56,455 nt of DNA from a virus: IMG/VR virus record IMGVR_UViG_3300030117_005233, positions 1 through 56,455 of that record; one strand, given 5' to 3'. A program made the translations under genes and the position numbers. Below the pieces are notes generated by a model, which saw nothing but the letters and a program-made list of their open reading frames with translations, had not been told where the DNA came from and made no database searches. Position 1 is the stretch's first letter; each line of letters starts with the position of its first letter. Below, in pieces: positions 1 through 56,455 of the stretch.

Positions 1-1
1 T

Positions 2-307
2 ATAGCTGCACCACAAATATATAATAACTCAGCTATTTTTGGGTTTGGTGCTGGACAAACTAATTCCATAGAAGGTAGTGGACTTTTTGCTGATGACGGC
101 CCGTTCAACGCAAGTTTAGAACTAAACGAAGAACAATACCTAGTTGTATTCACTTCATTTAGACCAGATGCTTTAGGTTCAATGAGTGTAGATGTACATG
201 GGCCTAATGAATTATCGTGGGCTGTAGTACCTGAACCAGCAACTATAGGTTTATTTTTAGGTGGAATAGGAACACTATTGTTAATTAGAAAAAGGATACA
301 TGGATGA
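2..307 (+). CDS. PEP-CTERM domain protein, 3' part (5' end outside window)
   Basis: An open frame runs from the window edge to a TGA at 305-307; 101 residues are visible. The C-terminus is a textbook PEP-CTERM tripartite tail: VPEPATIG, a hydrophobic stretch rich in L, G and I, then a basic RKRIHG end. In bacteria such tails are recognised and cleaved by exosortase (EpsH/XrtA type) during export of surface or exopolysaccharide-associated proteins. The part before the tail is a polar, probably beta-rich ectodomain. The next gene overlaps by ATGA (304-307), so the two are translationally coupled. The presence of such a tail in a T4-like phage is unexpected. The N-terminus and signal peptide cannot be seen here. 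Confidence 0.8.
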   Translation: MAAPQIYNNSAIFGFGAGQTNSIEGSGLFADDGPFNASLELNEEQYLVVFTSFRPDALGSMSVDVHGPNELSWAVVPEPATIGLFLGGIGTLLLIRKRIHG

Positions 308-864
308 AAAAACTAATCATAGGATTAATGATGTTATGTTCAGTTGTCTATTCTGATCTGATTACTACATTTGATTTTGATATTACAACTGCATTAACTT
401 GGACCCCGCCTGGTGAAAGTGGTACGTTCTATTATAATGTTGCATACTTTACAGTAAGTACAAATGGTTCTTATACTGCACAAAATAATCTTATTACTTC
501 ACATGATTCTTGGGATTATGGAACATCTACAAATGGTTTTACAGAAGCAGACACATATATCTATCTCTATAAGGATATGTTTCAAAAAGAAGACCCAAAT
601 AAATATTTAATTGCAGAAGATGATGATGGTTATAATGGTGGTAATGGTTATCAATTTGAGTTAACTCAAACTTTACAATCAGGTGTAACATATTGGGCAG
701 TTATATCGACATATGATTCAGAAGAATTAATGAGTGGAGATGTAAATGTATTAGGGCCAGCTGGTTCAAGTATTAATATAACAACTATACCTGAACCATA
801 CGCAGCCGGGTTAATTGTTGTAGGTGGATTAAGTTTATTAATAGGTCGAAGATTGTTTAGGTGA
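304..864 (+). CDS. PEP-CTERM domain protein
   Basis: 186 residues. The N-terminus is a signal peptide (MKKLIIGLMMLCSVVYS). Residues about 20-160 form an acidic, Tyr/Thr/Asn-rich ectodomain resembling secreted beta-sandwich proteins. The C-terminus carries IPEPYAAG, then a hydrophobic GLIVVGGLSLLIG segment and a basic RRLFR end, the PEP-CTERM sorting signal. The start overlaps the stop of the preceding PEP-CTERM gene, with AAAAGGA upstream as ribosome binding site. The protein should be exported through Sec and handled by the host exosortase. The ligand or role is unknown; a surface-modifying or superinfection-excluding protein is one possibility. The call of sorting signal is strong; the function is not known. 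Confidence 0.8.
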   Translation: MKKLIIGLMMLCSVVYSDLITTFDFDITTALTWTPPGESGTFYYNVAYFTVSTNGSYTAQNNLITSHDSWDYGTSTNGFTEADTYIYLYKDMFQKEDPNKYLIAEDDDGYNGGNGYQFELTQTLQSGVTYWAVISTYDSEELMSGDVNVLGPAGSSINITTIPEPYAAGLIVVGGLSLLIGRRLFR

Positions 865-870
865 ACATTT

Positions 871-2055
871 ATGAAAAAGTTTTTTTGTTTATTAGTATTT
901 TTATTATCAGTTACGTCATCGTATGGATTACTGAACGATTTAATAATTCTTAAAAATCATACACGACCTGGATATGATGATAATATTTTTACTCGTACAT
1001 CAGGTAACGAAACAGGTTCTTACTATGTAGAACAAATAGTAAGTATCGATGCAATCTTATCTGCTAGTCAAAAACAAATGTTATCTACAATGTATAGTCC
1101 AAAGTTTGTATGGAGAGATATAGATAACAAACAAATGTTATTTCATAATTGGACTACTAAACTACAATATAAACCTAATCCAAAATCAACAATAGATGCT
1201 TCTCATAAATGGACTGTATCAGAAAGAGAACCAACAGATATAGATATTGATTCAGATATAACTTGGGAACAAACACAAACTGATTTACAATTTTCTCATA
1301 CATATTCACGAAGACATTCTACCGTTATTGGTTTAACACGAAAAACAAAAGAATGGTCAGAGAACTTATTGGCAGTCGGTGAGATGTATACTGATGGAGA
1401 CTTTGAACAATATTCAGCAAACATTCATCAGATATATGAGATCTGGCAAGGAAAATTATTTTGGACTTATGGTATTGAAGCTGCACATCACGAATATGTA
1501 AATGATCGTGGTGGATTTTATGGAGGAGACATCTATAATAATCTAATGTATGTGTTAGGACAATCATCAATACTTCAACTTAGTTATTGGTACGGACACG
1601 CAACAACTGTATTACAAGGAGATGATGGTGAACACGAAACAGATGGTGGAGGCTGGGGACCGTCTTGGAAAGTATCATTAAATTCTCAACTATCAAAAAA
1701 CCTAATGACTGGATTATCTGTATCGTACGAAACAGTTGATTCATCTATCGCATTTTGGAACTCAAAAGATGTTTACAAAGCAATGGTAAATGCTAAATAT
1801 AATATAACACCGAAAACAGAAATAATGTCTGCTTTTGTCCTGACAGATAGTCATTATCTTGAGGACTATGACAGAAACGGTACTGGCCTTACCAGAGAAG
1901 ATATACTCGGTGTTGCTATATGTAACTTTACCTATAATATAAACAGAAATCATGCTGCAGAAATTAATTTTATGGGATTCGCAATGAACCCGGATGATGA
2001 AGTTCAAGGCGTCGCAAGAAATAAATTAACAATTGGTTATAGGCTTACTCTATAA
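871..2055 (+). CDS. putative outer-membrane beta-barrel protein
   Basis: 394 residues with a Sec signal peptide (MKKFFCLLVFLLSVTSSYG) followed by alternating polar/hydrophobic strands with many aromatic residues and a C-terminal strand ending LTIGYRLTL. This pattern fits an outer-membrane beta-barrel of the BBP2-like porin type, often found near exopolysaccharide and PEP-CTERM loci in bacteria. AGGTGA near 857 serves as ribosome binding site, six bases after the preceding stop. It closes a three-gene cassette of exported proteins. The ending residue is Leu rather than the usual Phe. A tail-fibre-like structural protein is a less likely alternative because of the clear signal peptide. Confidence 0.6.
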   Translation: MKKFFCLLVFLLSVTSSYGLLNDLIILKNHTRPGYDDNIFTRTSGNETGSYYVEQIVSIDAILSASQKQMLSTMYSPKFVWRDIDNKQMLFHNWTTKLQYKPNPKSTIDASHKWTVSEREPTDIDIDSDITWEQTQTDLQFSHTYSRRHSTVIGLTRKTKEWSENLLAVGEMYTDGDFEQYSANIHQIYEIWQGKLFWTYGIEAAHHEYVNDRGGFYGGDIYNNLMYVLGQSSILQLSYWYGHATTVLQGDDGEHETDGGGWGPSWKVSLNSQLSKNLMTGLSVSYETVDSSIAFWNSKDVYKAMVNAKYNITPKTEIMSAFVLTDSHYLEDYDRNGTGLTREDILGVAICNFTYNINRNHAAEINFMGFAMNPDDEVQGVARNKLTIGYRLTL

Positions 2056-2059
2056 TCTG

Positions 2060-2067
2060 TATAAATA
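2060..2067 (+). promoter_or_regulatory. T4-type late promoter motif TATAAATA
   Basis: Exact TATAAATA, five bases before the ATG at 2073. In T4 late promoters this box covers about -13 to -6, which would put the transcript start on the A of the ATG, so the mRNA would be leaderless. Confidence 0.65.
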
Positions 2068-2072
2068 GAAGT

Positions 2073-2333
2073 ATGATATATACATTTGCATGTGATAATT
2101 GTAATGGAAGTTTTGAAGTTAACGTGCCTATCGCAGATAATCAAAAACCACTTTCTCAAAAATGTCCACTATGTGGCGTAAAAGGAAAAGTCTATAGAGT
2201 CTTCGATAGTAGTGGTTTTCAATATAACGATCAAATGATGAAGAGAGCCGGAGATGGATGGAATGATGTTTTAAAATCCATTCATAAAGCTTCTGGACGT
2301 AAGAGTAATATTCATCAACATATGAGACGTTAA
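2073..2333 (+). CDS. FmdB-like zinc-ribbon protein
   Basis: 86 residues. The N-terminus (MIYTFACDNCNGSFEV) and the second CPLCG pair form a two-CxxC zinc ribbon of the FmdB/regulatory-protein type, at residues 7-10 and about 31-34. The rest is basic and ends in a His/Arg-rich tail. Similar small zinc-ribbon proteins are common in marine T4-like phages; their role is unknown. It is preceded by a perfect late-promoter box and has no Shine-Dalgarno sequence. Its stop overlaps the convergent stop of the VWA gene. Confidence 0.7.
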   Translation: MIYTFACDNCNGSFEVNVPIADNQKPLSQKCPLCGVKGKVYRVFDSSGFQYNDQMMKRAGDGWNDVLKSIHKASGRKSNIHQHMRR

Positions 2334-4492
2334 GCAACCATCTCAACGAACTTGTTGACGAATATTCTTTGACCCTTATTCTTCTTGTTGTGCTTGATGA
2401 AGGCATTCTTAAGTGCGCTGTCACTTAACTCTCGTGTATCAACATCACCGAACGAAGTGTCAGAGTCAAGATTGTTTTCATCGTATCTTCGATTAGCAGC
2501 CTTAAGGATGAATGATCTGTCGAAGCCACACTCACCATCACGCATGAAGATGTTTTCTGCTCTGTACTGCTTCCACTCATCATTAGAAACATACCAATAT
2601 TGTTGTCTTACATCTTCCTTAGAATTTGTTAAGAAGAAGTGAATAACGTTTGAACCAGTAACAGCTCGGTAGTTATCGAAAAGAATAGGTGTAACATGCT
2701 TGTGACGTGTATCATCAATTGTGATTTGCTTTCCACCAGCGATCTTACCGATGAACTTCGAACCACGCTCTGACATACCTAAACTAAAACCTTCACCATC
2801 AGTCAACCACATTGTTGTAACATTTTGTGGCTTGTGACGAGCGATGAAATCTTTTGCGATGTGAGTTGAAACAATAATTGCTTCTGACATCGGAGTACCA
2901 CCAAGACCTTCTAAATTAGAAGGAGTATCGTGACAATCTAACATTCTTGAAGCTACATACATATCCTTACAAGCTTTGTTGAACTTAGCACCTTTAAGAT
3001 CACTTGAAAGAAGTTGAATCATTTGTAAATCATCCATTCTAGAAAAAGTACAATTAGGAGCTTCGAAGTTAACATCTCTTCTGTTACCAGAAGTGAATCC
3101 GTAAACTTCGAAAGGTATACCAACACCTTGACAAAACATTGCTAGGTTAATAGCTTGCTTGTAAATTGTACCAATGTTGTAAGACATTGAACCAGACATA
3201 TCGATGTAGAACAACATCCCGTGATTTTTAGCGTTAGCTAAAGTTGTCACGCTGTTGAAGATATCTTCGCTGTACTTGTAAGAGTGAATCTTGTTAACAT
3301 CTAGTTTACCAGTTTTAGAAACTGTTGCTCTAGAGTATTGGTAAGCAGCTTTCTTCATATCAAACTCACGTTTAAGAGCCGCAACATATTTTTTAGTTGT
3401 TCTTTTAAATTCTAAATAATCATCCGCATATTCTGGTTTTCTATCAGCACCGTAACCGGTCCACTCATCACGTGATTTTTCTAACTCATCGTATGTGAAG
3501 ATTGTGTGGTTAATCATTTCCTTAGTAGCATCAACAAAGTTGTGAATAGCATTACAATTCCAATGGTCGTCATCATCATTAGAAACTCTTGTATCTTTCA
3601 TGCTGTCATTAAGAGCTTCGTCAGAATCTGAACCGTAACGACTAGGAGCAGGTTTTGATTCTTCAGTTTCAGCTTCTTCACCGTCGTCTGACCAGTCATC
3701 ATCGTAATCTGAAAGATCTGTTGATTCGTCATCGTCTGTACTCATAACATCACCTTGTGAGTTATCAGTTTCTTCAGAATCAGAATCAGAATCATTGTTA
3801 GATGAAGTAGACTCAGTATTTTCACTAGAATCATCGTTAGAATCATCAGATGAATTAGAAGTTTCTTCGTTGTCTTCGTCTTCAGGCTTTTCGTTTTCGT
3901 CAACAAACTTGATAATCTCTTCACAAGCATCAAGAACATCTTCGTAAGTTTCAGCCGCATAAACTAAGTCAACTAATTTTTGCTCTTCATCAGAAAACTC
4001 AACATCAACTAATTTACGAAGTTTTGCTTTGATATTTAATCTATCAACAAAACCACGCTCAGATATTGGTGTTTCGTTTAATTTGAAAAAGTCTCTGTCA
4101 TAAAGGTCTTTGTAACCATTAGTAAATGAACGAATCAATCCAGGATATTCTTTCTGAACTAAACGCTCTATACGTACGTCTTCTACTATATTACATAAAG
4201 AGAATGGTACATTTTTAAATCGTTTTAAGAACGCATCAACACCATTTTCTGGAGTATGAAGTGCGTGTGATATTTCGTGACCAATGAAAAGGTCAAGAAC
4301 ATCGTTTGATATACCGTCCCACAATGGAAGTTGTAGTACACGGTTTTTTACGTCAAATGAGGCTGTTTCATAGTCACCACGTTGGATAGTAATATCCTCA
4401 CGTGCTAATAATTTAGCAACCATAGATTTGACTTCTGTACGGATTAATTTTTCCGCAGCAGTCATATTGTTTGTCTTATCAGTGTCAATCAT
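2330..4492 (-). CDS. HExxH / VWA (CobT-like) protein
   Basis: 720 residues from the ATG at 4492. Residues about 72-76 read HEISH, a zinc-metallopeptidase-type HExxH helix. A long Asp/Glu/Ser-rich linker follows (about 205-300). The C-terminal half is a von Willebrand A domain with a MIDAS signature: DMSGSM near residue 433, a GGTPMS threonine loop, and WLTDGEG. This architecture resembles the CobT subunit of cobalt chelatase and the VWA partners of MoxR ATPases. The divergent neighbour is exactly such an ATPase. I chose 4492 because the -10 box ends six bases upstream and longer ORF starts would lie in the promoter; the mRNA would be leaderless. MTAAEK, nine codons on, is the alternative start. 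Confidence 0.75.
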   Translation of the reverse strand: MIDTDKTNNMTAAEKLIRTEVKSMVAKLLAREDITIQRGDYETASFDVKNRVLQLPLWDGISNDVLDLFIGHEISHALHTPENGVDAFLKRFKNVPFSLCNIVEDVRIERLVQKEYPGLIRSFTNGYKDLYDRDFFKLNETPISERGFVDRLNIKAKLRKLVDVEFSDEEQKLVDLVYAAETYEDVLDACEEIIKFVDENEKPEDEDNEETSNSSDDSNDDSSENTESTSSNNDSDSDSEETDNSQGDVMSTDDDESTDLSDYDDDWSDDGEEAETEESKPAPSRYGSDSDEALNDSMKDTRVSNDDDDHWNCNAIHNFVDATKEMINHTIFTYDELEKSRDEWTGYGADRKPEYADDYLEFKRTTKKYVAALKREFDMKKAAYQYSRATVSKTGKLDVNKIHSYKYSEDIFNSVTTLANAKNHGMLFYIDMSGSMSYNIGTIYKQAINLAMFCQGVGIPFEVYGFTSGNRRDVNFEAPNCTFSRMDDLQMIQLLSSDLKGAKFNKACKDMYVASRMLDCHDTPSNLEGLGGTPMSEAIIVSTHIAKDFIARHKPQNVTTMWLTDGEGFSLGMSERGSKFIGKIAGGKQITIDDTRHKHVTPILFDNYRAVTGSNVIHFFLTNSKEDVRQQYWYVSNDEWKQYRAENIFMRDGECGFDRSFILKAANRRYDENNLDSDTSFGDVDTRELSDSALKNAFIKHNKKNKGQRIFVNKFVEMVA

Positions 4493-4627
4493 GTATATAT
4501 TATACCAAACCATGCCAGATTTGTACACAAAAAAGAATCTACCTAAGTTGTTGGTACCCAATCACTTACATAGGCGACCGCAAAAAAATCGTCAATTTAC
4601 GTAAGTGATTCAGTACCAACAACTTAC
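4477..4627 (-). repeat. 151-bp duplicated promoter/leader segment, copy 1
   Basis: Read on the minus strand, this segment aligns without net gaps to 51921-52071 on the plus strand. It covers repeats, a T-run, the TGTACA/TATAAT promoter and the first 16 transcribed bases, ATGATTGACACTGATA, which are identical in both copies. By eye roughly 70% of positions match. Confidence 0.8.
4499..4527 (-). promoter_or_regulatory. promoter TGTACA-17-TATAAT for the VWA gene
   Basis: On the minus strand TGTACA (4527-4522) and TATAAT (4504-4499) are exactly 17 bp apart, with GG before the -10. Six bases separate the -10 from the ATG at 4492. Confidence 0.8.
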
Positions 4628-4636
4628 GTAGGTCAC
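4544..4636. repeat. large inverted repeat between divergent promoters (iteron-like units)
   Basis: Arms TAAGTTGTTGGTAC (4544-4557) and GTACCAACAACTTA (4613-4626) are perfect complements; the next inner blocks AATCACTTAC (4560-4569) and GTAAGTGATT (4601-4610) also pair, giving a dyad of about 24 bp with a 2-bp mismatch and a 31-base centre. Each arm also carries a unit resembling the two direct units at 51927-52013, ending ACTTACRTAGG. It lies between the divergent promoters of the VWA and AAA+ genes, so it could be an operator cluster or an origin-like iteron array. Confidence 0.75.
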
Positions 4637-4643
4637 TTTTCGA

Positions 4644-4672
4644 TTTACTTTTGATAGGTCATTTGGTATAAT
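4644..4672 (+). promoter_or_regulatory. promoter TTTACT-17-TATAAT for the AAA+ ATPase gene
   Basis: TTTACT (4644-4649), 17 bp, TATAAT (4667-4672). It drives the MoxR-like gene at 4703 and diverges from the promoter at 4499-4527. Confidence 0.8.
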
Positions 4673-4702
4673 ATTACCATAACAACATAACAAAGGACTA
4701 AC

Positions 4703-5863
4703 ATGACTGATACAGTTAAAATATTAAAAGAGGCAATGGGGGAAAAATCTCTAAGTCGTAAAGATATCATTGCCCTAGGTCACAAACATGACCTAACGAC
4801 TGAGTCTGTGGATAAAGTTATCTACAGTAACAAATACCTACATAGAACTCCAAAAGGTGCTCGTGGGTATACGTATTCATTTAATAAACCAGTTGCTGCA
4901 GCACCTGCTCCAAAAGCTGAGTTTGCTCTTTCGACAAGCGTTACTTCTGTCAAATCAGAAGAAGTTTACGTTCCATCTGTCGTTCCAGAATACGTCAAAT
5001 GGGGTCAATCTCGTAACATCGAGATGATTATCCGTTCTAACGAATTTTTCCCGGTTTACATTTCGGGACCATCTGGTAATGGTAAAACCATGATGATAGA
5101 ACAAGCGTGTGCTAGAACAAAAACAAACTATGTTCGTGTTCAGATCACACCTGAAACTGACGAAGACGATTTGATCGGTGGTTTCAGATTAATTAATGGT
5201 GAGACTGTTTTCTGTAAAGGTCCAGTCATCAAAGCCATGGAAGAAGGCGCACTTCTTCTTATTGACGAGATCGACCGTGGTTCAAACAAAATCATGTGTT
5301 TGCAAGGTGTTCTCGAAGGTAATCCTGTTCTAATCAAAAAGACGGGTGAGGTTGTTCATCCGGCTAGTGGTTTCAACGTGATTGCGACAGCAAACACTAA
5401 AGGTCGTGGTTCAGAGGACGGTCGTTTCTCTGCGGCTACAATCATCGACGAAGCTTTCTTAGAAAGATTCGTTTCAGCGATCGATCAACCTTGGCCCACA
5501 AAAGCCACTGAGGTTAAGATCCTTAAAAATCACATGAGCAAGTACGATGCTCTTGATGAGGATTTCGCTGACAAGTTAACAACTTGGTCAAGTATCATCC
5601 GTAAGACTTTCGAAGCGGATGGTGTCGATGAGGTTATCTCAACACGTCGTTTGTGTCACATCGCAAAGTCGTTCGCGATCTTCAACGATCGTCTGACAGC
5701 GATCAATATGTGTATCGCTCGTTTCGACGAAGATACGACTACCGCGTTCACAGATCTTTACACTAAGATCGATGCGGGTGAGTTGACCGAGGATGAGGAT
5801 GAATATTCAAATCCTTACGCTCACGAAGGTCGAATTGATCCAAACGATGATTCAAGATGGTAA
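4703..5863 (+). CDS. cobS: MoxR/CobS-like AAA+ ATPase
   Basis: 386 residues. Residues 1-60 look like a small winged-helix domain, followed by an Ala/Pro linker. Walker A is GPSGNGKT (122-129), Walker B is LLLIDEID (184-191), and a sensor-like segment VIATANTKGRG follows. These belong to the MoxR/CobS branch of AAA+ ATPases, whose members remodel partner proteins together with VWA proteins. The divergent CobT-like gene fits that pairing. Marine T4-like phages often carry a cobS-like gene; whether it acts in cobalamin synthesis or as a virion or replication chaperone is unsettled. AAAGGA precedes the ATG, and a strong terminator follows at 5898. Confidence 0.8.
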   Translation: MTDTVKILKEAMGEKSLSRKDIIALGHKHDLTTESVDKVIYSNKYLHRTPKGARGYTYSFNKPVAAAPAPKAEFALSTSVTSVKSEEVYVPSVVPEYVKWGQSRNIEMIIRSNEFFPVYISGPSGNGKTMMIEQACARTKTNYVRVQITPETDEDDLIGGFRLINGETVFCKGPVIKAMEEGALLLIDEIDRGSNKIMCLQGVLEGNPVLIKKTGEVVHPASGFNVIATANTKGRGSEDGRFSAATIIDEAFLERFVSAIDQPWPTKATEVKILKNHMSKYDALDEDFADKLTTWSSIIRKTFEADGVDEVISTRRLCHIAKSFAIFNDRLTAINMCIARFDEDTTTAFTDLYTKIDAGELTEDEDEYSNPYAHEGRIDPNDDSRW

Positions 5864-5897
5864 TCAATTTCCCTCAAAATCGTGTTAGTCCCACGTG

Positions 5898-5922
5898 CCA
5901 CTCCTTCGGGAGTGGTTTTTTT
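5898..5922 (+). terminator. intrinsic terminator with TTCG loop
   Basis: CCACTCC TTCG GGAGTGG followed by seven T. A seven-base-pair stem with a stable tetraloop, just after the AAA+ gene. Confidence 0.9.
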
Positions 5923-5935
5923 ATTAAAAGAAGTA

Positions 5936-5964
5936 TGTACAATGATTTAGAAATTTGGTATAAT
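5936..5964 (+). promoter_or_regulatory. promoter TGTACA-17-TATAAT for the gp45 operon
   Basis: TGTACA (5936-5941), 17 bp ending TTTGG, TATAAT (5959-5964), then a leader with AAGGAG before the ATG at 5991. It starts the sliding clamp/clamp loader operon. Confidence 0.85.
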
Positions 5965-5990
5965 ATACCTATAATTACAAGGAGAAAGAT

Positions 5991-6638
5991 ATGTCGATAA
6001 GTACAGATACGATTAGTAAGTTAAAAAACTTTTCTAATATAAATGCCAACCTAGTTTATACTGGTGACGGTAAATTAAAAACAATCAGTGAAGCAAAAAA
6101 TATTCTTGCCGCAGCTGATATTACAGAAGATTGGAAAGATGAGTTTGGTATCTACGATCTAAATGAATTTTTAGCAGTCTCACAGATTATTCCAGACGCA
6201 ACATTTACTTATACAAAAGAAAGTTGTGTGTTTTCTGGTAATGGTCGTAAAGTAAAATATACTTTTGCAGATCCAGCAATTCTCACAGCTCCAACAAAAG
6301 ATGTGACAATGCCTGCGGCTGAAGTACAGATTACAATTACTAATGATGAAATCAATGAATTGCGTAAAGCCGCATCAACACTTGGTCACAATACACTTAG
6401 AATAACTGAGTCGTCTTTGTCAGTGATTGATTCTAGTGGTGCGACAGCAAACACTTTTAGTATAGAAAATAAAATTAAAACAGATGACACATTTCAGTTT
6501 GATTTTCTAATAAATAATTTGAAACTCATGCCTGGAGATTATGACGTTAACTTATCGTCTAAGCTTATCTCTGAATGGGTTGGTCAAAATGTAACATATT
6601 GGATAGCATTGGAGAAAACATCTAAATATGGTGGATAG
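5991..6638 (+). CDS. 45: sliding clamp DNA polymerase accessory protein (gp45-like)
   Basis: 215 residues, close to the 228 of T4 gp45. The C-terminal block NLKLMPGDYDVNLSSK and the following WIALE are typical of T4-like clamps, as is the position directly upstream of gp44 and gp62. As a trimeric ring it should tether the polymerase gp43 to DNA and, in T4, also couples replication to late transcription through gp33. A promoter and AAGGAG site precede it. The next gene starts 11 bases before its stop. Confidence 0.85.
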   Translation: MSISTDTISKLKNFSNINANLVYTGDGKLKTISEAKNILAAADITEDWKDEFGIYDLNEFLAVSQIIPDATFTYTKESCVFSGNGRKVKYTFADPAILTAPTKDVTMPAAEVQITITNDEINELRKAASTLGHNTLRITESSLSVIDSSGATANTFSIENKIKTDDTFQFDFLINNLKLMPGDYDVNLSSKLISEWVGQNVTYWIALEKTSKYGG

Positions 6639-6882
6639 ATTTTATATGTGTAGATGCGGTAACATTATTGAAACTGGCCGCGTAGAGTTAGGTTTAAAAA
6701 CTTGTTTAAAATGTGCACAACGTATGAATGCGCCAAAAGTTATGGGTCGTATGGTTTATCCACATAAAACCGGAGGCGAGATTGAAATAATGACAGCAGA
6801 ATCCTATAACGAAAATAAAAAATATTTTAAACCACAAGGTACACATTCGTGTGTAAAGAATTTTAGTAAAGCAACTAGATAA
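6628..6882 (+). CDS. small zinc-binding protein, unknown function
   Basis: 84 residues. Cysteines in MCRCGN and LKTCLKCAQ (residues about 7-30) form a probable zinc site; a later HSC may add a ligand. The remainder is basic. The start overlaps the clamp stop by 11 bases; an internal ATG at 6646 is an alternative. It sits in the replication operon between clamp and clamp loader. I do not recognise a named family. Confidence 0.6.
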   Translation: MVDRFYMCRCGNIIETGRVELGLKTCLKCAQRMNAPKVMGRMVYPHKTGGEIEIMTAESYNENKKYFKPQGTHSCVKNFSKATR

Positions 6883-6896
6883 AAAAGGAAAGTCAT

Positions 6897-7154
6897 ATGG
6901 CAACAGAATTACATTTACCTGATATCGCAAATGCTCTACAATGTATTGATATAGCTGCTCAAAGAGGAGCATATCAAGGTAGGGAACTAAGTGATATTGG
7001 TCGTGTTCGCGACAAGCTAGAAGCTTGGGTACAACAAAATGCACCTAAGCCAGAAGATGTTCAGCCACCAGCGCCTCCAGTAACGGCACCTCCGCCAGTT
7101 AATGAGACTGCTGACACGGCTGAAATAGTTGACGTTAACACAGAAGGAGAATAA
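6897..7154 (+). CDS. conserved T4-like phage hypothetical protein
   Basis: 85 residues. The N-terminal half contains ALQCIDIAAQRGAYQGREL and a short VRDKLEAWV helix, a pattern I associate with small proteins beside the clamp-loader genes in marine T4-like phages. The C-terminal half is a Pro/Ala-rich acidic tail (PPAPPVTAPPP). AAAGGAA lies upstream of the ATG. No function is known. Confidence 0.6.
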   Translation: MATELHLPDIANALQCIDIAAQRGAYQGRELSDIGRVRDKLEAWVQQNAPKPEDVQPPAPPVTAPPPVNETADTAEIVDVNTEGE

Positions 7155-7158
7155 TTAA

Positions 7159-8109
7159 GTGAGTAGTGGTGAATTTCTTTGGTGTGAAGAATATAGACCA
7201 AAGACTATAGATGAATGTATACTACCGGAAGATCTTAAAGTAACGTTTAATAAGATCGTTGAAACAGGTGAAATGCATAATATGTTATTATCCGGGACAT
7301 CTGGTCTTGGTAAAACAACTGTAGCTAAAGCACTTTGTCACGAACTTAATCTTGATTATATTCTTATTAATAGTTCAGAAGATAGTGGTATTGATGTACT
7401 CCGTAATAGGATTCGTCAATTTGCTTCTTCTATTTCTTTAAGTGGATCTGATTCTCATAAAGTAGTGATACTTGATGAGGCAGATTACTTAAATACACAA
7501 TCTACTCAACCAGCACTTCGCGCATTTATTGAAGAGTTCTCAACGAACTGTCGATTCATCTTTACTTGTAATTATCGTAACAAGATCATTGATCCTCTTC
7601 AATCGCGTTGTGCTGTAGTTGAGTTTAATACTACAAAAAAACATCTAGCTGGCTTAGCAGCACAATTTCATAAAAGACTTTCAAAAATATTAAAGGAAAA
7701 AGAGGTAAAATATGATGAACGAATTCTTGCAGAGCTCATTATGTTACATGCACCTGATTGGCGCAGAGTCCTTAACGAAGTTCAGCGTTATAGTATTAAC
7801 GGCGAGTTATCGGCTGCAGCTTTGGTCGGAACATCTGTTGGACAAATCGATGCGCTCGTTGGATTCCTTAGAGAAAAAAATTTCAAATCTATGAGAGGCT
7901 GGGTTGCGCAAAATCCGGATTTAGATTCAAGTGTTATATTTAGAAAACTATACGACGGCGCAAATCAATATTTAGAACCACACAGTATTCCTCAATTAGT
8001 TTTAATATTAGCGGACTATCAATACAAAGCAGCGTTTGCAGCTGATAAAGAATTAAATATAGTTGCTTGTCTAACAGAGATAATGGGATCATTACAATGG
8101 AAAAAATGA
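7159..8109 (+). CDS. 44: clamp loader large subunit (gp44-like AAA+ ATPase)
   Basis: 316 residues from a GTG codon, with GAAGGAGA just upstream in the end of the previous gene. Walker A is GTSGLGKTT (about 46-54), Walker B is VVILDEAD, and the SRC motif of RFC-type clamp loaders is seen in PLQSRCAVVEF. Together with gp62 it opens the gp45 ring and loads it at primer-template junctions. T4 gp44 has 319 residues. Its stop overlaps the ATG of the following gene (8106). Confidence 0.92.
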   Translation: MSSGEFLWCEEYRPKTIDECILPEDLKVTFNKIVETGEMHNMLLSGTSGLGKTTVAKALCHELNLDYILINSSEDSGIDVLRNRIRQFASSISLSGSDSHKVVILDEADYLNTQSTQPALRAFIEEFSTNCRFIFTCNYRNKIIDPLQSRCAVVEFNTTKKHLAGLAAQFHKRLSKILKEKEVKYDERILAELIMLHAPDWRRVLNEVQRYSINGELSAAALVGTSVGQIDALVGFLREKNFKSMRGWVAQNPDLDSSVIFRKLYDGANQYLEPHSIPQLVLILADYQYKAAFAADKELNIVACLTEIMGSLQWKK

Positions 8110-8378
8110 CAAAAAAAGAAAAAAAAGAATTTTTGAAAAACTATGATGATGGAAGCTTCATAAACGATAAAGGTATTAAAACTTATACAATATATAATAA
8201 CGATCATGTTCTAGAACAAGTCTTAGGACTAGCAAAATCCTATGGCCAATGGTGTAGTTGGGATCATAAAGAGATATGTTCAGACTTAAAAGAAGTATGG
8301 GATGTAGAAAAACCTGGCATGATTATAAAAGAATTTAATGAGATATTTAAAGATTATGTTCAACTAACATTTTTATAA
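8106..8378 (+). CDS. hypothetical protein in the clamp-loader operon
   Basis: About 90 residues from the ATG at 8106, which overlaps the gp44 stop as ATGA; the ATG at 8097 is equally in frame. It starts with a Lys-rich helix (MTKKEKKEFLKNY) and then a small mixed domain with several Trp (QWCSWDHKE, EVWDVEKPG). No family is recognised. It is transcribed with the replication genes. Confidence 0.55.
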   Translation: MTKKEKKEFLKNYDDGSFINDKGIKTYTIYNNDHVLEQVLGLAKSYGQWCSWDHKEICSDLKEVWDVEKPGMIIKEFNEIFKDYVQLTFL

Positions 8379-8390
8379 AGGAGAAAAATA

Positions 8391-8594
8391 ATGGCGTGGT
8401 ATGAAAAAGGAAGTCTATTGGACAAGTTTATCAAAACACTTGATAAGTGGGCCGGCAATACAGGAGAACCAAACTTCGAAGAACTGACAAAAACAGAATT
8501 AGAAGAGTATGGTCGTACTATTGGTATTGAATTAGACAAAAGAAAAAAGAAAGCTACCTTGATTAAAGAATTACATCAAGCTCGCGGTGAATAA
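8391..8594 (+). CDS. small protein with SAP/HeH-like helical motif
   Basis: 67 residues, with AAAGGAGA before the ATG. Residues 30-64 (LTKTELEEYGRTIGIELD then KRKKKATLIKEL) have the helix-extension-helix pattern of SAP/HeH modules, which bind nucleic acids in several phage proteins. The first 25 residues carry aromatic and basic positions. The stop overlaps the next GTG. The domain call is an inference from pattern only. Confidence 0.55.
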   Translation: MAWYEKGSLLDKFIKTLDKWAGNTGEPNFEELTKTELEEYGRTIGIELDKRKKKATLIKELHQARGE

Positions 8595-8769
8595 TACTAG
8601 TATAAAAGTTATTGTTTGGAGATTATTATCTATTACATGTTATATAATCGCAGCTAGAACTTGGTTTGGAGATTGGCATGTTACTGGTTTTGGCTTAACA
8701 ATGGCAGCAATAATGACATATGTGCATTATCTTTTTGAGAAAGTGTGGGTAAGATTTGAGTCCGTTTGA
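8587..8769 (+). CDS. DUF2061-like membrane protein
   Basis: 60 residues from a GTG start overlapping the previous stop. It has two probable membrane segments and ends with YVHYLFEKVWVRF, resembling the HERVW-type ending of DUF2061 proteins; the start (IKVIVWRLLSITCY) also fits that family. DUF2061 proteins occur in marine bacteria and some phages with unknown function. It is embedded between replication genes and overlaps the gp62 start. Confidence 0.6.
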   Translation: MNNTSIKVIVWRLLSITCYIIAARTWFGDWHVTGFGLTMAAIMTYVHYLFEKVWVRFESV

Positions 8770-9139
8770 TTATTTAAATTCAATAAACTTGACAAAGAAA
8801 AATCTTATAGTTGATGAACAATCTGAAAAGGATTATGTTCCTTTTATTGTTAATCGAGGATTAGGTTATTTTTCTGATACGGTTTTACTTGCTAATGAGA
8901 TGAATGTTAATTGTAATTTAGATAGTAAGATGCAGTATGATTTTCTAAGGAGTACCGTGAAAAAGAGAAAGAGATTTAGTAAATGGTTAAAAGCAGATGA
9001 CGATGAAAAGATTGATATTATTTGTAAGTATTTTGGTTATAGTCGCAGTGTTGCTAAATCTGTCGTTGATTTATTTGATGAGCAAACTATCGATATACTA
9101 AAGAAAAGATTAGACAAAGGTGGCTCATACAGGAAGTAA
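8756..9139 (+). CDS. 62: clamp loader small subunit (gp62-like)
   Basis: 127 residues from a TTG codon that overlaps the DUF2061-like gene by 14 bases. The segments MSPFDYLNSI, DYVPFIVNRGLGYFSD and KKRKRFSKW match the conserved pattern of gp62 in marine T4-like phages, which are shorter than T4 gp62 (187). One copy of gp62 joins four gp44 subunits in the clamp loader. Position after gp44 and before regA matches T4 order. Confidence 0.8.
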   Translation: MSPFDYLNSINLTKKNLIVDEQSEKDYVPFIVNRGLGYFSDTVLLANEMNVNCNLDSKMQYDFLRSTVKKRKRFSKWLKADDDEKIDIICKYFGYSRSVAKSVVDLFDEQTIDILKKRLDKGGSYRK

Positions 9140-9143
9140 TTTA

Positions 9144-9151
9144 TATAAATA
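9144..9151 (+). promoter_or_regulatory. late-type TATAAATA motif before regA
   Basis: Exact TATAAATA five bases before the ATG at 9157, the same spacing as at 2060 and 36646. It predicts a leaderless regA transcript late in infection in addition to read-through from the clamp operon. Confidence 0.5.
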
Positions 9152-9156
9152 CTTCT

Positions 9157-9585
9157 ATGAATGATGAAATTATAGAATGGTCACCTGATGATATGTTAGA
9201 AATATCATTAAACGAACCTGATGATTTTCTTAAGATTAAAGAGACTTTAACCAGAATTGGTGTAGCTTCTAGAAGAGAAAACAATACTCTGTTTCAGAGT
9301 TGTCATATACTTCATAAGCAAGGGCACTATTTTATTACCCACTTTAAAGAGTTATTTTTATTAGACGGTAAGCCATCTAATTTAACAGAGAATGATATAG
9401 CACGAAGAAATACTATAACTTCTTTACTCTCTGATTGGGGACTATTAGGAATAGTTAATAAAGATTCAATGCAAGCATTTGCAGAATTAAAACAAATTAA
9501 AATTATTCCTCATAGAGAAAAAGAAAACTGGATTTTGGAATCGAAATATTCTATAGGAAATTCTAAAGGTAGATCGTATTCCTAA
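9157..9585 (+). CDS. regA: RegA translational repressor
   Basis: 142 residues, longer than T4 RegA (122). The core matches the family: KIKETLTRIGVAS, then LFQSCHILHKQGHYFITHFK and WGLLGIV. RegA binds start-codon regions of early mRNAs and blocks translation initiation. The N-terminus has about 15 extra residues before the usual start of similarity. No Shine-Dalgarno is present; a TATAAATA box lies five bases upstream. It closes the clamp-loader operon, as in T4. Confidence 0.85.
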   Translation: MNDEIIEWSPDDMLEISLNEPDDFLKIKETLTRIGVASRRENNTLFQSCHILHKQGHYFITHFKELFLLDGKPSNLTENDIARRNTITSLLSDWGLLGIVNKDSMQAFAELKQIKIIPHREKENWILESKYSIGNSKGRSYS

Positions 9586-9593
9586 TATAAATA
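9586..9593 (+). promoter_or_regulatory. late-type TATAAATA motif before the hsp20 gene
   Basis: Exact TATAAATA directly after the regA stop. The predicted leader to the ATG at 9656 is about 57 bases and holds a hairpin (9599-9621) and a strong AAGGAGG site. Confidence 0.5.
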
Positions 9594-9598
9594 AAATA

Positions 9599-9621
9599 GA
9601 AGATGCTCGAGTGAGGTCTTC
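9599..9621 (+). promoter_or_regulatory. hairpin in the hsp20 leader
   Basis: GAAGA (9599-9603) pairs with TCTTC (9617-9621), with an inner CTC/GAG and a four-base loop. There is no T-run, so it looks like a 5' stabiliser or regulatory hairpin rather than a terminator. Confidence 0.45.
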
Positions 9622-9655
9622 ATAACATATAACTTGCTTAATAAGGAGGCAAACA

Positions 9656-10129
9656 ATGACACAGTTCACAACTGCGGTGCTCGATTCTTTTTTCGATCAC
9701 CTACAACCCGATAATAGATTTATCGGAATGGATAACATCTACGACCGTATACAACGCGGTGTACAATATCACGACACAAACTTTCCTGTGTACAACGTGA
9801 TTCATGATAATAAAGAAGAAACATATACTATTGAGATAGCTCTTGCTGGTTACAGCCAAGATAATATCGATGTTACATTAGACGATCAAACATTGATTGT
9901 TAAAGGTGACAAAGGCGATGACGATCAAAATTATTTCCATAAGGGAATTGCTTATCGTAAGTTCGAAAAGCGATGGACTCTTGGTGAGTTTATGGTTGTA
10001 GACAATGCTTCTTTTGAAGACGGTTTACTTAAGATTTATTTAAGTAAAGTTATACCAGATGAAAAGAAACCACGTACCATTGAAATTAATGGTAAAAAAA
10101 GTAAAAAAAAGAGTGTACTTAAAGGTTAA
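9656..10129 (+). CDS. hsp20: Hsp20-family small heat-shock protein
   Basis: 157 residues. The alpha-crystallin core is visible: TYTIEIALAGYSQDNIDV, then LIVKGDKGD, then HKGIAYRKFEKRWTLGE and a final DGLLKIYLSKV strand. The end is basic (KKSKKKSVLKG). Small heat-shock proteins are widespread in marine T4-like phages and are thought to protect host or virion proteins from aggregation; here it sits between regA and gp43. AAGGAGG precedes the ATG. The gene end overlaps the promoter of the following RNA. Confidence 0.9.
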   Translation: MTQFTTAVLDSFFDHLQPDNRFIGMDNIYDRIQRGVQYHDTNFPVYNVIHDNKEETYTIEIALAGYSQDNIDVTLDDQTLIVKGDKGDDDQNYFHKGIAYRKFEKRWTLGEFMVVDNASFEDGLLKIYLSKVIPDEKKPRTIEINGKKSKKKSVLKG

Positions 10130-10142
10130 TATTTGGTATAAT
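10114..10142 (+). promoter_or_regulatory. promoter TGTACT-17-TATAAT for the structured RNA
   Basis: TGTACT (10114-10119), 17 bp ending TTTGG, TATAAT (10137-10142). It predicts a transcript start near 10149 and no long ORF follows for 310 bases. Confidence 0.8.
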
Positions 10143-10170
10143 ATATACTATAATTTAAAACACCGAAAGG

Positions 10171-10178
10171 TATAAATA
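10171..10178 (+). promoter_or_regulatory. late-type TATAAATA motif within the RNA region
   Basis: Exact TATAAATA about 16 bases before the first stable hairpin. It could give a second, late start for the same RNA, near 10184. Confidence 0.4.
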
Positions 10179-10429
10179 GATTATTAACAATTTGGTGAGA
10201 GCGACGGTTCTCACCTGGGTTTGGCTGAGCAGCAACCTGACATAAGTTGCAAGGCACCGCGGATCTGATCAACGGTCAAGTGATTGAGAGATGACGAGCG
10301 GGTACAAGTAGGATATTATAAAACAGGATTTGTGTTTCTGAAAGTCGTTGGTAACCCTGAGTCCAACAGCCCACCTTTTAAACAGAGGCAGGACCCGCGC
10401 CTCGTAAACTAAACGAAGGGGATCGACCT

Positions 10430-10457
10430 GAGCAAGTTGTAAAACTGCTCCTCTTTT
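10430..10457 (+). terminator. terminator-like hairpin before the oxygenase gene
   Basis: GAGCA (10430-10434) pairs with TGCTC (10446-10450), extended by GTT/AAC, followed by CTCTTTT. The T-run is moderate. It ends four bases before the ATG at 10461, so termination would block the downstream gene. Confidence 0.6.
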
Positions 10458-10460
10458 ATT

Positions 10461-11111
10461 ATGATAGAAAATATTTTCAGCATACCGATTTACAAAACGA
10501 TCATACAAGATTATCCAAAAGAAGCAATGATAGATCGTTGTAAAAAATATATTGCTGAAGCAAAACCTTGTGCAAAAAGTCTAACTCCTCGTGATTTAAA
10601 AGATACTAGAAGTTATTTTGGCGATACTTTTAACGGTGGGCAACTTCATAATTTTCCTGAATTTGATGTGCTAAATGATGCTATTAGTAAACATGTTAAA
10701 CTATATTTTGCAGATGCCACAGAAGATTTTTTAAGAGACTTAAACATTTATGCACAAAAGTCTTGGTTTGTTAGAGTAAAATCAGGTGGAAGTGTTGGAA
10801 TGCATTCTCATCCTAATGGTCATGTTAGTTGTGTTTTTTATATTGATGTGCCTGATAAGTGTGGTAAGTTATGTTTTTCTGCTCCAGAAAACTGTGTAAC
10901 AAATCTACCTATACCAATGGGATATGATGATTATGAAATAGTACCGCAAAACGGTATGTTAATTTTATTTCCATCATCATTAGAACATTACGTTTTAAAC
11001 TCAATGCCAGACATACCAAGATACTCGGTGTCTTATGACCTAATTTGTGCGACACCACTTCCAGAAGAGAACTATTGTTTAGATCCTTCTAATTGGAAAA
11101 AACTAAAATAG
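10461..11111 (+). CDS. 2OG-Fe(II) oxygenase family protein
   Basis: 216 residues. The centre contains GMHSHPNGHVSCVFYIDVP and later LILFPSSLEHYVLNS with RYSVSYDL, matching the double-stranded beta-helix of the putative 2OG-Fe(II) oxygenases (TIGR02466-like) frequent in marine phages. Candidate metal ligands are His in MHSH and His in LEHYV; the Arg of RYSVS would bind 2-oxoglutarate. The substrate is unknown; base, protein or glycan hydroxylation are possible. The ATG follows a terminator-like hairpin and has no Shine-Dalgarno, so expression may depend on the RNA upstream. Confidence 0.75.
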   Translation: MIENIFSIPIYKTIIQDYPKEAMIDRCKKYIAEAKPCAKSLTPRDLKDTRSYFGDTFNGGQLHNFPEFDVLNDAISKHVKLYFADATEDFLRDLNIYAQKSWFVRVKSGGSVGMHSHPNGHVSCVFYIDVPDKCGKLCFSAPENCVTNLPIPMGYDDYEIVPQNGMLILFPSSLEHYVLNSMPDIPRYSVSYDLICATPLPEENYCLDPSNWKKLK

Positions 11112-11114
11112 TTA

Positions 11115-11143
11115 TTTACTTTTATCCCAAGTTGTGATACTAT
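11115..11143 (+). promoter_or_regulatory. promoter TTTACT-17-TACTAT for DNA polymerase
   Basis: TTTACT (11115-11120), 17 bp, TACTAT (11138-11143), then nine bases to the ATG at 11153. The leader would be only about two to three bases long. Confidence 0.7.
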
Positions 11144-11152
11144 ATATAAGTT

Positions 11153-13624
11153 ATGAGTTACAAAAGTTTTTATACATCCGTAAATAGATACGGCCAGAAT
11201 ATTCTTTACCGCGGATATGACACCGAAGGCAAACCGGACATACGTAAAATTAAGTACCGTCCAACAATGTATGTTCCTTCTAAAAGTAAGAATCCCACAT
11301 GGCACGGACTAGATGGTACTCCTGTCGATCCTATCAAACTCGGCTCGATGCGTGAGTGCAAACAATTTATTGAAAGTTACGGTAAAATAGATAACTACAA
11401 TATCTATGGTAACACTCGACACGTTCATGGTTGTATTCAAGAAATGTATCCGAATACTATTCAAGCCGATACTAGTTTAATTAATGTAGTAACGTTTGAC
11501 ATCGAGACTGCAGTCGGTGACGGATTCCCAAGTCCAGATCAAGCGCAACAAGAGATTCTTGCAATAACTCTCAAGTCAAGTCGTAATAATAAGTACACAG
11601 TTTTCGGTCTAAAGCATTACGATCCAAAACTTAGTGAACTAGATCTTGAGATAGAATACTTTCGTTTCGATAACGAACATACTTTACTTTCTGCATTTGT
11701 TGAATGGTGGGAACAACCTTATCATTTACCTGATGTTATCACAGGTTGGAATACAAGATTCTTTGACATTCCTTACATGGTAAACCGTCTTGCTCGTGTT
11801 CTCGGTGAAGATGAAACTCGCAGACTTTCTCCGTGGAAAATGATTGAGCAAAGACAAATAAAACGTATGGGCCGTGAATCGATTGCGTTTGATATTATTG
11901 GTGTTCAGTCTCTTGACTACATGGATCTATTTCAAAAGTTTGCATACACTTACGGTAATCAAGAATCTTATTCTTTAAATCATATCTCGCATGTTGTTCT
12001 CGGTGATGAAAAGCTTGATTATTCTGACATCGGTACTTTTATGGAAGTGTATGATAATGATTTTCAAAAGTTTATTGATTACAACATCAAGGATGTAGAA
12101 CTCGTGCATCGTATCGATGAGAAACTTGGTTTGATCGATCTTGTTATGACGATGGCATATATGGCCGGTGTAAACTATTCCGATACTCTTGGTACAACTG
12201 CGATATGGGATTGTATTATCTTCCGTGAACTAATGCGTAAAAAAATTGCTGTTCCTCAACCGAAAGATCACAAGAAAGCTGCATTCGTTGGTGGTTATGT
12301 AAAAGATCCACATGTCGGAATGCATGATTGGGTTATGTCGTTTGACCTTAACTCTCTTTATCCGAATATTATTATTCAATATAATATGTCGCCAGAAACT
12401 TTGATTCGAATGCCTAACGCGATCGGCGCAAAGGCTGCAAACGGTGCGACGTTCCGTAAAGATAAGAAAGGTATTATTCCTGAGATTGTAGAAAAGATGT
12501 ACGAGACTCGTGTTTCTGTTAAGAAAGAAATGTTACAAGTTAAACAAGAGATCGAGAAAAATGGCACAACAGATCAGCTTGTTCGTAAAGCAAGTATTCT
12601 AGAAAACAAACAGATGTCTACAAAGATTCTTCTTAACTCTTTGTACGGTGCGATGGGTAATCGTTACTTTAGATACTTTGATTTGCAAGTTGCTGAAGGT
12701 GTAACTACTACAGGTCAGAAAGTAATTCAAGAAGGCGAAATTGCTATTAACAAATATCTTCAAAAAGTTATGGAAGATGATAAAGACAGAGTTATTGCAA
12801 TGGATACTGACTCTCTTTATATTGGCGTTGGTGATTTTATTGAAAAGTATCACCCTAACCATACGCCTGATGTCAATACTGATTATCTAAATAACTTTGC
12901 TGAACGAGCTTTAGAACCCGTGCTTGAAGCCGCATATGATAAATTTGCCAAAGATACCGATGCTTATGAAAATCGTATGGTCATGAAACGTGAAGCTATA
13001 GCTGATCGTGGTATCTGGACTGCAAAAAAACGTTATATCTTAAATGTTTATGACAACGAAGGTGTTCGATATGCGAAACCTAAGATTAAAGTTATGGGTA
13101 TCGAAGCTGTCAAGTCTTCTACTCCAGAAGTTTGTCGTGATGCAATGAAACAAATGTTCAAGATTATTGTGACAGGTGATGAAAGTAAAACTCAAGATGC
13201 GATTGCACAGTTCAAACAAGTATTCAAAAGTTTGCCTCCACATAAAATTGCGTTTCCTCGTGGTGTAAGTAACATTACAAACTATGCAGATAAAGTTCAC
13301 ATCTTTTCTAAAGGTACTCCGATTCACTCCCGTGGTGCTTTATTATTTAATTACTATGTCAAGAAAAATAATCTAGATAAAAAATATCGTCTTATTCAGA
13401 ACGGCGATAAGATTAAGTTCATTTATCTTCTTAAGAATAATGCTATGCGTCAGAATGTTATCTCATTTCCTGATGAGAATCTTCCGGAAGAACTTGGTCT
13501 ACATAATTACATCGATCACGAGTTACAGTTTCAAAAAACTTTTCTTGATCCGTTAGAAATTATTCTTAAATCTATCGGATGGAAAGCAGAACCGGTTGCA
13601 TCATTGGAGGACTTTTTCGCATGA
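11153..13624 (+). CDS. 43: family B DNA polymerase (gp43-like)
   Basis: 823 residues, somewhat shorter than T4 gp43 (898). The exonuclease I motif is FDIETA near residue 115. Polymerase motif A is DLNSLYPNIIIQYN (about 397), motif B is KILLNSLYGAMGN (about 485-498), and motif C is MDTDSLYIG (about 550). It replicates the phage genome with the gp45 clamp. All catalytic Asp residues visible in these motifs are present. The gene has its own promoter and almost no leader. Its last bases overlap the start of the PQ-loop gene (ATGA at 13621). Confidence 0.97.
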   Translation: MSYKSFYTSVNRYGQNILYRGYDTEGKPDIRKIKYRPTMYVPSKSKNPTWHGLDGTPVDPIKLGSMRECKQFIESYGKIDNYNIYGNTRHVHGCIQEMYPNTIQADTSLINVVTFDIETAVGDGFPSPDQAQQEILAITLKSSRNNKYTVFGLKHYDPKLSELDLEIEYFRFDNEHTLLSAFVEWWEQPYHLPDVITGWNTRFFDIPYMVNRLARVLGEDETRRLSPWKMIEQRQIKRMGRESIAFDIIGVQSLDYMDLFQKFAYTYGNQESYSLNHISHVVLGDEKLDYSDIGTFMEVYDNDFQKFIDYNIKDVELVHRIDEKLGLIDLVMTMAYMAGVNYSDTLGTTAIWDCIIFRELMRKKIAVPQPKDHKKAAFVGGYVKDPHVGMHDWVMSFDLNSLYPNIIIQYNMSPETLIRMPNAIGAKAANGATFRKDKKGIIPEIVEKMYETRVSVKKEMLQVKQEIEKNGTTDQLVRKASILENKQMSTKILLNSLYGAMGNRYFRYFDLQVAEGVTTTGQKVIQEGEIAINKYLQKVMEDDKDRVIAMDTDSLYIGVGDFIEKYHPNHTPDVNTDYLNNFAERALEPVLEAAYDKFAKDTDAYENRMVMKREAIADRGIWTAKKRYILNVYDNEGVRYAKPKIKVMGIEAVKSSTPEVCRDAMKQMFKIIVTGDESKTQDAIAQFKQVFKSLPPHKIAFPRGVSNITNYADKVHIFSKGTPIHSRGALLFNYYVKKNNLDKKYRLIQNGDKIKFIYLLKNNAMRQNVISFPDENLPEELGLHNYIDHELQFQKTFLDPLEIILKSIGWKAEPVASLEDFFA

Positions 13625-13887
13625 TAGAAAACATATTAGGATTTACATATAACTTTTGTTTTATTGTTTGTTATTGGCCACAGATCATAAAGGCGATAAA
13701 ACGAAAATCAATTAAGAACGTAAGCTTGTCATTATTTACATTATCTATTATTGGTTATGCAGCAGCAATAGGTTACACCATACTAAGAGTTGGCTTTGAC
13801 TTTTGGTGGTTATTTAATTATATTGCCTCTTGTGTTTCTGCAATTGCAATGGTAATAGTTTACTTTAAATATAGGAAAACAAGATGA
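13621..13887 (+). CDS. PQ-loop / SemiSWEET-like membrane protein
   Basis: 88 residues from the ATG that overlaps the gp43 stop; the gp43 3' end supplies GGAGG as ribosome binding site. Three membrane segments are visible. The first ends in CYWPQIIKAIKRKSIKNVS, the conserved PQ-loop signature with the P-Q pair and the following Ser-rich loop; the second is LFTLSIIGYAAAIGYTIL. Bacterial SemiSWEETs of this size dimerise to transport sugars. A transporter gene directly coupled to a phage DNA polymerase is unusual. The substrate cannot be told; a polar amino acid or sugar carrier is possible. Confidence 0.75.
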   Translation: MIENILGFTYNFCFIVCYWPQIIKAIKRKSIKNVSLSLFTLSIIGYAAAIGYTILRVGFDFWWLFNYIASCVSAIAMVIVYFKYRKTR

Positions 13888-14129
13888 ATCATAATATAAC
13901 AAAAGTGTACGAAGCAATAAGTACAATACTTGCAATTGCAGCTTCGTTATATCTATCAACAATGACGAACGACTCTAACATGTTAATTGTTTTTGGTTGT
14001 TTCTTTATTAGTTCAATTGCAGGCGTAATAGCATTTAGACGTCGTAAATTAGGATGGCCACTAACATTACAATATTATTTTTGTTTCGTAAATTTATTTG
14101 GTATAACAAGAACATTAGGATGGTTATGA
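13884..14129 (+). CDS. small membrane protein
   Basis: 81 residues, ATGA overlap with the PQ-loop gene. Two or three hydrophobic segments: TILAIAASLYLSTM, MLIVFGCFFISSIAGVIAF and LQYYFCFVNLFGI, with a basic RRRKLGW loop. The co-translation with a PQ-loop protein suggests a joint membrane role. No family recognised. Confidence 0.6.
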   Translation: MNHNITKVYEAISTILAIAASLYLSTMTNDSNMLIVFGCFFISSIAGVIAFRRRKLGWPLTLQYYFCFVNLFGITRTLGWL

Positions 14130-14284
14130 GGTATAATAAAGAAAAGAAAATAATAACTTTTATGGTTATACTATCAGTACTTGCTGTATTCATAGATGTA
14201 TCTTGGGGTATATACTTTGCAGTTATGACTAATGTACTTACTAATTACTTTGGACACTATACGAGGCATTACATAGATGGGTAA
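14126..14284 (+). CDS. small single-span membrane protein
   Basis: 52 residues from the ATG that overlaps the previous stop. A basic N-terminus (MRYNKEKKI) precedes a long hydrophobic segment (TFMVILSVLAVFID) and a second weaker one. It completes a run of three coupled membrane genes after gp43. A longer in-frame start inside the previous gene is less likely. Confidence 0.55.
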   Translation: MRYNKEKKIITFMVILSVLAVFIDVSWGIYFAVMTNVLTNYFGHYTRHYIDG

Positions 14285-14474
14285 AGGAATGACACCAAAG
14301 AAAGGATACAACGATAAGAAGTATAAAGATAATTATGATTCTATCGATTGGTCTAGCGTAAGAAAAAACTCTAAAGGACTTATGGGCTCTAAGACAAAAG
14401 TACATGAGGATAAAAGAAGGAAACAAATTGATAAGGAACATAAAAATGAGATGTACAACAGCGACAAAATTTGA
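14277..14474 (+). CDS. small basic hypothetical protein
   Basis: 65 residues, overlapping the preceding gene by eight bases. It is very Lys-rich and hydrophilic (MGKGMTPKKGYNDKKYKDNY) without Cys or membrane segments, consistent with a nucleic-acid-binding or intrinsically disordered protein. Its 3' end contains the promoter of the MazG-like gene. Confidence 0.55.
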   Translation: MGKGMTPKKGYNDKKYKDNYDSIDWSSVRKNSKGLMGSKTKVHEDKRRKQIDKEHKNEMYNSDKI

Positions 14475-14480
14475 TATAAT
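14452..14480 (+). promoter_or_regulatory. promoter TGTACA-17-TATAAT for the MazG-like gene
   Basis: TGTACA (14452-14457), 17 bp, TATAAT (14475-14480). AGGAGG follows directly (14481-14486), so it would lie upstream of the start of this promoter's own transcript but serve read-through mRNA. Confidence 0.8.
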
Positions 14481-14492
14481 AGGAGGCGTAGA

Positions 14493-14957
14493 ATGAGTGA
14501 TGATAGTGTTTGGATGTCTCATTTGCTAGGAGAATTAGAACCGGAGAAAAAAAATATGTGGTCAGAAGATATGAATATGATGCATGGACATTATGGCGTT
14601 CATGAATCAATAGAAAAAATGGATAAAGATACACTTCGTAAGTTTCTAAAGTTTAGAGCAGAATGTATTCAAGAAGAGGTAGATGAACTTGACCAAGCTG
14701 TTCGAGGTAGAGAAGTAGATGCAGAAGAAACTGTAGATGCTTTAATTGATATATGTGTATTTGCAATTGGAACTTTAGATTTATTTGGTGTAGACGCACA
14801 TAAGGCTTGGAGAGAAGTCTACGAAGCAAATATGAACAAAGAGATTGGAATTAAAAAAGAAAGACCAAATCCTTTTGGTTTGCCTGATTTAGTTAAACCA
14901 AAAGGATGGGCACCACCAATTCACATAGATAATCACGGAAAGTTGAGAGATTTATAA
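14493..14957 (+). CDS. mazG: MazG-like nucleotide pyrophosphohydrolase
   Basis: 154 residues. The helical core FLKFRAECIQEEVDELDQAV and ETVDALIDICVFAIGTLDL shows the ExxE...ExxD metal-binding pattern of the all-alpha NTP pyrophosphohydrolases (MazG/dUTPase-like). The C-terminal tail (PNPFGLPDLVKPKGW) is typical of marine phage versions. It may clean the dNTP pool, or lower (p)ppGpp as proposed for marine phage MazG. A promoter lies just upstream. Confidence 0.8.
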   Translation: MSDDSVWMSHLLGELEPEKKNMWSEDMNMMHGHYGVHESIEKMDKDTLRKFLKFRAECIQEEVDELDQAVRGREVDAEETVDALIDICVFAIGTLDLFGVDAHKAWREVYEANMNKEIGIKKERPNPFGLPDLVKPKGWAPPIHIDNHGKLRDL

Positions 14958-15085
14958 TGGGTACACCTTTTATAGGACAACACGATAAAGCACAAGTAAG
15001 TATGATACTATTCTTATCTTGGGCTAACTTTGCATTGATGATAATGCTAATTAGTTGGTTAGTGGTATGGACCAATCATCAATAA
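14957..15085 (+). CDS. small membrane protein (42 aa)
   Basis: 42 residues starting on the last base of the MazG stop (TAATG). A polar N-terminus (MGTPFIGQHDKAQVS) is followed by one long membrane segment, FALMIMLISWLVVW. Close packing with both neighbours supports it as a real gene. Function unknown. Confidence 0.5.
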   Translation: MGTPFIGQHDKAQVSMILFLSWANFALMIMLISWLVVWTNHQ

Positions 15086-15204
15086 ATTTATTTTATGGTA
15101 TACTTTTTATAATAGTAATACCTATGATGGTAACTATTAGTTTACAAATATTTGAAGATGATGACGTTAAAAAAGAAAGACAACTTAAATGGCATGATGA
15201 TTGA
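15067..15204 (+). CDS. small membrane protein (45 aa)
   Basis: 45 residues, overlapping the previous gene by 19 bases and ending in TGA inside the start region of the primase-like gene. One membrane segment (FYGILFIIVIPMMVTISL) is followed by an acidic then basic tail (EDDDVKKERQLKWHDD). Supported by packing and composition only. Confidence 0.45.
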   Translation: MDQSSINLFYGILFIIVIPMMVTISLQIFEDDDVKKERQLKWHDD

Positions 15205-16138
15205 GTTTACAGCATTTCCATCTGTATACGATAACAAGACTCATAGAAAATTCTCATTTGAGAACTGGGATAAATTTAAAGCTGCACTTTTTAACATGTC
15301 AAAAAAGCCTGGTTACAAACCACGTAAAGGCGAAAAAAGCAATCTTAAAGCCTCACCACTTATTACACCTGCGACTTATGATGAAGGTACAACTCGTGCA
15401 AACGCTAATGTAATAAAATGGGCAGGTTGGTGTGCTCTTGATATAGATGAGTATGACGTATCCTTCAAAGAAGCTGTAAAACAATTCAGTGACTATTCTT
15501 ATGTTTGTTACTCGACTGCTTCGTCGACAAAACAAAAGCCAAAGTTTAGAATTGTATTTGAGTTAAGTACAGATGTAGAGAATGAAAAGATAAAACATTT
15601 TTGGTTTGCGTTAAACAAAGAATTTAATTCTATCGGCGATCCGCAAACAAAAGATTTATCTCGTATGTATTATATACCTGCACAATATCCTAATGCTTAT
15701 AACTTTTGTTTTAGTAATGAAGGATTACAACTAGATCCGCAAACGCTTATGGATAAACACGAGTATGTAGATAATAGTGGTACATTTTTATCTAAGCTTC
15801 CTATAGAAATGCAGCAAGCGATATTACAACATCGCAAAGATAGTTTAACAAATACTGATTATACATGGACATCATATCAAGATTGTAAGTTTGTAAATAA
15901 AAAATTAGTCGAAGAATATCGTAACATAACAGAAACAGGTTGGTATCATAAAATGTACCAGATAATGATATCAATTGGAGGCAATGCAATTCGTTATAAA
16001 TATCCTATAACAGCTACAGAGATTGCAATCTTGTGTAGACAGATAGATTTAGAAACAGGTGGTTGGTATAAAAACAGACCAATTGAAAAAGAAGCACAAA
16101 GAGCGTTAGATTTTGTGCTCGCAAGTGATAAATATTAG
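15194..16138 (+). CDS. archaeo-eukaryotic-primase-like (PrimPol/RepB-type) protein
   Basis: 314 residues from the ATG that overlaps the previous stop; an in-frame ATG at 15152 is an alternative. WCALDIDEYD near residue 78 looks like the DxD metal site of archaeo-eukaryotic primases, followed by YSTASSTKQKPKFRIVFEL, which resembles the strand carrying the nucleotide-binding residue. The C-terminal 100 residues look like a helical PriCT-type region (IMISIGGNAIRYKYP, RALDFVLA). No TOPRIM-type gp61 primase was found in the window, so this may act in priming, but gp61 could lie outside. Confidence 0.5.
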   Translation: MMIEFTAFPSVYDNKTHRKFSFENWDKFKAALFNMSKKPGYKPRKGEKSNLKASPLITPATYDEGTTRANANVIKWAGWCALDIDEYDVSFKEAVKQFSDYSYVCYSTASSTKQKPKFRIVFELSTDVENEKIKHFWFALNKEFNSIGDPQTKDLSRMYYIPAQYPNAYNFCFSNEGLQLDPQTLMDKHEYVDNSGTFLSKLPIEMQQAILQHRKDSLTNTDYTWTSYQDCKFVNKKLVEEYRNITETGWYHKMYQIMISIGGNAIRYKYPITATEIAILCRQIDLETGGWYKNRPIEKEAQRALDFVLASDKY

Positions 16139-16149
16139 TGAGATTTATT

Positions 16150-16614
16150 ATGAAGAAAATATTGAAATCAAAGTACCACGACCAAAAATATATCACTATT
16201 AACGATGAAAAGTTTGAAGTTAAACCTTTACCACTTGAAAAATGTTGGCCATCAGTACCTCGAGCCGATATCCATCGTGATATACCTTTCTATCAACCAG
16301 TAAAAGAATCAATTCAAAAAGAAGGTATGCATTTTCCTATTATGGTATATTATGCCACACGATGGGAACTTATCGAACAAAAAAAGATATGGCATAAGCA
16401 TATTGAACCTCTTCCATTTTATAAAACAGACACAGCAAATCACCATAAAAAAATATATGTTGTATGGGGTGGATCTAACCGTTGGCATGTTGCAAAAGAA
16501 TTGGGTTATACTCATATCGATTGCGCACTAATGCCATCATTCGATAAAGCATACGGATTACAAAAAAACTTTAGAATGCCGTATCCTAATCTTTATGGTG
16601 GAGACCCAAGATAG
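16150..16614 (+). CDS. ParB/sulfiredoxin-like fold protein
   Basis: 154 residues from the ATG at 16150, with GAG upstream; a GTG at 16138 is an alternative. The end of the domain reads VVWGGSNRWHVAKELGYTHI, resembling the nucleotide/DNA-handling GxxRxxAxxxLG loop of ParB-like nuclease domains, and VPRADIHRDIPFY could be the matching first strand. Such domains occur with phage DNA modification and partition systems. Function unknown. Confidence 0.55.
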   Translation: MKKILKSKYHDQKYITINDEKFEVKPLPLEKCWPSVPRADIHRDIPFYQPVKESIQKEGMHFPIMVYYATRWELIEQKKIWHKHIEPLPFYKTDTANHHKKIYVVWGGSNRWHVAKELGYTHIDCALMPSFDKAYGLQKNFRMPYPNLYGGDPR

Positions 16615-17363
16615 TGCGTAATTTAATTTTCCAGTATTATATTCCATATGAAGCAGGTGATGCTGACATGGGAGGATTCCAATTACCTGAATGGGCGCAC
16701 GGCGGTAGTTATTCTGCTAGACGATATGCAGAAATTTGTGGTGCTGAATATGAATTTTCGAATGAAAGATATTTTAAACACTTAGATCCTCGCCTTGATT
16801 CACTAAGAATTTTTTATGATGAGAAGTATGATGAGTATGATAATATTCTTTGTTTAGATTTAGATATGCTAATAAAAACAAAAGAGAATATATTCGAAAA
16901 AGATATCGGTGATGTTGCAATGGTTCACGAGCTAGGTGTTCATGTTAGTCAAGGTAACTGGCTAAGAAATGTTATGGAGGTTCCTTTAGAAAAAAGAGGA
17001 GTTATCGCTTACGGTAAACATTTATTTGGAAGTGATTGGATGTTTCCTAAATCAGAGTTATATCCTGATGAAGCTTGGAGATATTTAAACGGCGGACTAC
17101 AACTTTGGTCAAAAGAAGGTAGACAAAAAGCACGTAAACATTTTACTTCAGTTGATAACTATTATTTACATACAAGATACACAGAACAAATGTACATTAA
17201 TTTACAATTATCACAACCGATTTTTAATGTAAAAGAACTTCCTACAGAATGGAATAGAATAGCTATATATCAAAAGCCTCTGTTTGATGGAAAGATAAAT
17301 CATTTTTTAGCAAGGCATAAATTTAGTATACCGCAACTTATAAAAGACGGATGGAGCGTATGA
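16614..17363 (+). CDS. GT-A-like glycosyltransferase, paralog 1
   Basis: 249 residues from a GTG that overlaps the previous TAG. The start LIFQYYIP, a middle segment RYAEICGAEYEFS and a DxD site in LCLDLDMLIK (near residue 83) define a phage glycosyltransferase type repeated at 20473 and 21165. The DxD would bind the metal and nucleotide-sugar. A conserved GGLQLWS strand with an acceptor loop follows. First gene of the glycan cluster. The sugar and acceptor are unknown. Confidence 0.65.
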   Translation: MRNLIFQYYIPYEAGDADMGGFQLPEWAHGGSYSARRYAEICGAEYEFSNERYFKHLDPRLDSLRIFYDEKYDEYDNILCLDLDMLIKTKENIFEKDIGDVAMVHELGVHVSQGNWLRNVMEVPLEKRGVIAYGKHLFGSDWMFPKSELYPDEAWRYLNGGLQLWSKEGRQKARKHFTSVDNYYLHTRYTEQMYINLQLSQPIFNVKELPTEWNRIAIYQKPLFDGKINHFLARHKFSIPQLIKDGWSV

Positions 17364-17971
17364 AGTATTTAGAAATAGCTGCAGCCAAAAAACGTGGATC
17401 TGAATGGGTTGCTGTTCGTGACGAATGTGATGATTACGATGGCGTACAAAAATATGATATGACAAACTTGCCTATGTCAGGTGTTCCAGATAATTGCTTC
17501 GATGGAATATATTCTGAACATTTTATCGAGCATCTATTTAAATATCAAGGGGTTAATTTTTTTAAGGAAGCTTTCCGCATACTTAAACCTGGAGGAATCA
17601 TTAGAACAGTTTGGCCTCCATATGAATTTGTAGAAAAATTAGTTAGTGATGAATCTTTAACTCAAGCTGAAAATAATTTTGTAGAACACTATTTTCAATT
17701 CTATGTTCAAAGGCATAACTTTGCTCCGTCTGGAAATGAACATCGTAGTAAAAGAGAACAATGTGCATTAGGATTATCATATCAAAATGGTGAACATCTA
17801 TATGTATGGCCTAAAAAAGAACTTATAGAAGTATGTACTGATATTGGATTTACTCGTGTAGAAGAAAAACTTTATAACGTAAGTAGTTTACAAGCATTCA
17901 ATTATATTGAAACACCTTGTCAAATTAGAGCAGCACATTCTGCTGTTGTGGAGGCAACGAAACCAGCATGA
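17360..17971 (+). CDS. SAM-dependent methyltransferase (class I, type 11)
   Basis: 203 residues from the ATGA overlap. The segment LPMSGVPDNCFDGIYSEHFI followed by EAFRILKPGGIIRTV is the usual motif IV-VI region of class I methyltransferases. The glycine-rich SAM loop at the N-terminus is reduced (YLEIAAAKKRGSEW). It lies between a glycosyltransferase and a hypothetical gene, so a sugar or glycan is the likely acceptor. Confidence 0.8.
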   Translation: MKYLEIAAAKKRGSEWVAVRDECDDYDGVQKYDMTNLPMSGVPDNCFDGIYSEHFIEHLFKYQGVNFFKEAFRILKPGGIIRTVWPPYEFVEKLVSDESLTQAENNFVEHYFQFYVQRHNFAPSGNEHRSKREQCALGLSYQNGEHLYVWPKKELIEVCTDIGFTRVEEKLYNVSSLQAFNYIETPCQIRAAHSAVVEATKPA

Positions 17972-18378
17972 CAATAATTGCAGAATATAAAGGTAATCTA
18001 TCTGAGTTTACATATTTTTGGAAACCATTAATAATTAAACACGGCGAAGTTGAATTTATTTTTACTAATGGTAATGATTTAACAGGTGTAAAAACAGCTA
18101 ATAGTATTGAAGAAGCAGTCAGTATGAGTTCAAGTGAAAATATATTTTTAACAGATACTAATGGTATACCTACCTATGAAACAATGATATATTTAACGTC
18201 AATGGCTGGTAATGTTTGTTGTAATCCGGTTTGGCACGACTATAATAACGCACCCGCTGGTCAAAAAACAAACTCATTTACTATTTTAAAACAACAATTT
18301 ACAGGAACAGATTTTAATGAATATGTCAGTAAATGGAATCCAAAAGTGATTGAAGACTTAACATTATATAAGGTATGA
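17968..18378 (+). CDS. hypothetical protein of the glycan cluster
   Basis: 136 residues, ATGA overlap with the methyltransferase gene. It has a compact alpha/beta look with FTNGNDLTGV and IFLTDTNGIPTYETM segments that could be a reduced nucleotide-binding fold, but I cannot place it. It is co-translated with sugar-modifying enzymes. Confidence 0.5.
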   Translation: MTIIAEYKGNLSEFTYFWKPLIIKHGEVEFIFTNGNDLTGVKTANSIEEAVSMSSSENIFLTDTNGIPTYETMIYLTSMAGNVCCNPVWHDYNNAPAGQKTNSFTILKQQFTGTDFNEYVSKWNPKVIEDLTLYKV

Positions 18379-18382
18379 ATAC

Positions 18383-19738
18383 ATGATTAAATTAGTATTA
18401 TTTGATTTAGACGGTGTTTTAATTAATTCAAAAAAAATTCACTATGATGCAATGAATGTTGCATTACCTTCTCAATATAAAATTACTTATGAAGAGCATC
18501 TTAATTTATATGATGGTTTAAAAACAACTGAAAAGTTAGAGATGTTAACTAAAGAAAAAGAATTACCTTTATCTGAGCACAAAAACATATACGATGCAAA
18601 ACAACAAGAAACTATGAATCTTTTATCGAATTTAAAACCAAATAAAGACATAGTTGAATTATTTTATAGTTTAAATAGATTAGGTTATAAAATTGGTGTA
18701 TGTTCAAATTCAATTAGAAGAACAGTTTTAACTACTCTTGCTCAAACTAATTTGATAAAGTATTGTTCTGTAATTATGTCTAATGAAGATGTTAAGAATG
18801 GTAAGCCTCACCCCGAAATGTATTGGAAAGCAATGTCTATGTTAGGTCATTTACCAGAAGAAACAATTATTATAGAAGATTCACCACCTGGTTTATTAGC
18901 TGCAGAAAGATCAAGAGCAAATTATATTAGGGTTAAAGACCCAACAGAAGTGACATGCAAAAATATTTTAAATAAAATTAAAGGAGAAAATAAAGTGAGT
19001 AAGTGGAAAGATGATAAACTAAATGTATTAATACCAATGGCAGGTGCTGGTTCAAGATTTGAACAAGCCGGATATACATTTCCTAAACCATTAATACCTG
19101 TTAATGGAAAACCAATGATACAAGTTGTTGTAGATAATTTAGGAGTAGATGCTAATTTCCATTTTGTAGTTCAAAAATCTCATAAAGAAAAATATAATTT
19201 ACATTCAATGTTAGATTTAATTGCACCTGGGTGTAAAGTTATTGAAGTAGACGGTATTACAGAAGGTGCAGCATGTACGGCACTATTAGCTAAAGAGTTT
19301 ATTAATAATGATCAACCATTGTTATTTGCAAATAGTGATCAATTCTGTGAATGGAAACCAATTGATTTTATGTATAATATGCAAGAAAAAAATTGTGACG
19401 GGGGTATTGTAACATTTGAGAATACACACCCTAAATGGTCTTATGCAAGAATTGATAATAACGGTTTAATAACAGAAGTACAAGAAAAGAATCCTATATC
19501 TAAAGATGCTACGGTAGGATATTACTATTGGAAACATGGATCAGATTTTGTTAAGTATGCTGAACAAATGATTGAAAGAAATATACGCGTTAATAATGAA
19601 TTTTATGTTTGCCCTGTATTTAACCAGGCTATCGAAGCTGGTAAATCTATTAGAGCATTTCGTTCTGAAGGCATGTGGGGATTAGGTACACCTGAAGATT
19701 TAGAATATTTTGTTGCTAATTATAAGGAAAAAGTTTAA
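18383..19738 (+). CDS. HAD phosphatase - sugar nucleotidyltransferase fusion
   Basis: 451 residues. Residues 1-about 200 are a HAD hydrolase of the beta-phosphoglucomutase type: LFDLDGVLINS (motif I), GVCSNS (motif II), KNGKPHPEMY (motif III) and IIEDSPPGLLAA (motif IV). Residues about 212-451 are a nucleotidyltransferase: LIPMAGAGSRF with FPKPLIPVNGKPMI, then FANSDQF and a C-terminal GLGTPEDLEYF. The fusion could dephosphorylate or isomerise a sugar phosphate and activate it to an NDP-sugar. It supplies substrates for the surrounding glycosyltransferases. Both catalytic motif sets look intact. Confidence 0.85.
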   Translation: MIKLVLFDLDGVLINSKKIHYDAMNVALPSQYKITYEEHLNLYDGLKTTEKLEMLTKEKELPLSEHKNIYDAKQQETMNLLSNLKPNKDIVELFYSLNRLGYKIGVCSNSIRRTVLTTLAQTNLIKYCSVIMSNEDVKNGKPHPEMYWKAMSMLGHLPEETIIIEDSPPGLLAAERSRANYIRVKDPTEVTCKNILNKIKGENKVSKWKDDKLNVLIPMAGAGSRFEQAGYTFPKPLIPVNGKPMIQVVVDNLGVDANFHFVVQKSHKEKYNLHSMLDLIAPGCKVIEVDGITEGAACTALLAKEFINNDQPLLFANSDQFCEWKPIDFMYNMQEKNCDGGIVTFENTHPKWSYARIDNNGLITEVQEKNPISKDATVGYYYWKHGSDFVKYAEQMIERNIRVNNEFYVCPVFNQAIEAGKSIRAFRSEGMWGLGTPEDLEYFVANYKEKV

Positions 19739-20476
19739 ATGAAAGTAGCTGTGTGTGTATCAGGTGTTCCTGAAAGTAGATATAATCTAATTAAAAGGAA
19801 TAATACTGTTCAAAAACTTAAATTTCCAAATGCAGACTTTTACTATGCAACATGGAAAGGTAGAGAAAAATTATTTTATGAAAATTTTCCAGATTATGAG
19901 TTACATACTTTTGATGAACCTGTAATGCATTATCACCCGTATATGGATATAAAAGATTTTACATCTCCATATTTTGAGGAAACTAAGTCTTGGGTAGTGC
20001 GGACAAATAGAATAGAATGGACTAGCCATCATACTAAACAAATTTTAATTCATGCAATGTTACTAGATAAAATAAAAGATAACTATGATGTTATAATCCG
20101 AGGAAGATTTGATAATTTTATTTGGAATGATAAAGCTGCAGACTTTACTCCATTTATAGAAGATACTTACAATAACAATAGAGCAAACTGTTTTGCAGTA
20201 ACTAATGGTCCAAAATTTAAAGAACAGTATGAATCAGATTATGAAAAAAATCCTAAAATGCGAGAATGGCCTTTAGATCAACTTATTATTCATCCAAGAA
20301 ATATGATTAATTTATCTGATATACTACAACTTCATAAGGAAAAAAAATTAAGAGCAGCAGAGTATGGTTGGCATCAAGTTCTAAGTGAACCATACGGTAA
20401 TAATCATAGAAACTGGCACGGATGGGTTAATCACGATAAAAATGTTCCTTATCAATTTATAAAGGAGGCAGAATGA
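19739..20476 (+). CDS. putative glycosyltransferase
   Basis: 245 residues starting directly after the fusion gene. It begins KVAVCVSGVPESRYN and contains YDVIIRGRFDNFIW, a pattern seen in poorly characterised GT-A-like phage and bacterial proteins in which RxD replaces DxD. A long aromatic region DHIIHPRNM-like follows. It belongs to the operon by ATGA overlap with the next gene. Family assignment is tentative. Confidence 0.5.
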   Translation: MKVAVCVSGVPESRYNLIKRNNTVQKLKFPNADFYYATWKGREKLFYENFPDYELHTFDEPVMHYHPYMDIKDFTSPYFEETKSWVVRTNRIEWTSHHTKQILIHAMLLDKIKDNYDVIIRGRFDNFIWNDKAADFTPFIEDTYNNNRANCFAVTNGPKFKEQYESDYEKNPKMREWPLDQLIIHPRNMINLSDILQLHKEKKLRAAEYGWHQVLSEPYGNNHRNWHGWVNHDKNVPYQFIKEAE

Positions 20477-21168
20477 AAAATATAATATTACAACATTATA
20501 CAGGTGAATTAGGTGAATTAGAAAAATTATCTCAGGCAAATATGATTAAGTATGCAGAATTTTGTGGTGCTGAATACAGATTATTGAGCGGTGATTTATT
20601 TAATGAAGAATATCCATGGGAACCTACGTTATATGCACCAAACCAAAAGATGCATATGATGAGTAAAGAGTTTGATGATTATGATATTGTACTAATGGTC
20701 GACATAGATATGTTTACACGAAAAGGCATGACAGAAAATATATTTACAGATGTAAAAGGTATAGGAATGTATACAGACTTTCAACAACATTTATTTGGTG
20801 GTTTAAAAAGACACTTTCCTGATATAGTCGATTTAAATTATCCTTACTGGGGAGGCGCAATATACAGATTAGAAAAAGCACAACGCGTACAATTAAGAGA
20901 ACACATTAAAGATAATATGAAAGACATTGCAAGATTTGATAGAGGATTTAATGATGAAGGAGCAATGCACCTATTAGCTAAACTTTCAGATTTTAAAGAC
21001 AGAGCAATTTTACCAGGTGGATTTAAATGGTGTCATTGCAGTTATCGAGAAGGAATAGAAAACTCAGCAATGATACACATTAGACCTAAGGTAACACCCG
21101 TAGGACCAAAGAGACCTAAAATAGAAAATTATAGAGAATTAGTTAGAAAAGGATTAATAGAAGAATGA
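20473..21168 (+). CDS. GT-A-like glycosyltransferase, paralog 2
   Basis: 231 residues, AAAGGAGG before the start. Same layout as the gene at 16614: MKNIILQHYTG at the N-terminus, KYAEFCGAEYRLLS, then VLMVDIDMFTRKG with the DxD site, and LNYPYWGGAIYRL as acceptor-side strand. Overlaps the next gene by ATGA. Confidence 0.65.
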   Translation: MKNIILQHYTGELGELEKLSQANMIKYAEFCGAEYRLLSGDLFNEEYPWEPTLYAPNQKMHMMSKEFDDYDIVLMVDIDMFTRKGMTENIFTDVKGIGMYTDFQQHLFGGLKRHFPDIVDLNYPYWGGAIYRLEKAQRVQLREHIKDNMKDIARFDRGFNDEGAMHLLAKLSDFKDRAILPGGFKWCHCSYREGIENSAMIHIRPKVTPVGPKRPKIENYRELVRKGLIEE

Positions 21169-21977
21169 AAAATTTAATTTATCAATATTGGGATGGAGAT
21201 ACTTCTAGGCCAGGAGTAATTGCTGGCGTTAAAGCAATGAAAAAGTATGCAGAGAAAATCGGCGCGGAATATTTATTTGAAGATAATCCAAGGTATTATA
21301 CTCATCTAGGTCCTTACAGTCCACACTATGGTCAGTTTAAATTAATACATGAAGAAAAATTTAGTGATTATGACCATATCATGTTTGCTGATACAGATGT
21401 ATTTCCTGTTGAAAAGTTAGAGAAAAGTATATTTGATGATTTAACTGCAGACATAGGAATATGCGCAGAAGGATGGATGACTAAAAACAAAGGTAAAACT
21501 CCTGCTGAATCATATAATCCGATATGTAGAGACGCAGATGAAGTCTGGGCAGCTAAACTAGAACAACGGTTTGGTGTTAAATTCCCTAGATGCGAAGAAA
21601 CGAATCATTTAATGATGTACAATTCAGGTATGGTAGTGTATAATAATAAAGGTTTAAAGGAAGCAAAACAAAAATTTATGCAATACGAGGATTATATAAG
21701 AACAATTAGTCCATGTGCTTCATTTTACACATGCGATCAACCATATTTACATGCACAATTAATTATTAAAGATATTAATTGGCAACAGATGGATCCAGCT
21801 TGGAATTGTTTTGTACATTATATAGGACACCCAGCTATAAAACCAAGACCAATTAATGACACAAGAGTAAACGGAGAAGGTAATTTTATTCACATTCAGC
21901 TTAGAGGTGCAGATGATTTCGATGAAGAAAAATTATGGAGAATAACTAATTTACCTCAATCAGAATGGAGAATATAA
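21165..21977 (+). CDS. GT-A-like glycosyltransferase, paralog 3
   Basis: 270 residues, starting MKNLIYQYWDGDTSRPG and carrying KYAEKIGAEYLFED and IMFADTDVFPVE with the DxD site near residue 78. The later NSGMVVYNNKGL strand matches its two paralogs. The three copies probably arose by duplication and may add successive sugars. Confidence 0.68.
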   Translation: MKNLIYQYWDGDTSRPGVIAGVKAMKKYAEKIGAEYLFEDNPRYYTHLGPYSPHYGQFKLIHEEKFSDYDHIMFADTDVFPVEKLEKSIFDDLTADIGICAEGWMTKNKGKTPAESYNPICRDADEVWAAKLEQRFGVKFPRCEETNHLMMYNSGMVVYNNKGLKEAKQKFMQYEDYIRTISPCASFYTCDQPYLHAQLIIKDINWQQMDPAWNCFVHYIGHPAIKPRPINDTRVNGEGNFIHIQLRGADDFDEEKLWRITNLPQSEWRI

Positions 21978-22564
21978 TGCAAATTTTTAAATATAAAGAT
22001 TATGAGCACTACGTTAAAGAACAAACTTTTTATAATAAAGAAAAAATAGCGTGGAGCTTCTTTAATAAACAAGGTCCGAGAAAAGGTATATTAATTCTAA
22101 TGATTGAAAAATATTTTGGAGAATCAGCTAATAATAAAGATGTCATATGTCACGGTACTCGCGGGGGTCACGAACAACAATTTTTTAAAGGCTTATTCCC
22201 AAAAGGGCATATACAAGGTACAGAAATTAGTGATACCGCATCACAATTTCCAATGACGGTTGAATGGGACTTTACTAAACAACATCCAAGATGGGTTAAT
22301 AGATTTGATATAGTTTATTCTAATTCTTTTGACCACTCGATAAATCCACAAGAAACTTTACGTGTTTGGCACGAGCAACTTAGAGAGGGCGGTTTTATGT
22401 TTATAGAATGGGCTGAGGGAGACTCTGTGTGTACATTAAATGATCCTCTTGATGCATCTGCGAAAGAGATTACTAAACTAATTAAAAAAACAGGATTTGT
22501 AATAGAAGAACAACACGTCATAGGTGTTTCTCAAGGTAATATGTATATATGTAGAAAGGTTTAA
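21977..22564 (+). CDS. SAM-dependent methyltransferase-like protein
   Basis: 195 residues from an ATG that overlaps the previous TAA. Motif-like segments: DVICHGTRGGHEQQFF in place of the glycine loop, IQGTEISDTA for the acidic SAM ribose site, FDIVYSNSFDH and LREGGFMFIEW. This is the class I methyltransferase order. The target is unknown and may be a glycan. Confidence 0.7.
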   Translation: MQIFKYKDYEHYVKEQTFYNKEKIAWSFFNKQGPRKGILILMIEKYFGESANNKDVICHGTRGGHEQQFFKGLFPKGHIQGTEISDTASQFPMTVEWDFTKQHPRWVNRFDIVYSNSFDHSINPQETLRVWHEQLREGGFMFIEWAEGDSVCTLNDPLDASAKEITKLIKKTGFVIEEQHVIGVSQGNMYICRKV

Positions 22565-22566
22565 TT

Positions 22567-23154
22567 ATGTTAACAGCAACAATAGAAAATGCAAGTACAC
22601 TAGAAGAGTTTTATGAACAAATAAGAAGTCAACAGGAGGATCCTAAAAATCATGGGCCACATTATTGTTCACACCATGATTTAATAAAAGAGTTTGCGCC
22701 AGGATGCACATCTTATAAAGAGCTTGGAACACATCAAGGAGCATCTGCTGCAGCCGCTCTTTTAGCTGGATTTAAAGAAGTTCATTTTGTAGACCATACT
22801 TTAGAAAAGTATAATTGGCAAAAACATTTATTTGAAAAGTATTGTGAAGAAAATGAAGTTGATTTAAATGTATATGAATGTTCTTCAATTCACCATAGCA
22901 CAGCCGTAACTACAGATGTACTTATGATCGATTCATTACATGATTGGTCTTGGACAATTTTAGAGTTAGATCATCATGCTCCACTTACAAAAAAACATAT
23001 TATATTTCATGATACTACAACCGTAAATGGAAAGCCTTCTAATATATGGCCAGGTATTAATATGTGGTGTAAAGTAAATGCAGATAAGTGGTATGTTAAT
23101 CGTAGAAATTTAGAAAATGTTGGATCAACAATAGTAAGTAGAGTGGGTGTATGA
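22567..23154 (+). CDS. methyltransferase / cephalosporin-hydroxylase-like fold protein
   Basis: 195 residues. YKELGTHQGASAAAALLAGF resembles the SAM glycine loop of Methyltransf_24-type enzymes, EVHFVDHT the acidic strand, and DVLMIDSLHDWSWTILELDH plus KHIIFHDTT the later motifs. Members of this group methylate sugars. ATGA overlap with the next gene. Confidence 0.65.
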   Translation: MLTATIENASTLEEFYEQIRSQQEDPKNHGPHYCSHHDLIKEFAPGCTSYKELGTHQGASAAAALLAGFKEVHFVDHTLEKYNWQKHLFEKYCEENEVDLNVYECSSIHHSTAVTTDVLMIDSLHDWSWTILELDHHAPLTKKHIIFHDTTTVNGKPSNIWPGINMWCKVNADKWYVNRRNLENVGSTIVSRVGV

Positions 23155-23840
23155 AAGCATTTATAATATATCAAAGAGATAATCCAGATTCTGTTAAAGT
23201 AACTAAAGTATTAAAAGAATCGATAGAGCAAACCCAATCCGATATTAATGTTGAAATGTTTAATGCAATTACACCTAGTTCTCCGCCTAAAGAAATTCCA
23301 GATGAATTATTTGACATAACATATACATATCCTAGAGAAGGACAAACCAGATATGATACTAAAACAGGTCTTACTTTGACTGGTTACGTTGCATCATCTG
23401 CAGATGTTAAACTTGCTTGTACTTTAAGTCATGCTAAACTATGGAAAAAATGCGTTGAACTAGACGAAGAGATAATGATACTAGAACACGATGCATTTTT
23501 CTTAAGAAAGTTTGAACCATTTGAATGGGAAGGTGGTATATTAGGATTAAACGATCCAAGAGGCGCAACAAGAAAATCTATGGTTTTTCATGGCGAAGCT
23601 TCTAAGGTAAATGGTATTTCTAATTGTCCATACGTAGATACACAACCTGTACCACAAGGTCTTGCTGGTAATTCAGCATATATTATAAAACCATTTGCTG
23701 CAAAACATTTATTAGAAAAACTAAAAGAGTTTGGTGCTTGGCCAAATGATGCACTTATGTGTAATCAAGTTTGTCCATGGTTAAAAGTAATTCATCCGTA
23801 TTACACAAGAGTTCAAGGAGGAATAAGTACTACAACATGA
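23151..23840 (+). CDS. GT25-family glycosyltransferase, copy 1
   Basis: 229 residues. LACTLSHAKLWKKCVELDE followed by IMILEHDAFFLRKF and GNSAYIIKPFAAKHLLEKL match the GT25 (LPS beta-galactosyltransferase) family, including the ExDA site. A second GT25-type gene lies at 24543. In bacteria the family adds galactose or glucose to lipo-oligosaccharide or collagen-like chains. Confidence 0.78.
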   Translation: MKAFIIYQRDNPDSVKVTKVLKESIEQTQSDINVEMFNAITPSSPPKEIPDELFDITYTYPREGQTRYDTKTGLTLTGYVASSADVKLACTLSHAKLWKKCVELDEEIMILEHDAFFLRKFEPFEWEGGILGLNDPRGATRKSMVFHGEASKVNGISNCPYVDTQPVPQGLAGNSAYIIKPFAAKHLLEKLKEFGAWPNDALMCNQVCPWLKVIHPYYTRVQGGISTTT

Positions 23841-24574
23841 GAATATTAATTACAGGTCATAAAGGTTTTATCGGAAGTCGTCTCTGGGAAAGATTAGATC
23901 ATGAATCTATTACACTTTATGGCATAGATATAAAAGATGGTGACGATATTTTAGATACACCATTGCCTGAAGTTGATTTAGTTATTCACTTAGCAGCAAG
24001 AGCAGGCGTTAGAGAGTCTGTAAAAGATCCTAAAACATATTGGGAAACAAATGTCGAAGGTTCTAAAAGAATTATAAAACATTATAAAGATACAAGAATA
24101 TTAGCTGCAAGTTCTAGTTCGGCATATGCACCTCATCTAAATCCGTATTCTGCTACTAAATATATTATGGAGCAGATACCTCATAATAATATTTGTTATA
24201 TGAGGTTTCACACCGTATATAATGATTCAGCTAGAACAGGAATGTTCTTTGATAAATTATTTAAGGGTACTGTAAAATATATTACAAAACATGAAAGAGA
24301 TTTTATTCATTTAGAAGATATGTGTGATGCATTAGAATTACTAATAACGAATCCAAATGTAAAAGGGACGTTTGATATAGGAACGGGTAAAACAATTAAG
24401 ATGAATGATATATGTCCTGATCTTCCTATTAAAACAGATACACCAAGAGAAAGAGAAAGAACATGCGCAGATACAAGTTTTATGACAATAAACTGTGGCT
24501 GGCAAGCAAAACGTTTAGTAACGGAGTTTTTAAAGGAGAATAGTGAAATCATACGTTATTACAATAATGGATAA
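23837..24574 (+). CDS. NAD-dependent nucleotide-sugar epimerase/dehydratase
   Basis: 245 residues, about 60 shorter than usual extended SDR enzymes. GHKGFIGSRLWERL is the NAD(P)-binding GxxGxxG loop, LVIHLAARAGVRES the next conserved strand, and SAYAPHLNPYSATK holds the YxxxK catalytic pair. DFIHLEDMCDAL is the usual late motif. It should interconvert an NDP-sugar for the local glycosyltransferases. The start at 23837 overlaps the preceding stop as ATGA. Confidence 0.9.
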   Translation: MRILITGHKGFIGSRLWERLDHESITLYGIDIKDGDDILDTPLPEVDLVIHLAARAGVRESVKDPKTYWETNVEGSKRIIKHYKDTRILAASSSSAYAPHLNPYSATKYIMEQIPHNNICYMRFHTVYNDSARTGMFFDKLFKGTVKYITKHERDFIHLEDMCDALELLITNPNVKGTFDIGTGKTIKMNDICPDLPIKTDTPRERERTCADTSFMTINCGWQAKRLVTEFLKENSEIIRYYNNG

Positions 24575-25196
24575 TCCTCGTTCTGTTGAAGTGGCAAAAC
24601 GATGTATTGAATCAGGTAAAAAGTTTGGTATTGAAGTAGAACATCATCCAGGATTTACACCTAAAGATAATCCTGAACAAATGATGATTGATAAAGGTAT
24701 AAACTACGATAGATTTAAAAATAATCAATATTCTAGATTCGAACCGTGCATGGCTGCATTTTTATCTCATCGTGAATGTTGGAAAAAAGCTATAGAGTTA
24801 GACGAACCCGTTTTAGTATTAGAACACGATGCAGTTTTTACTGCTCCGTTACCTAAAGTTGATATTGCATTTAAAGTTATATCTTTTGGTAAACCATCTT
24901 ACGGATCATACAGAGCTTCAACTAAAGAAGGATTTTTTGCAGTATTTTCTAAGCCTGGAGGCTATTTACCTGGCGCTCATGCTTATTTAGTAAGTCCAAG
25001 AGGAGCAAAAATTTTAGTTGAAAAATCTTACATGCTTGCAGAACCAACTGACATATATTTAAAGAAAGATAATTTTCCATGGCTAACAGAATATTATCCT
25101 TGGCCCGTAATGGCAGACGATTCTTTCTCTTGTATTCAATTAGATGAAGGTTGTAAGGCAAAACATAATTATAATAAAGGCATTGAAATAATATGA
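24543..25196 (+). CDS. GT25-family glycosyltransferase, copy 2
   Basis: 217 residues from a GTG that overlaps the epimerase gene by 32 bases; AAAGGAGAA is upstream. The same GT25 signature is present: CMAAFLSHRECWKKAIELDE, VLVLEHDAVF and GAHAYLVSPRGAKILVEK. It is clearly related to the gene at 23151. Confidence 0.78.
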   Translation: MKSYVITIMDNPRSVEVAKRCIESGKKFGIEVEHHPGFTPKDNPEQMMIDKGINYDRFKNNQYSRFEPCMAAFLSHRECWKKAIELDEPVLVLEHDAVFTAPLPKVDIAFKVISFGKPSYGSYRASTKEGFFAVFSKPGGYLPGAHAYLVSPRGAKILVEKSYMLAEPTDIYLKKDNFPWLTEYYPWPVMADDSFSCIQLDEGCKAKHNYNKGIEII

Positions 25197-25852
25197 ACAA
25201 AACATTTATAACCGGTGTAGATAAAAATTTACAAGACTTATTACCTTGGTGGATTAATAATATTCGTAAACACGATACTGAAACACACATTACAGTAGCT
25301 GACTTTGGTATGGACGAAAACTGGGCGGCATGGGCTAAAAAGAGTGTGAACTGTTTTTTAAGTTATCCTCCTCATAAACGTTGCGCATGGTTTTATAAGC
25401 CACATACTTTAATCAAAGCTCCATACGAATATAAATGTTGGATTGATATTGATTGCGAAGTATTGACTAATATAACAGAGATATTTGACTTTGTAGACGG
25501 AACTAATTTAGCATTAACTGATGATCCATGTAGAACAAGAGAACCTGGAGATCCTAATCCAAAATGGTTTGCTACTGGTGTAAATGTTGTAAAAGGTAAT
25601 CCTAAAATTTTAAAAATTTGGGATAGATGGACAAGACCGGGAGATGGTGTAAAAACATGTCACTTTCGTGGTGACCAAGAGTGTTTGCACAAACTTCTTT
25701 CCACAGGCACTTTACACGAAAGTGTAGTTGAGATGCCGATGGAGTATCAATGGTTAAGAATACAACTTGCAAGAGGAGAAGATAATCCTAATAAAAAAAT
25801 TATCCACTGGACAGGTCCAGCAGGAAAAGATCACATTAGATCAAAAATGTGA
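25193..25852 (+). CDS. GT8/GT-A-like glycosyltransferase
   Basis: 219 residues, ATGA overlap with the GT25 gene. KCWIDIDCEVLTNI carries a DxD site near residue 85; the C-terminus has KKIIHWTGPAGKDH, like the HxxGxxKPW end of GT8 enzymes. FATGVNVVKGN is the acceptor-side strand. It is the last gene of the glycan cluster. Confidence 0.68.
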   Translation: MNKTFITGVDKNLQDLLPWWINNIRKHDTETHITVADFGMDENWAAWAKKSVNCFLSYPPHKRCAWFYKPHTLIKAPYEYKCWIDIDCEVLTNITEIFDFVDGTNLALTDDPCRTREPGDPNPKWFATGVNVVKGNPKILKIWDRWTRPGDGVKTCHFRGDQECLHKLLSTGTLHESVVEMPMEYQWLRIQLARGEDNPNKKIIHWTGPAGKDHIRSKM

Positions 25853-25881
25853 TGTACAAATGCGTTAATTTGTGATAATAT
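25853..25881 (+). promoter_or_regulatory. promoter TGTACA-17-TAATAT for the exonuclease
   Basis: TGTACA (25853-25858), 17 bp, TAATAT (25876-25881); GATAAT two bases earlier is another -10 reading. Six bases then the ATG at 25888, so the mRNA should be leaderless. Confidence 0.65.
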
Positions 25882-25887
25882 ATACCT

Positions 25888-26430
25888 ATGAAAATTAAGA
25901 ACGCTATGATCGATGTAGAGACCTTAGCAGTAGACTGGAACGCAGTCGTACTCACTATAGGTGCCGTAAAGTTTAACCCATTCACAAATGATATTGACAG
26001 CAAGTTTCATGTTAAATTAGATGTCGATTCACAAATAGAAAAAGGTAGAGTCACGGACGAACGAACACTTGCCTGGTGGGGTCAACAAGAAGAAAGTGTA
26101 AAAGCAAAAGCATTTAGTCCTGAAGGTAGGATAGATGTTGGTGAAGCTTTAGATAAATTATCAGAATGGGCAAATGATACTCATCGTGTTTGGTGTCAAG
26201 GCCCATCATTTGATTTTCCTATCGTAGATAGTTTATACAGACAGTATGATAGACAAATCCCTTGGAAGTTCTGGAATCAACGAGATGCAAGAACAGTCAC
26301 AGGACTTTTAGCAGAAGACATAAAAGGAAAAATAAATTTTGATGCGCATGACGCGGCGGAAGATTGTGTAGCGCAAGCTAAATGTGTGCAATACGTATAT
26401 AATAAATTAGGAGTGTGTCATACAGTATGA
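25888..26430 (+). CDS. dexA: DexA-like 3'-5' exonuclease (DEDD family)
   Basis: 180 residues. NAMIDVETLAVDWNAVVLTI has the DxE of exonuclease motif I, WCQGPSFDFPIV the motif II Asp, and DAHDAAEDCVAQA the motif III HxAxxD. Order and spacing fit the RNase-T/DexA group of DEDDh exonucleases. T4 DexA (227) is longer. It should degrade single-stranded DNA or RNA ends. No Shine-Dalgarno precedes the ATG. Confidence 0.85.
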   Translation: MKIKNAMIDVETLAVDWNAVVLTIGAVKFNPFTNDIDSKFHVKLDVDSQIEKGRVTDERTLAWWGQQEESVKAKAFSPEGRIDVGEALDKLSEWANDTHRVWCQGPSFDFPIVDSLYRQYDRQIPWKFWNQRDARTVTGLLAEDIKGKINFDAHDAAEDCVAQAKCVQYVYNKLGVCHTV

Positions 26431-26855
26431 ATGAGTGGAACTTTAATATTAGTGAATTAGATCAAGAAGCATTAGACAAAAAAGCAAAAGAAGAAGCAGA
26501 TGGAGTATGGATGGACGGTAAAGGTCCACAAGTACACGGAAGAACATATGAAAAACTATTAGAAGACTGTAAAAGAGGTGACGCAGCAGAACACTATCTA
26601 ATAGAAAAACAAGGATTTACAAACGATGATCGGCCTTTTAAAGATGTGTTTGATCCTAGCGGCGCTTCAGTAGAAGTTAAAGTAACTACAAGTACGTGGA
26701 CCGCAGATAAATACACGATACCCGCTTGTAATGAAGCACGTAAATTAGCGTACAGAAATTTTTCAGATATTGTATATTTGTTTATTAATCCTAAAGGAAC
26801 AGAAGATTATTCTTTATACAAGATCCTAACTTGGGATGGACGCAAATTTATTTAA
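26427..26855 (+). CDS. putative PD-(D/E)xK nuclease-like protein
   Basis: 142 residues, ATGA overlap with the exonuclease. GDAAEHYLIEKQGFTN and then VFDPSGASVEVKVTTSTW give the E...D...ExK spacing of restriction-endonuclease-fold proteins. LAYRNFSDIVYLFIN would be the following strand. It might be a nicking or repair nuclease paired with the exonuclease. Active-site assignment is by eye. Confidence 0.5.
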   Translation: MNEWNFNISELDQEALDKKAKEEADGVWMDGKGPQVHGRTYEKLLEDCKRGDAAEHYLIEKQGFTNDDRPFKDVFDPSGASVEVKVTTSTWTADKYTIPACNEARKLAYRNFSDIVYLFINPKGTEDYSLYKILTWDGRKFI

Positions 26856-26863
26856 TTTTTTTA

Positions 26864-26892
26864 TTTACTTTTAACTTAAAATAAGGTAGTAT
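26864..26892 (+). promoter_or_regulatory. promoter TTTACT-17-TAGTAT
   Basis: TTTACT (26864-26869), 17 bp, TAGTAT (26887-26892), then seven bases to the ATG at 26900. The leader would be zero or one base. Confidence 0.7.
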
Positions 26893-26899
26893 ATATAAC

Positions 26900-27271
26900 A
26901 TGGTTGACGAAAAAAATACACAAAAAGAATCAATAAAAGTTCTGCAAGAATGTGCAGAGTTACAAATCAAAAAGTCTCAAGACTATAATAATCCAGACAG
27001 CCGAGTAAGACAAGAAATGTATTATACTCGTGGCGTTGCGACTCTACTAGATATTATGTGGGGTAAAATGCTTCGCATGTATTCTGTAGTAGAAGCTATG
27101 GAAAACGACATAGACTATAATCCTAACTTTGAGTCGCTAGAAGATTCAGCAAAAGATATGATTAACTATTCATCTTTTGTTGTCGCATATCTTCGTAATG
27201 GTATCGATGGCCAAGATGGTACAAAAGACTTCTTAGGTAGGAGAAAAAAGAATGAGACAACCGACGGTTGA
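26900..27271 (+). CDS. DUF1599-like (nucleotide modification associated) protein
   Basis: 123 residues. SQDYNNPDSRVRQEMYY and VATLLDIMWGKMLRMYSV with a late DSAKDMINYSSFVV fit the small helical DUF1599 group, which travels with phage nucleotide-modification genes. MazG-like helical folds are related. It starts the operon leading to bS21 and the nucleotide enzymes. Leaderless or nearly so. Confidence 0.6.
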   Translation: MVDEKNTQKESIKVLQECAELQIKKSQDYNNPDSRVRQEMYYTRGVATLLDIMWGKMLRMYSVVEAMENDIDYNPNFESLEDSAKDMINYSSFVVAYLRNGIDGQDGTKDFLGRRKKNETTDG

Positions 27272-27434
27272 GGTAAAACTAAAACGCGGAGAAAAAGTAG
27301 AGAGAGCTCTAAAAAGACTCAAGCGTAAACTCGATAAAGAAAACATTTTACAAGATTATCGAGATCGTCGTTATTATAAAAAACCCAGTGAAATTCGTAA
27401 AGACGAACGTAACGCAAGACGAAGGAGAAAATGA
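27252..27434 (+). CDS. rpsU: ribosomal protein bS21
   Basis: 60 residues, overlapping the previous gene by 20 bases. VEVKLKRGEKVERALKRLKR and KPSEIRKDERNARRRRK match the bS21 family from the RALRRFKRK block to the KPSxxRKxxxxxARRR end. bS21 lies on the 30S platform beside the anti-Shine-Dalgarno and is exchangeable, so a phage copy could steer initiation toward phage mRNAs. bS21 genes are known from large marine and freshwater phages. Confidence 0.9.
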   Translation: MRQPTVEVKLKRGEKVERALKRLKRKLDKENILQDYRDRRYYKKPSEIRKDERNARRRRK

Positions 27435-27586
27435 AAGCAGCAACATGTGAGGTAAGATCTAATCGTATTCGTAAAATACAGAATGGTGGGTATACAGATA
27501 TTTTTCAAAGAGAAGCAGAACAAGAACGTAAGCGTAAACAAAATCAAATATTTCAAAGCTTTAGATCTGGAGGTAGACGTTGGTAA
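27431..27586 (+). CDS. small basic protein downstream of bS21
   Basis: 51 residues, ATGA overlap with bS21, AAGGAGAAA upstream. It is Arg/Lys/Gln-rich with a possible helix (FQREAEQERKRKQNQIFQSF) and one Cys. The tight coupling to bS21 suggests an RNA- or ribosome-related role, but nothing more is visible. Confidence 0.55.
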   Translation: MKAATCEVRSNRIRKIQNGGYTDIFQREAEQERKRKQNQIFQSFRSGGRRW

Positions 27587-28299
27587 AAGTAGAAGATATT
27601 AGATGGCAACTTGCAAACAAACATAACGATCTCGATTATGTTACTGATAAATCAGGTTGTAAAATGCTTGAAGTTATTAACGCAGCATTTATTGCTGATA
27701 AAGATTATATATTTCGTGAACCTAATCAAGACTATATCGAACGTGAATTAGAATGGTATAAATCAAAGTCTTTAAATGTAGATGATATTCCAGGCGAAAC
27801 GCCAAAAATATGGAAAGATGTTTCTGATGAAAATGGAGTAATTAATTCTAACTATGGATATCTTATTTGGTCTGCAGATAATATTTGTCAATATGAAAAT
27901 GTTCGTATTGAACTAGGAGAAAATCCAGAATCAAGACGTGCTACAATGATTTATACAAGACCAACTATATGGTTAGATGCATTTAAAAATGGTATGTCAG
28001 ATTTTATTTGTACTAATAATGTTCAGTATTTTATTCGTGACAATAAACTTGTAACATCTGTGTATATGCGATCTAATGATGCAGTATTTGGTTACAACAA
28101 TGATTTAGCGTGGCAAAAACATGTGCGAGATAAACTTATTGATGATTTAGAAATAGACACATACAACAGATACGAACCTGGTCCTATATTCTGGAACGTC
28201 GGTTCATTCCATGTTTATGAACGTCATTTTCAACATGTTGAAAAATGGATGAAAGCAAACTTTTTAGAAGCAAGTAGACCGGAGTGGTTTGAACTATGA
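27580..28299 (+). CDS. thymidylate synthase-family enzyme (dUMP/dCMP hydroxymethylase-like)
   Basis: 239 residues from a TTG with GGAGG upstream. NPESRRATMIYTRP and DFICTNNVQYFIRDN, then VYMRSNDAVFGYNNDLAW, follow the thymidylate synthase core; the Cys in FICTNN is the probable nucleophile and the Asn in GYNNDLAW the base-selecting region. The enzyme is shorter than cellular ThyA. In phages this family often makes 5-hydroxymethyl-dUMP or -dCMP. With the modification-like genes downstream, hydroxymethylation rather than dTMP synthesis is the likelier role, but the sequence alone does not settle it. Confidence 0.75.
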   Translation: MVKVEDIRWQLANKHNDLDYVTDKSGCKMLEVINAAFIADKDYIFREPNQDYIERELEWYKSKSLNVDDIPGETPKIWKDVSDENGVINSNYGYLIWSADNICQYENVRIELGENPESRRATMIYTRPTIWLDAFKNGMSDFICTNNVQYFIRDNKLVTSVYMRSNDAVFGYNNDLAWQKHVRDKLIDDLEIDTYNRYEPGPIFWNVGSFHVYERHFQHVEKWMKANFLEASRPEWFEL

Positions 28300-28796
28300 T
28301 AAACAAATGGGATAAAAGATTTATTCAAATGGCCAAAGAAGTTGCTTCTTGGTCAAAAGATCCTTCACAGCAAGTAGGTTGTATTGCCGTAAAGCACAGG
28401 AGAATTATAGCTACAGGTTATAATGGGTTTCCTATCGGCATTGAAGATAAAAACCTAGAAGATAGGGAACACAAATATACATATATGGTTCACGCAGAAA
28501 AAAATATGGTGTATAATGCTTGTCGACATGGTGTATCTTTAGTTGATAGTGAAGTATATGTTTATGGATTACCTGTTTGTGGAGAATGCTGGAAAGGTCT
28601 TGTTCAAGTAGGTGTTAAAAAAGTTATAATGCCAGATGTAAATCATATAATAAATGAAAGATGGCATGAATCTTGTACTTGTGGATATTTAGGCATGAAA
28701 CAAGTTGGTATTGAAGTTGTTACATATAAAGGTAGAGATTTAGATGATAGTAATTGTGGGTCAGAACCCGTCGACTGCCAAACAGAAAAAGAATAG
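28296..28796 (+). CDS. cd: dCMP deaminase
   Basis: 166 residues, ATGA overlap with the synthase gene. Zinc and catalytic motifs are clear: VHAEKNMVYNA (HAE) and GLPVCGECWKGLV (PxCxxC). SKDPSQQVGCIAVKHRRIIA is the usual N-terminal block. It converts dCMP to dUMP, feeding the neighbouring synthase-family enzyme. Confidence 0.9.
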   Translation: MINKWDKRFIQMAKEVASWSKDPSQQVGCIAVKHRRIIATGYNGFPIGIEDKNLEDREHKYTYMVHAEKNMVYNACRHGVSLVDSEVYVYGLPVCGECWKGLVQVGVKKVIMPDVNHIINERWHESCTCGYLGMKQVGIEVVTYKGRDLDDSNCGSEPVDCQTEKE

Positions 28797-29085
28797 TACG
28801 TTTGATCGATTAGGTAAGTGGACAAAAGCCGTTGGTTTAGAATCATATGACTTTATGAATTGTAGTGACGATCCCGGCGATAAATACGAGATAGATTATG
28901 ATAGACTATCTACAACTAAAAAGTATAAAAAAGTTATCGCATTAGGTGGAGTTGCTTCGAAAGCACTTTCAAAAGTTGGTGTAGAACATTTTAAAATGCC
29001 ACATCCGTCACCGCGTAATAGACAACTAAACGATAAACAATTTGAGATTGATATGTTATTTAAAATGAAAGAATATTTATTATGA
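28744..29085 (+). CDS. uracil-DNA-glycosylase-fold protein
   Basis: 113 residues, starting 53 bases inside the dCMP deaminase gene. MIVIVGQNPSTAKQKKN resembles the first UDG motif (GxxPS) and HFKMPHPSPRNRQLND the HPSPxN motif; IALGGVASKAL is the central strand. It is about half the usual UDG size, so it could be a minimal glycosylase or a non-catalytic relative. The long overlap is unusual but the reading frame has both motifs. Confidence 0.65.
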   Translation: MIVIVGQNPSTAKQKKNSTFDRLGKWTKAVGLESYDFMNCSDDPGDKYEIDYDRLSTTKKYKKVIALGGVASKALSKVGVEHFKMPHPSPRNRQLNDKQFEIDMLFKMKEYLL

Positions 29086-30050
29086 TAGTTAACCCAGTTA
29101 CAAATATACCAGTAAATCCTAAATCACACATTCATGGTTATGCACAAAAATGGTCAGGACTTTTAGATGAAAAGATAAGTCACAAATGTAATAACTTAGA
29201 TGAAGAATTATTTGTTGAACATGGTGTAAACTTTAGTGGCGCACTAAATCTTTTTGGTGGTGCTAACGAAGATTTATACAATAGATTTGAAAATGCAATG
29301 AAGGTAAAAATAATTACCTCACTTGATATTGATATGCCGGACTATGGAGCTATGATTAAAAAACGTATCGGCGCTAAAACTACTTTTGAAGGTATCACTG
29401 AAGAATGGTGTGATAAAGTATCTGAGTGGTGCGAGAGTGCAGAAAGATATGGAATGGAAGATTATGCAATAGATAATCCTGAAGTAGGAATCACAGTTGG
29501 TGATTCTCATGCTCCTTCTTTTGCTGCAAAAGGTGATGCCATATTTGTGAACAATGCTAAGACACTTCATGGTGCCGTAGTTAAATCTACTTTAGACACA
29601 TTGATGAGAGGTGTAGATGCAAAGAACAGAAAGGTCACTTTTTGTTTCGGTTCTATTGATATACGACATCATTATCTAAGAGATAATAATATACAATACA
29701 TGGAAGATACAATTAAAAAATATATTAATCAAGCTTTTCAGATAACAGATGATCCGTATTTTGCAGCACCAGTTCCTGTTGAATACGAAGGTCGTAAGAT
29801 ACCTAAAACAGGATGGAGAAAGGGAACACCTTTCTATGGTAGCTTAGCAGAAAGAAGTGGTATAACAGAAGAGTTTATTAGAGTAGTAGACGATCACTCA
29901 GGCGGAAGACTAATACATCCTCCATGGGAATGGTATGAGATGTGTCCTGAAAAATATGCAAAAACTCATATGGAACTAAACTCCAGTTTTCACATTGCTC
30001 CACTTTATTATAGAAGTGAGAACTGGGGTCAGAACGATTTTATTGGATAA
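29082..30050 (+). CDS. SGNH-hydrolase-like protein of the modification cluster
   Basis: 322 residues, ATGA overlap. GITVGDSHAPSFAAKGDAIF near residue 144 resembles SGNH block I (GDSH), and VTFCFGSIDIRHHYLRDN resembles the FGxIDxRxH strand of SGNH-like families. The N-terminal 120 residues and the C-terminal 100, rich in Trp and Tyr, are not recognised. Placed between a UDG-fold and a PLP enzyme, it may transfer or trim a group on a modified base. This is an inference. Confidence 0.45.
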   Translation: MIVNPVTNIPVNPKSHIHGYAQKWSGLLDEKISHKCNNLDEELFVEHGVNFSGALNLFGGANEDLYNRFENAMKVKIITSLDIDMPDYGAMIKKRIGAKTTFEGITEEWCDKVSEWCESAERYGMEDYAIDNPEVGITVGDSHAPSFAAKGDAIFVNNAKTLHGAVVKSTLDTLMRGVDAKNRKVTFCFGSIDIRHHYLRDNNIQYMEDTIKKYINQAFQITDDPYFAAPVPVEYEGRKIPKTGWRKGTPFYGSLAERSGITEEFIRVVDDHSGGRLIHPPWEWYEMCPEKYAKTHMELNSSFHIAPLYYRSENWGQNDFIG

Positions 30051-30943
30051 TGGCTCATGATAATCACATAGTCGATGGAGTTAACTTAGATGTTGGTCCA
30101 CTATATTCTCTTGAAGATGCAAAGAAAGAATACTTAGAACTTGCATCTGATTGGGAAGATCCTTACGGTCCGCCTGTCGTAAAAGAACATAATGGTGTAA
30201 GAGTTGTAAGAGATGATTTACTTACAGGTTCTAAAGTTCGTGGCGGTGATTGTTTAATATCTTCATTACCAGAACATATTGATACGATTGTTTATGTTCA
30301 ACCAAGAACCGGATTAGCAGGTGTTTCTATATTAGATGTTGCAAAGCATCACGGCAAAAAAGTAAAACTATTCATGCCATCAAGTAAACAAATATCTTAT
30401 CATCAAGCTTGTTGTATTGAACGTGGTTGTGATTATGAGTTTCATCGTATTGCTGCAATGCCTAATTTAAATAGACTTGCAAAGTTATGGGCGATGGAAC
30501 ATGAAAACTCTTTCTTTGTTCCGTTAGGATTAAAACATCCAAGAGTTACAGCTGGTATTGTAAAGACAGCTTCATCTATTCCAGAACCTGATGAAGTTTA
30601 TTGTGCAACATCAACAGGTGTACTTACGCGCGCTTTACAAATAGCTTGGCCAAATGCTAAGTTTACTTCTGTTTGTGTATCTAGAAACATGAAAGCTGGT
30701 GAGTTAGGTAGAGCAGAACCAATATCAGAAGCATTAGCATTTACTTCAGCTGAGAAAGAAAGTAACTTACCACCTTTTCCAACAATAGATACTTATGATG
30801 GTAAAGCATGGAAGTATGTACCAAAGGAATCAGATAAAGATATTTTATTCTGGAACGTAGGCGCAGAACCTGTTTTAAAAGACGATACACTTTATACAAA
30901 GATAAACAGTTACAGAGATTGGGCAAAGAATGCAGACGACTAA
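30050..30943 (+). CDS. fold-type-II PLP enzyme-like (ACC deaminase/D-cysteine desulfhydrase type)
   Basis: 297 residues. RVVRDDLLTGSKVRGGDCL corresponds to the RDDL..GNKxRK block of ACC deaminase and D-cysteine desulfhydrase, with the Lys of GSKVR the likely PLP lysine. DTIVYVQPRTGLAGVSILDV and YCATSTGVLTRALQIAW take the places of the substrate and phosphate loops, but the latter lacks the usual GGT run. It may supply an amino group or amino acid for base modification. Confidence 0.6.
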   Translation: MAHDNHIVDGVNLDVGPLYSLEDAKKEYLELASDWEDPYGPPVVKEHNGVRVVRDDLLTGSKVRGGDCLISSLPEHIDTIVYVQPRTGLAGVSILDVAKHHGKKVKLFMPSSKQISYHQACCIERGCDYEFHRIAAMPNLNRLAKLWAMEHENSFFVPLGLKHPRVTAGIVKTASSIPEPDEVYCATSTGVLTRALQIAWPNAKFTSVCVSRNMKAGELGRAEPISEALAFTSAEKESNLPPFPTIDTYDGKAWKYVPKESDKDILFWNVGAEPVLKDDTLYTKINSYRDWAKNADD

Positions 30944-32120
30944 GTACTACGAAGAGTTTAAAAGATACTATGCATTAGCAGAAGATCAGCAAGGTAAAAC
31001 AAATCTAGGTTGGCAAGATTATGATGGATCGACCGAAGATGATTTGATGAATAACGTACAACTATATGATGTAGTTGAAAGAAAGCTTGCTGGTTTCTCA
31101 CAGATTATGAATGATGCATTCTATGGAAAATCAAAAGAACATCCTTACTACGATAAGATTCAGGCTGGTCATAGTACTAAACAACGTACATACATGCTTG
31201 ATAAGTGGGAAGGTAGACAAAGTGTTTATGGATTAAGAGAATGGTTATATGTTTTTCTAATTCATCGTGTTACTGGTTCTGCAATCAATTACGGCACAAT
31301 ACCTTCTGGTTATCACAACACAATTTTATTTGATCTATATCAATGTGATACCGTAAAAGAAATGACGCAGCTTGTACCACATTATCGTAAAACATTTTAT
31401 ACTTCTATTGGTTATCAGTTTCCAAGATTTCCTAAACCACCTACAGGATTTCATAGAAACAATTACAATGCTGATCTTGTAGAATATAAAAGAGGAGGAG
31501 ATTATTATCTGGCGGAGTTTGCACCAAGACTTGTAGATGATATGGCCACATGGTTAGAGTCAGGAAAGAAACGTGACTTTAGAGAAATGGGTAACTGGAT
31601 GTTTGACTGGAACACGAAGAATGGTTTAGTTAAATATAAGTTTCAATACGCGGCATATCTTGCAGACATTGCAGATTGGTTACCACAATTTGTAAATAGA
31701 GAATCACTTTTTTACTATGGAACAAACGCAGTTGAATGTATATCATATATGACCGAAGGTAAAAAGAAAGACGAGAAGACATTAGATAATGTTATGAAAA
31801 TGATATACGAAGATCTTGGTTCTTTACCTTATAATGCAGAGGACGTTTGTTGCGACTTTATCAGATGGGTAGAAAATTATATTAGACCCGGCGCGCACTA
31901 TAATAATCTTGATCGTGATAAAATATGGTCATCATCAAAGATACTCGATCATCCGTGCGGTAGACAAAAAGCAATGTTAGACTTAGGATTAGTAGAGTCG
32001 TTTAATACACTTAACTATCATCCGTCTGACTTAAAAGTTATTGAGTCTAATAATCTAACCGTTGATAAATATAAAAATATGGTAAATAATGTTTTACTTG
32101 TTGAACAAAATATGGTATAA
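30930..32120 (+). CDS. putative alpha-glutamyl/putrescinyl thymine pyrophosphorylase-like protein
   Basis: 396 residues, overlapping the PLP gene by 14 bases. EWLYVFLIHRVTGSAINYG and IPSGYHNTILFDLYQC resemble the helical core of the HhH-glycosylase-like aGPT-PPlase families that join amine or amino-acid groups to pyrophosphorylated hydroxymethyl-uracil. VCCDFIRWVENYIRPGAHYNN is another conserved-looking block. I base the call on this resemblance and on the synthase, deaminase and PLP neighbours; it is not certain. Confidence 0.45.
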   Translation: MQTTKYYEEFKRYYALAEDQQGKTNLGWQDYDGSTEDDLMNNVQLYDVVERKLAGFSQIMNDAFYGKSKEHPYYDKIQAGHSTKQRTYMLDKWEGRQSVYGLREWLYVFLIHRVTGSAINYGTIPSGYHNTILFDLYQCDTVKEMTQLVPHYRKTFYTSIGYQFPRFPKPPTGFHRNNYNADLVEYKRGGDYYLAEFAPRLVDDMATWLESGKKRDFREMGNWMFDWNTKNGLVKYKFQYAAYLADIADWLPQFVNRESLFYYGTNAVECISYMTEGKKKDEKTLDNVMKMIYEDLGSLPYNAEDVCCDFIRWVENYIRPGAHYNNLDRDKIWSSSKILDHPCGRQKAMLDLGLVESFNTLNYHPSDLKVIESNNLTVDKYKNMVNNVLLVEQNMV

Positions 32121-32121
32121 T
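32093..32121 (+). promoter_or_regulatory. promoter TTTACT-17-TATAAT for uvsX
   Basis: TTTACT (32093-32098), 17 bp, TATAAT (32116-32121); it spans the end of the previous gene. AAAAGGA follows before the ATG at 32147. Confidence 0.8.
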
Positions 32122-32146
32122 ATACAAGTAATTAAAAAGGATAGTT

Positions 32147-33199
32147 ATGTCTCTATTAGATAAATTAAAGAAAAACTCAAAGATAGAAGGTGCTGATGTA
32201 TTAAGCGACAGCAATCTCTATTCAACAAAAGATGTTTGTCAGACATCTGTTCCAATGATAAACGTAGCTTTATCTGGTTCTATTGACGGCGGTCTTACTT
32301 CTGGTTTGACTGTATTAGCAGGTCCATCTAAACACTTCAAGACTTCTTTTGGTTTGTTAATGGCTGCTGCGTATCTTAAAAAACATGAAGATGCAGTATT
32401 ATTATTTTACGATTCAGAGTTTGGTTCTCCTCAAGCTTACTTCGAAGCTTTTGGTATCGACACTGATCGTGTACTTCATACACCAGTTCCTAACGTAGAA
32501 CAACTAAAGTTTGACTTAGTTGGTCAACTAGAACAAATTGAACGCGGTGATAAAGTAGTAATCATGATTGATTCAGTTGGTAACTTAGCTTCTAAAAAAG
32601 AATTGGAAGATGCATTAAATGAAAAGTCTGTGGCTGATATGTCACGAGCTAAAGCACTAAAAGGTTTATTTAGAATGGTAACTCCATATCTTACAATGAA
32701 AAATGTTCCACTACTTGCGGTCAACCATACTTATCAAGAGATTGGTTTGTTTCCAAAAGCTGTGGTATCTGGTGGTACAGGTATTATGTACTCAGCAGAT
32801 AACGTATGGATTATCGGTCGTCAACAAGAAAAAGACGGCACACAAGTTAAAGGATATAACTTTGTAATCAATGTTGAGAAATCAAGGTTTGTAAAAGAAA
32901 AGTCTAAGATTCCTATCTCAGTTACATGGGAAGGTGGTATTGAAAAATGGTCTGGTCTTACAGATGTGGGTCTTGAACTTGGCTATGTAAGAAAACCAAA
33001 AGTTGGTTGGTATCAAGCAGTCAATCCTGCTACAGGTGAAGAACTAACTGGTAATAAGAGAATGAAAGATACATTAACATCTGAGTTTTGGACTGATGTA
33101 TTTGCAAAGACTGATTTTGCAAAAGCAATAAAAGACCACTACTCTGTTGGACATGTTGCAATGATTACAGGTGATAATAATGAAACTGAAGATAACTAA
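32147..33199 (+). CDS. uvsX: UvsX RecA-like recombinase
   Basis: 350 residues. LAGPSKHFKTSFGLLMAA is Walker A with the FKT variant of T4-type UvsX (near residues 60-68), VLLFYDSEFGSP the adjacent RecA strand, and VVIMIDSVGNLASKKE Walker B. LLAVNHTYQEIG is the L2-side strand. It forms filaments on single-stranded DNA for strand exchange and recombination-dependent replication. T4 UvsX has 391 residues. Confidence 0.93.
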   Translation: MSLLDKLKKNSKIEGADVLSDSNLYSTKDVCQTSVPMINVALSGSIDGGLTSGLTVLAGPSKHFKTSFGLLMAAAYLKKHEDAVLLFYDSEFGSPQAYFEAFGIDTDRVLHTPVPNVEQLKFDLVGQLEQIERGDKVVIMIDSVGNLASKKELEDALNEKSVADMSRAKALKGLFRMVTPYLTMKNVPLLAVNHTYQEIGLFPKAVVSGGTGIMYSADNVWIIGRQQEKDGTQVKGYNFVINVEKSRFVKEKSKIPISVTWEGGIEKWSGLTDVGLELGYVRKPKVGWYQAVNPATGEELTGNKRMKDTLTSEFWTDVFAKTDFAKAIKDHYSVGHVAMITGDNNETEDN

Positions 33200-33635
33200 A
33201 GAAGTATTTGAATTTGTAGAAATACCTGCATCAGCCGCTGAAGTTTATTCTATTAGAATTAAAAAAGGTAGATACAAAAATGTAATCTACAAATATGGTC
33301 CTGTAAAGTTTACAGAAGACAAAGAAAATGGACAATTAGGTTTTAACTTTGACTTTGGTGTAGATGTCGGTTCAAATAGATATTCTAAAAAAGATCTAGT
33401 AAACAGCGAGAAATTTAAAAAGTTTATTGCTGATATATTAATATTTATTATGGAAGAAGATTTAGCATCTCAGTTAGAAGATAAATGGAAAGATCACTAT
33501 GGTAAAGATTATCCATTTCCAGTAGTAACTCCAGGTAAAGATGCAGTAGATACATCAGATGATGATAACTTTGAAAGATGGTCAATAAGAGAAGATGACG
33601 AACATACAACGACTGATACTAAAGAAGATATGTAA
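33180..33635 (+). CDS. conserved hypothetical protein between uvsX and gp41
   Basis: 151 residues from the ATG at 33180, overlapping uvsX by 20 bases. The N-terminal two thirds have alternating charged strands (VYSIRIKKGRYKNVIY, LGFNFDFGVDVG) and the C-terminus is strongly acidic (TSDDDNFERW, EDDEHTTTDTKED). Proteins of this size and position occur in marine T4-like phages without known function; a recombination or helicase partner is a reasonable guess. Confidence 0.65.
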   Translation: MKLKITKEVFEFVEIPASAAEVYSIRIKKGRYKNVIYKYGPVKFTEDKENGQLGFNFDFGVDVGSNRYSKKDLVNSEKFKKFIADILIFIMEEDLASQLEDKWKDHYGKDYPFPVVTPGKDAVDTSDDDNFERWSIREDDEHTTTDTKEDM

Positions 33636-34962
33636 TGATGAACAATTTGCTCGTAAAGCATTACCTTTTATCAAACCTGATTATTTTGAAGGCACCGATA
33701 GAATAGCTTACGATCTTGTTCTTGATTTTATTACAAAGTTTAATTCGCTTCCTTCTAAAAGTTCGCTTCAAGTAGAGTTTGTAAACTCTGCGAAAAATGT
33801 AGCAGCTAATCAAGAAGTAGTAAGTGTAATCAATGACATCATTGTCGACGAAAAAGTTGACGATCGATGGCTATTAGAAAATACTGAAAAGTGGTGTAAA
33901 GACAGAGCCATCTTTCTCGGTATCATGAAATCTATTAGTATTATTGATGGTAAACAAAAAGAATTAGACAAAGGTGCAATACCAGATATTCTTACAAAAG
34001 CTTTATCTGTTTCTTTCGATCGTAATGTAGGTCACGACTATATCGAAGATTCCACTAATCGTTTTGACTTCTATCATCGTGTAGAAGATAAAATGCCTTT
34101 TGATATTAGTTTGTTTAACACTGTTACTAATGGTGGTATTAGTAAAAAAACTCTTAACATTATTCTTGCTGGAACTGGAGTTGGTAAATCATTAGCAATG
34201 TGTCATTTTGCAGCTGCTGCCTTAGAACAAGGTAGAAATGTTTTATATATTACTTTAGAAATGGCCGAAGAAAAAATCGCTGAACGTATCGATGCTAACC
34301 TTATGGATACAGACATTACAAACTTAAATACATTATCTAAAACACAATTTGATAATAAAATTCAAAATATTAAAAATAAAACGCAAGGTAGACTTGTTGT
34401 AAAAGAATATCCAACTGCATCTGCACATAGTGGTCATTTTCGTGCATTACTTAATGAACTAGAACTTAAAAAAGATTTCAAACCAGATGTCGTGTATATT
34501 GATTACCTAAATATATGTGCGTCTTCTCGTATCAAAGGTTTAGGTGGTTCAGTAAATACTTATCACATGGTAAAAGCAATTGCTGAAGAAGTTCGTGGTC
34601 TTGCAATTGAGTTTAATGTTCCTATTTGGTCTGCAACTCAAGTTACTCGTGGTGGATTTAATTCTTCTGATGTAGAACTAACTGATACTTCAGAGTCGTT
34701 TGGTTTGCCTGCAACTGCTGACTTAATGTTAGCTATGATTTCAACGGAACAACTTGAAGGTATGAATCAGGTAATGTTTAAACAATTAAAGAATCGTTAC
34801 AACGATCCAACTAAGAATAAAAGATTTGTAGTCGGTATTGATCGTCCTAAAATGAGACTATACGAACTCGATGATAGTGCTCAAGATGATATAATACCAG
34901 ACGTACATGAATACACAATAGGTGAATCTACTAAACAAGATTTTAGTTCATTTACTGTATAA
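33595..34962 (+). CDS. 41: replicative DNA helicase (gp41-like)
   Basis: 455 residues, overlapping the preceding gene by 41 bases. DEQFARKALPFIKPDYF near the N-terminus is typical of phage gp41. LAGTGVGKSLAMCHF is Walker A, VLYITLEMAEEKIAERI the H1a strand of DnaB-like helicases, DVVYIDYLNIC Walker B, and WSATQVTRGGF H3. It unwinds DNA ahead of gp43 as a hexamer and is loaded by gp59, found at 55770. Confidence 0.92.
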   Translation: MTNIQRLILKKICNDEQFARKALPFIKPDYFEGTDRIAYDLVLDFITKFNSLPSKSSLQVEFVNSAKNVAANQEVVSVINDIIVDEKVDDRWLLENTEKWCKDRAIFLGIMKSISIIDGKQKELDKGAIPDILTKALSVSFDRNVGHDYIEDSTNRFDFYHRVEDKMPFDISLFNTVTNGGISKKTLNIILAGTGVGKSLAMCHFAAAALEQGRNVLYITLEMAEEKIAERIDANLMDTDITNLNTLSKTQFDNKIQNIKNKTQGRLVVKEYPTASAHSGHFRALLNELELKKDFKPDVVYIDYLNICASSRIKGLGGSVNTYHMVKAIAEEVRGLAIEFNVPIWSATQVTRGGFNSSDVELTDTSESFGLPATADLMLAMISTEQLEGMNQVMFKQLKNRYNDPTKNKRFVVGIDRPKMRLYELDDSAQDDIIPDVHEYTIGESTKQDFSSFTV

Positions 34963-34971
34963 GGAGAAATA

Positions 34972-35229
34972 ATGTTTATAGAATGTTATAGAATCCCAAT
35001 AAATGATTGGGGAAATGTTGATGCAAAAATTAGAGTGCCAGAGAATAAAATTCTTATTCCTCTGAATAGAATTGATTATGTGCAATCAGCTCCTCAAATG
35101 CCAAATAGAGCAGAGATTCTTTTATCAACTGATAAGAGAGTTCATGTACTTGGAAGTTATGAAGATATTCTTGCTCGAATAGAAAACTTGGGAGAAACAA
35201 CACATATAATGAATAGATTAGAAGATTAG
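34972..35229 (+). CDS. hypothetical protein
   Basis: 85 residues, with AAGGAGA before the ATG. It has a compact mixed fold (VPENKILIPLNRIDYV, ILLSTDKRVHVLGSYEDI) that resembles small phage flap-like beta proteins where a number or set-point is compared, but no family is recognised. It follows gp41 in the same operon. Confidence 0.55.
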   Translation: MFIECYRIPINDWGNVDAKIRVPENKILIPLNRIDYVQSAPQMPNRAEILLSTDKRVHVLGSYEDILARIENLGETTHIMNRLED

Positions 35230-35238
35230 GAGTATATT

Positions 35239-35424
35239 ATGAATTATGATAAAGTATTCTTTTGGGCATCTTTAGTATCTATCGTAATTTCTATTGCGAT
35301 TTGGTGTGAAGTATGGCCTGGAGTAGAGCCAGGTTTATCAAAGATAACAGGTATCTTTGTTGGCTTATGGGCACCGACCCTAATGGTTTTATCTAATAGG
35401 TGTAAAGCTAACTGTAATGGTTAG
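35239..35424 (+). CDS. small membrane protein
   Basis: 61 residues with two membrane segments (KVFFWASLVSIVISIAIWC and ITGIFVGLWAPTLMVL) and two Cys near the end. TTAGGAG lies upstream. The structured element at 35425-35520 begins right after its stop. Confidence 0.6.
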   Translation: MNYDKVFFWASLVSIVISIAIWCEVWPGVEPGLSKITGIFVGLWAPTLMVLSNRCKANCNG

Positions 35425-35433
35425 ATTACGCTA

Positions 35434-35513
35434 GTTCCGAGGCGGTCGCGTGTCAAGTTACACGGTTCGTGAGGAACGCTACCCGCGGTAGGGGTCCGCG
35501 TGACAAACCCCTA
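35434..35513 (+). ncRNA. compact structured RNA with attenuator-like alternative stems
   Basis: A GC-rich island in very AT-rich surroundings. CGTGT (35449-35453) pairs with ACACG (35460-35464), enclosed by GTTCC (35434-35438) with GGAAC (35473-35477). CTACC (35479-35483) pairs with GGTAG (35487-35491). TAGGGGT (35489-35495) pairs with ACCCCTA (35507-35513). The last two stems share 35489-35491 and exclude each other in full, as in terminator/anti-terminator switches. No tRNA cloverleaf can be drawn. It lies between two small membrane-protein genes and could be a riboswitch-like leader or a short free RNA. Confidence 0.55.
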
Positions 35514-35520
35514 TTAATTT
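35489..35520 (+). terminator. possible intrinsic terminator of the RNA element
   Basis: Seven-pair stem TAGGGGT/ACCCCTA with an 11-base loop, followed by TTAATTT. The T-run is broken, so termination may be partial. Confidence 0.45.
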
Positions 35521-35622
35521 ATGAAAAAAATATGGAACTGGTTAGAAGAACATGCTATTACATTTTGTATTAGCTTAATAGTTGTATTAATAATATGGAT
35601 AGAGTGTTTTGTTAAGATGTAA
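35521..35622 (+). CDS. membrane microprotein (33 aa)
   Basis: 33 residues: MKKIWNWLEEH, then one membrane segment (ITFCISLIVVLIIWIECF) and VKM. The start follows directly on the RNA element and overlaps the next gene by 14 bases. No Shine-Dalgarno is evident, so translation may depend on the RNA. Confidence 0.45.
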   Translation: MKKIWNWLEEHAITFCISLIVVLIIWIECFVKM

Positions 35623-35830
35623 TCACAATATAGAATGGAATAATGTATCAGATATAGTAGACTTTTATGGTACATGGTTAAAAAAAGATATAGATTTAAT
35701 AAAAGAAAAAGTAAATGAAGTAGATAGTTTATCAGAACAAATGAAAATATTTGATAAATATTTTAAACCTGTCGTCTATCTAAAATATGGAAACCCTAAA
35801 TGGTCAATGTACGGATATGACAAACACTAA
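35609..35830 (+). CDS. hypothetical protein
   Basis: 73 residues from a TTG. It is largely helical and charged (WLKKDIDLIKEKVNEVDSL), followed by a Tyr-rich end (KYGNPKWSMYGYDKH). No ATG is available near the frame start. Overlaps the next gene by 14 bases. Confidence 0.5.
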   Translation: MLRCNHNIEWNNVSDIVDFYGTWLKKDIDLIKEKVNEVDSLSEQMKIFDKYFKPVVYLKYGNPKWSMYGYDKH

Positions 35831-36068
35831 TAAAAAGAAAGTAGTCTTTCATGGAATGAAAGGTGAACAAATTGAAGTTGATTTAAGTGAACACGACGCA
35901 GTAAAACATCACAATCACACTATAAATATAGAATCCGGTGCGTGGAATCAAAGAAACTTTTCTAATGATCCAACAAAAGTTTATAATGGCATGGAAATTA
36001 AACAAGATCATGGAGAACCTTTATTCCCTTGGTTACATGATATATTTAAAAAAAGGAAAAAGAAATGA
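35817..36068 (+). CDS. hypothetical protein
   Basis: 83 residues from the ATG within the previous gene's end. VVFHGMKGEQIEVDLSEHD is a small strand-turn-strand unit, HHNHTINIE may bind metal, and the C-terminus is basic (FKKRKKK). Overlaps the lipoprotein gene by ATGA. Function unknown. Confidence 0.5.
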   Translation: MTNTNKKKVVFHGMKGEQIEVDLSEHDAVKHHNHTINIESGAWNQRNFSNDPTKVYNGMEIKQDHGEPLFPWLHDIFKKRKKK

Positions 36069-36298
36069 AAGATAATACATTTAAATGGGTGTCAAAGTTT
36101 TTTATTACATTAGGTGTAATATATTGGGTATGTTTAGTTACGGCAGCTTTAACAGGCTGTAAAACAACTAAAGATTGTTCAAGTTGTAGCAATTGTGATA
36201 CTTGTTATATTAATCCACTTGAAACTACTATATCTTTAGACCCAATGGATAGAAGCCAATGGCATGAAAGAGAAGAATTTTTAAGACACTTCGAATAA
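36065..36298 (+). CDS. small lipoprotein
   Basis: 77 residues. A basic N-terminus, hydrophobic segment FFITLGVIYWVCLVTAA and lipobox LTGC (Cys near residue 32) indicate a lipoprotein signal. A Cys cluster follows (KDCSSCSNCDTC), possibly metal-binding. Small phage lipoproteins can be spanin-like (Rz1) or exclusion factors. Its stop abuts the convergent PAAR gene. Confidence 0.65.
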   Translation: MKDNTFKWVSKFFITLGVIYWVCLVTAALTGCKTTKDCSSCSNCDTCYINPLETTISLDPMDRSQWHEREEFLRHFE

Positions 36299-36640
36299 TT
36301 ATCCACCAGCTAAAACATTTGGTGAACCTTCTGCAACAGAAGTATTAGGTCCTGCACTTGTTCTTATTTTATCTCCGATTCTACCGATACCTTTACCATT
36401 AACAAAAACTGTTCTAGATCCTACAGCTATTTCATCCCCGGGATGAAAAGTGCAGTTAGGGTGCAATGGGGTTCCAGCTGGAGTATACAGATGTGGCAAA
36501 CCTAAATGCGGTGTATTAGTATGACCTTGACAAGATACTTTTATACCGTTAACAAAGACATTATTTGAACCTTGCCTTCTACGTGGAATTTCTTTACATT
36601 CCATCATTTCTTTATCTCCAACTCTACATACTCCTGGCAT
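36299..36640 (-). CDS. PAAR-repeat tail-tip protein
   Basis: 113 residues. MPGVCRVGDKEMMECKEIPR begins a PAAR-like unit and GSRTVFVNGKGIGRIGDKIR is another, with FVNGIKVSCQGH between; His and Cys residues can bind the single metal of the tip. PAAR proteins sharpen the VgrG/gp5 spike of contractile tails. A TATAAATA box lies five bases upstream, no Shine-Dalgarno is seen, and the gene is read toward the same end as the giant gene upstream of it. Confidence 0.85.
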   Translation of the reverse strand: MPGVCRVGDKEMMECKEIPRRRQGSNNVFVNGIKVSCQGHTNTPHLGLPHLYTPAGTPLHPNCTFHPGDEIAVGSRTVFVNGKGIGRIGDKIRTSAGPNTSVAEGSPNVLAGG

Positions 36641-36645
36641 AACTA

Positions 36646-36653
36646 TATTTATA
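36646..36653 (-). promoter_or_regulatory. late promoter TATAAATA for the PAAR gene
   Basis: Exact box on the minus strand, five bases before the ATG at 36640; overlaps the last codons of the giant gene. It predicts a leaderless late transcript. Confidence 0.7.
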
Positions 36654-39600
36654 ATACTGGTGAGAAGTTATGTAAATTTATTGATGTTATCGTTTTTGCT
36701 TGTTGGTATGTATCTGTGGCTGTAGTATTATAACTTATTCTACCAAAAGTAGGAGAGTTAGTCCATAGGTGTGGAGACTGGCCAATTGGGGTCATTCCGT
36801 ATGAACCGGGAAAACGACTTTTTGTTTCATTTAATGGCCATGGGCTATCACTTATTAGATTTTTAATTAGTGCCATGTCTCTACGTAGTTCATTTATTGC
36901 CATTGTTGCTCCACCATTATCATAATGTTTAGCTTGGAAATTTGCAAAAATTAGATAACTATCACCAATAGGCTCTGTGTTAATAGAACCATTTATTTTT
37001 CTTCTTGCCCTCCAATAAGGGTCACCACCAATTCGTTCATACAATTCTTCGTAATCATAATAGTCAGAACTATATCCAGATGGATCCTCCCTGACTTCTT
37101 CTAAAGTTGGATAATTATTTGCAGCTACATTCATTTCAACGGTATATGCCGGCGAATTTTGTTTATGCAGTACATATTCATCTCCATTAGCATCTACTTT
37201 TAATATATTCCAATATGCGTTTCTAGTGTATCTGTCTATTCTATCCTCAAGCGTAAGGCCAGTTCCCGCGTAAGGTGAACTGGTTATATCAGGATCAATT
37301 AATAATTCTAATTTATATTTTTCGCCGAATTCATCCATAGGAGTTTCAAATAAAGTTCCGTTAATGCGATCATATTTAGAGTTAATGCCAGTACGACTTT
37401 TAATACCATCAACATCATCACCCGATTCAGCCGCAGAAGGTTCATCTATGTTAACATATGCTCTAAGCTCTCTTCCTATACCTTGCGCTACGGTATTAAA
37501 TACCGGTTTATTATATTGCACTAATTCTATTTCATTAGTTACTATTCCGAGTTCACTAATTCTTTCTATTTGATATGCAACTTGATATGGCACAATTCTT
37601 GAAGGAGTATTGTCTACCGTAATATCAAATACTGTATTTGCTGTAGGTGGAAGAGGCCAACCATATCCTTTATAATCTTTAATTAATTCTTTACCGCTAT
37701 ATCTTTTTAAATTAAAACCTGCATAATATGTAGGTGAATCTTCAGAATCATACTCAGTTTTTAATTCAGTTCCGCTTTGATCAGACCATTTAGCAGTAAG
37801 TATTGTTGCATTTGGAGAATCAGCCGTGTATAAAGCAGGCGCATCAGGAATACCAGTTACTTGAGTGGTATAATTAACTCCATAAAAAGTAGGTATATAA
37901 TATGGCGGAGCTTCCATTTGTTGATCTGTATGATCGAATATTGCTTCAGCTCGTCTTCTTGCTTGCGACCAGCTTGTGTCCCATAATTCAGAAAAGATCG
38001 GCGCTTTTTCTATTGTGCCAACTTGTGGAGCTATTTTATTAGAAGTTAACCAGCTTGTTGTAAGTGTGGCAGCAACTATATCACGATCAGGGTTTTCATA
38101 ACCCTGAAAGAAGCGATAGTTTTCTTGGTTATAATCTGAAAAATTCTGCTGATCAAATAACAGTCCTGAAGAGGACTTTACATAAGTTTCTACAGGCCAA
38201 CTACCTAATGGATCTTCTTCATCGATAATATAATCTACTTCCCAATTTGCAACATCACTAGGCATACCGGTTTGAGTGTAAACAGTATCGCCGCTAACAG
38301 GTTTTAATTTCTCTTGGCCTGTAAAATAATCAAGATAACCAAATTCGCTGACTTTAATTTTACTAAATACAATAGAATAGTTTCTAAATCTAGACTGAAA
38401 TAGGAATGTATTGACTCCCTGTGATCGTGCCAGAGTCGGCGCGACATGATCTACAGGCCTAGTATCATAAAATAAATTTCTCATGACAAAAGCAATAGAC
38501 GGGACTGTATTTTCTAGTACAACAACACTGTCTTCATTCCTGTAATTGGCTCTAGCTTCGAAAGCTATATCTGACGCGTGCTCTTCAGGATGATAGTAAT
38601 CTCCACTTGTATAAAAATATCCTGTTTTCTTTAGTACTGAACGTGAAAATCCATCATCAAATAGCTTAGGATAGCCATCACTACCTAAAGACGTGTAAGC
38701 TAAAGATGTGCTAAAGTACATAACAGGTCTAAAATTATAAGGGAACGAAGACCAATTTACAGGTATCCAATGATGATGTTTAAATCTTTTATCTACAGTT
38801 CCATAATGTAAATTTGTACATCTATCATTTGAACCATTTCCATCATGCGCTTTAATATATTCATCTCTTGCTTCAATACTGTTCATAAGAATATCATTTG
38901 GAAACTCTTCGAATATTTGTTTTTCCTCTGGTGGATTATATTGACTACTAGTGGGTGCACTATAATAATAGCCTGTTCTGAAACTAGTAAATCCATCCTC
39001 TTCTTCCTCAGGATGTTTTGTTCTCATTGCAACTTTTGATTTATTCCCTGCGCCTCTTGCATCAACTAGCATCCATGTAGTATTAAGTCTAGGATCTGTA
39101 AATCCGGTTGTTGTCATCCTTATAGATTTAGGATCTATCATTGAATCTATTTCATCTCTTCTATATTTTTCATCGACGTATATTTGAAATATTTTATTTC
39201 CTTGTTTATATAATTCAGTTCCGTTATGGGTATTATTATAACTATAACTGCCGTTCCAAGTTCCGCCATCACTGATTGCATATTGAAAATTATCTTTTTT
39301 TATTTCAAAATCAGCGTGAACTGCGTTTTGTATTATTAACTTGCCTCCGGCATCTCCACTTTTAGAAATTTTAAAGTGATTATCTTGGCTATAAAATACA
39401 GGTGAGTTAACACCATAAAAAAGTGGATTACTTTGAAGTGGATTAGGATATGGTCCCCATTGATAGAAAGTAGAATTATTTAAATTCCATGCTTCTATAG
39501 GTGAATTACTATTGATAAATCCTTCAGCTGCTATAGTTATAATCTCAGGACTTTGTCGATTTATAATATCCGTATCTGCAATAACAACTTGGAATGTTGT

Positions 39601-42600
39601 ATTACCTGGATCAAGGCTTGGATCTTGTGTTGCTCTTATTGCAGGATGTTCATTTTTGTGATGAGCTGGGGAATCTACTCTGTCATGAGTATCATTATAT
39701 AACGATAAAACATCTGTAGATCTAAATCCTGGCGCAGCATTACTGATAAATTCTGTTATTTGTTCTACTGTGTCAAACTGTCTATATTTGTAGTGGATAT
39801 CAGGAAAAGACCTAACAGTATATTCACCACTTAAACTAACAATAGGCAACCCTACTGTATAATCGTTATTTGCATATAATATAACATTTTCATTATAGCT
39901 ATGTTCACTTGGATCTCGTAGACCCGTACCGCCGGTAGGATCAGACACTGGAACAACTCCAATTGCTGTTCTAGTAACTCCTGGTGAAGAATGAGTATCA
40001 TTCCAAAAAAGATTATTATTAAATACTGTATATGCATCTGATGGACTAAGATTTTCTATATATCTAGGACTATCTGGTATTTCAAAAGTTCCATCATTTA
40101 TAAGCTGAAAATCAATCTCATTACACTCAAATCCTTGACTACTATCTAAACTAAATGTAAATATCTCATTACCTTCAACTATATTATTATCTTTATTTAC
40201 TCTAAATTCAAAAGAATCAGATCCAGCCCCTGGACTTCCATCTATTTTAAAACTGCCTTGAAGACGTCTAGGTGTCTTTTGAATTAGATCATTTTGTAAA
40301 ATAATACCAGGATTAGGACAATTTGCTCCTGTAGTATTAACAAAAGAAGCGTTTGAAAAATCTAATGCCGGTGAATTTTTGTTATAATAGAAAAATGGAG
40401 AATCTACCGGAGTATTATTTCCTGTACTAGTAATGTTTTCTTCTTCAAAATCACTTTGATTAAATAATTCCAATGTACCATTAGTCCAATTGTCATTAGG
40501 ATTTTCATCTACATGATATAAATCCATGAAATCAGGAAAGAATCCAACCACATTACCATCTTTTTCCATTGTACCATTATCTAATGTTAAACCAAGTTCT
40601 TGTCCTTCTTCTGGGATAAAAAATCCTGTAGGTGGAGTTAGTCTATCCCATGTAGTAGGATCTTGAAAAGATGGAGGAAGTGTAACTACTGCTTTAGGGT
40701 CGTATGTATACCACCCTGGCAACATGTGAAATACAGAAAAGTTTCTTTGATAACTTGGATTAAACGAGCGATTACCAAATCCTCTAGGATCTATATTATA
40801 ATTTTCAAATAAAGTAGTTCTAGCGTGTACTTCTTCATTAAATACTTCACTTAGTTCTTCAAATGGCATAATATAACCAAATTGTGTTCCGTATCTTTGC
40901 TCTGTTCTTGGCCAGGATTTATATCTTTCTTTCCCTTCATCATCGGTTTGTGCATTTGGTAAAAACGATCCATAGATTTCGTGAAGACTATCGGTTTCGT
41001 TACTTGTTGAATGATTAGGTCCTAATACTTCTCCACCAAAATACGCGAATCGGCCGACTGCAATTGCAACGTCTAAAGTTTCTACTTGTGGTATTACCTC
41101 ACTATATTCATATAAGTACATTCCAATATGAGGATATATGTCATGTCTACCTGGTGCGAATCTCTCTTCTTGAACATAAAAATATTCTTCTCCTAAACGT
41201 GGAATTTTTTTTATAATATTACCTGCGGTATCTTCCATTTGTACACCGTATGTAGTTGCTATGTCACTTTCTAGAGGGACTTCTAACTCAATATAATTTT
41301 GTCCGTTTGCATCTATAGCAATATCTAATACTGTATAAATGTTTGTAAACTGATCAAGCTGCATAAACTCCCACGTTTTTACGGTTTTTCTTGGTTCAAC
41401 ATCCGAAGGAACCCACCAATTTCTTCCTCCTCCACCACCAGTTCCTACGGCCAATGGAGTAGGCCGATAAGGATCTCCTTTCCTAAATACAGGCCCCTTA
41501 TATAAAGCGGTTAAATTTGCTGTTGGCGTTAATCTTTCATCAGCTAAGTTTGGTTCGTTAAATCCTCCTTGAGATGTAGTTCTAACAAACCATTTATATC
41601 TAAAGTCTTTTCTTGGAACTATGGAACCTTCCCTAAGCTGAAACCCGCGGCCTGCAAGGTAGTCAGCCGTTGCTCTATCATATTTGGCATTGTTTGGAAA
41701 GTATTCTCTAACATCAATGTCTAGTTTAGTATCACCTGCCTTGTAATAAAATTTAACTTGACTTCCAACTTTTAAATTTTTAATATTATCAGGAATTTCT
41801 CCTAATTCTCCAAAATGCAATCTAGCTCTTCTTTTACCTCTTAACCCTGCAGATGTTGCCATTCCTGATGTTGCAGTTCCTTCTCTATAATCAAGTTGTT
41901 TCTCGCTTGCTTGTTTGTGTGTCTCTGTTATAGGTAAATTTTCCCACCTAGAAATTTGACGGCCACTATATGGGTTTGATGTTTTTCTAGTATCACTCGG
42001 ACTATTAAATCCTCCGATTCTAATAACATTTTTCCTTGGTCTTGCAATAATTTTATAAGAAGAAGTAGCAAAAGGTGCTAATGTGCCGGTTGGTGCACTT
42101 CCATCTTTATTTAAAAATTTAACGTATTGGCCAACTGAAAGTTTATCTAGTAAACTTGGGCTTTGCGTATTATAATATTGATAATAATTTTGGCTAGATT
42201 CGGACAAGAATGAACCAGTTGTTTCTCCTAACGATATATCAATATAAGGAGGTACAGATCTAAATGCATCTCCTTGAAATGCAACAGCCCCTGATACATT
42301 CCTTCCTGGATCCTCTTTTAATTTTTTAAGTGTTAAACCACTATATCCATATGTGTTTCTATATATTGTAAATTTATTTGGGCTTGAACCTCTATCAAAA
42401 GAAGCATTATTTGGAGATGCAAATGGACCGCCAAAACTAGGATGGCCTTCTCTAGGTGAATTTTGTCTTAGTAACCATTTAGCAAAGTTTATAGTTCCGT
42501 TACTACCATCTTCAGTTACTGTTGTATTAAAGTCTAATTTAGCATACTTAATTGGAGAATCAGAAACTAAAATATATTCACCATTAGCATTTCTAATAGT

Positions 42601-45600
42601 ATTTTCTGGAGAAGTATTAACACCAAAACCTCTAAGTGTTATTGACGATAAACCGACTCGTGGTGAATAATTTAATCCATAAATATCTTCATTTGTGGCC
42701 GAAACAGTTGCAAATCTAGGAGGATCCTCTGCACTTCTTGCATCAATATTAAATACAACGTTTGTCCCGGCCTGAACACCTGTGGTATTTAAATTAACTT
42801 TAAATGTATTTACACCATCACTAGGATTTTCATAAACCTTAACAACATTTATTGGCTTTTTTTGTTCATATACTTTAATACCATCTTCAGGAACACCTGG
42901 ACCATCACATATATTTCTAAACCTAGTTATTCGATCTACTGCGGCTACTACATATTTAGGATCATCGTAAATAGTTTGCTCACCAGTTTCGCCTATAATA
43001 GTTGGAAGTATTTGGAAAGATTCTTGAGGAGCTTCTTTTACATATCTTTCCATTAATTCTATAACTTGTAAAGAAGGTGTCGCAACAGTAAATACTCTAG
43101 TATCATCAGCCTGCGGAAATCCTTCAAAGCCTCTATAATAATCTCCATTTAATGTTTGTAAACCAACTGAGTATATTTCTTGATTATTTTTTAAAGAAAC
43201 TTGTAGAGCATAATCTCTTTCAAAACCATAATGTGTTGTTTGGGTTCTATTTCCTAATTGTAAAGTGCCTCCAAAACGCGGTGTATAAAATGTATTAAAT
43301 GTTCTATAGTTATATGTAGGTTCAAAAGTTGAATTTCTAATATCAACATCTGAGTTATATCCTTTTATTTCGTCTTGATAGTATTCATTATATGGCCATT
43401 CATTATCTCTAATAGTCCATCTACCAACATCATGAATAATATAACTGTATATTAAATCAACATCGCCGACATATCCTAAGTTATTTAGTTTAATAACATC
43501 TTCTTGGTTAAGATTATATTTTAATCCCTCTTCTTCAAGAACAGCTATGCCGTCTTTTGACATTTCCCATACTACTCTATCAGGTGATACAAATTGACTA
43601 GTTATAGTATTATTACTATCTTGATAAATTCTAACTTTAGATCTAAACATTAAAGGATCGTGATAGTTACATAATGTATTTCGATAGTTATTAAAAGATC
43701 TATAGATACTTTCTGATCTATTTAAATTTGTATTTCTTACGTTCTGTTTTGTAATAAGATCTTCTCTGCCGGAAACGCCCTTAATTTTATATTCTTGAGG
43801 TTCAAGATTTTTTGTGTATACATTAATTACCCATCTAGGATAACGATCTTCTTGAAGAGATTCACTTTCTAACTCAATTTGCCATATTTCGGACATCGCG
43901 GTCTGATATAAATCTGTTTCACTAATATATTGTAAATATTCTGCATCTGTGGCTGATGGTCCTATAAATGACACTAGCTCGTCTTTAGTAGGTATCCCCC
44001 TGAATACAGTTTCGCTTATACGTTGATAAACTCTAGATCCAGATTGAAATTGAACCCCTTTATAATTTATTGATAATAGCGGAAGTTGAAGATTTTCTGG
44101 ATCTCCATCCTCTGAGTATAAACTTCTAATATCATTAGGGGCTCCAGCAGTTGCCTGTATAGGTAAAACTATTTTTCCCTCATATTTTTTAAGATGTAAA
44201 CCTGAAGGAGGAAGTTTATTTCCACAAATTAAATTTAATATATTTTGTGCGTGAGACTGATTATGTCCATGTCCACTAACTGTTCCGTCTGCAAGATTAC
44301 GAAATTGTAAATCTGGATGTACTACAAAACCACCATTATAATAACTAGGAACTCCTTTTGGAACATTTAATAAACCCCAAATAAAATAATCTTTACCGCC
44401 CGCGGGCGCAAAAGCTGAGTCAGATTCCGGGCCCGAATATGATGATATAAAATTATCATAATCATTAGCTATATCTATTATTAACTCAGGATACCATTGA
44501 TTTCTAGATAAATTTTCTATTGGTCCTATATCAACTTTAAAAGGAAAATCTTCAGTATTACCTTCGGCTTTTACAGGATATTTTAAATGCCAGAGTGGAT
44601 CTCTGTATCCATTTTCAACAAAGTCTAATAACCAATTCCAAAATAATCCATCTTGCTGGAATTTATTATTGAAAATTGAACCACTAACTCTTGGCATTAA
44701 ATCTTTATGGACATTATCTGCTAATGCAAAAGTTCCAAAGTTAGATAATTTTATTTGACTAAGTACTTCTTCTTGTGCAATGAGTGGTTTTACTATTTCA
44801 GTATTATTAGTTGTATTAATATATCTATTATTATTTGATTTAATATACCTTCCATTTACGTTTTTAGTAAGTTGATTACTACCTACAGACAATCTACCAG
44901 AAGATAACGTATGATAATTTACGTTTATTTCTTGTGGTGGTGTTGATTCTATTAATCTAGGAAAATGGTTAATCGTGGTTGACTTACCAATTTGTTCAAA
45001 TCCACTCAGATATAGCTGACGTATATCTGTCTCACTTTGGTGATCTCTAATTATAGTATTATCAAATCCTGCGTTACTAGGTAAACCAGCAGATTTACTT
45101 TGCCAATTGATAAGTGCAGGATTTTGTAGATACGCGGATGTATAAGCATCCCCTCTACCATATAAACCTGGAGAACCTTGGCGGCCATTTTGACCGTATG
45201 GTAAATGTGCTCCACCAAATATAGTACTACCTGAAGCTCCTCTGTTATCTCTCCATAACCATTCCCATTCTTGTAATCCCCCGCCTTGAGTATCCTTAGC
45301 AAGTACAACTTGATAACCACTATTAGGACTATTATTATATGCATTTGGACTACTATTATCTTTATTATCGTATCTGTAATAAGTTCCATTTCTTTTTGGA
45401 GATGAATGTCCTGTTACAGTAAATGCTGCTATGTCTTGACCTGGCGATGAACTAAGTACAAATGTTTCAGGCTGGCTATCATCTTTAATAGTAAAAATAG
45501 TAAATGCTTTTTGATCTCCTGTAATTTGTACGCGTACTTGTTCATTTCCTTCACGTTTTTTATCGGGATTTATAGTTAAAACAATACTATCTTGTAATCT

Positions 45601-48600
45601 TCCATCCATTACAAATTTTCCCTTTAAGGAACTTAATCCAATAAAATCATCTATGTCTATATTATCTGTTAATCTATCACCTACTATTTCGTATTCAAAT
45701 TCTTGTCCGCGCTCTACTGCATAAGTTGTACAAGTTATAGTAATAGTATTATCTGGTGGGGTTTCACTTACAAAAGCTCTATCTTTACTTAATGCTAATC
45801 TAAAAGTAGATTCTCTAAGTATACCTCTCCAATCACCTACTGTTTTTCCATCTTGAATTAATTTAAATTCTTTTACAGTAGCTGGTATAGAACCACCTAA
45901 ATGGTTTCCAGGTGCTGGATTTAATCCTCCACCTAATAAAATGCGATTTCTAGGTATGACTAAACTTTTATGATCAAATTTTACTATTGCATTATCATTT
46001 CTTTTATAGTTATATTGTTTTACATGATTTTCATTATTAATTAAAGTTTCTCTTCTAGCTCTATAACTATCTAAATCACCAGATGTACCTAGATAAAAAT
46101 AACCTGACATAGAATCAACAACTGCTTTTGTAGTTTTATCTCGTGCTTCTACAATTGAATAAAAGTAATATTCATTAAATGCTTGGTGTTGGGCGATATT
46201 AGAAAAAGTATCCAGACTAAATTGATGTCCTATTGGTATAATACCTGTTTTTATATTTAAATCATACTTATATGCAACATCAACATTTCCATATTCATCT
46301 TCAGTAAAGATATGAGTACCATTATTCCAATCATTAACTAAGTTAAGTGTAATTGATGCTGTTTTTCCTACATCGCCTGTTGTTTGATAATTATAACTAC
46401 TTTCGACAAATGGAAATCCCATACCATCTGTTTTATAATTATTTTTTCCACCACCAGGAGAACCGTTCATTATAGGAGAGTTACCACCATGCGCACGACC
46501 TAAAAAGTCTTTTCCTGCGGCTGTTCTTCGTGTACCAATATTATACATTCCATTTTTAATATTTACTTGGAATGTTCCGTGACTCTCAAAGTCAAATTTA
46601 CCAGTACTAAAATTCCAAGTAGATTCTCGGTGCATAATGTTATTTCTTACTTTACCAAAATGCATATTAAAGTGTGGAGGATTACCAAATGGATACACAT
46701 TAACCGGTGCTCTATTTTCCCTGTCAGGCGCTGCACTTGCATCTAAGTCAGCTGTTATATCTCCTGCTTCTAAACAACCCATCCATCCTTCTTGGTGTCT
46801 ATTACCGATATTTCGATCTATAGTATTTCTTACTTCAGCAATATAAAACTTAAATCCATTCATTGTTCCGCCGGTAATTCTTACTTGCTGCCCGACCCAA
46901 AATGCACAGTTGTTTCCATTTGCAGCTGTCGGAGTAAATGAAATAGCTGTTACTTTTTTACTAGATGAGTCAACAGTAATACTAAATGTTCCTGCATACA
47001 TATTATTAGTTTCGTCCGATGCGCTGCTACTATACCATGAATGACCTTGTACTCCGGTTGATGTTGGTAAAGTATCTACATCAAACGTAGATATATTATT
47101 TGTAGTAGAGTGACTAGCATTTAATTCTCCTATTGCATCCCATGAAAATGTTTTTGGAACACCTAATTCTATAGTTGCAGGAGGTGCTCCATATACTGGT
47201 CTTGGGAAGTTGTTAGGTAAAGTACCTGGTGAGTTTGCTGCTCCTAATGGACTATTAGATGGAAAACTTCTATATCCTCTACATTTATAAACATTTGTAT
47301 AGTTTGCATTATGACGACTATCATTATTATGATATGGATTATGTTCTGCATTTTTAGGTGATTGTGTAGAAGTACCCTTTAAACTATAATCTCGCATATA
47401 GAAAAATGGAGAATCGTATACGATACGAATATCTTCTGTTGCAGTTGCAGGATACGAACCGTATGGAGATTGTGTGTTACTACTTGCACCTCCAGATTTT
47501 GGTTGTTGTATTTGTTTTAATGTTCTATCATGTTGTGCTCCTGATTTATCAGTCGTTAAGTCATATTTTTTATACCAGGCTGGAGCGATTGTTCCATCTG
47601 TTCCTGCACGTGTTTCTTCATTTTTATATCTAAAATAGTATCCGTTATATCTTGAAGAAAACGGTAAACATTTTGTTGGATCATTACGATGACCTCTATC
47701 AAAGTTTCTAAATGGACTATCAAATGCCGCTCCAACGTCTGAAGGAGATCCGTTTACTAAATTTTGTTTTCTATCACCAGCACCTTTAACTTCTATAACA
47801 GAAGGAACAAGATGTGTAACAACAGTATCTAAATTAGGTGAGTTAAGTGGTACTCCGTTCGGGCAATTGTGCCTTTTATTATACTGATTAAAATTACCAA
47901 AGTATGGAGAACCAAATTTAGGATCATCAGGATTGTTATTTCCCCATTCACGAGTTGGATTTCTTCTACTTACAAATTGTGCACCACCACTTTTTTGTGT
48001 ACTTCCAGGATCTAATGTAAACTCAAATTCTGTTGCTGTAAATGTGTCACCAGCATTTGGATTATTTACAATTAGTTCACCACTAAATCGTGGATTGGTA
48101 TCTTTTTTAAATGGATTTGTAGATAAAAAAGTAGATGCAGAAGTTATATCGACAGGTGCGTATCCATATTTAAAGGCAGGTGCACCATCAGCATAACTTT
48201 GTAAAAGGGATTGTATAAAATCCCCGCCATATGAACTAGCATAATGACTAGTACCGACTAACGGATGTGTAGAATAATCATAAGTTGCAATGTTTCCTGT
48301 GCCCCCGGTATTTACAAATTCGTCACTAAGACCTAAATTTTCATAACGATCATATTGTTCGAGACCTTCCGGGCCGTTAGTACCTATTATGAAAAGTTCT
48401 TTTGGGTATCTGCAATACATATTTTGTGTAAATAATGCAGTTCTAGGAGAATCAGCTACTGGAAAATAAGTTTCGGCAATATCTGATAGCGGAGTAGAAT
48501 CAAATGGTGAGTCAAATAAATCTGGACTATTTGAAATAGCAGTAAATACAGTATTATCTGTAAATCCGCTAAAAGGAACTGGCACATCAATATAATCATA

Positions 48601-49863
48601 TCCTACAGGATCAGCTATTATGTCAGATGTAACATAAGACGGAACTCGTTTTGCTCGATCAAAATTTGTTGCTTCATTTTTAATACTTTGTCTTAAAATC
48701 AAATCACTATTATTTCCAGACACGTCTTCCATAACAGCTAATGCGCGTATAGGTTTTTCTATTTCTGATTGAACTAAAGGAGGAATATAAGTAATAACGT
48801 CGCCTTGTATATCATTACGCTCAACAAAAAATCCTTTAGGAATTGATTTATAACCGCTAGCCGGTGCACCATTTGGACCGATAGTATAAGTTTCTCCTGA
48901 AAATGATGTTGTTCCAAGAGGTGGTTTTGTTGCTGTATAAAATATTTCACCCGCAAAAATAGGATTATTAGGATTATATGTTGTATTTGTATCAGTAGCA
49001 GTTTGTTCAGTAATTTGTATAGAACCAGGTTTATCAGCAATAAATGCTCTGTTTCTTCCGTTATAAACAACCCAAGTTGCTTCATCTGGAAATACATTAG
49101 CTACTGAAGAAAATCCTGCGTCTGATTCTTCGGGCGTTTCTTGTCTAAATAATATAATCCAATCAGATAATTCGTCTGCTATTTGAGTTTTAAGTTCATT
49201 AAGTTGTTCGCGTTCGGTTGCAGCTATTTGTTCGAAATAACTAGCTTCATCAGCACCGATATAACCACCAGCAGCCGAGACCCTACTTGCGTAGTTATTA
49301 AATGCTTGGTATTCCGCACTGTTATAAATACTCGGAAAAGAAAGATTTCCAGCTATATCCCAATTATTATTATATTCATTCTCAGAAATAGATTTAGCAT
49401 AAGCAAGATAATCTTTATAGTTTTGATCTGCTATTGCGGCATATTTTACTCCTGGGTTATATGCTCTAACGTCTCTGTTTCCAAACCCATAAAAATAAGC
49501 CTCGCCGCGGTAGTGACTATAGTAAGGGTACGAACTACTATTTACATTCCTTGCTAATTGTTTATATACTGAGTTAGTAGGCTTCCATTGAAGTTGCCAA
49601 ACTGGATTATTTGAATATACTAATTTAGTTCCGTCGTGATATATAGACGGTGCATAAATTAATCGATATTTTTCACCTAGTGTTGTATTAGTTTGTTTTT
49701 CATATAGATAACTATATTTTTTCTGATATACACCGGTCGCATCAACATATGATTCATCATTTGGTCTCCAATTAATGTATCCATCGTTATCAGCTGCCCA
49801 TCGGGTATGGCTTTGACTTGACGGAAAAACATCTATTTGGTATCCTGTAATTATTTCAGCCAT
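36649..49863 (-). CDS. giant structural protein (4404 aa), probable tail-fibre/baseplate-associated
   Basis: A 13.2-kb frame without interruption. It is rich in Asn, Tyr, Ser and Pro and poor in long helices. Parts recognised by eye: an N-terminal domain with a helical stretch near 190-240; Calx-beta-like segments near residue 1440 (KKREGNEQVRVQI) and 3230 (NNIVEGNEIFTFSLDSS); a fibronectin-III-like unit near 4008-4100 (PDAPALYTA, YYAGFNLKRYSG). No signal peptide. SP dipeptides number about 45, nearly all after residue 430. A late promoter sits before the ATG at 49863; GTG 49869 is less likely. With PAAR downstream it should be a virion protein; host-binding is a guess. Confidence 0.75.
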   Translation of the reverse strand: MAEIITGYQIDVFPSSQSHTRWAADNDGYINWRPNDESYVDATGVYQKKYSYLYEKQTNTTLGEKYRLIYAPSIYHDGTKLVYSNNPVWQLQWKPTNSVYKQLARNVNSSSYPYYSHYRGEAYFYGFGNRDVRAYNPGVKYAAIADQNYKDYLAYAKSISENEYNNNWDIAGNLSFPSIYNSAEYQAFNNYASRVSAAGGYIGADEASYFEQIAATEREQLNELKTQIADELSDWIILFRQETPEESDAGFSSVANVFPDEATWVVYNGRNRAFIADKPGSIQITEQTATDTNTTYNPNNPIFAGEIFYTATKPPLGTTSFSGETYTIGPNGAPASGYKSIPKGFFVERNDIQGDVITYIPPLVQSEIEKPIRALAVMEDVSGNNSDLILRQSIKNEATNFDRAKRVPSYVTSDIIADPVGYDYIDVPVPFSGFTDNTVFTAISNSPDLFDSPFDSTPLSDIAETYFPVADSPRTALFTQNMYCRYPKELFIIGTNGPEGLEQYDRYENLGLSDEFVNTGGTGNIATYDYSTHPLVGTSHYASSYGGDFIQSLLQSYADGAPAFKYGYAPVDITSASTFLSTNPFKKDTNPRFSGELIVNNPNAGDTFTATEFEFTLDPGSTQKSGGAQFVSRRNPTREWGNNNPDDPKFGSPYFGNFNQYNKRHNCPNGVPLNSPNLDTVVTHLVPSVIEVKGAGDRKQNLVNGSPSDVGAAFDSPFRNFDRGHRNDPTKCLPFSSRYNGYYFRYKNEETRAGTDGTIAPAWYKKYDLTTDKSGAQHDRTLKQIQQPKSGGASSNTQSPYGSYPATATEDIRIVYDSPFFYMRDYSLKGTSTQSPKNAEHNPYHNNDSRHNANYTNVYKCRGYRSFPSNSPLGAANSPGTLPNNFPRPVYGAPPATIELGVPKTFSWDAIGELNASHSTTNNISTFDVDTLPTSTGVQGHSWYSSSASDETNNMYAGTFSITVDSSSKKVTAISFTPTAANGNNCAFWVGQQVRITGGTMNGFKFYIAEVRNTIDRNIGNRHQEGWMGCLEAGDITADLDASAAPDRENRAPVNVYPFGNPPHFNMHFGKVRNNIMHRESTWNFSTGKFDFESHGTFQVNIKNGMYNIGTRRTAAGKDFLGRAHGGNSPIMNGSPGGGKNNYKTDGMGFPFVESSYNYQTTGDVGKTASITLNLVNDWNNGTHIFTEDEYGNVDVAYKYDLNIKTGIIPIGHQFSLDTFSNIAQHQAFNEYYFYSIVEARDKTTKAVVDSMSGYFYLGTSGDLDSYRARRETLINNENHVKQYNYKRNDNAIVKFDHKSLVIPRNRILLGGGLNPAPGNHLGGSIPATVKEFKLIQDGKTVGDWRGILRESTFRLALSKDRAFVSETPPDNTITITCTTYAVERGQEFEYEIVGDRLTDNIDIDDFIGLSSLKGKFVMDGRLQDSIVLTINPDKKREGNEQVRVQITGDQKAFTIFTIKDDSQPETFVLSSSPGQDIAAFTVTGHSSPKRNGTYYRYDNKDNSSPNAYNNSPNSGYQVVLAKDTQGGGLQEWEWLWRDNRGASGSTIFGGAHLPYGQNGRQGSPGLYGRGDAYTSAYLQNPALINWQSKSAGLPSNAGFDNTIIRDHQSETDIRQLYLSGFEQIGKSTTINHFPRLIESTPPQEINVNYHTLSSGRLSVGSNQLTKNVNGRYIKSNNNRYINTTNNTEIVKPLIAQEEVLSQIKLSNFGTFALADNVHKDLMPRVSGSIFNNKFQQDGLFWNWLLDFVENGYRDPLWHLKYPVKAEGNTEDFPFKVDIGPIENLSRNQWYPELIIDIANDYDNFISSYSGPESDSAFAPAGGKDYFIWGLLNVPKGVPSYYNGGFVVHPDLQFRNLADGTVSGHGHNQSHAQNILNLICGNKLPPSGLHLKKYEGKIVLPIQATAGAPNDIRSLYSEDGDPENLQLPLLSINYKGVQFQSGSRVYQRISETVFRGIPTKDELVSFIGPSATDAEYLQYISETDLYQTAMSEIWQIELESESLQEDRYPRWVINVYTKNLEPQEYKIKGVSGREDLITKQNVRNTNLNRSESIYRSFNNYRNTLCNYHDPLMFRSKVRIYQDSNNTITSQFVSPDRVVWEMSKDGIAVLEEEGLKYNLNQEDVIKLNNLGYVGDVDLIYSYIIHDVGRWTIRDNEWPYNEYYQDEIKGYNSDVDIRNSTFEPTYNYRTFNTFYTPRFGGTLQLGNRTQTTHYGFERDYALQVSLKNNQEIYSVGLQTLNGDYYRGFEGFPQADDTRVFTVATPSLQVIELMERYVKEAPQESFQILPTIIGETGEQTIYDDPKYVVAAVDRITRFRNICDGPGVPEDGIKVYEQKKPINVVKVYENPSDGVNTFKVNLNTTGVQAGTNVVFNIDARSAEDPPRFATVSATNEDIYGLNYSPRVGLSSITLRGFGVNTSPENTIRNANGEYILVSDSPIKYAKLDFNTTVTEDGSNGTINFAKWLLRQNSPREGHPSFGGPFASPNNASFDRGSSPNKFTIYRNTYGYSGLTLKKLKEDPGRNVSGAVAFQGDAFRSVPPYIDISLGETTGSFLSESSQNYYQYYNTQSPSLLDKLSVGQYVKFLNKDGSAPTGTLAPFATSSYKIIARPRKNVIRIGGFNSPSDTRKTSNPYSGRQISRWENLPITETHKQASEKQLDYREGTATSGMATSAGLRGKRRARLHFGELGEIPDNIKNLKVGSQVKFYYKAGDTKLDIDVREYFPNNAKYDRATADYLAGRGFQLREGSIVPRKDFRYKWFVRTTSQGGFNEPNLADERLTPTANLTALYKGPVFRKGDPYRPTPLAVGTGGGGGRNWWVPSDVEPRKTVKTWEFMQLDQFTNIYTVLDIAIDANGQNYIELEVPLESDIATTYGVQMEDTAGNIIKKIPRLGEEYFYVQEERFAPGRHDIYPHIGMYLYEYSEVIPQVETLDVAIAVGRFAYFGGEVLGPNHSTSNETDSLHEIYGSFLPNAQTDDEGKERYKSWPRTEQRYGTQFGYIMPFEELSEVFNEEVHARTTLFENYNIDPRGFGNRSFNPSYQRNFSVFHMLPGWYTYDPKAVVTLPPSFQDPTTWDRLTPPTGFFIPEEGQELGLTLDNGTMEKDGNVVGFFPDFMDLYHVDENPNDNWTNGTLELFNQSDFEEENITSTGNNTPVDSPFFYYNKNSPALDFSNASFVNTTGANCPNPGIILQNDLIQKTPRRLQGSFKIDGSPGAGSDSFEFRVNKDNNIVEGNEIFTFSLDSSQGFECNEIDFQLINDGTFEIPDSPRYIENLSPSDAYTVFNNNLFWNDTHSSPGVTRTAIGVVPVSDPTGGTGLRDPSEHSYNENVILYANNDYTVGLPIVSLSGEYTVRSFPDIHYKYRQFDTVEQITEFISNAAPGFRSTDVLSLYNDTHDRVDSPAHHKNEHPAIRATQDPSLDPGNTTFQVVIADTDIINRQSPEIITIAAEGFINSNSPIEAWNLNNSTFYQWGPYPNPLQSNPLFYGVNSPVFYSQDNHFKISKSGDAGGKLIIQNAVHADFEIKKDNFQYAISDGGTWNGSYSYNNTHNGTELYKQGNKIFQIYVDEKYRRDEIDSMIDPKSIRMTTTGFTDPRLNTTWMLVDARGAGNKSKVAMRTKHPEEEEDGFTSFRTGYYYSAPTSSQYNPPEEKQIFEEFPNDILMNSIEARDEYIKAHDGNGSNDRCTNLHYGTVDKRFKHHHWIPVNWSSFPYNFRPVMYFSTSLAYTSLGSDGYPKLFDDGFSRSVLKKTGYFYTSGDYYHPEEHASDIAFEARANYRNEDSVVVLENTVPSIAFVMRNLFYDTRPVDHVAPTLARSQGVNTFLFQSRFRNYSIVFSKIKVSEFGYLDYFTGQEKLKPVSGDTVYTQTGMPSDVANWEVDYIIDEEDPLGSWPVETYVKSSSGLLFDQQNFSDYNQENYRFFQGYENPDRDIVAATLTTSWLTSNKIAPQVGTIEKAPIFSELWDTSWSQARRRAEAIFDHTDQQMEAPPYYIPTFYGVNYTTQVTGIPDAPALYTADSPNATILTAKWSDQSGTELKTEYDSEDSPTYYAGFNLKRYSGKELIKDYKGYGWPLPPTANTVFDITVDNTPSRIVPYQVAYQIERISELGIVTNEIELVQYNKPVFNTVAQGIGRELRAYVNIDEPSAAESGDDVDGIKSRTGINSKYDRINGTLFETPMDEFGEKYKLELLIDPDITSSPYAGTGLTLEDRIDRYTRNAYWNILKVDANGDEYVLHKQNSPAYTVEMNVAANNYPTLEEVREDPSGYSSDYYDYEELYERIGGDPYWRARRKINGSINTEPIGDSYLIFANFQAKHYDNGGATMAINELRRDMALIKNLISDSPWPLNETKSRFPGSYGMTPIGQSPHLWTNSPTFGRISYNTTATDTYQQAKTITSINLHNFSPVL

Positions 49864-49869
49864 AAACAC

Positions 49870-49877
49870 TATTTATA
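49870..49877 (-). promoter_or_regulatory. late promoter TATAAATA for the giant gene
   Basis: Exact box on the minus strand, six bases before the ATG at 49863; no Shine-Dalgarno between. The transcript would be leaderless or one base off. Confidence 0.7.
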
Positions 49878-49888
49878 TGTTTTTTTGA

Positions 49889-49917
49889 TGTACATTACTG
49901 GTGAATTATGGTATATT
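49889..49917 (+). promoter_or_regulatory. promoter TGTACA-17-TATATT for the endolysin gene
   Basis: TGTACA (49889-49894), 17 bp ending TATGG, TATATT (49912-49917), then six bases to the ATG at 49924. Leaderless mRNA expected. Confidence 0.75.
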
Positions 49918-49923
49918 ATAAAT

Positions 49924-50373
49924 ATGAAAAAATTAATAATAATTATCCTAGGTCTATTGATTGGATTTGTTTGTTTTGTCCAAGCAGATTATGAAAAAAT
50001 AATAGTAGCTACAACACTAATTTTAGAAGCTGGTGGAGAATATGACGAAGGTTCTCTTGAAGCAGTTTATGAAGTTATACACAATCGTTCAATAAAAAGA
50101 AATCAAACATACAAAGAAGTATGTTTACGATATAAACAATTTTCTTGTTGGAACAATATTCATACACCATTTCGCGTAAAAGAAATAGATAAGAATATTA
50201 AAAAAGCAAAGAGTCACCCTAGATGGTCAGAAGCTTATAAGATAGCTAGTAATACGTGTAATACTAATTATACTAAAGGCGCTGACCACTATCACGCAGA
50301 CTATGTCGATCCATATTGGAGAAAATCTTTAACAAAAACTGTTAAGATTGGCCTACATATCTTTTATAAATAA
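49924..50373 (+). CDS. secreted SleB-type cell wall hydrolase (endolysin)
   Basis: 149 residues. The N-terminus MKKLIIIILGLLIGFVCFVQA is a signal peptide or signal anchor. LILEAGGEYDEGSLEAVYEV with IHNRS holds the likely catalytic Glu and the NRx motif of the SleB/Hydrolase_2 family, and GADHYHADYVDPYW its C-terminal block. A signal sequence implies export through host Sec and a holin-assisted (SAR-like) lysis route. An upstream ATG in frame (49837) would start before the promoter. Confidence 0.8.
   Translation: MKKLIIIILGLLIGFVCFVQADYEKIIVATTLILEAGGEYDEGSLEAVYEVIHNRSIKRNQTYKEVCLRYKQFSCWNNIHTPFRVKEIDKNIKKAKSHPRWSEAYKIASNTCNTNYTKGADHYHADYVDPYWRKSLTKTVKIGLHIFYK
50365..50372 (+). promoter_or_regulatory. 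late promoter TATAAATA before the lysis-associated operon
   Basis: Exact box at the end of the endolysin gene. The leader to the ATG at 50406 is about 27 bases and contains AAGGAGA. Confidence 0.65.
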
Positions 50374-50405
50374 CAATAGTAATAACCTTAATTAAGGAGA
50401 AAATA

Positions 50406-50582
50406 ATGGTTACATTAATTGTAAGTTTTCTTTTAGGTGTAATTACAGGTGCATTAGTTGCTCGTAATAATATCAAAAAGCTAAACAAAATCGTGGCTGA
50501 AGCTGAAGAAGCCGCAGCAGCAATCGATTCCAAGATTGAAGGTCTTCCTGCTAAATACAAGAAGATTCTTGGAAAAGACTAA
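50406..50582 (+). CDS. small membrane protein with Ala/Glu-rich helix (58 aa)
   Basis: 58 residues. One membrane segment (TLIVSFLLGVITGALVA) and then a charged helix (AEAEEAAAAIDSKIEGL). Strong AAGGAGA site, late promoter upstream, terminator directly downstream. It looks like a holin-like or pinholin-like factor, but could also be structural. Confidence 0.6.
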   Translation: MVTLIVSFLLGVITGALVARNNIKKLNKIVAEAEEAAAAIDSKIEGLPAKYKKILGKD

Positions 50583-50589
50583 ATCGGCT

Positions 50590-50614
50590 GGGTGTCCGTT
50601 AACACCCCTTTTTT
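50590..50614 (+). terminator. intrinsic terminator
   Basis: GGGTGT (50590-50595) pairs with ACACCC (50602-50607) over a six-base loop, followed by C and six T. Confidence 0.85.
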
Positions 50615-50617
50615 AAT

Positions 50618-51103
50618 ATGGTAGGATTAGTTACAATGTTAGTATCGACTCTTGGTGCCACAGGTATGGGGTCAATTTTAAAAATAGCTGGTGGATTAGT
50701 ACAATCTTTTAATGATGCCAGAGAAAAAAAAGCTGAAAGAGAATTAGCTAGAGACCTTGCTATATCAGGTCAAGCAATTGATTTTCAGAAAGCTACATTT
50801 GGAGAAACAGATGCATCAACTGCAAAATTTACTAGGGCTACTCGCCGTTTCATCGCTCTTATGGGGATGTTCAACTTTTTCGTCATCTCCGTCCTCTGCA
50901 CAATCTGGCCAGACGTTGAGCTTATCACTTTTACCCCACCTGAACAAAAAGACACATACAAATTCTTGTTCGGTTTGTTCACAATCCCAATCGGAGAGCA
51001 AAGTCCAACGACCGCAATCACAACGGGTCACATCACTCTCGTCTCGATCACCACTTTGGGAGCTATCATCGGCTTTTACTTCACCCCAGGAGGAAAAAAA
51101 TAA
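50618..51103 (+). CDS. 3TM-type phage holin-like protein
   Basis: 161 residues. An N-terminal amphipathic region and charged helix (FNDAREKKAERELARDLA) lead to FTRATRRFIALMGMFNFFVI, then a second hydrophobic stretch (LFGLFTIPIG) and a third (HITLVSITTLGAIIGFYF). This resembles the holins of the three-transmembrane type. Base composition is slightly richer in GC than its neighbours between about 50830 and 51090. Role: membrane lesion for lysis, inferred from context. Confidence 0.6.
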   Translation: MVGLVTMLVSTLGATGMGSILKIAGGLVQSFNDAREKKAERELARDLAISGQAIDFQKATFGETDASTAKFTRATRRFIALMGMFNFFVISVLCTIWPDVELITFTPPEQKDTYKFLFGLFTIPIGEQSPTTAITTGHITLVSITTLGAIIGFYFTPGGKK

Positions 51104-51388
51104 ATGACTGGTCATATACTAAAGTTTATGCAAGAAGTCGGTATTCCGATTACAGTTGCATTAGGAGTTGGTTGGTTTCTTTTTATTATTCTTAAATTTA
51201 TATTAGCACAAGTAGAAGAACGTATTCGTGGTGTTGCCAAAGCAATCGGTGGTTTAGAAAACAAAGTAGAAATCATGAATAACGACATCGTAAAAATAGA
51301 TACACTTATATCATGCGCATTTGAAACAGAACCAAACCTTACTCGTATCGCTGCGAGTGACGGTAAATCAGATGCGAGGGACAACTAA
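51104..51388 (+). CDS. membrane/coiled-coil protein, holin-like paralog A
   Basis: 94 residues, start right after the previous stop. EVGIPITVALGVGWFLFIIL is a membrane segment; a helix with heptad pattern follows (VAKAIGGLENKVEIMNNDIV). The layout resembles BhlA/YvlB-type holin-like proteins and closely parallels the next gene. Confidence 0.6.
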   Translation: MTGHILKFMQEVGIPITVALGVGWFLFIILKFILAQVEERIRGVAKAIGGLENKVEIMNNDIVKIDTLISCAFETEPNLTRIAASDGKSDARDN

Positions 51389-51657
51389 TGGGTGGACACG
51401 ACTTTGCACATTGGGCCGAGATTATCGGTCAAGTAGGATTTCCAGTAGTAGCACTATTATTCTGTGGATATTTTATATTCTACATATGGAAATGGGTAAC
51501 TAAAACTATTGATCCGGCTCTTGATGAGTTAGGTAGTTCATTAGGTAAGTTAAAGAAAGATGTTGCTACATTAGACAACGATTTGATACGTCTCAACATA
51601 AAGATGAAAGTTCTAAGAGCAGAACGCGAAAAAATCAAATGTATACAAGGAGAATAG
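51388..51657 (+). CDS. membrane/coiled-coil protein, holin-like paralog B
   Basis: 89 residues, TAATG overlap. QVGFPVVALLFCGYFIFYIW then a helix (LGSSLGKLKKDVATLDNDLI). Same order as the previous protein: short polar start, VGxPV membrane segment, heptad helix, charged end. The two probably arose by duplication and may form a hetero-oligomer. Confidence 0.6.
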   Translation: MGGHDFAHWAEIIGQVGFPVVALLFCGYFIFYIWKWVTKTIDPALDELGSSLGKLKKDVATLDNDLIRLNIKMKVLRAEREKIKCIQGE

Positions 51658-51658
51658 T

Positions 51659-51919
51659 ATGTCAGACGAATTCTGGACAATAGAAGATTTTGGATTTACA
51701 GCGGTTAACGAAAATGAATTAGATGTAGCAAAAGCTGCAAGCACCGCATCATCAAGTGCCAAGGAGCAAGAAGAGAAATTGAAGAAACTCTATAACGCAA
51801 TCAAGCCTCTCTTGGCTAATCTTAAACAAAACCCCGAAAAGGAGTATATATTGTGGCCAAACAGAATAGGAGTTATCGAGAAGTTCGAGGCTCATTTGGC
51901 CGATATTGTCTACAAATGA
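51659..51919 (+). CDS. conserved T4-like phage hypothetical protein
   Basis: 86 residues, with AAGGAGAA upstream. FWTIEDFGFTAVNENEL, a helical middle, and KQNPEKEYILWPNRIGVIEK form a pattern I know from small proteins of marine T4-like phages near structural or lysis genes. Function unknown. Confidence 0.65.
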   Translation: MSDEFWTIEDFGFTAVNENELDVAKAASTASSSAKEQEEKLKKLYNAIKPLLANLKQNPEKEYILWPNRIGVIEKFEAHLADIVYK

Positions 51920-51953
51920 TGTAAGTTGTTGATTACCAATCACTTACATAGGT

Positions 51954-51978
51954 GACGCATATTCTTGCGTCTTTTTTT
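51954..51978 (+). terminator. intrinsic terminator in repeat copy 2
   Basis: GACGC (51954-51958) pairs with GCGTC (51967-51971), followed by seven T. The stem overlaps the first 28-bp repeat unit. Confidence 0.75.
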
Positions 51979-52020
51979 ATAAGCCATTGATTACCAACTA
52001 CTTAGGTAGGCGCTTTTTTA

Positions 52021-52049
52021 TGTACAAATCTGATATGTTATGGTATAAT
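52021..52049 (+). promoter_or_regulatory. promoter TGTACA-17-TATAAT
   Basis: TGTACA (52021-52026), 17 bp, TATAAT (52044-52049), then ATATAC and ATG at 52056: the same arrangement as before the VWA gene. Confidence 0.8.
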
Positions 52050-52055
52050 ATATAC

Positions 52056-52256
52056 ATGATTGACACTGATAGAAAAGAAGGGACTGATATGGGATTACTT
52101 GAATTAGATAAAACGTATCATGAGGTTTTAAAAGAATATCATGATTCACCAAGCGGAAGTTTAAAAGAGTTTAAACTCAGTAAAAAGTTAGACGAGTTAG
52201 ATAGTAAAATTTCTAAAGAAATAGCGGATACTGAATTTGATTGGGGGTCCGATTAA
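52056..52256 (+). CDS. hypothetical protein sharing the VWA gene's start region
   Basis: 66 residues from the leaderless ATG at 52056 (MIDTDRKEGTD); an internal ATG at 52089 has GAAGGGA upstream and would give 55 residues. Both may be used. The protein is helical and charged (LLELDKTYHEVLKEYHDS). The first five residues equal those of the VWA protein because the DNA is duplicated. Confidence 0.55.
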   Translation: MIDTDRKEGTDMGLLELDKTYHEVLKEYHDSPSGSLKEFKLSKKLDELDSKISKEIADTEFDWGSD

Positions 52257-52257
52257 T

Positions 52258-52482
52258 ATGGGCTGGTATGATGATATAGAATGGGAATATAAAGGTTACA
52301 AATGTTTAATCGAGTTTGATGTCGAAGAAGATAATGTAAAAGCATTTCATTCTGTAACTACACCAAAAGGTGAAGAAGTTGGTTTATACCTTTCTCCTTA
52401 TGACAGTAAAAAAGAAACAGTTGAAAACGAAGTTGACTACCATATTAAAAATGGAAAATTTAAGGAATATAAAAATGGTTAA
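52258..52482 (+). CDS. hypothetical protein
   Basis: 74 residues from the ATG at 52258, one base after the previous stop. A small beta-rich acidic protein (YKCLIEFDVEEDNVKAF, EEVGLYLSPYD) ending in a helix. Overlaps the next gene. No family recognised. Confidence 0.5.
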   Translation: MGWYDDIEWEYKGYKCLIEFDVEEDNVKAFHSVTTPKGEEVGLYLSPYDSKKETVENEVDYHIKNGKFKEYKNG

Positions 52483-52900
52483 TTGGATAGGAACTAAGAC
52501 AGTTGAAGAACCGCACGCAAACGAAAAGCTTAAAATGGCTGACAACATCGCTGAAGCTTTCGCAGTTTATAAAACCAAAATAGGAGAAGATTATGAAAAT
52601 TGGACTCTTGGTTCGCGTGCTCTATTATCTGCTGATAATATAGAAAAGCGAATACGCGAGAACAGCGTAGTAGAATTTAAAAATGGCATTAGCCACAAGT
52701 GCGGTTCTAAATATATTAAAGTGACTAAAAATTTAGGTGATCAAACTTCAGTACACAGTTTCATCGTCAACACTTACGATGACAAAAAATTTAATTATGG
52801 TGATATTTTAAAAGCGGCAAGTTGGAAAGCACCAGCTAGAAACTTCTCGCGTGGAAATATCTTTGAAGAGTATAAAGTAAAATGGACAGGAGCAATATAA
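52475..52900 (+). CDS. hypothetical protein
   Basis: 141 residues from the ATG at 52475. It starts MVNWIGTKTVEEPHANEKL; the middle VVEFKNGISHKCGSKYIKV and GDILKAASWKAPARNFSRG look like a basic mixed fold. Possibly nucleic-acid related; nothing firmer. Followed after one base by the next gene. Confidence 0.5.
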   Translation: MVNWIGTKTVEEPHANEKLKMADNIAEAFAVYKTKIGEDYENWTLGSRALLSADNIEKRIRENSVVEFKNGISHKCGSKYIKVTKNLGDQTSVHSFIVNTYDDKKFNYGDILKAASWKAPARNFSRGNIFEEYKVKWTGAI

Positions 52901-52901
52901 T

Positions 52902-53171
52902 ATGAAAGCATTGTTAGATAATTTAACATTATATAATACACCAAAAACAAGAGAAGAAGCAAATAATTTAATCGATGCTTTAACACAAGCACAATACAAC
53001 TACAATCGAGAAGATTATGGTATGTCGGCAGAAGACTTGGCAATAGTATTCGGAAAAGAAAAAGGTGCTGAGTTAGAGAAGAATTATCAAGAGTCGTATG
53101 AACAAAATTACGGCATTCGTGAAAAAGCTTTTAAGGAAAAATTTAAAGGAAGACCCAATGGCAGATCCTAG
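52902..53171 (+). CDS. hypothetical protein
   Basis: 89 residues. Helical, with TPKTREEANNLIDALTQAQ and an Asp/Glu-rich middle, ending basic (FKEKFKGRPNGRS). Overlaps the next gene by 14 bases. Function unknown. Confidence 0.5.
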   Translation: MKALLDNLTLYNTPKTREEANNLIDALTQAQYNYNREDYGMSAEDLAIVFGKEKGAELEKNYQESYEQNYGIREKAFKEKFKGRPNGRS

Positions 53172-53382
53172 TGAAAAAAGTTCTATCATAGAACAATTAC
53201 TTACCGAAATAAATGGTGGTAAAAGTCGAAGGGCGTATATACACGCTAATAGGTGTGTAAGGTGTGATGGTGATGCTTCACATTTTTATAATGAAGTATC
53301 AAGAAGAGAATATGCGATAAGTGGATGGTGTCAACACTGTCAAGATGAAATGTTTAATGACACAAGAACAGAAGGTATGTAA
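53158..53382 (+). CDS. small zinc-binding protein
   Basis: 74 residues from the ATG at 53158. NRCVRCDGDASHFYNEV and SGWCQHCQDEMF hold two CxxC pairs spaced for one zinc knuckle. Small Cys-pair proteins of this kind occur in marine T4-like phages. TAATG overlap with the next gene. Confidence 0.6.
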   Translation: MADPSEKSSIIEQLLTEINGGKSRRAYIHANRCVRCDGDASHFYNEVSRREYAISGWCQHCQDEMFNDTRTEGM

Positions 53383-53459
53383 TGAATAAATTATTCAAAA
53401 ATGTAGGATTATTTGCAATTAGTTTATTAATTGGAATATTTTTTATGAGGATTAAATAA
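53382..53459 (+). CDS. membrane microprotein (25 aa)
   Basis: 25 residues: MNKLFKN, one membrane segment (VGLFAISLLIGIFFM) and RIK. Both ends overlap neighbouring stop and start codons by one base (TAATG), which supports it as a gene. Function unknown. Confidence 0.45.
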   Translation: MNKLFKNVGLFAISLLIGIFFMRIK

Positions 53460-53689
53460 TGAATATACACGAAGATGCTGTAAAGCAAAGAGAACTTCAA
53501 GAAGAAAGACGAAGACAACTAGTTAAAAAAAAGCCACATATAGAGTACTATGATAAACTATATAACGCACAATTAGCTGTAGAAGCTGCAATAAGTGCGG
53601 TTGAGATGTATCAAAGTCACGAACAACATTTTTTAGGGCATCTTACTGCTGTAAAAGAAATGTTAGAGGCAAGGATAGAAAATGCCTAA
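53459..53689 (+). CDS. hypothetical helical protein
   Basis: 76 residues. Strongly charged N-terminal helix (VKQRELQEERRRQLVKKK) followed by an Ala-rich helix (NAQLAVEAAISAVEMYQSH). TAATG overlap upstream, eight-base overlap downstream. Function unknown. Confidence 0.5.
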   Translation: MNIHEDAVKQRELQEERRRQLVKKKPHIEYYDKLYNAQLAVEAAISAVEMYQSHEQHFLGHLTAVKEMLEARIENA

Positions 53690-53858
53690 ATATTCAGAAA
53701 AGATAGATGCAATAGTTATGCGAGATACACGAAAACTCGTAAACGAGTGTATAAGTTTAGCGTGTGTACTCATAATGGTACCTGCGCATATAATTATATT
53801 ATTTTTTAGAATTATGTTTCCGTGGTTGATTCCATTTATAACAAAGGAGGACACGTGA
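53682..53858 (+). CDS. small membrane protein (58 aa)
   Basis: 58 residues with a basic N-terminus, a long membrane segment (SLACVLIMVPAHIIILFFRI) and a second (FPWLIPFI). Starts inside the end of the previous gene and ends in TGA inside the next start. Confidence 0.5.
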   Translation: MPKYSEKIDAIVMRDTRKLVNECISLACVLIMVPAHIIILFFRIMFPWLIPFITKEDT

Positions 53859-54016
53859 AAACGTGGATAAGAGAAAACGTAAGAAGAATACAAGATGGCA
53901 TGATTGGTTTGTTTAGTGGATTTATAGTAACAAATCAAGATGTAGGTTTCGCAATGACCATGATTATAGCTGCAGCTTTTTTAGCAGTTATTGCTTGGGT
54001 AATAGGAATAAAATAA
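53855..54016 (+). CDS. small membrane protein (53 aa)
   Basis: 53 residues from a GTG with AAAGGAGG upstream. KTWIRENVRRIQDGMIGLFS is basic and amphipathic; MTMIIAAAFLAVIAWVIGI is a membrane segment. GTGA overlap with the previous stop. Confidence 0.55.
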   Translation: MKTWIRENVRRIQDGMIGLFSGFIVTNQDVGFAMTMIIAAAFLAVIAWVIGIK

Positions 54017-54029
54017 ATGTATTTTAAGA

Positions 54030-54058
54030 TGTACATTCCACTAGAAATATGGAATAAT
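54030..54058 (+). promoter_or_regulatory. promoter TGTACA-17-AATAAT
   Basis: TGTACA (54030-54035), 17 bp ending TATGG, AATAAT (54053-54058), followed by AAAGAGGTGAG before the ATG at 54085. Confidence 0.65.
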
Positions 54059-54084
54059 GGTATAACAATTAAAGAGGTGAGAAT

Positions 54085-54249
54085 ATGGCGATAGTAGGTC
54101 CGAAATGGAAAGATTATGATGATTACAATGATTCAGAGTTAGGCGGAATGGGTCCGGCTAGTTACGATATCGAAGATGAGTTTGGTCTGATGACTAATGG
54201 TAACGCAGATCAGAATTTGAATACGGAAACAGATGAGTGGGGTTATTAA
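54085..54249 (+). CDS. small acidic hypothetical protein (54 aa)
   Basis: 54 residues, with AGAGGTGAG upstream. Very acidic and Gly/Tyr-rich (KDYDDYNDSELGGMGPASYD). No Cys or membrane segment. TAATG overlap with the next gene. Confidence 0.5.
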   Translation: MAIVGPKWKDYDDYNDSELGGMGPASYDIEDEFGLMTNGNADQNLNTETDEWGY

Positions 54250-55385
54250 TGGCGAAGAAATTTAATCGTGATGGATCGTTCTTTGCCGGTGATGCGCAGC
54301 ATACCGGCCAGGAACCAACTTGGGAAGACTACGATAGTTTATCTCAAGAAGAAAAAGATAAAAGATTACAAGATGCTTTATATTTTTACAGTTACTACTG
54401 TGATTTTGAAGATCTTAAAAAAGATTTTAAAACATATGCAACAAAGCATTATTCTGAAAAACAAGTCAAATATGTTTTAAAATGGTACAAAAGAGCTTCT
54501 AAGACTCTGCTTACTTCAGGAAAATTAGCACGTATGGTAAATCGTGGTTTACCTGAAAATGATGTTAACTTGAAGCACTTTAAAAATAACTTTGAAGAAG
54601 TGTTAAGAGCTTGTGAGATATGTGAAAGATATCAGAAAGTTGATGCAGAATTTCATGAAGCTGAAAAAGTAAAGAAAAAAGTTATATCACCTACAAAACG
54701 TTTAGAAGAAAAATGTGATTTAAAAGTCATTGTTTATTTAGAAGAAGTTATCGATGGAATAATTATGAGCATTGATTACTCAGATGTAAATATAACCGAG
54801 TTATTAGGTACAAATAATATACCAGCTAAAGGTTGTGAATATATTATGAAAGCAATACACAACGAATTAATGTTCTATAAAGAAATTAAATCAGGTAAGT
54901 GTGATCAACTCAATGAAGGATATAAATTTCTTGGTAAAAGAGATCTAAACAAAGTTATTAAGATACTAGGAGATTGGATTTGCGATACTGAAAAATATCG
55001 TCAGTCTATTAAAAAAACAGTTGTTCGCGTTAAGAAAGTAAAACCAGCCGGAACTCAAGTGAAAGATCTTAAGTTTGATAAAGACAATTCTAAGGTTGCA
55101 TCATATAAGATTCCAGGAGCTGTTGAATGTATAATATTTAATTCTAAGTATCGTAAGTTACAAGTATATTATGCGATTGGTAGATCTGGTTTATCTGTAA
55201 AAGGAACAACAATAAAAGATTTTGATGACGTTAAAAGTTATCAAGTAACAGTAAGACAAAATTTAGTAGAGGATGTTTTAAGTAAAAACCCAAAACAACT
55301 CGAAAAGTTTTTTAGTCCTAAAATAAAAAGAACTAAAGTGAATGGAAGAGTAAACGAACATTGTAGAATCGTTTACACAAAATAG
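54249..55385 (+). CDS. conserved T4-like phage hypothetical protein (378 aa)
   Basis: 378 residues from the ATG at 54249. The first half is helical and charged (YFYSYYCDFEDLKKDFKTYA); the second is basic with VVRVKKVKPAGTQVKDLKF and VECIIFNSKYRKLQVYYA, a beta-rich block that looks conserved. Proteins of this size with the same strand block are found in marine T4-like phages; no function is known to me. Confidence 0.6.
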   Translation: MAKKFNRDGSFFAGDAQHTGQEPTWEDYDSLSQEEKDKRLQDALYFYSYYCDFEDLKKDFKTYATKHYSEKQVKYVLKWYKRASKTLLTSGKLARMVNRGLPENDVNLKHFKNNFEEVLRACEICERYQKVDAEFHEAEKVKKKVISPTKRLEEKCDLKVIVYLEEVIDGIIMSIDYSDVNITELLGTNNIPAKGCEYIMKAIHNELMFYKEIKSGKCDQLNEGYKFLGKRDLNKVIKILGDWICDTEKYRQSIKKTVVRVKKVKPAGTQVKDLKFDKDNSKVASYKIPGAVECIIFNSKYRKLQVYYAIGRSGLSVKGTTIKDFDDVKSYQVTVRQNLVEDVLSKNPKQLEKFFSPKIKRTKVNGRVNEHCRIVYTK

Positions 55386-55393
55386 GAGACATC

Positions 55394-55531
55394 ATGAAAT
55401 TATTAATGTGGTTTACAGTAGGATTAAATTTGTTTAGTGCCGTACTAGGTTTTTTTGGCACAAATGAAAATTGGTCTGTAAATTTAATTACAGCGTGTGT
55501 AGTATATATTTTATTTAAAGAGGAAAATTAA
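55394..55531 (+). CDS. small membrane protein (45 aa)
   Basis: 45 residues, with AGGAGA upstream. Two hydrophobic segments, MWFTVGLNLFSAVLGFFG and LITACVVYILF, around a short polar loop. TAATG overlap with gp33. Confidence 0.5.
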   Translation: MKLLMWFTVGLNLFSAVLGFFGTNENWSVNLITACVVYILFKEEN

Positions 55532-55773
55532 TGGCCGAAAAAATTGAGATACCCGTAACTTTCACACAAAAATCTTTAGCACATAAAGTATGTATGTTAG
55601 TTCATTCTGATGGTTTAAAATATTCAGAAGCACTATTAGAAGTATGTGAGCAATACGAGATTGATCCGCACGACATTGCAAAATTAGTAAAAGGTCCATT
55701 GAAAGCTAAGTTAGAAGCTGAAGCAATGAAATACAATAATATACCAAATACAAATGGAAATAGTTTATATTGA
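55531..55773 (+). CDS. 33: late-transcription coactivator (gp33-like)
   Basis: 80 residues, shorter than T4 gp33 (112). YSEALLEVCEQYEIDPHDI and AKLVKGPLKAKLEAEAMKY match the phage late-transcription coactivator family, which bridges RNA polymerase and the gp45 clamp at TATAAATA promoters. It agrees with the seven TATAAATA motifs in this window. Overlaps the gp59 start. Confidence 0.8.
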   Translation: MAEKIEIPVTFTQKSLAHKVCMLVHSDGLKYSEALLEVCEQYEIDPHDIAKLVKGPLKAKLEAEAMKYNNIPNTNGNSLY

Positions 55774-56423
55774 GATGTGATCCCTACATGGCTTGGTGTA
55801 TCTGTAATTCAGTATCACACCATTTTAGAAATGATTATAATGCAGTAAAATATAATTATAAGATGCCTTGGTTCTCACCGAATAAATTTAAAGGTGATAG
55901 AATGCAATGGTGGTACCGAACTTTAGTTAAGAAGTATCCACAACAAGATCAAGTAATTAAGATGGCATATGTTAATTGTAATCATGGAAATTTTCATGTG
56001 AGTGAATATAGCGCTGGATTGTATGAAGAACTTGAGAAATGGTTACAATCACAAGGATATAACTTTGAGAGAGCACTAACAGAACAAAGAAAACGGTATA
56101 TTAATGTTAGTAAAATAAAAGATTTTAGAAAGTATGAACACCATAGTGGTTATCCATATAAAGACTTTGACTTTCATTGTAAGCCTGAACATGATGTTTT
56201 AGCACCACCTTTTGCTAGTAGTAGAATTGATTTTAGAATAAGAGTAATAACTAATTTAATATGTGGATGGGCAGATCAATATGATAAGAGTGTTGATACA
56301 GAAACACTACATTGGCCAAATACATACAAAGCAATAAAAAGACATGAACCATTTTTGTCCCAGTGGATAAATATAAAGAAGATGAAAAAAATTGCATATA
56401 AAGTGTTTACAGACACTGTGTAA
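55770..56423 (+). CDS. 59: helicase loader (gp59-like)
   Basis: 217 residues from a TTG, the same length as T4 gp59; an ATG at 55788 is an alternative. HHFRNDYNAVKYNYKMPW matches the HFxxxYDxxKYNxK block of gp59, and the spacing of basic residues in the helical remainder fits. It loads gp41 on gp32-covered forked DNA. gp33 and gp59 are adjacent in T4 too. Confidence 0.75.
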   Translation: MRCDPYMAWCICNSVSHHFRNDYNAVKYNYKMPWFSPNKFKGDRMQWWYRTLVKKYPQQDQVIKMAYVNCNHGNFHVSEYSAGLYEELEKWLQSQGYNFERALTEQRKRYINVSKIKDFRKYEHHSGYPYKDFDFHCKPEHDVLAPPFASSRIDFRIRVITNLICGWADQYDKSVDTETLHWPNTYKAIKRHEPFLSQWINIKKMKKIAYKVFTDTV

Positions 56424-56434
56424 TTTGATATAAT
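56406..56434 (+). promoter_or_regulatory. promoter TTTACA-17-TATAAT
   Basis: TTTACA (56406-56411), 17 bp, TATAAT (56429-56434). It points to a gene beyond the window end. Confidence 0.75.
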
Positions 56435-56455
56435 ATACACATACAAAACATACAA

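Follow-up and report, generated by a model that had tools for sequence, protein, structure and literature searches.

Organisation of the locus

Proteins of the PEP-CTERM family are exported, anchored by their tail, recognised by an exosortase and released towards the cell surface. Two adjacent genes at the left end of a viral contig appeared to encode such proteins, which raises the question of whether a phage really carries these tails and, if it does, what they would do in the infected cell. The window (the whole stretch of DNA analysed) is the 56,455-base IMG/VR virus record IMGVR_UViG_3300030117_005233, and its left contig end falls inside the first of the two genes, P1. An earlier note on this DNA had attributed the tails to a T4-like phage, and the replication and recombination genes bear this out: the window encodes a DNA polymerase (phrog_262, 4e-300), a clamp loader (phrog_168), UvsX (PF21134) and a DnaB-type helicase. 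A search of the window for tRNA genes as a clue to the host found none. The features of the left end are as follows.

2..307, + strand: P1, PEP-CTERM protein, 5' end off the contig; TIGR02595 24.4 bits (cut-off 16), PF07589 21.2 bits (cut-off 20.7); homologues in L004, L005 and L007
230..304, + strand: PEP-CTERM tail of P1; VPEP (PEP at 230-238), hydrophobic helix, RKRIHG; TIGR02595 match at 227-295
304..864, + strand: P2, second PEP-CTERM protein, 186 aa; signal peptide, beta-sandwich ectodomain and C-terminal TM helix (AF2 model, pLDDT 73.5)
304..354, + strand: signal peptide of P2, MKKLIIGLMMLCSVVYS, by inspection of the sequence; helix 2-14 in the model
790..861, + strand: PEP-CTERM tail of P2; IPEP (PEP at 790-798), hydrophobic stretch, GRRLFR; TM helix 165-184 in the model
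871..2055, + strand: P3, 394-aa outer-membrane barrel, 18 predicted strands; homologous to EpsL/BBP2-type barrels of EPS loci
871..927, + strand: signal peptide of P3, by inspection of the sequence; N-terminal helix 2-17 in the model
2060..2067, + strand: TATAAATA, T4-type late-promoter-like motif just 3' of P3, found at the same place in several relatives
2073..2333, + strand: FmdB-type zinc-ribbon protein (TIGR02605, 38.2 bits), outside the module; phage synteny marker
2330..4561, - strand: VWA/CobT-like protein, outside the module; phage synteny marker

The start codon of P2 overlaps the end of P1 (304-307). The late-promoter-like motif 3' of P3, present in several loci, gives no firm indication of the timing of the module itself. 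Further into the window, a tightly packed run of ORFs, mostly of 130-270 aa, lies at 15152-27271 (+) and includes a HAD/polynucleotide-kinase-like protein (18383-19738) and an NDP-sugar epimerase (23771-24574; PF01370, 78.5 bits). A single open frame of 4406 aa at 36649-49869 (-), with no Pfam match at E 0.01, is probably a giant structural or adhesion protein.

PEP-CTERM tails on two adjacent phage proteins

The C-termini of the two proteins read VVPEPATIGLFLGGIGTLLLIRKRIHG (P1) and TIPEPYAAGLIVVGGLSLLIGRRLFR (P2). P1 scored above the cut-offs of both PEP-CTERM models. Whole P2 matched neither TIGR02595 nor PF07589, and for TIGR02595 it was borderline, with 15.6-16.1 bits for the isolated tail and 13.8 in a scan of the whole record, against the cut-off of 16. 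At the same tail position, the P2 relatives in L002 and L003 scored 15.6-16.1 bits and that in L004 25.3 bits with TIGR02595. As P2 taken by itself is borderline by score, the case for it is made by the relatives with the conserved tail. N-terminal signal peptides were seen by sequence inspection in P2 and in the full-length P1 homologues of L004, L005 and L007, full-length homologues being 207-223 aa long. The proposal that two neighbouring proteins carry such tails therefore stood for P1 on both models and for P2 through its relatives, the score of P2 itself being equivocal. The PEP-CTERM tails on these phage proteins are real.

The tail proved specific to these proteins. When the 883 distinct ORFs of at least 60 aa in the window and related viral loci were scanned for a PEP-TM-basic tail, 23 carried one and all 23 were module proteins; put differently, the tail was present in 23 of the 27 distinct module proteins and in none of the remaining 856 ORFs, while shuffled tails passed the same criterion at a rate of 3.7e-5. 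Pro-Glu was invariant in the 27 homologues, and the last Pro was lost in four (VPES, IPEL). A bacterial tail with PES at this place, as in some of the phage tails, was also seen, in L126 (host genome G010); because of it, the third residue of the tail may be less strict in this clade.

Comparison of pairs of homologues revealed that the tail can part company with the rest of the protein. L035 and L021 share 24% identity in the ectodomain and 96% in the tail, whereas L035 and L045 share 95% in the ectodomain and 50% in the tail. On this evidence the tail and the ectodomain appear to be shuffled independently, like sorting tags; the same modular behaviour has been described for bacterial PEP-CTERM tails by Haft et al. 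(PMC1569441). Judged from the sequences, sorting by way of the tail appears well supported.

The ectodomain of P2 had no relative in 388 Verrucomicrobiota genomes (a search run without a positive control), a fold search of the PDB with P2 gave no more than weak matches, at a TM of about 0.4, to jelly-roll and carbohydrate-binding proteins and to LipL32, and a sequence search of the PDB with P2 and P3 gave no informative match.

A conserved module in related viral contigs

Searching with P3 recovered two viral contigs (79% identity) in which a homologue of P2 precedes P3 and the genes that follow it are, as in the window, FmdB, VWA/CobT-like, CobS-like and clamp, in that order. A search with a P2 alignment added three more contigs, one of 141,669 bases, in which a full-length P1 (209-211 aa, with signal peptide) is followed by P2 and then by a diverged P3. 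With a P3 alignment, 33 other IMG/VR contigs with P3 were found, and a PEP-CTERM-type (P1/P2-type) protein lay directly 5' of P3 in all 30 contigs that have upstream sequence. The module occupies two genomic sites, either beside RNase H, FmdB and CobS genes or beside sulfotransferase and fibre-like genes. That positions 1-2055 are host DNA joined to the phage by an assembly error, a reservation attached to the original proposal and one to which the ending of the contig inside P1 lends some colour, is for all practical purposes excluded by the presence of the same genes on the same phage flanks in independent contigs.

In the relatives two further genes lie 5' of the PEP-CTERM genes in conserved order (L002:3475-4985, L004:326-2131, L007:5870-7382 and others). 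The first encodes an acidic protein of 435-540 aa with one hydrophobic segment and KKKKGFF-DDEEE repeats, and the second a membrane protein of 57-61 aa with a charged end; neither matched a known family. The full module thus comprises the acidic membrane protein, the small membrane protein, one or two PEP-CTERM proteins and the outer-membrane barrel, and in the window the genes for the first two would lie beyond the contig start. In some copies the PEP-CTERM gene is separated from that of the small membrane protein by an extra membrane ORF of 45-63 aa (L023:3876-4013, L046:9128-9319). In one phage group (L007:12050-13597, L019, L025, L028) BspA-like leucine-rich-repeat proteins, possibly fibres, adjoin the module.

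Among 50,697 phage records no relative of P2, P3 or the acidic protein was found, and the small membrane protein gave only one spurious match of 16 residues. P1, P2 and P3 are under purifying selection, with dN/dS of about 0.09-0.5 in close pairs.

The tails resemble those of Verrucomicrobiota

The commoner of the phage tail types was converted into a degenerate DNA pattern, which was run in a strict and a relaxed form on 84,980 cellular genomes. The strict pattern (FLY[VI]A) was absent from all of these genomes and matched 11 times in viral contigs, each already known to carry the module; its absence from the cellular genomes implies that the phage tails are near to known host tails and not copies of them. 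The relaxed pattern, PEPS[ST]Y[AV]L-x8-[YF][VI]A-x-[RK][RK], matched 23 stretches, every one of which translates as a C-terminal tail and comes from Verrucomicrobiota. Nineteen of these belong to Opitutales-type bins or isolates (Opitutia, Opitutaceae, Puniceicoccaceae, Cerasicoccus), mostly marine; three of the others are in one 'Verrucomicrobia bacterium' bin and one is in Methylacidimicrobium. As the pattern was derived from the phage tails it favours lineages with similar tails, so that these matches measure similarity and are no proof of infection. How close the tails can be is illustrated by the pair VPEPSTYALIAGFAAFLFVAIRRRK (host) and VPEPSTYALMLAFGAFLYVAIKSRTV (phage). For many of the pairs the G+C content also agrees, being 34-40% in the phages and 34-43% in most pelagic host loci.

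The tails of the window belong to a second type (PEPATIGL..., ...LLIGRRLFR). When 388 genomes drawn from Verrucomicrobiota only were searched with a profile of this type, 211 matched, some of them closely (PEPTVMSLISISGLGLLIGRRF and PEPATIGLLGVSGLGLMAFRRR, for example).

The earlier note had narrowed the host to exosortase-bearing Gram-negatives, and the tail matches are in keeping with this, pointing to Verrucomicrobiota. An exosortase was encoded in all 14 of the tested genomes behind the relaxed-pattern matches and in all 12 of the genomes with the best window-type tails, compared with 4 of 12 genomes without the tail, where the scores were weaker; in total, 26 of the 26 candidate host genomes tested, which were chosen by tail match, have the enzyme. 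No exosortase was found in six virus records of up to 141 kb, which may be fragments. The link between phage and host is drawn from the tails together with the homology of P3.

P3 is related to barrels of bacterial EPS loci

The third gene, about which the earlier note was silent, provides the best functional clue of the module. The AlphaFold model of P3 (pLDDT 76, pTM 0.68) shows a signal helix at the N-terminus and a barrel of 18 strands, and it has the outer-membrane beta-barrel fold of BBP2_2 porins, a fold common to many families. AlgE (Z 21.1) and OccK7 (20.8) tied as the best fold matches, ahead of Wzi (18.6), and because of this tie the fold alone does not decide the function. P3 fell below the cut-off of every family model: the window protein did not match PF10082 (gathering cut-off 23.7), for which other phage P3 proteins reached 13-15 bits at most, and the phage P3 proteins did not match EpsL (TIGR03014, equivalog cut-off 275 bits), so that P3 is not filed here as an EpsL.

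Cellular homologues were more revealing. A search of 273 genomes of the order Opitutales gave weak fragments only; a profile built from 20 P3 sequences found homologues in 17 of the 388 Verrucomicrobiota genomes, and several of these 17 (G324, G357, G312, G471, G413) also gave some of the best matches to the window-type tail. In most of the loci fetched, the P3 homologue lies directly beside a chain-length-determinant/tyrosine autokinase, which in turn adjoins a polysaccharide export lipoprotein, and these neighbours match TIGR01007 (162.6 bits) and the EpsF, XrtA chain-length and XrtA/PEP-CTERM export models. The cellular homologues themselves reach 33.8 bits with PF10082 (cut-off 23.7) and 24-34 bits with EpsL TIGR03014 (cut-off 275). 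Against one of these homologues, window P3 gave an alignment of 407 columns with 21% identity (E 1e-17, in a small search set). Both halves of the module, the tail and the barrel, thus point to the same bacterial EPS/exosortase system, each by an independent route.

Discussion

Tails like the surface-sorting tails of marine Verrucomicrobiota, lying beside a relative of a slime-export pore, suggest that the phage probably uses the sorting enzyme of its host to change the surface of the infected cell. The reading that we favour, with fair but by no means full confidence, is that the phage borrows the host exosortase to sort its own proteins towards the surface, adds a pore of EPS type and so remodels the cell that it has infected. 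During infection the PEP-CTERM proteins would be exported by way of their signal peptides and would stay fixed in the inner membrane through the C-terminal helix; the host exosortase would then cut them at PEP, and the cut proteins would pass to the cell surface or the exopolysaccharide layer. The P3 barrel, as a relative of the EpsL type, would be inserted in the outer membrane, where it and the sorted proteins may jointly alter the surface of the infected cell and its EPS. For a lytic phage the likeliest and most natural gain would be the exclusion of further phages, or that progeny do not stick to used cells and debris; the earlier note had offered exclusion or adhesion as examples.

Some of the results weigh against this explanation. 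Four of the 27 tails lack the last Pro and P2 of the window is borderline; P3 itself scores below every family cut-off, being linked to EpsL by way of cellular homologues that are about 21% identical. In the genomes searched, no cellular relative of the ectodomains was recognised. P3 could also have lost its involvement in EPS after capture.

Two other explanations have to be considered. The module may instead be an auxiliary cassette for the fitness of the host, altering EPS, supplying a pore for nutrient uptake or causing aggregation, with no role in exclusion; in bacteria PEP-CTERM proteins and exosortases act in EPS-linked floc and biofilm formation (PMC9850573, PMC12188702), the fold of P3 is about equally like AlgE and OccK-type pores, and other phages encode porin-like proteins. 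We regard this as possible but tentative, as aggregation of a dying cell would bring little gain to a lytic T4-like phage and the module has no metabolic partner gene.

It is unlikely that the tails are mere C-terminal anchors and that P1/P2, remaining in the inner membrane, form an envelope-spanning complex with the barrel and the acidic protein, for instance for lysis or spanin-like membrane fusion, in which exosortase plays no part. All of the module proteins look membrane-bound or exported, the acidic protein with its one hydrophobic segment and long charged region could span the periplasm, and the last Pro is missing from some tails. However, what the tails have in common with the PEP-CTERM tails of particular bacterial clades is a signature of residues and not simply a helix, and they have kept an invariant Pro-Glu, with PEP in 23 of 27, despite replacement of the ectodomain; in addition, the relatives of P3 are located in EPS-export loci, and no match to a lysis family was found.

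The proposed use of the host exosortase can be set beside several known systems. Like the proteins of PEP-CTERM/exosortase (EpsH) sorting (Haft et al., 2006; PMC1569441), the phage set has a C-terminal PEP, TM helix and basic cluster, an N-terminal signal peptide and divergent ectodomains with a common tail, but it is encoded by a phage, in records that were searched and found to be without an exosortase, and it shares a fixed operon with a barrel of the outer membrane. P3 is homologous over its full length (about 21%) to Verrucomicrobiota barrels that match the EpsL (TIGR03014) and PF10082 models and lie beside EPS export genes; it differs from those families in scoring below the cut-offs and in that its neighbours are phage genes and include no chain-length or export partners. 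Llp of phage T5 (PMC9586334) sets a precedent in principle for surface exclusion by a phage, and both Llp and Cor are envelope proteins encoded by phages, for which a change of the infected cell's surface has been shown, as is proposed for the module; they are small lipoproteins acting on FhuA, whereas the module combines an entire barrel with tails of exosortase type. Porin-like proteins of uncultured phages, found as BFVD matches, are like P3 in being phage-encoded outer-membrane barrels, but the top matches are annotated as OprO/P-, OmpC- or SusC-like, whereas the cellular homologues of P3 are in EPS loci and P3 itself is accompanied by PEP-CTERM proteins.

No description of viral PEP-CTERM proteins was found in the literature covered, which was represented mainly by titles and the openings of abstracts and excluded most subscription journals. 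If the explanation that we favour is correct, these would be the first viral substrates of an exosortase, and phages would be seen to exploit exosortase/EPS surface sorting. On balance we consider it probable that a marine phage lineage uses exosortase for proteins with shuffling ectodomains and tails fitted to the clade of the host, together with a captured barrel of EPS type. The module would tie marine T4-like phages to Verrucomicrobiota, a group with few phage isolates, for which P8625 was reported as the first lytic phage (PMC4642752). The PEP-CTERM tail would then be a marker of host clade that can be read from sequence, and it could help to assign hosts to uncultured phages. It also raises a testable question, namely whether the host exosortase sorts the phage proteins and what effect the altered surface would have.
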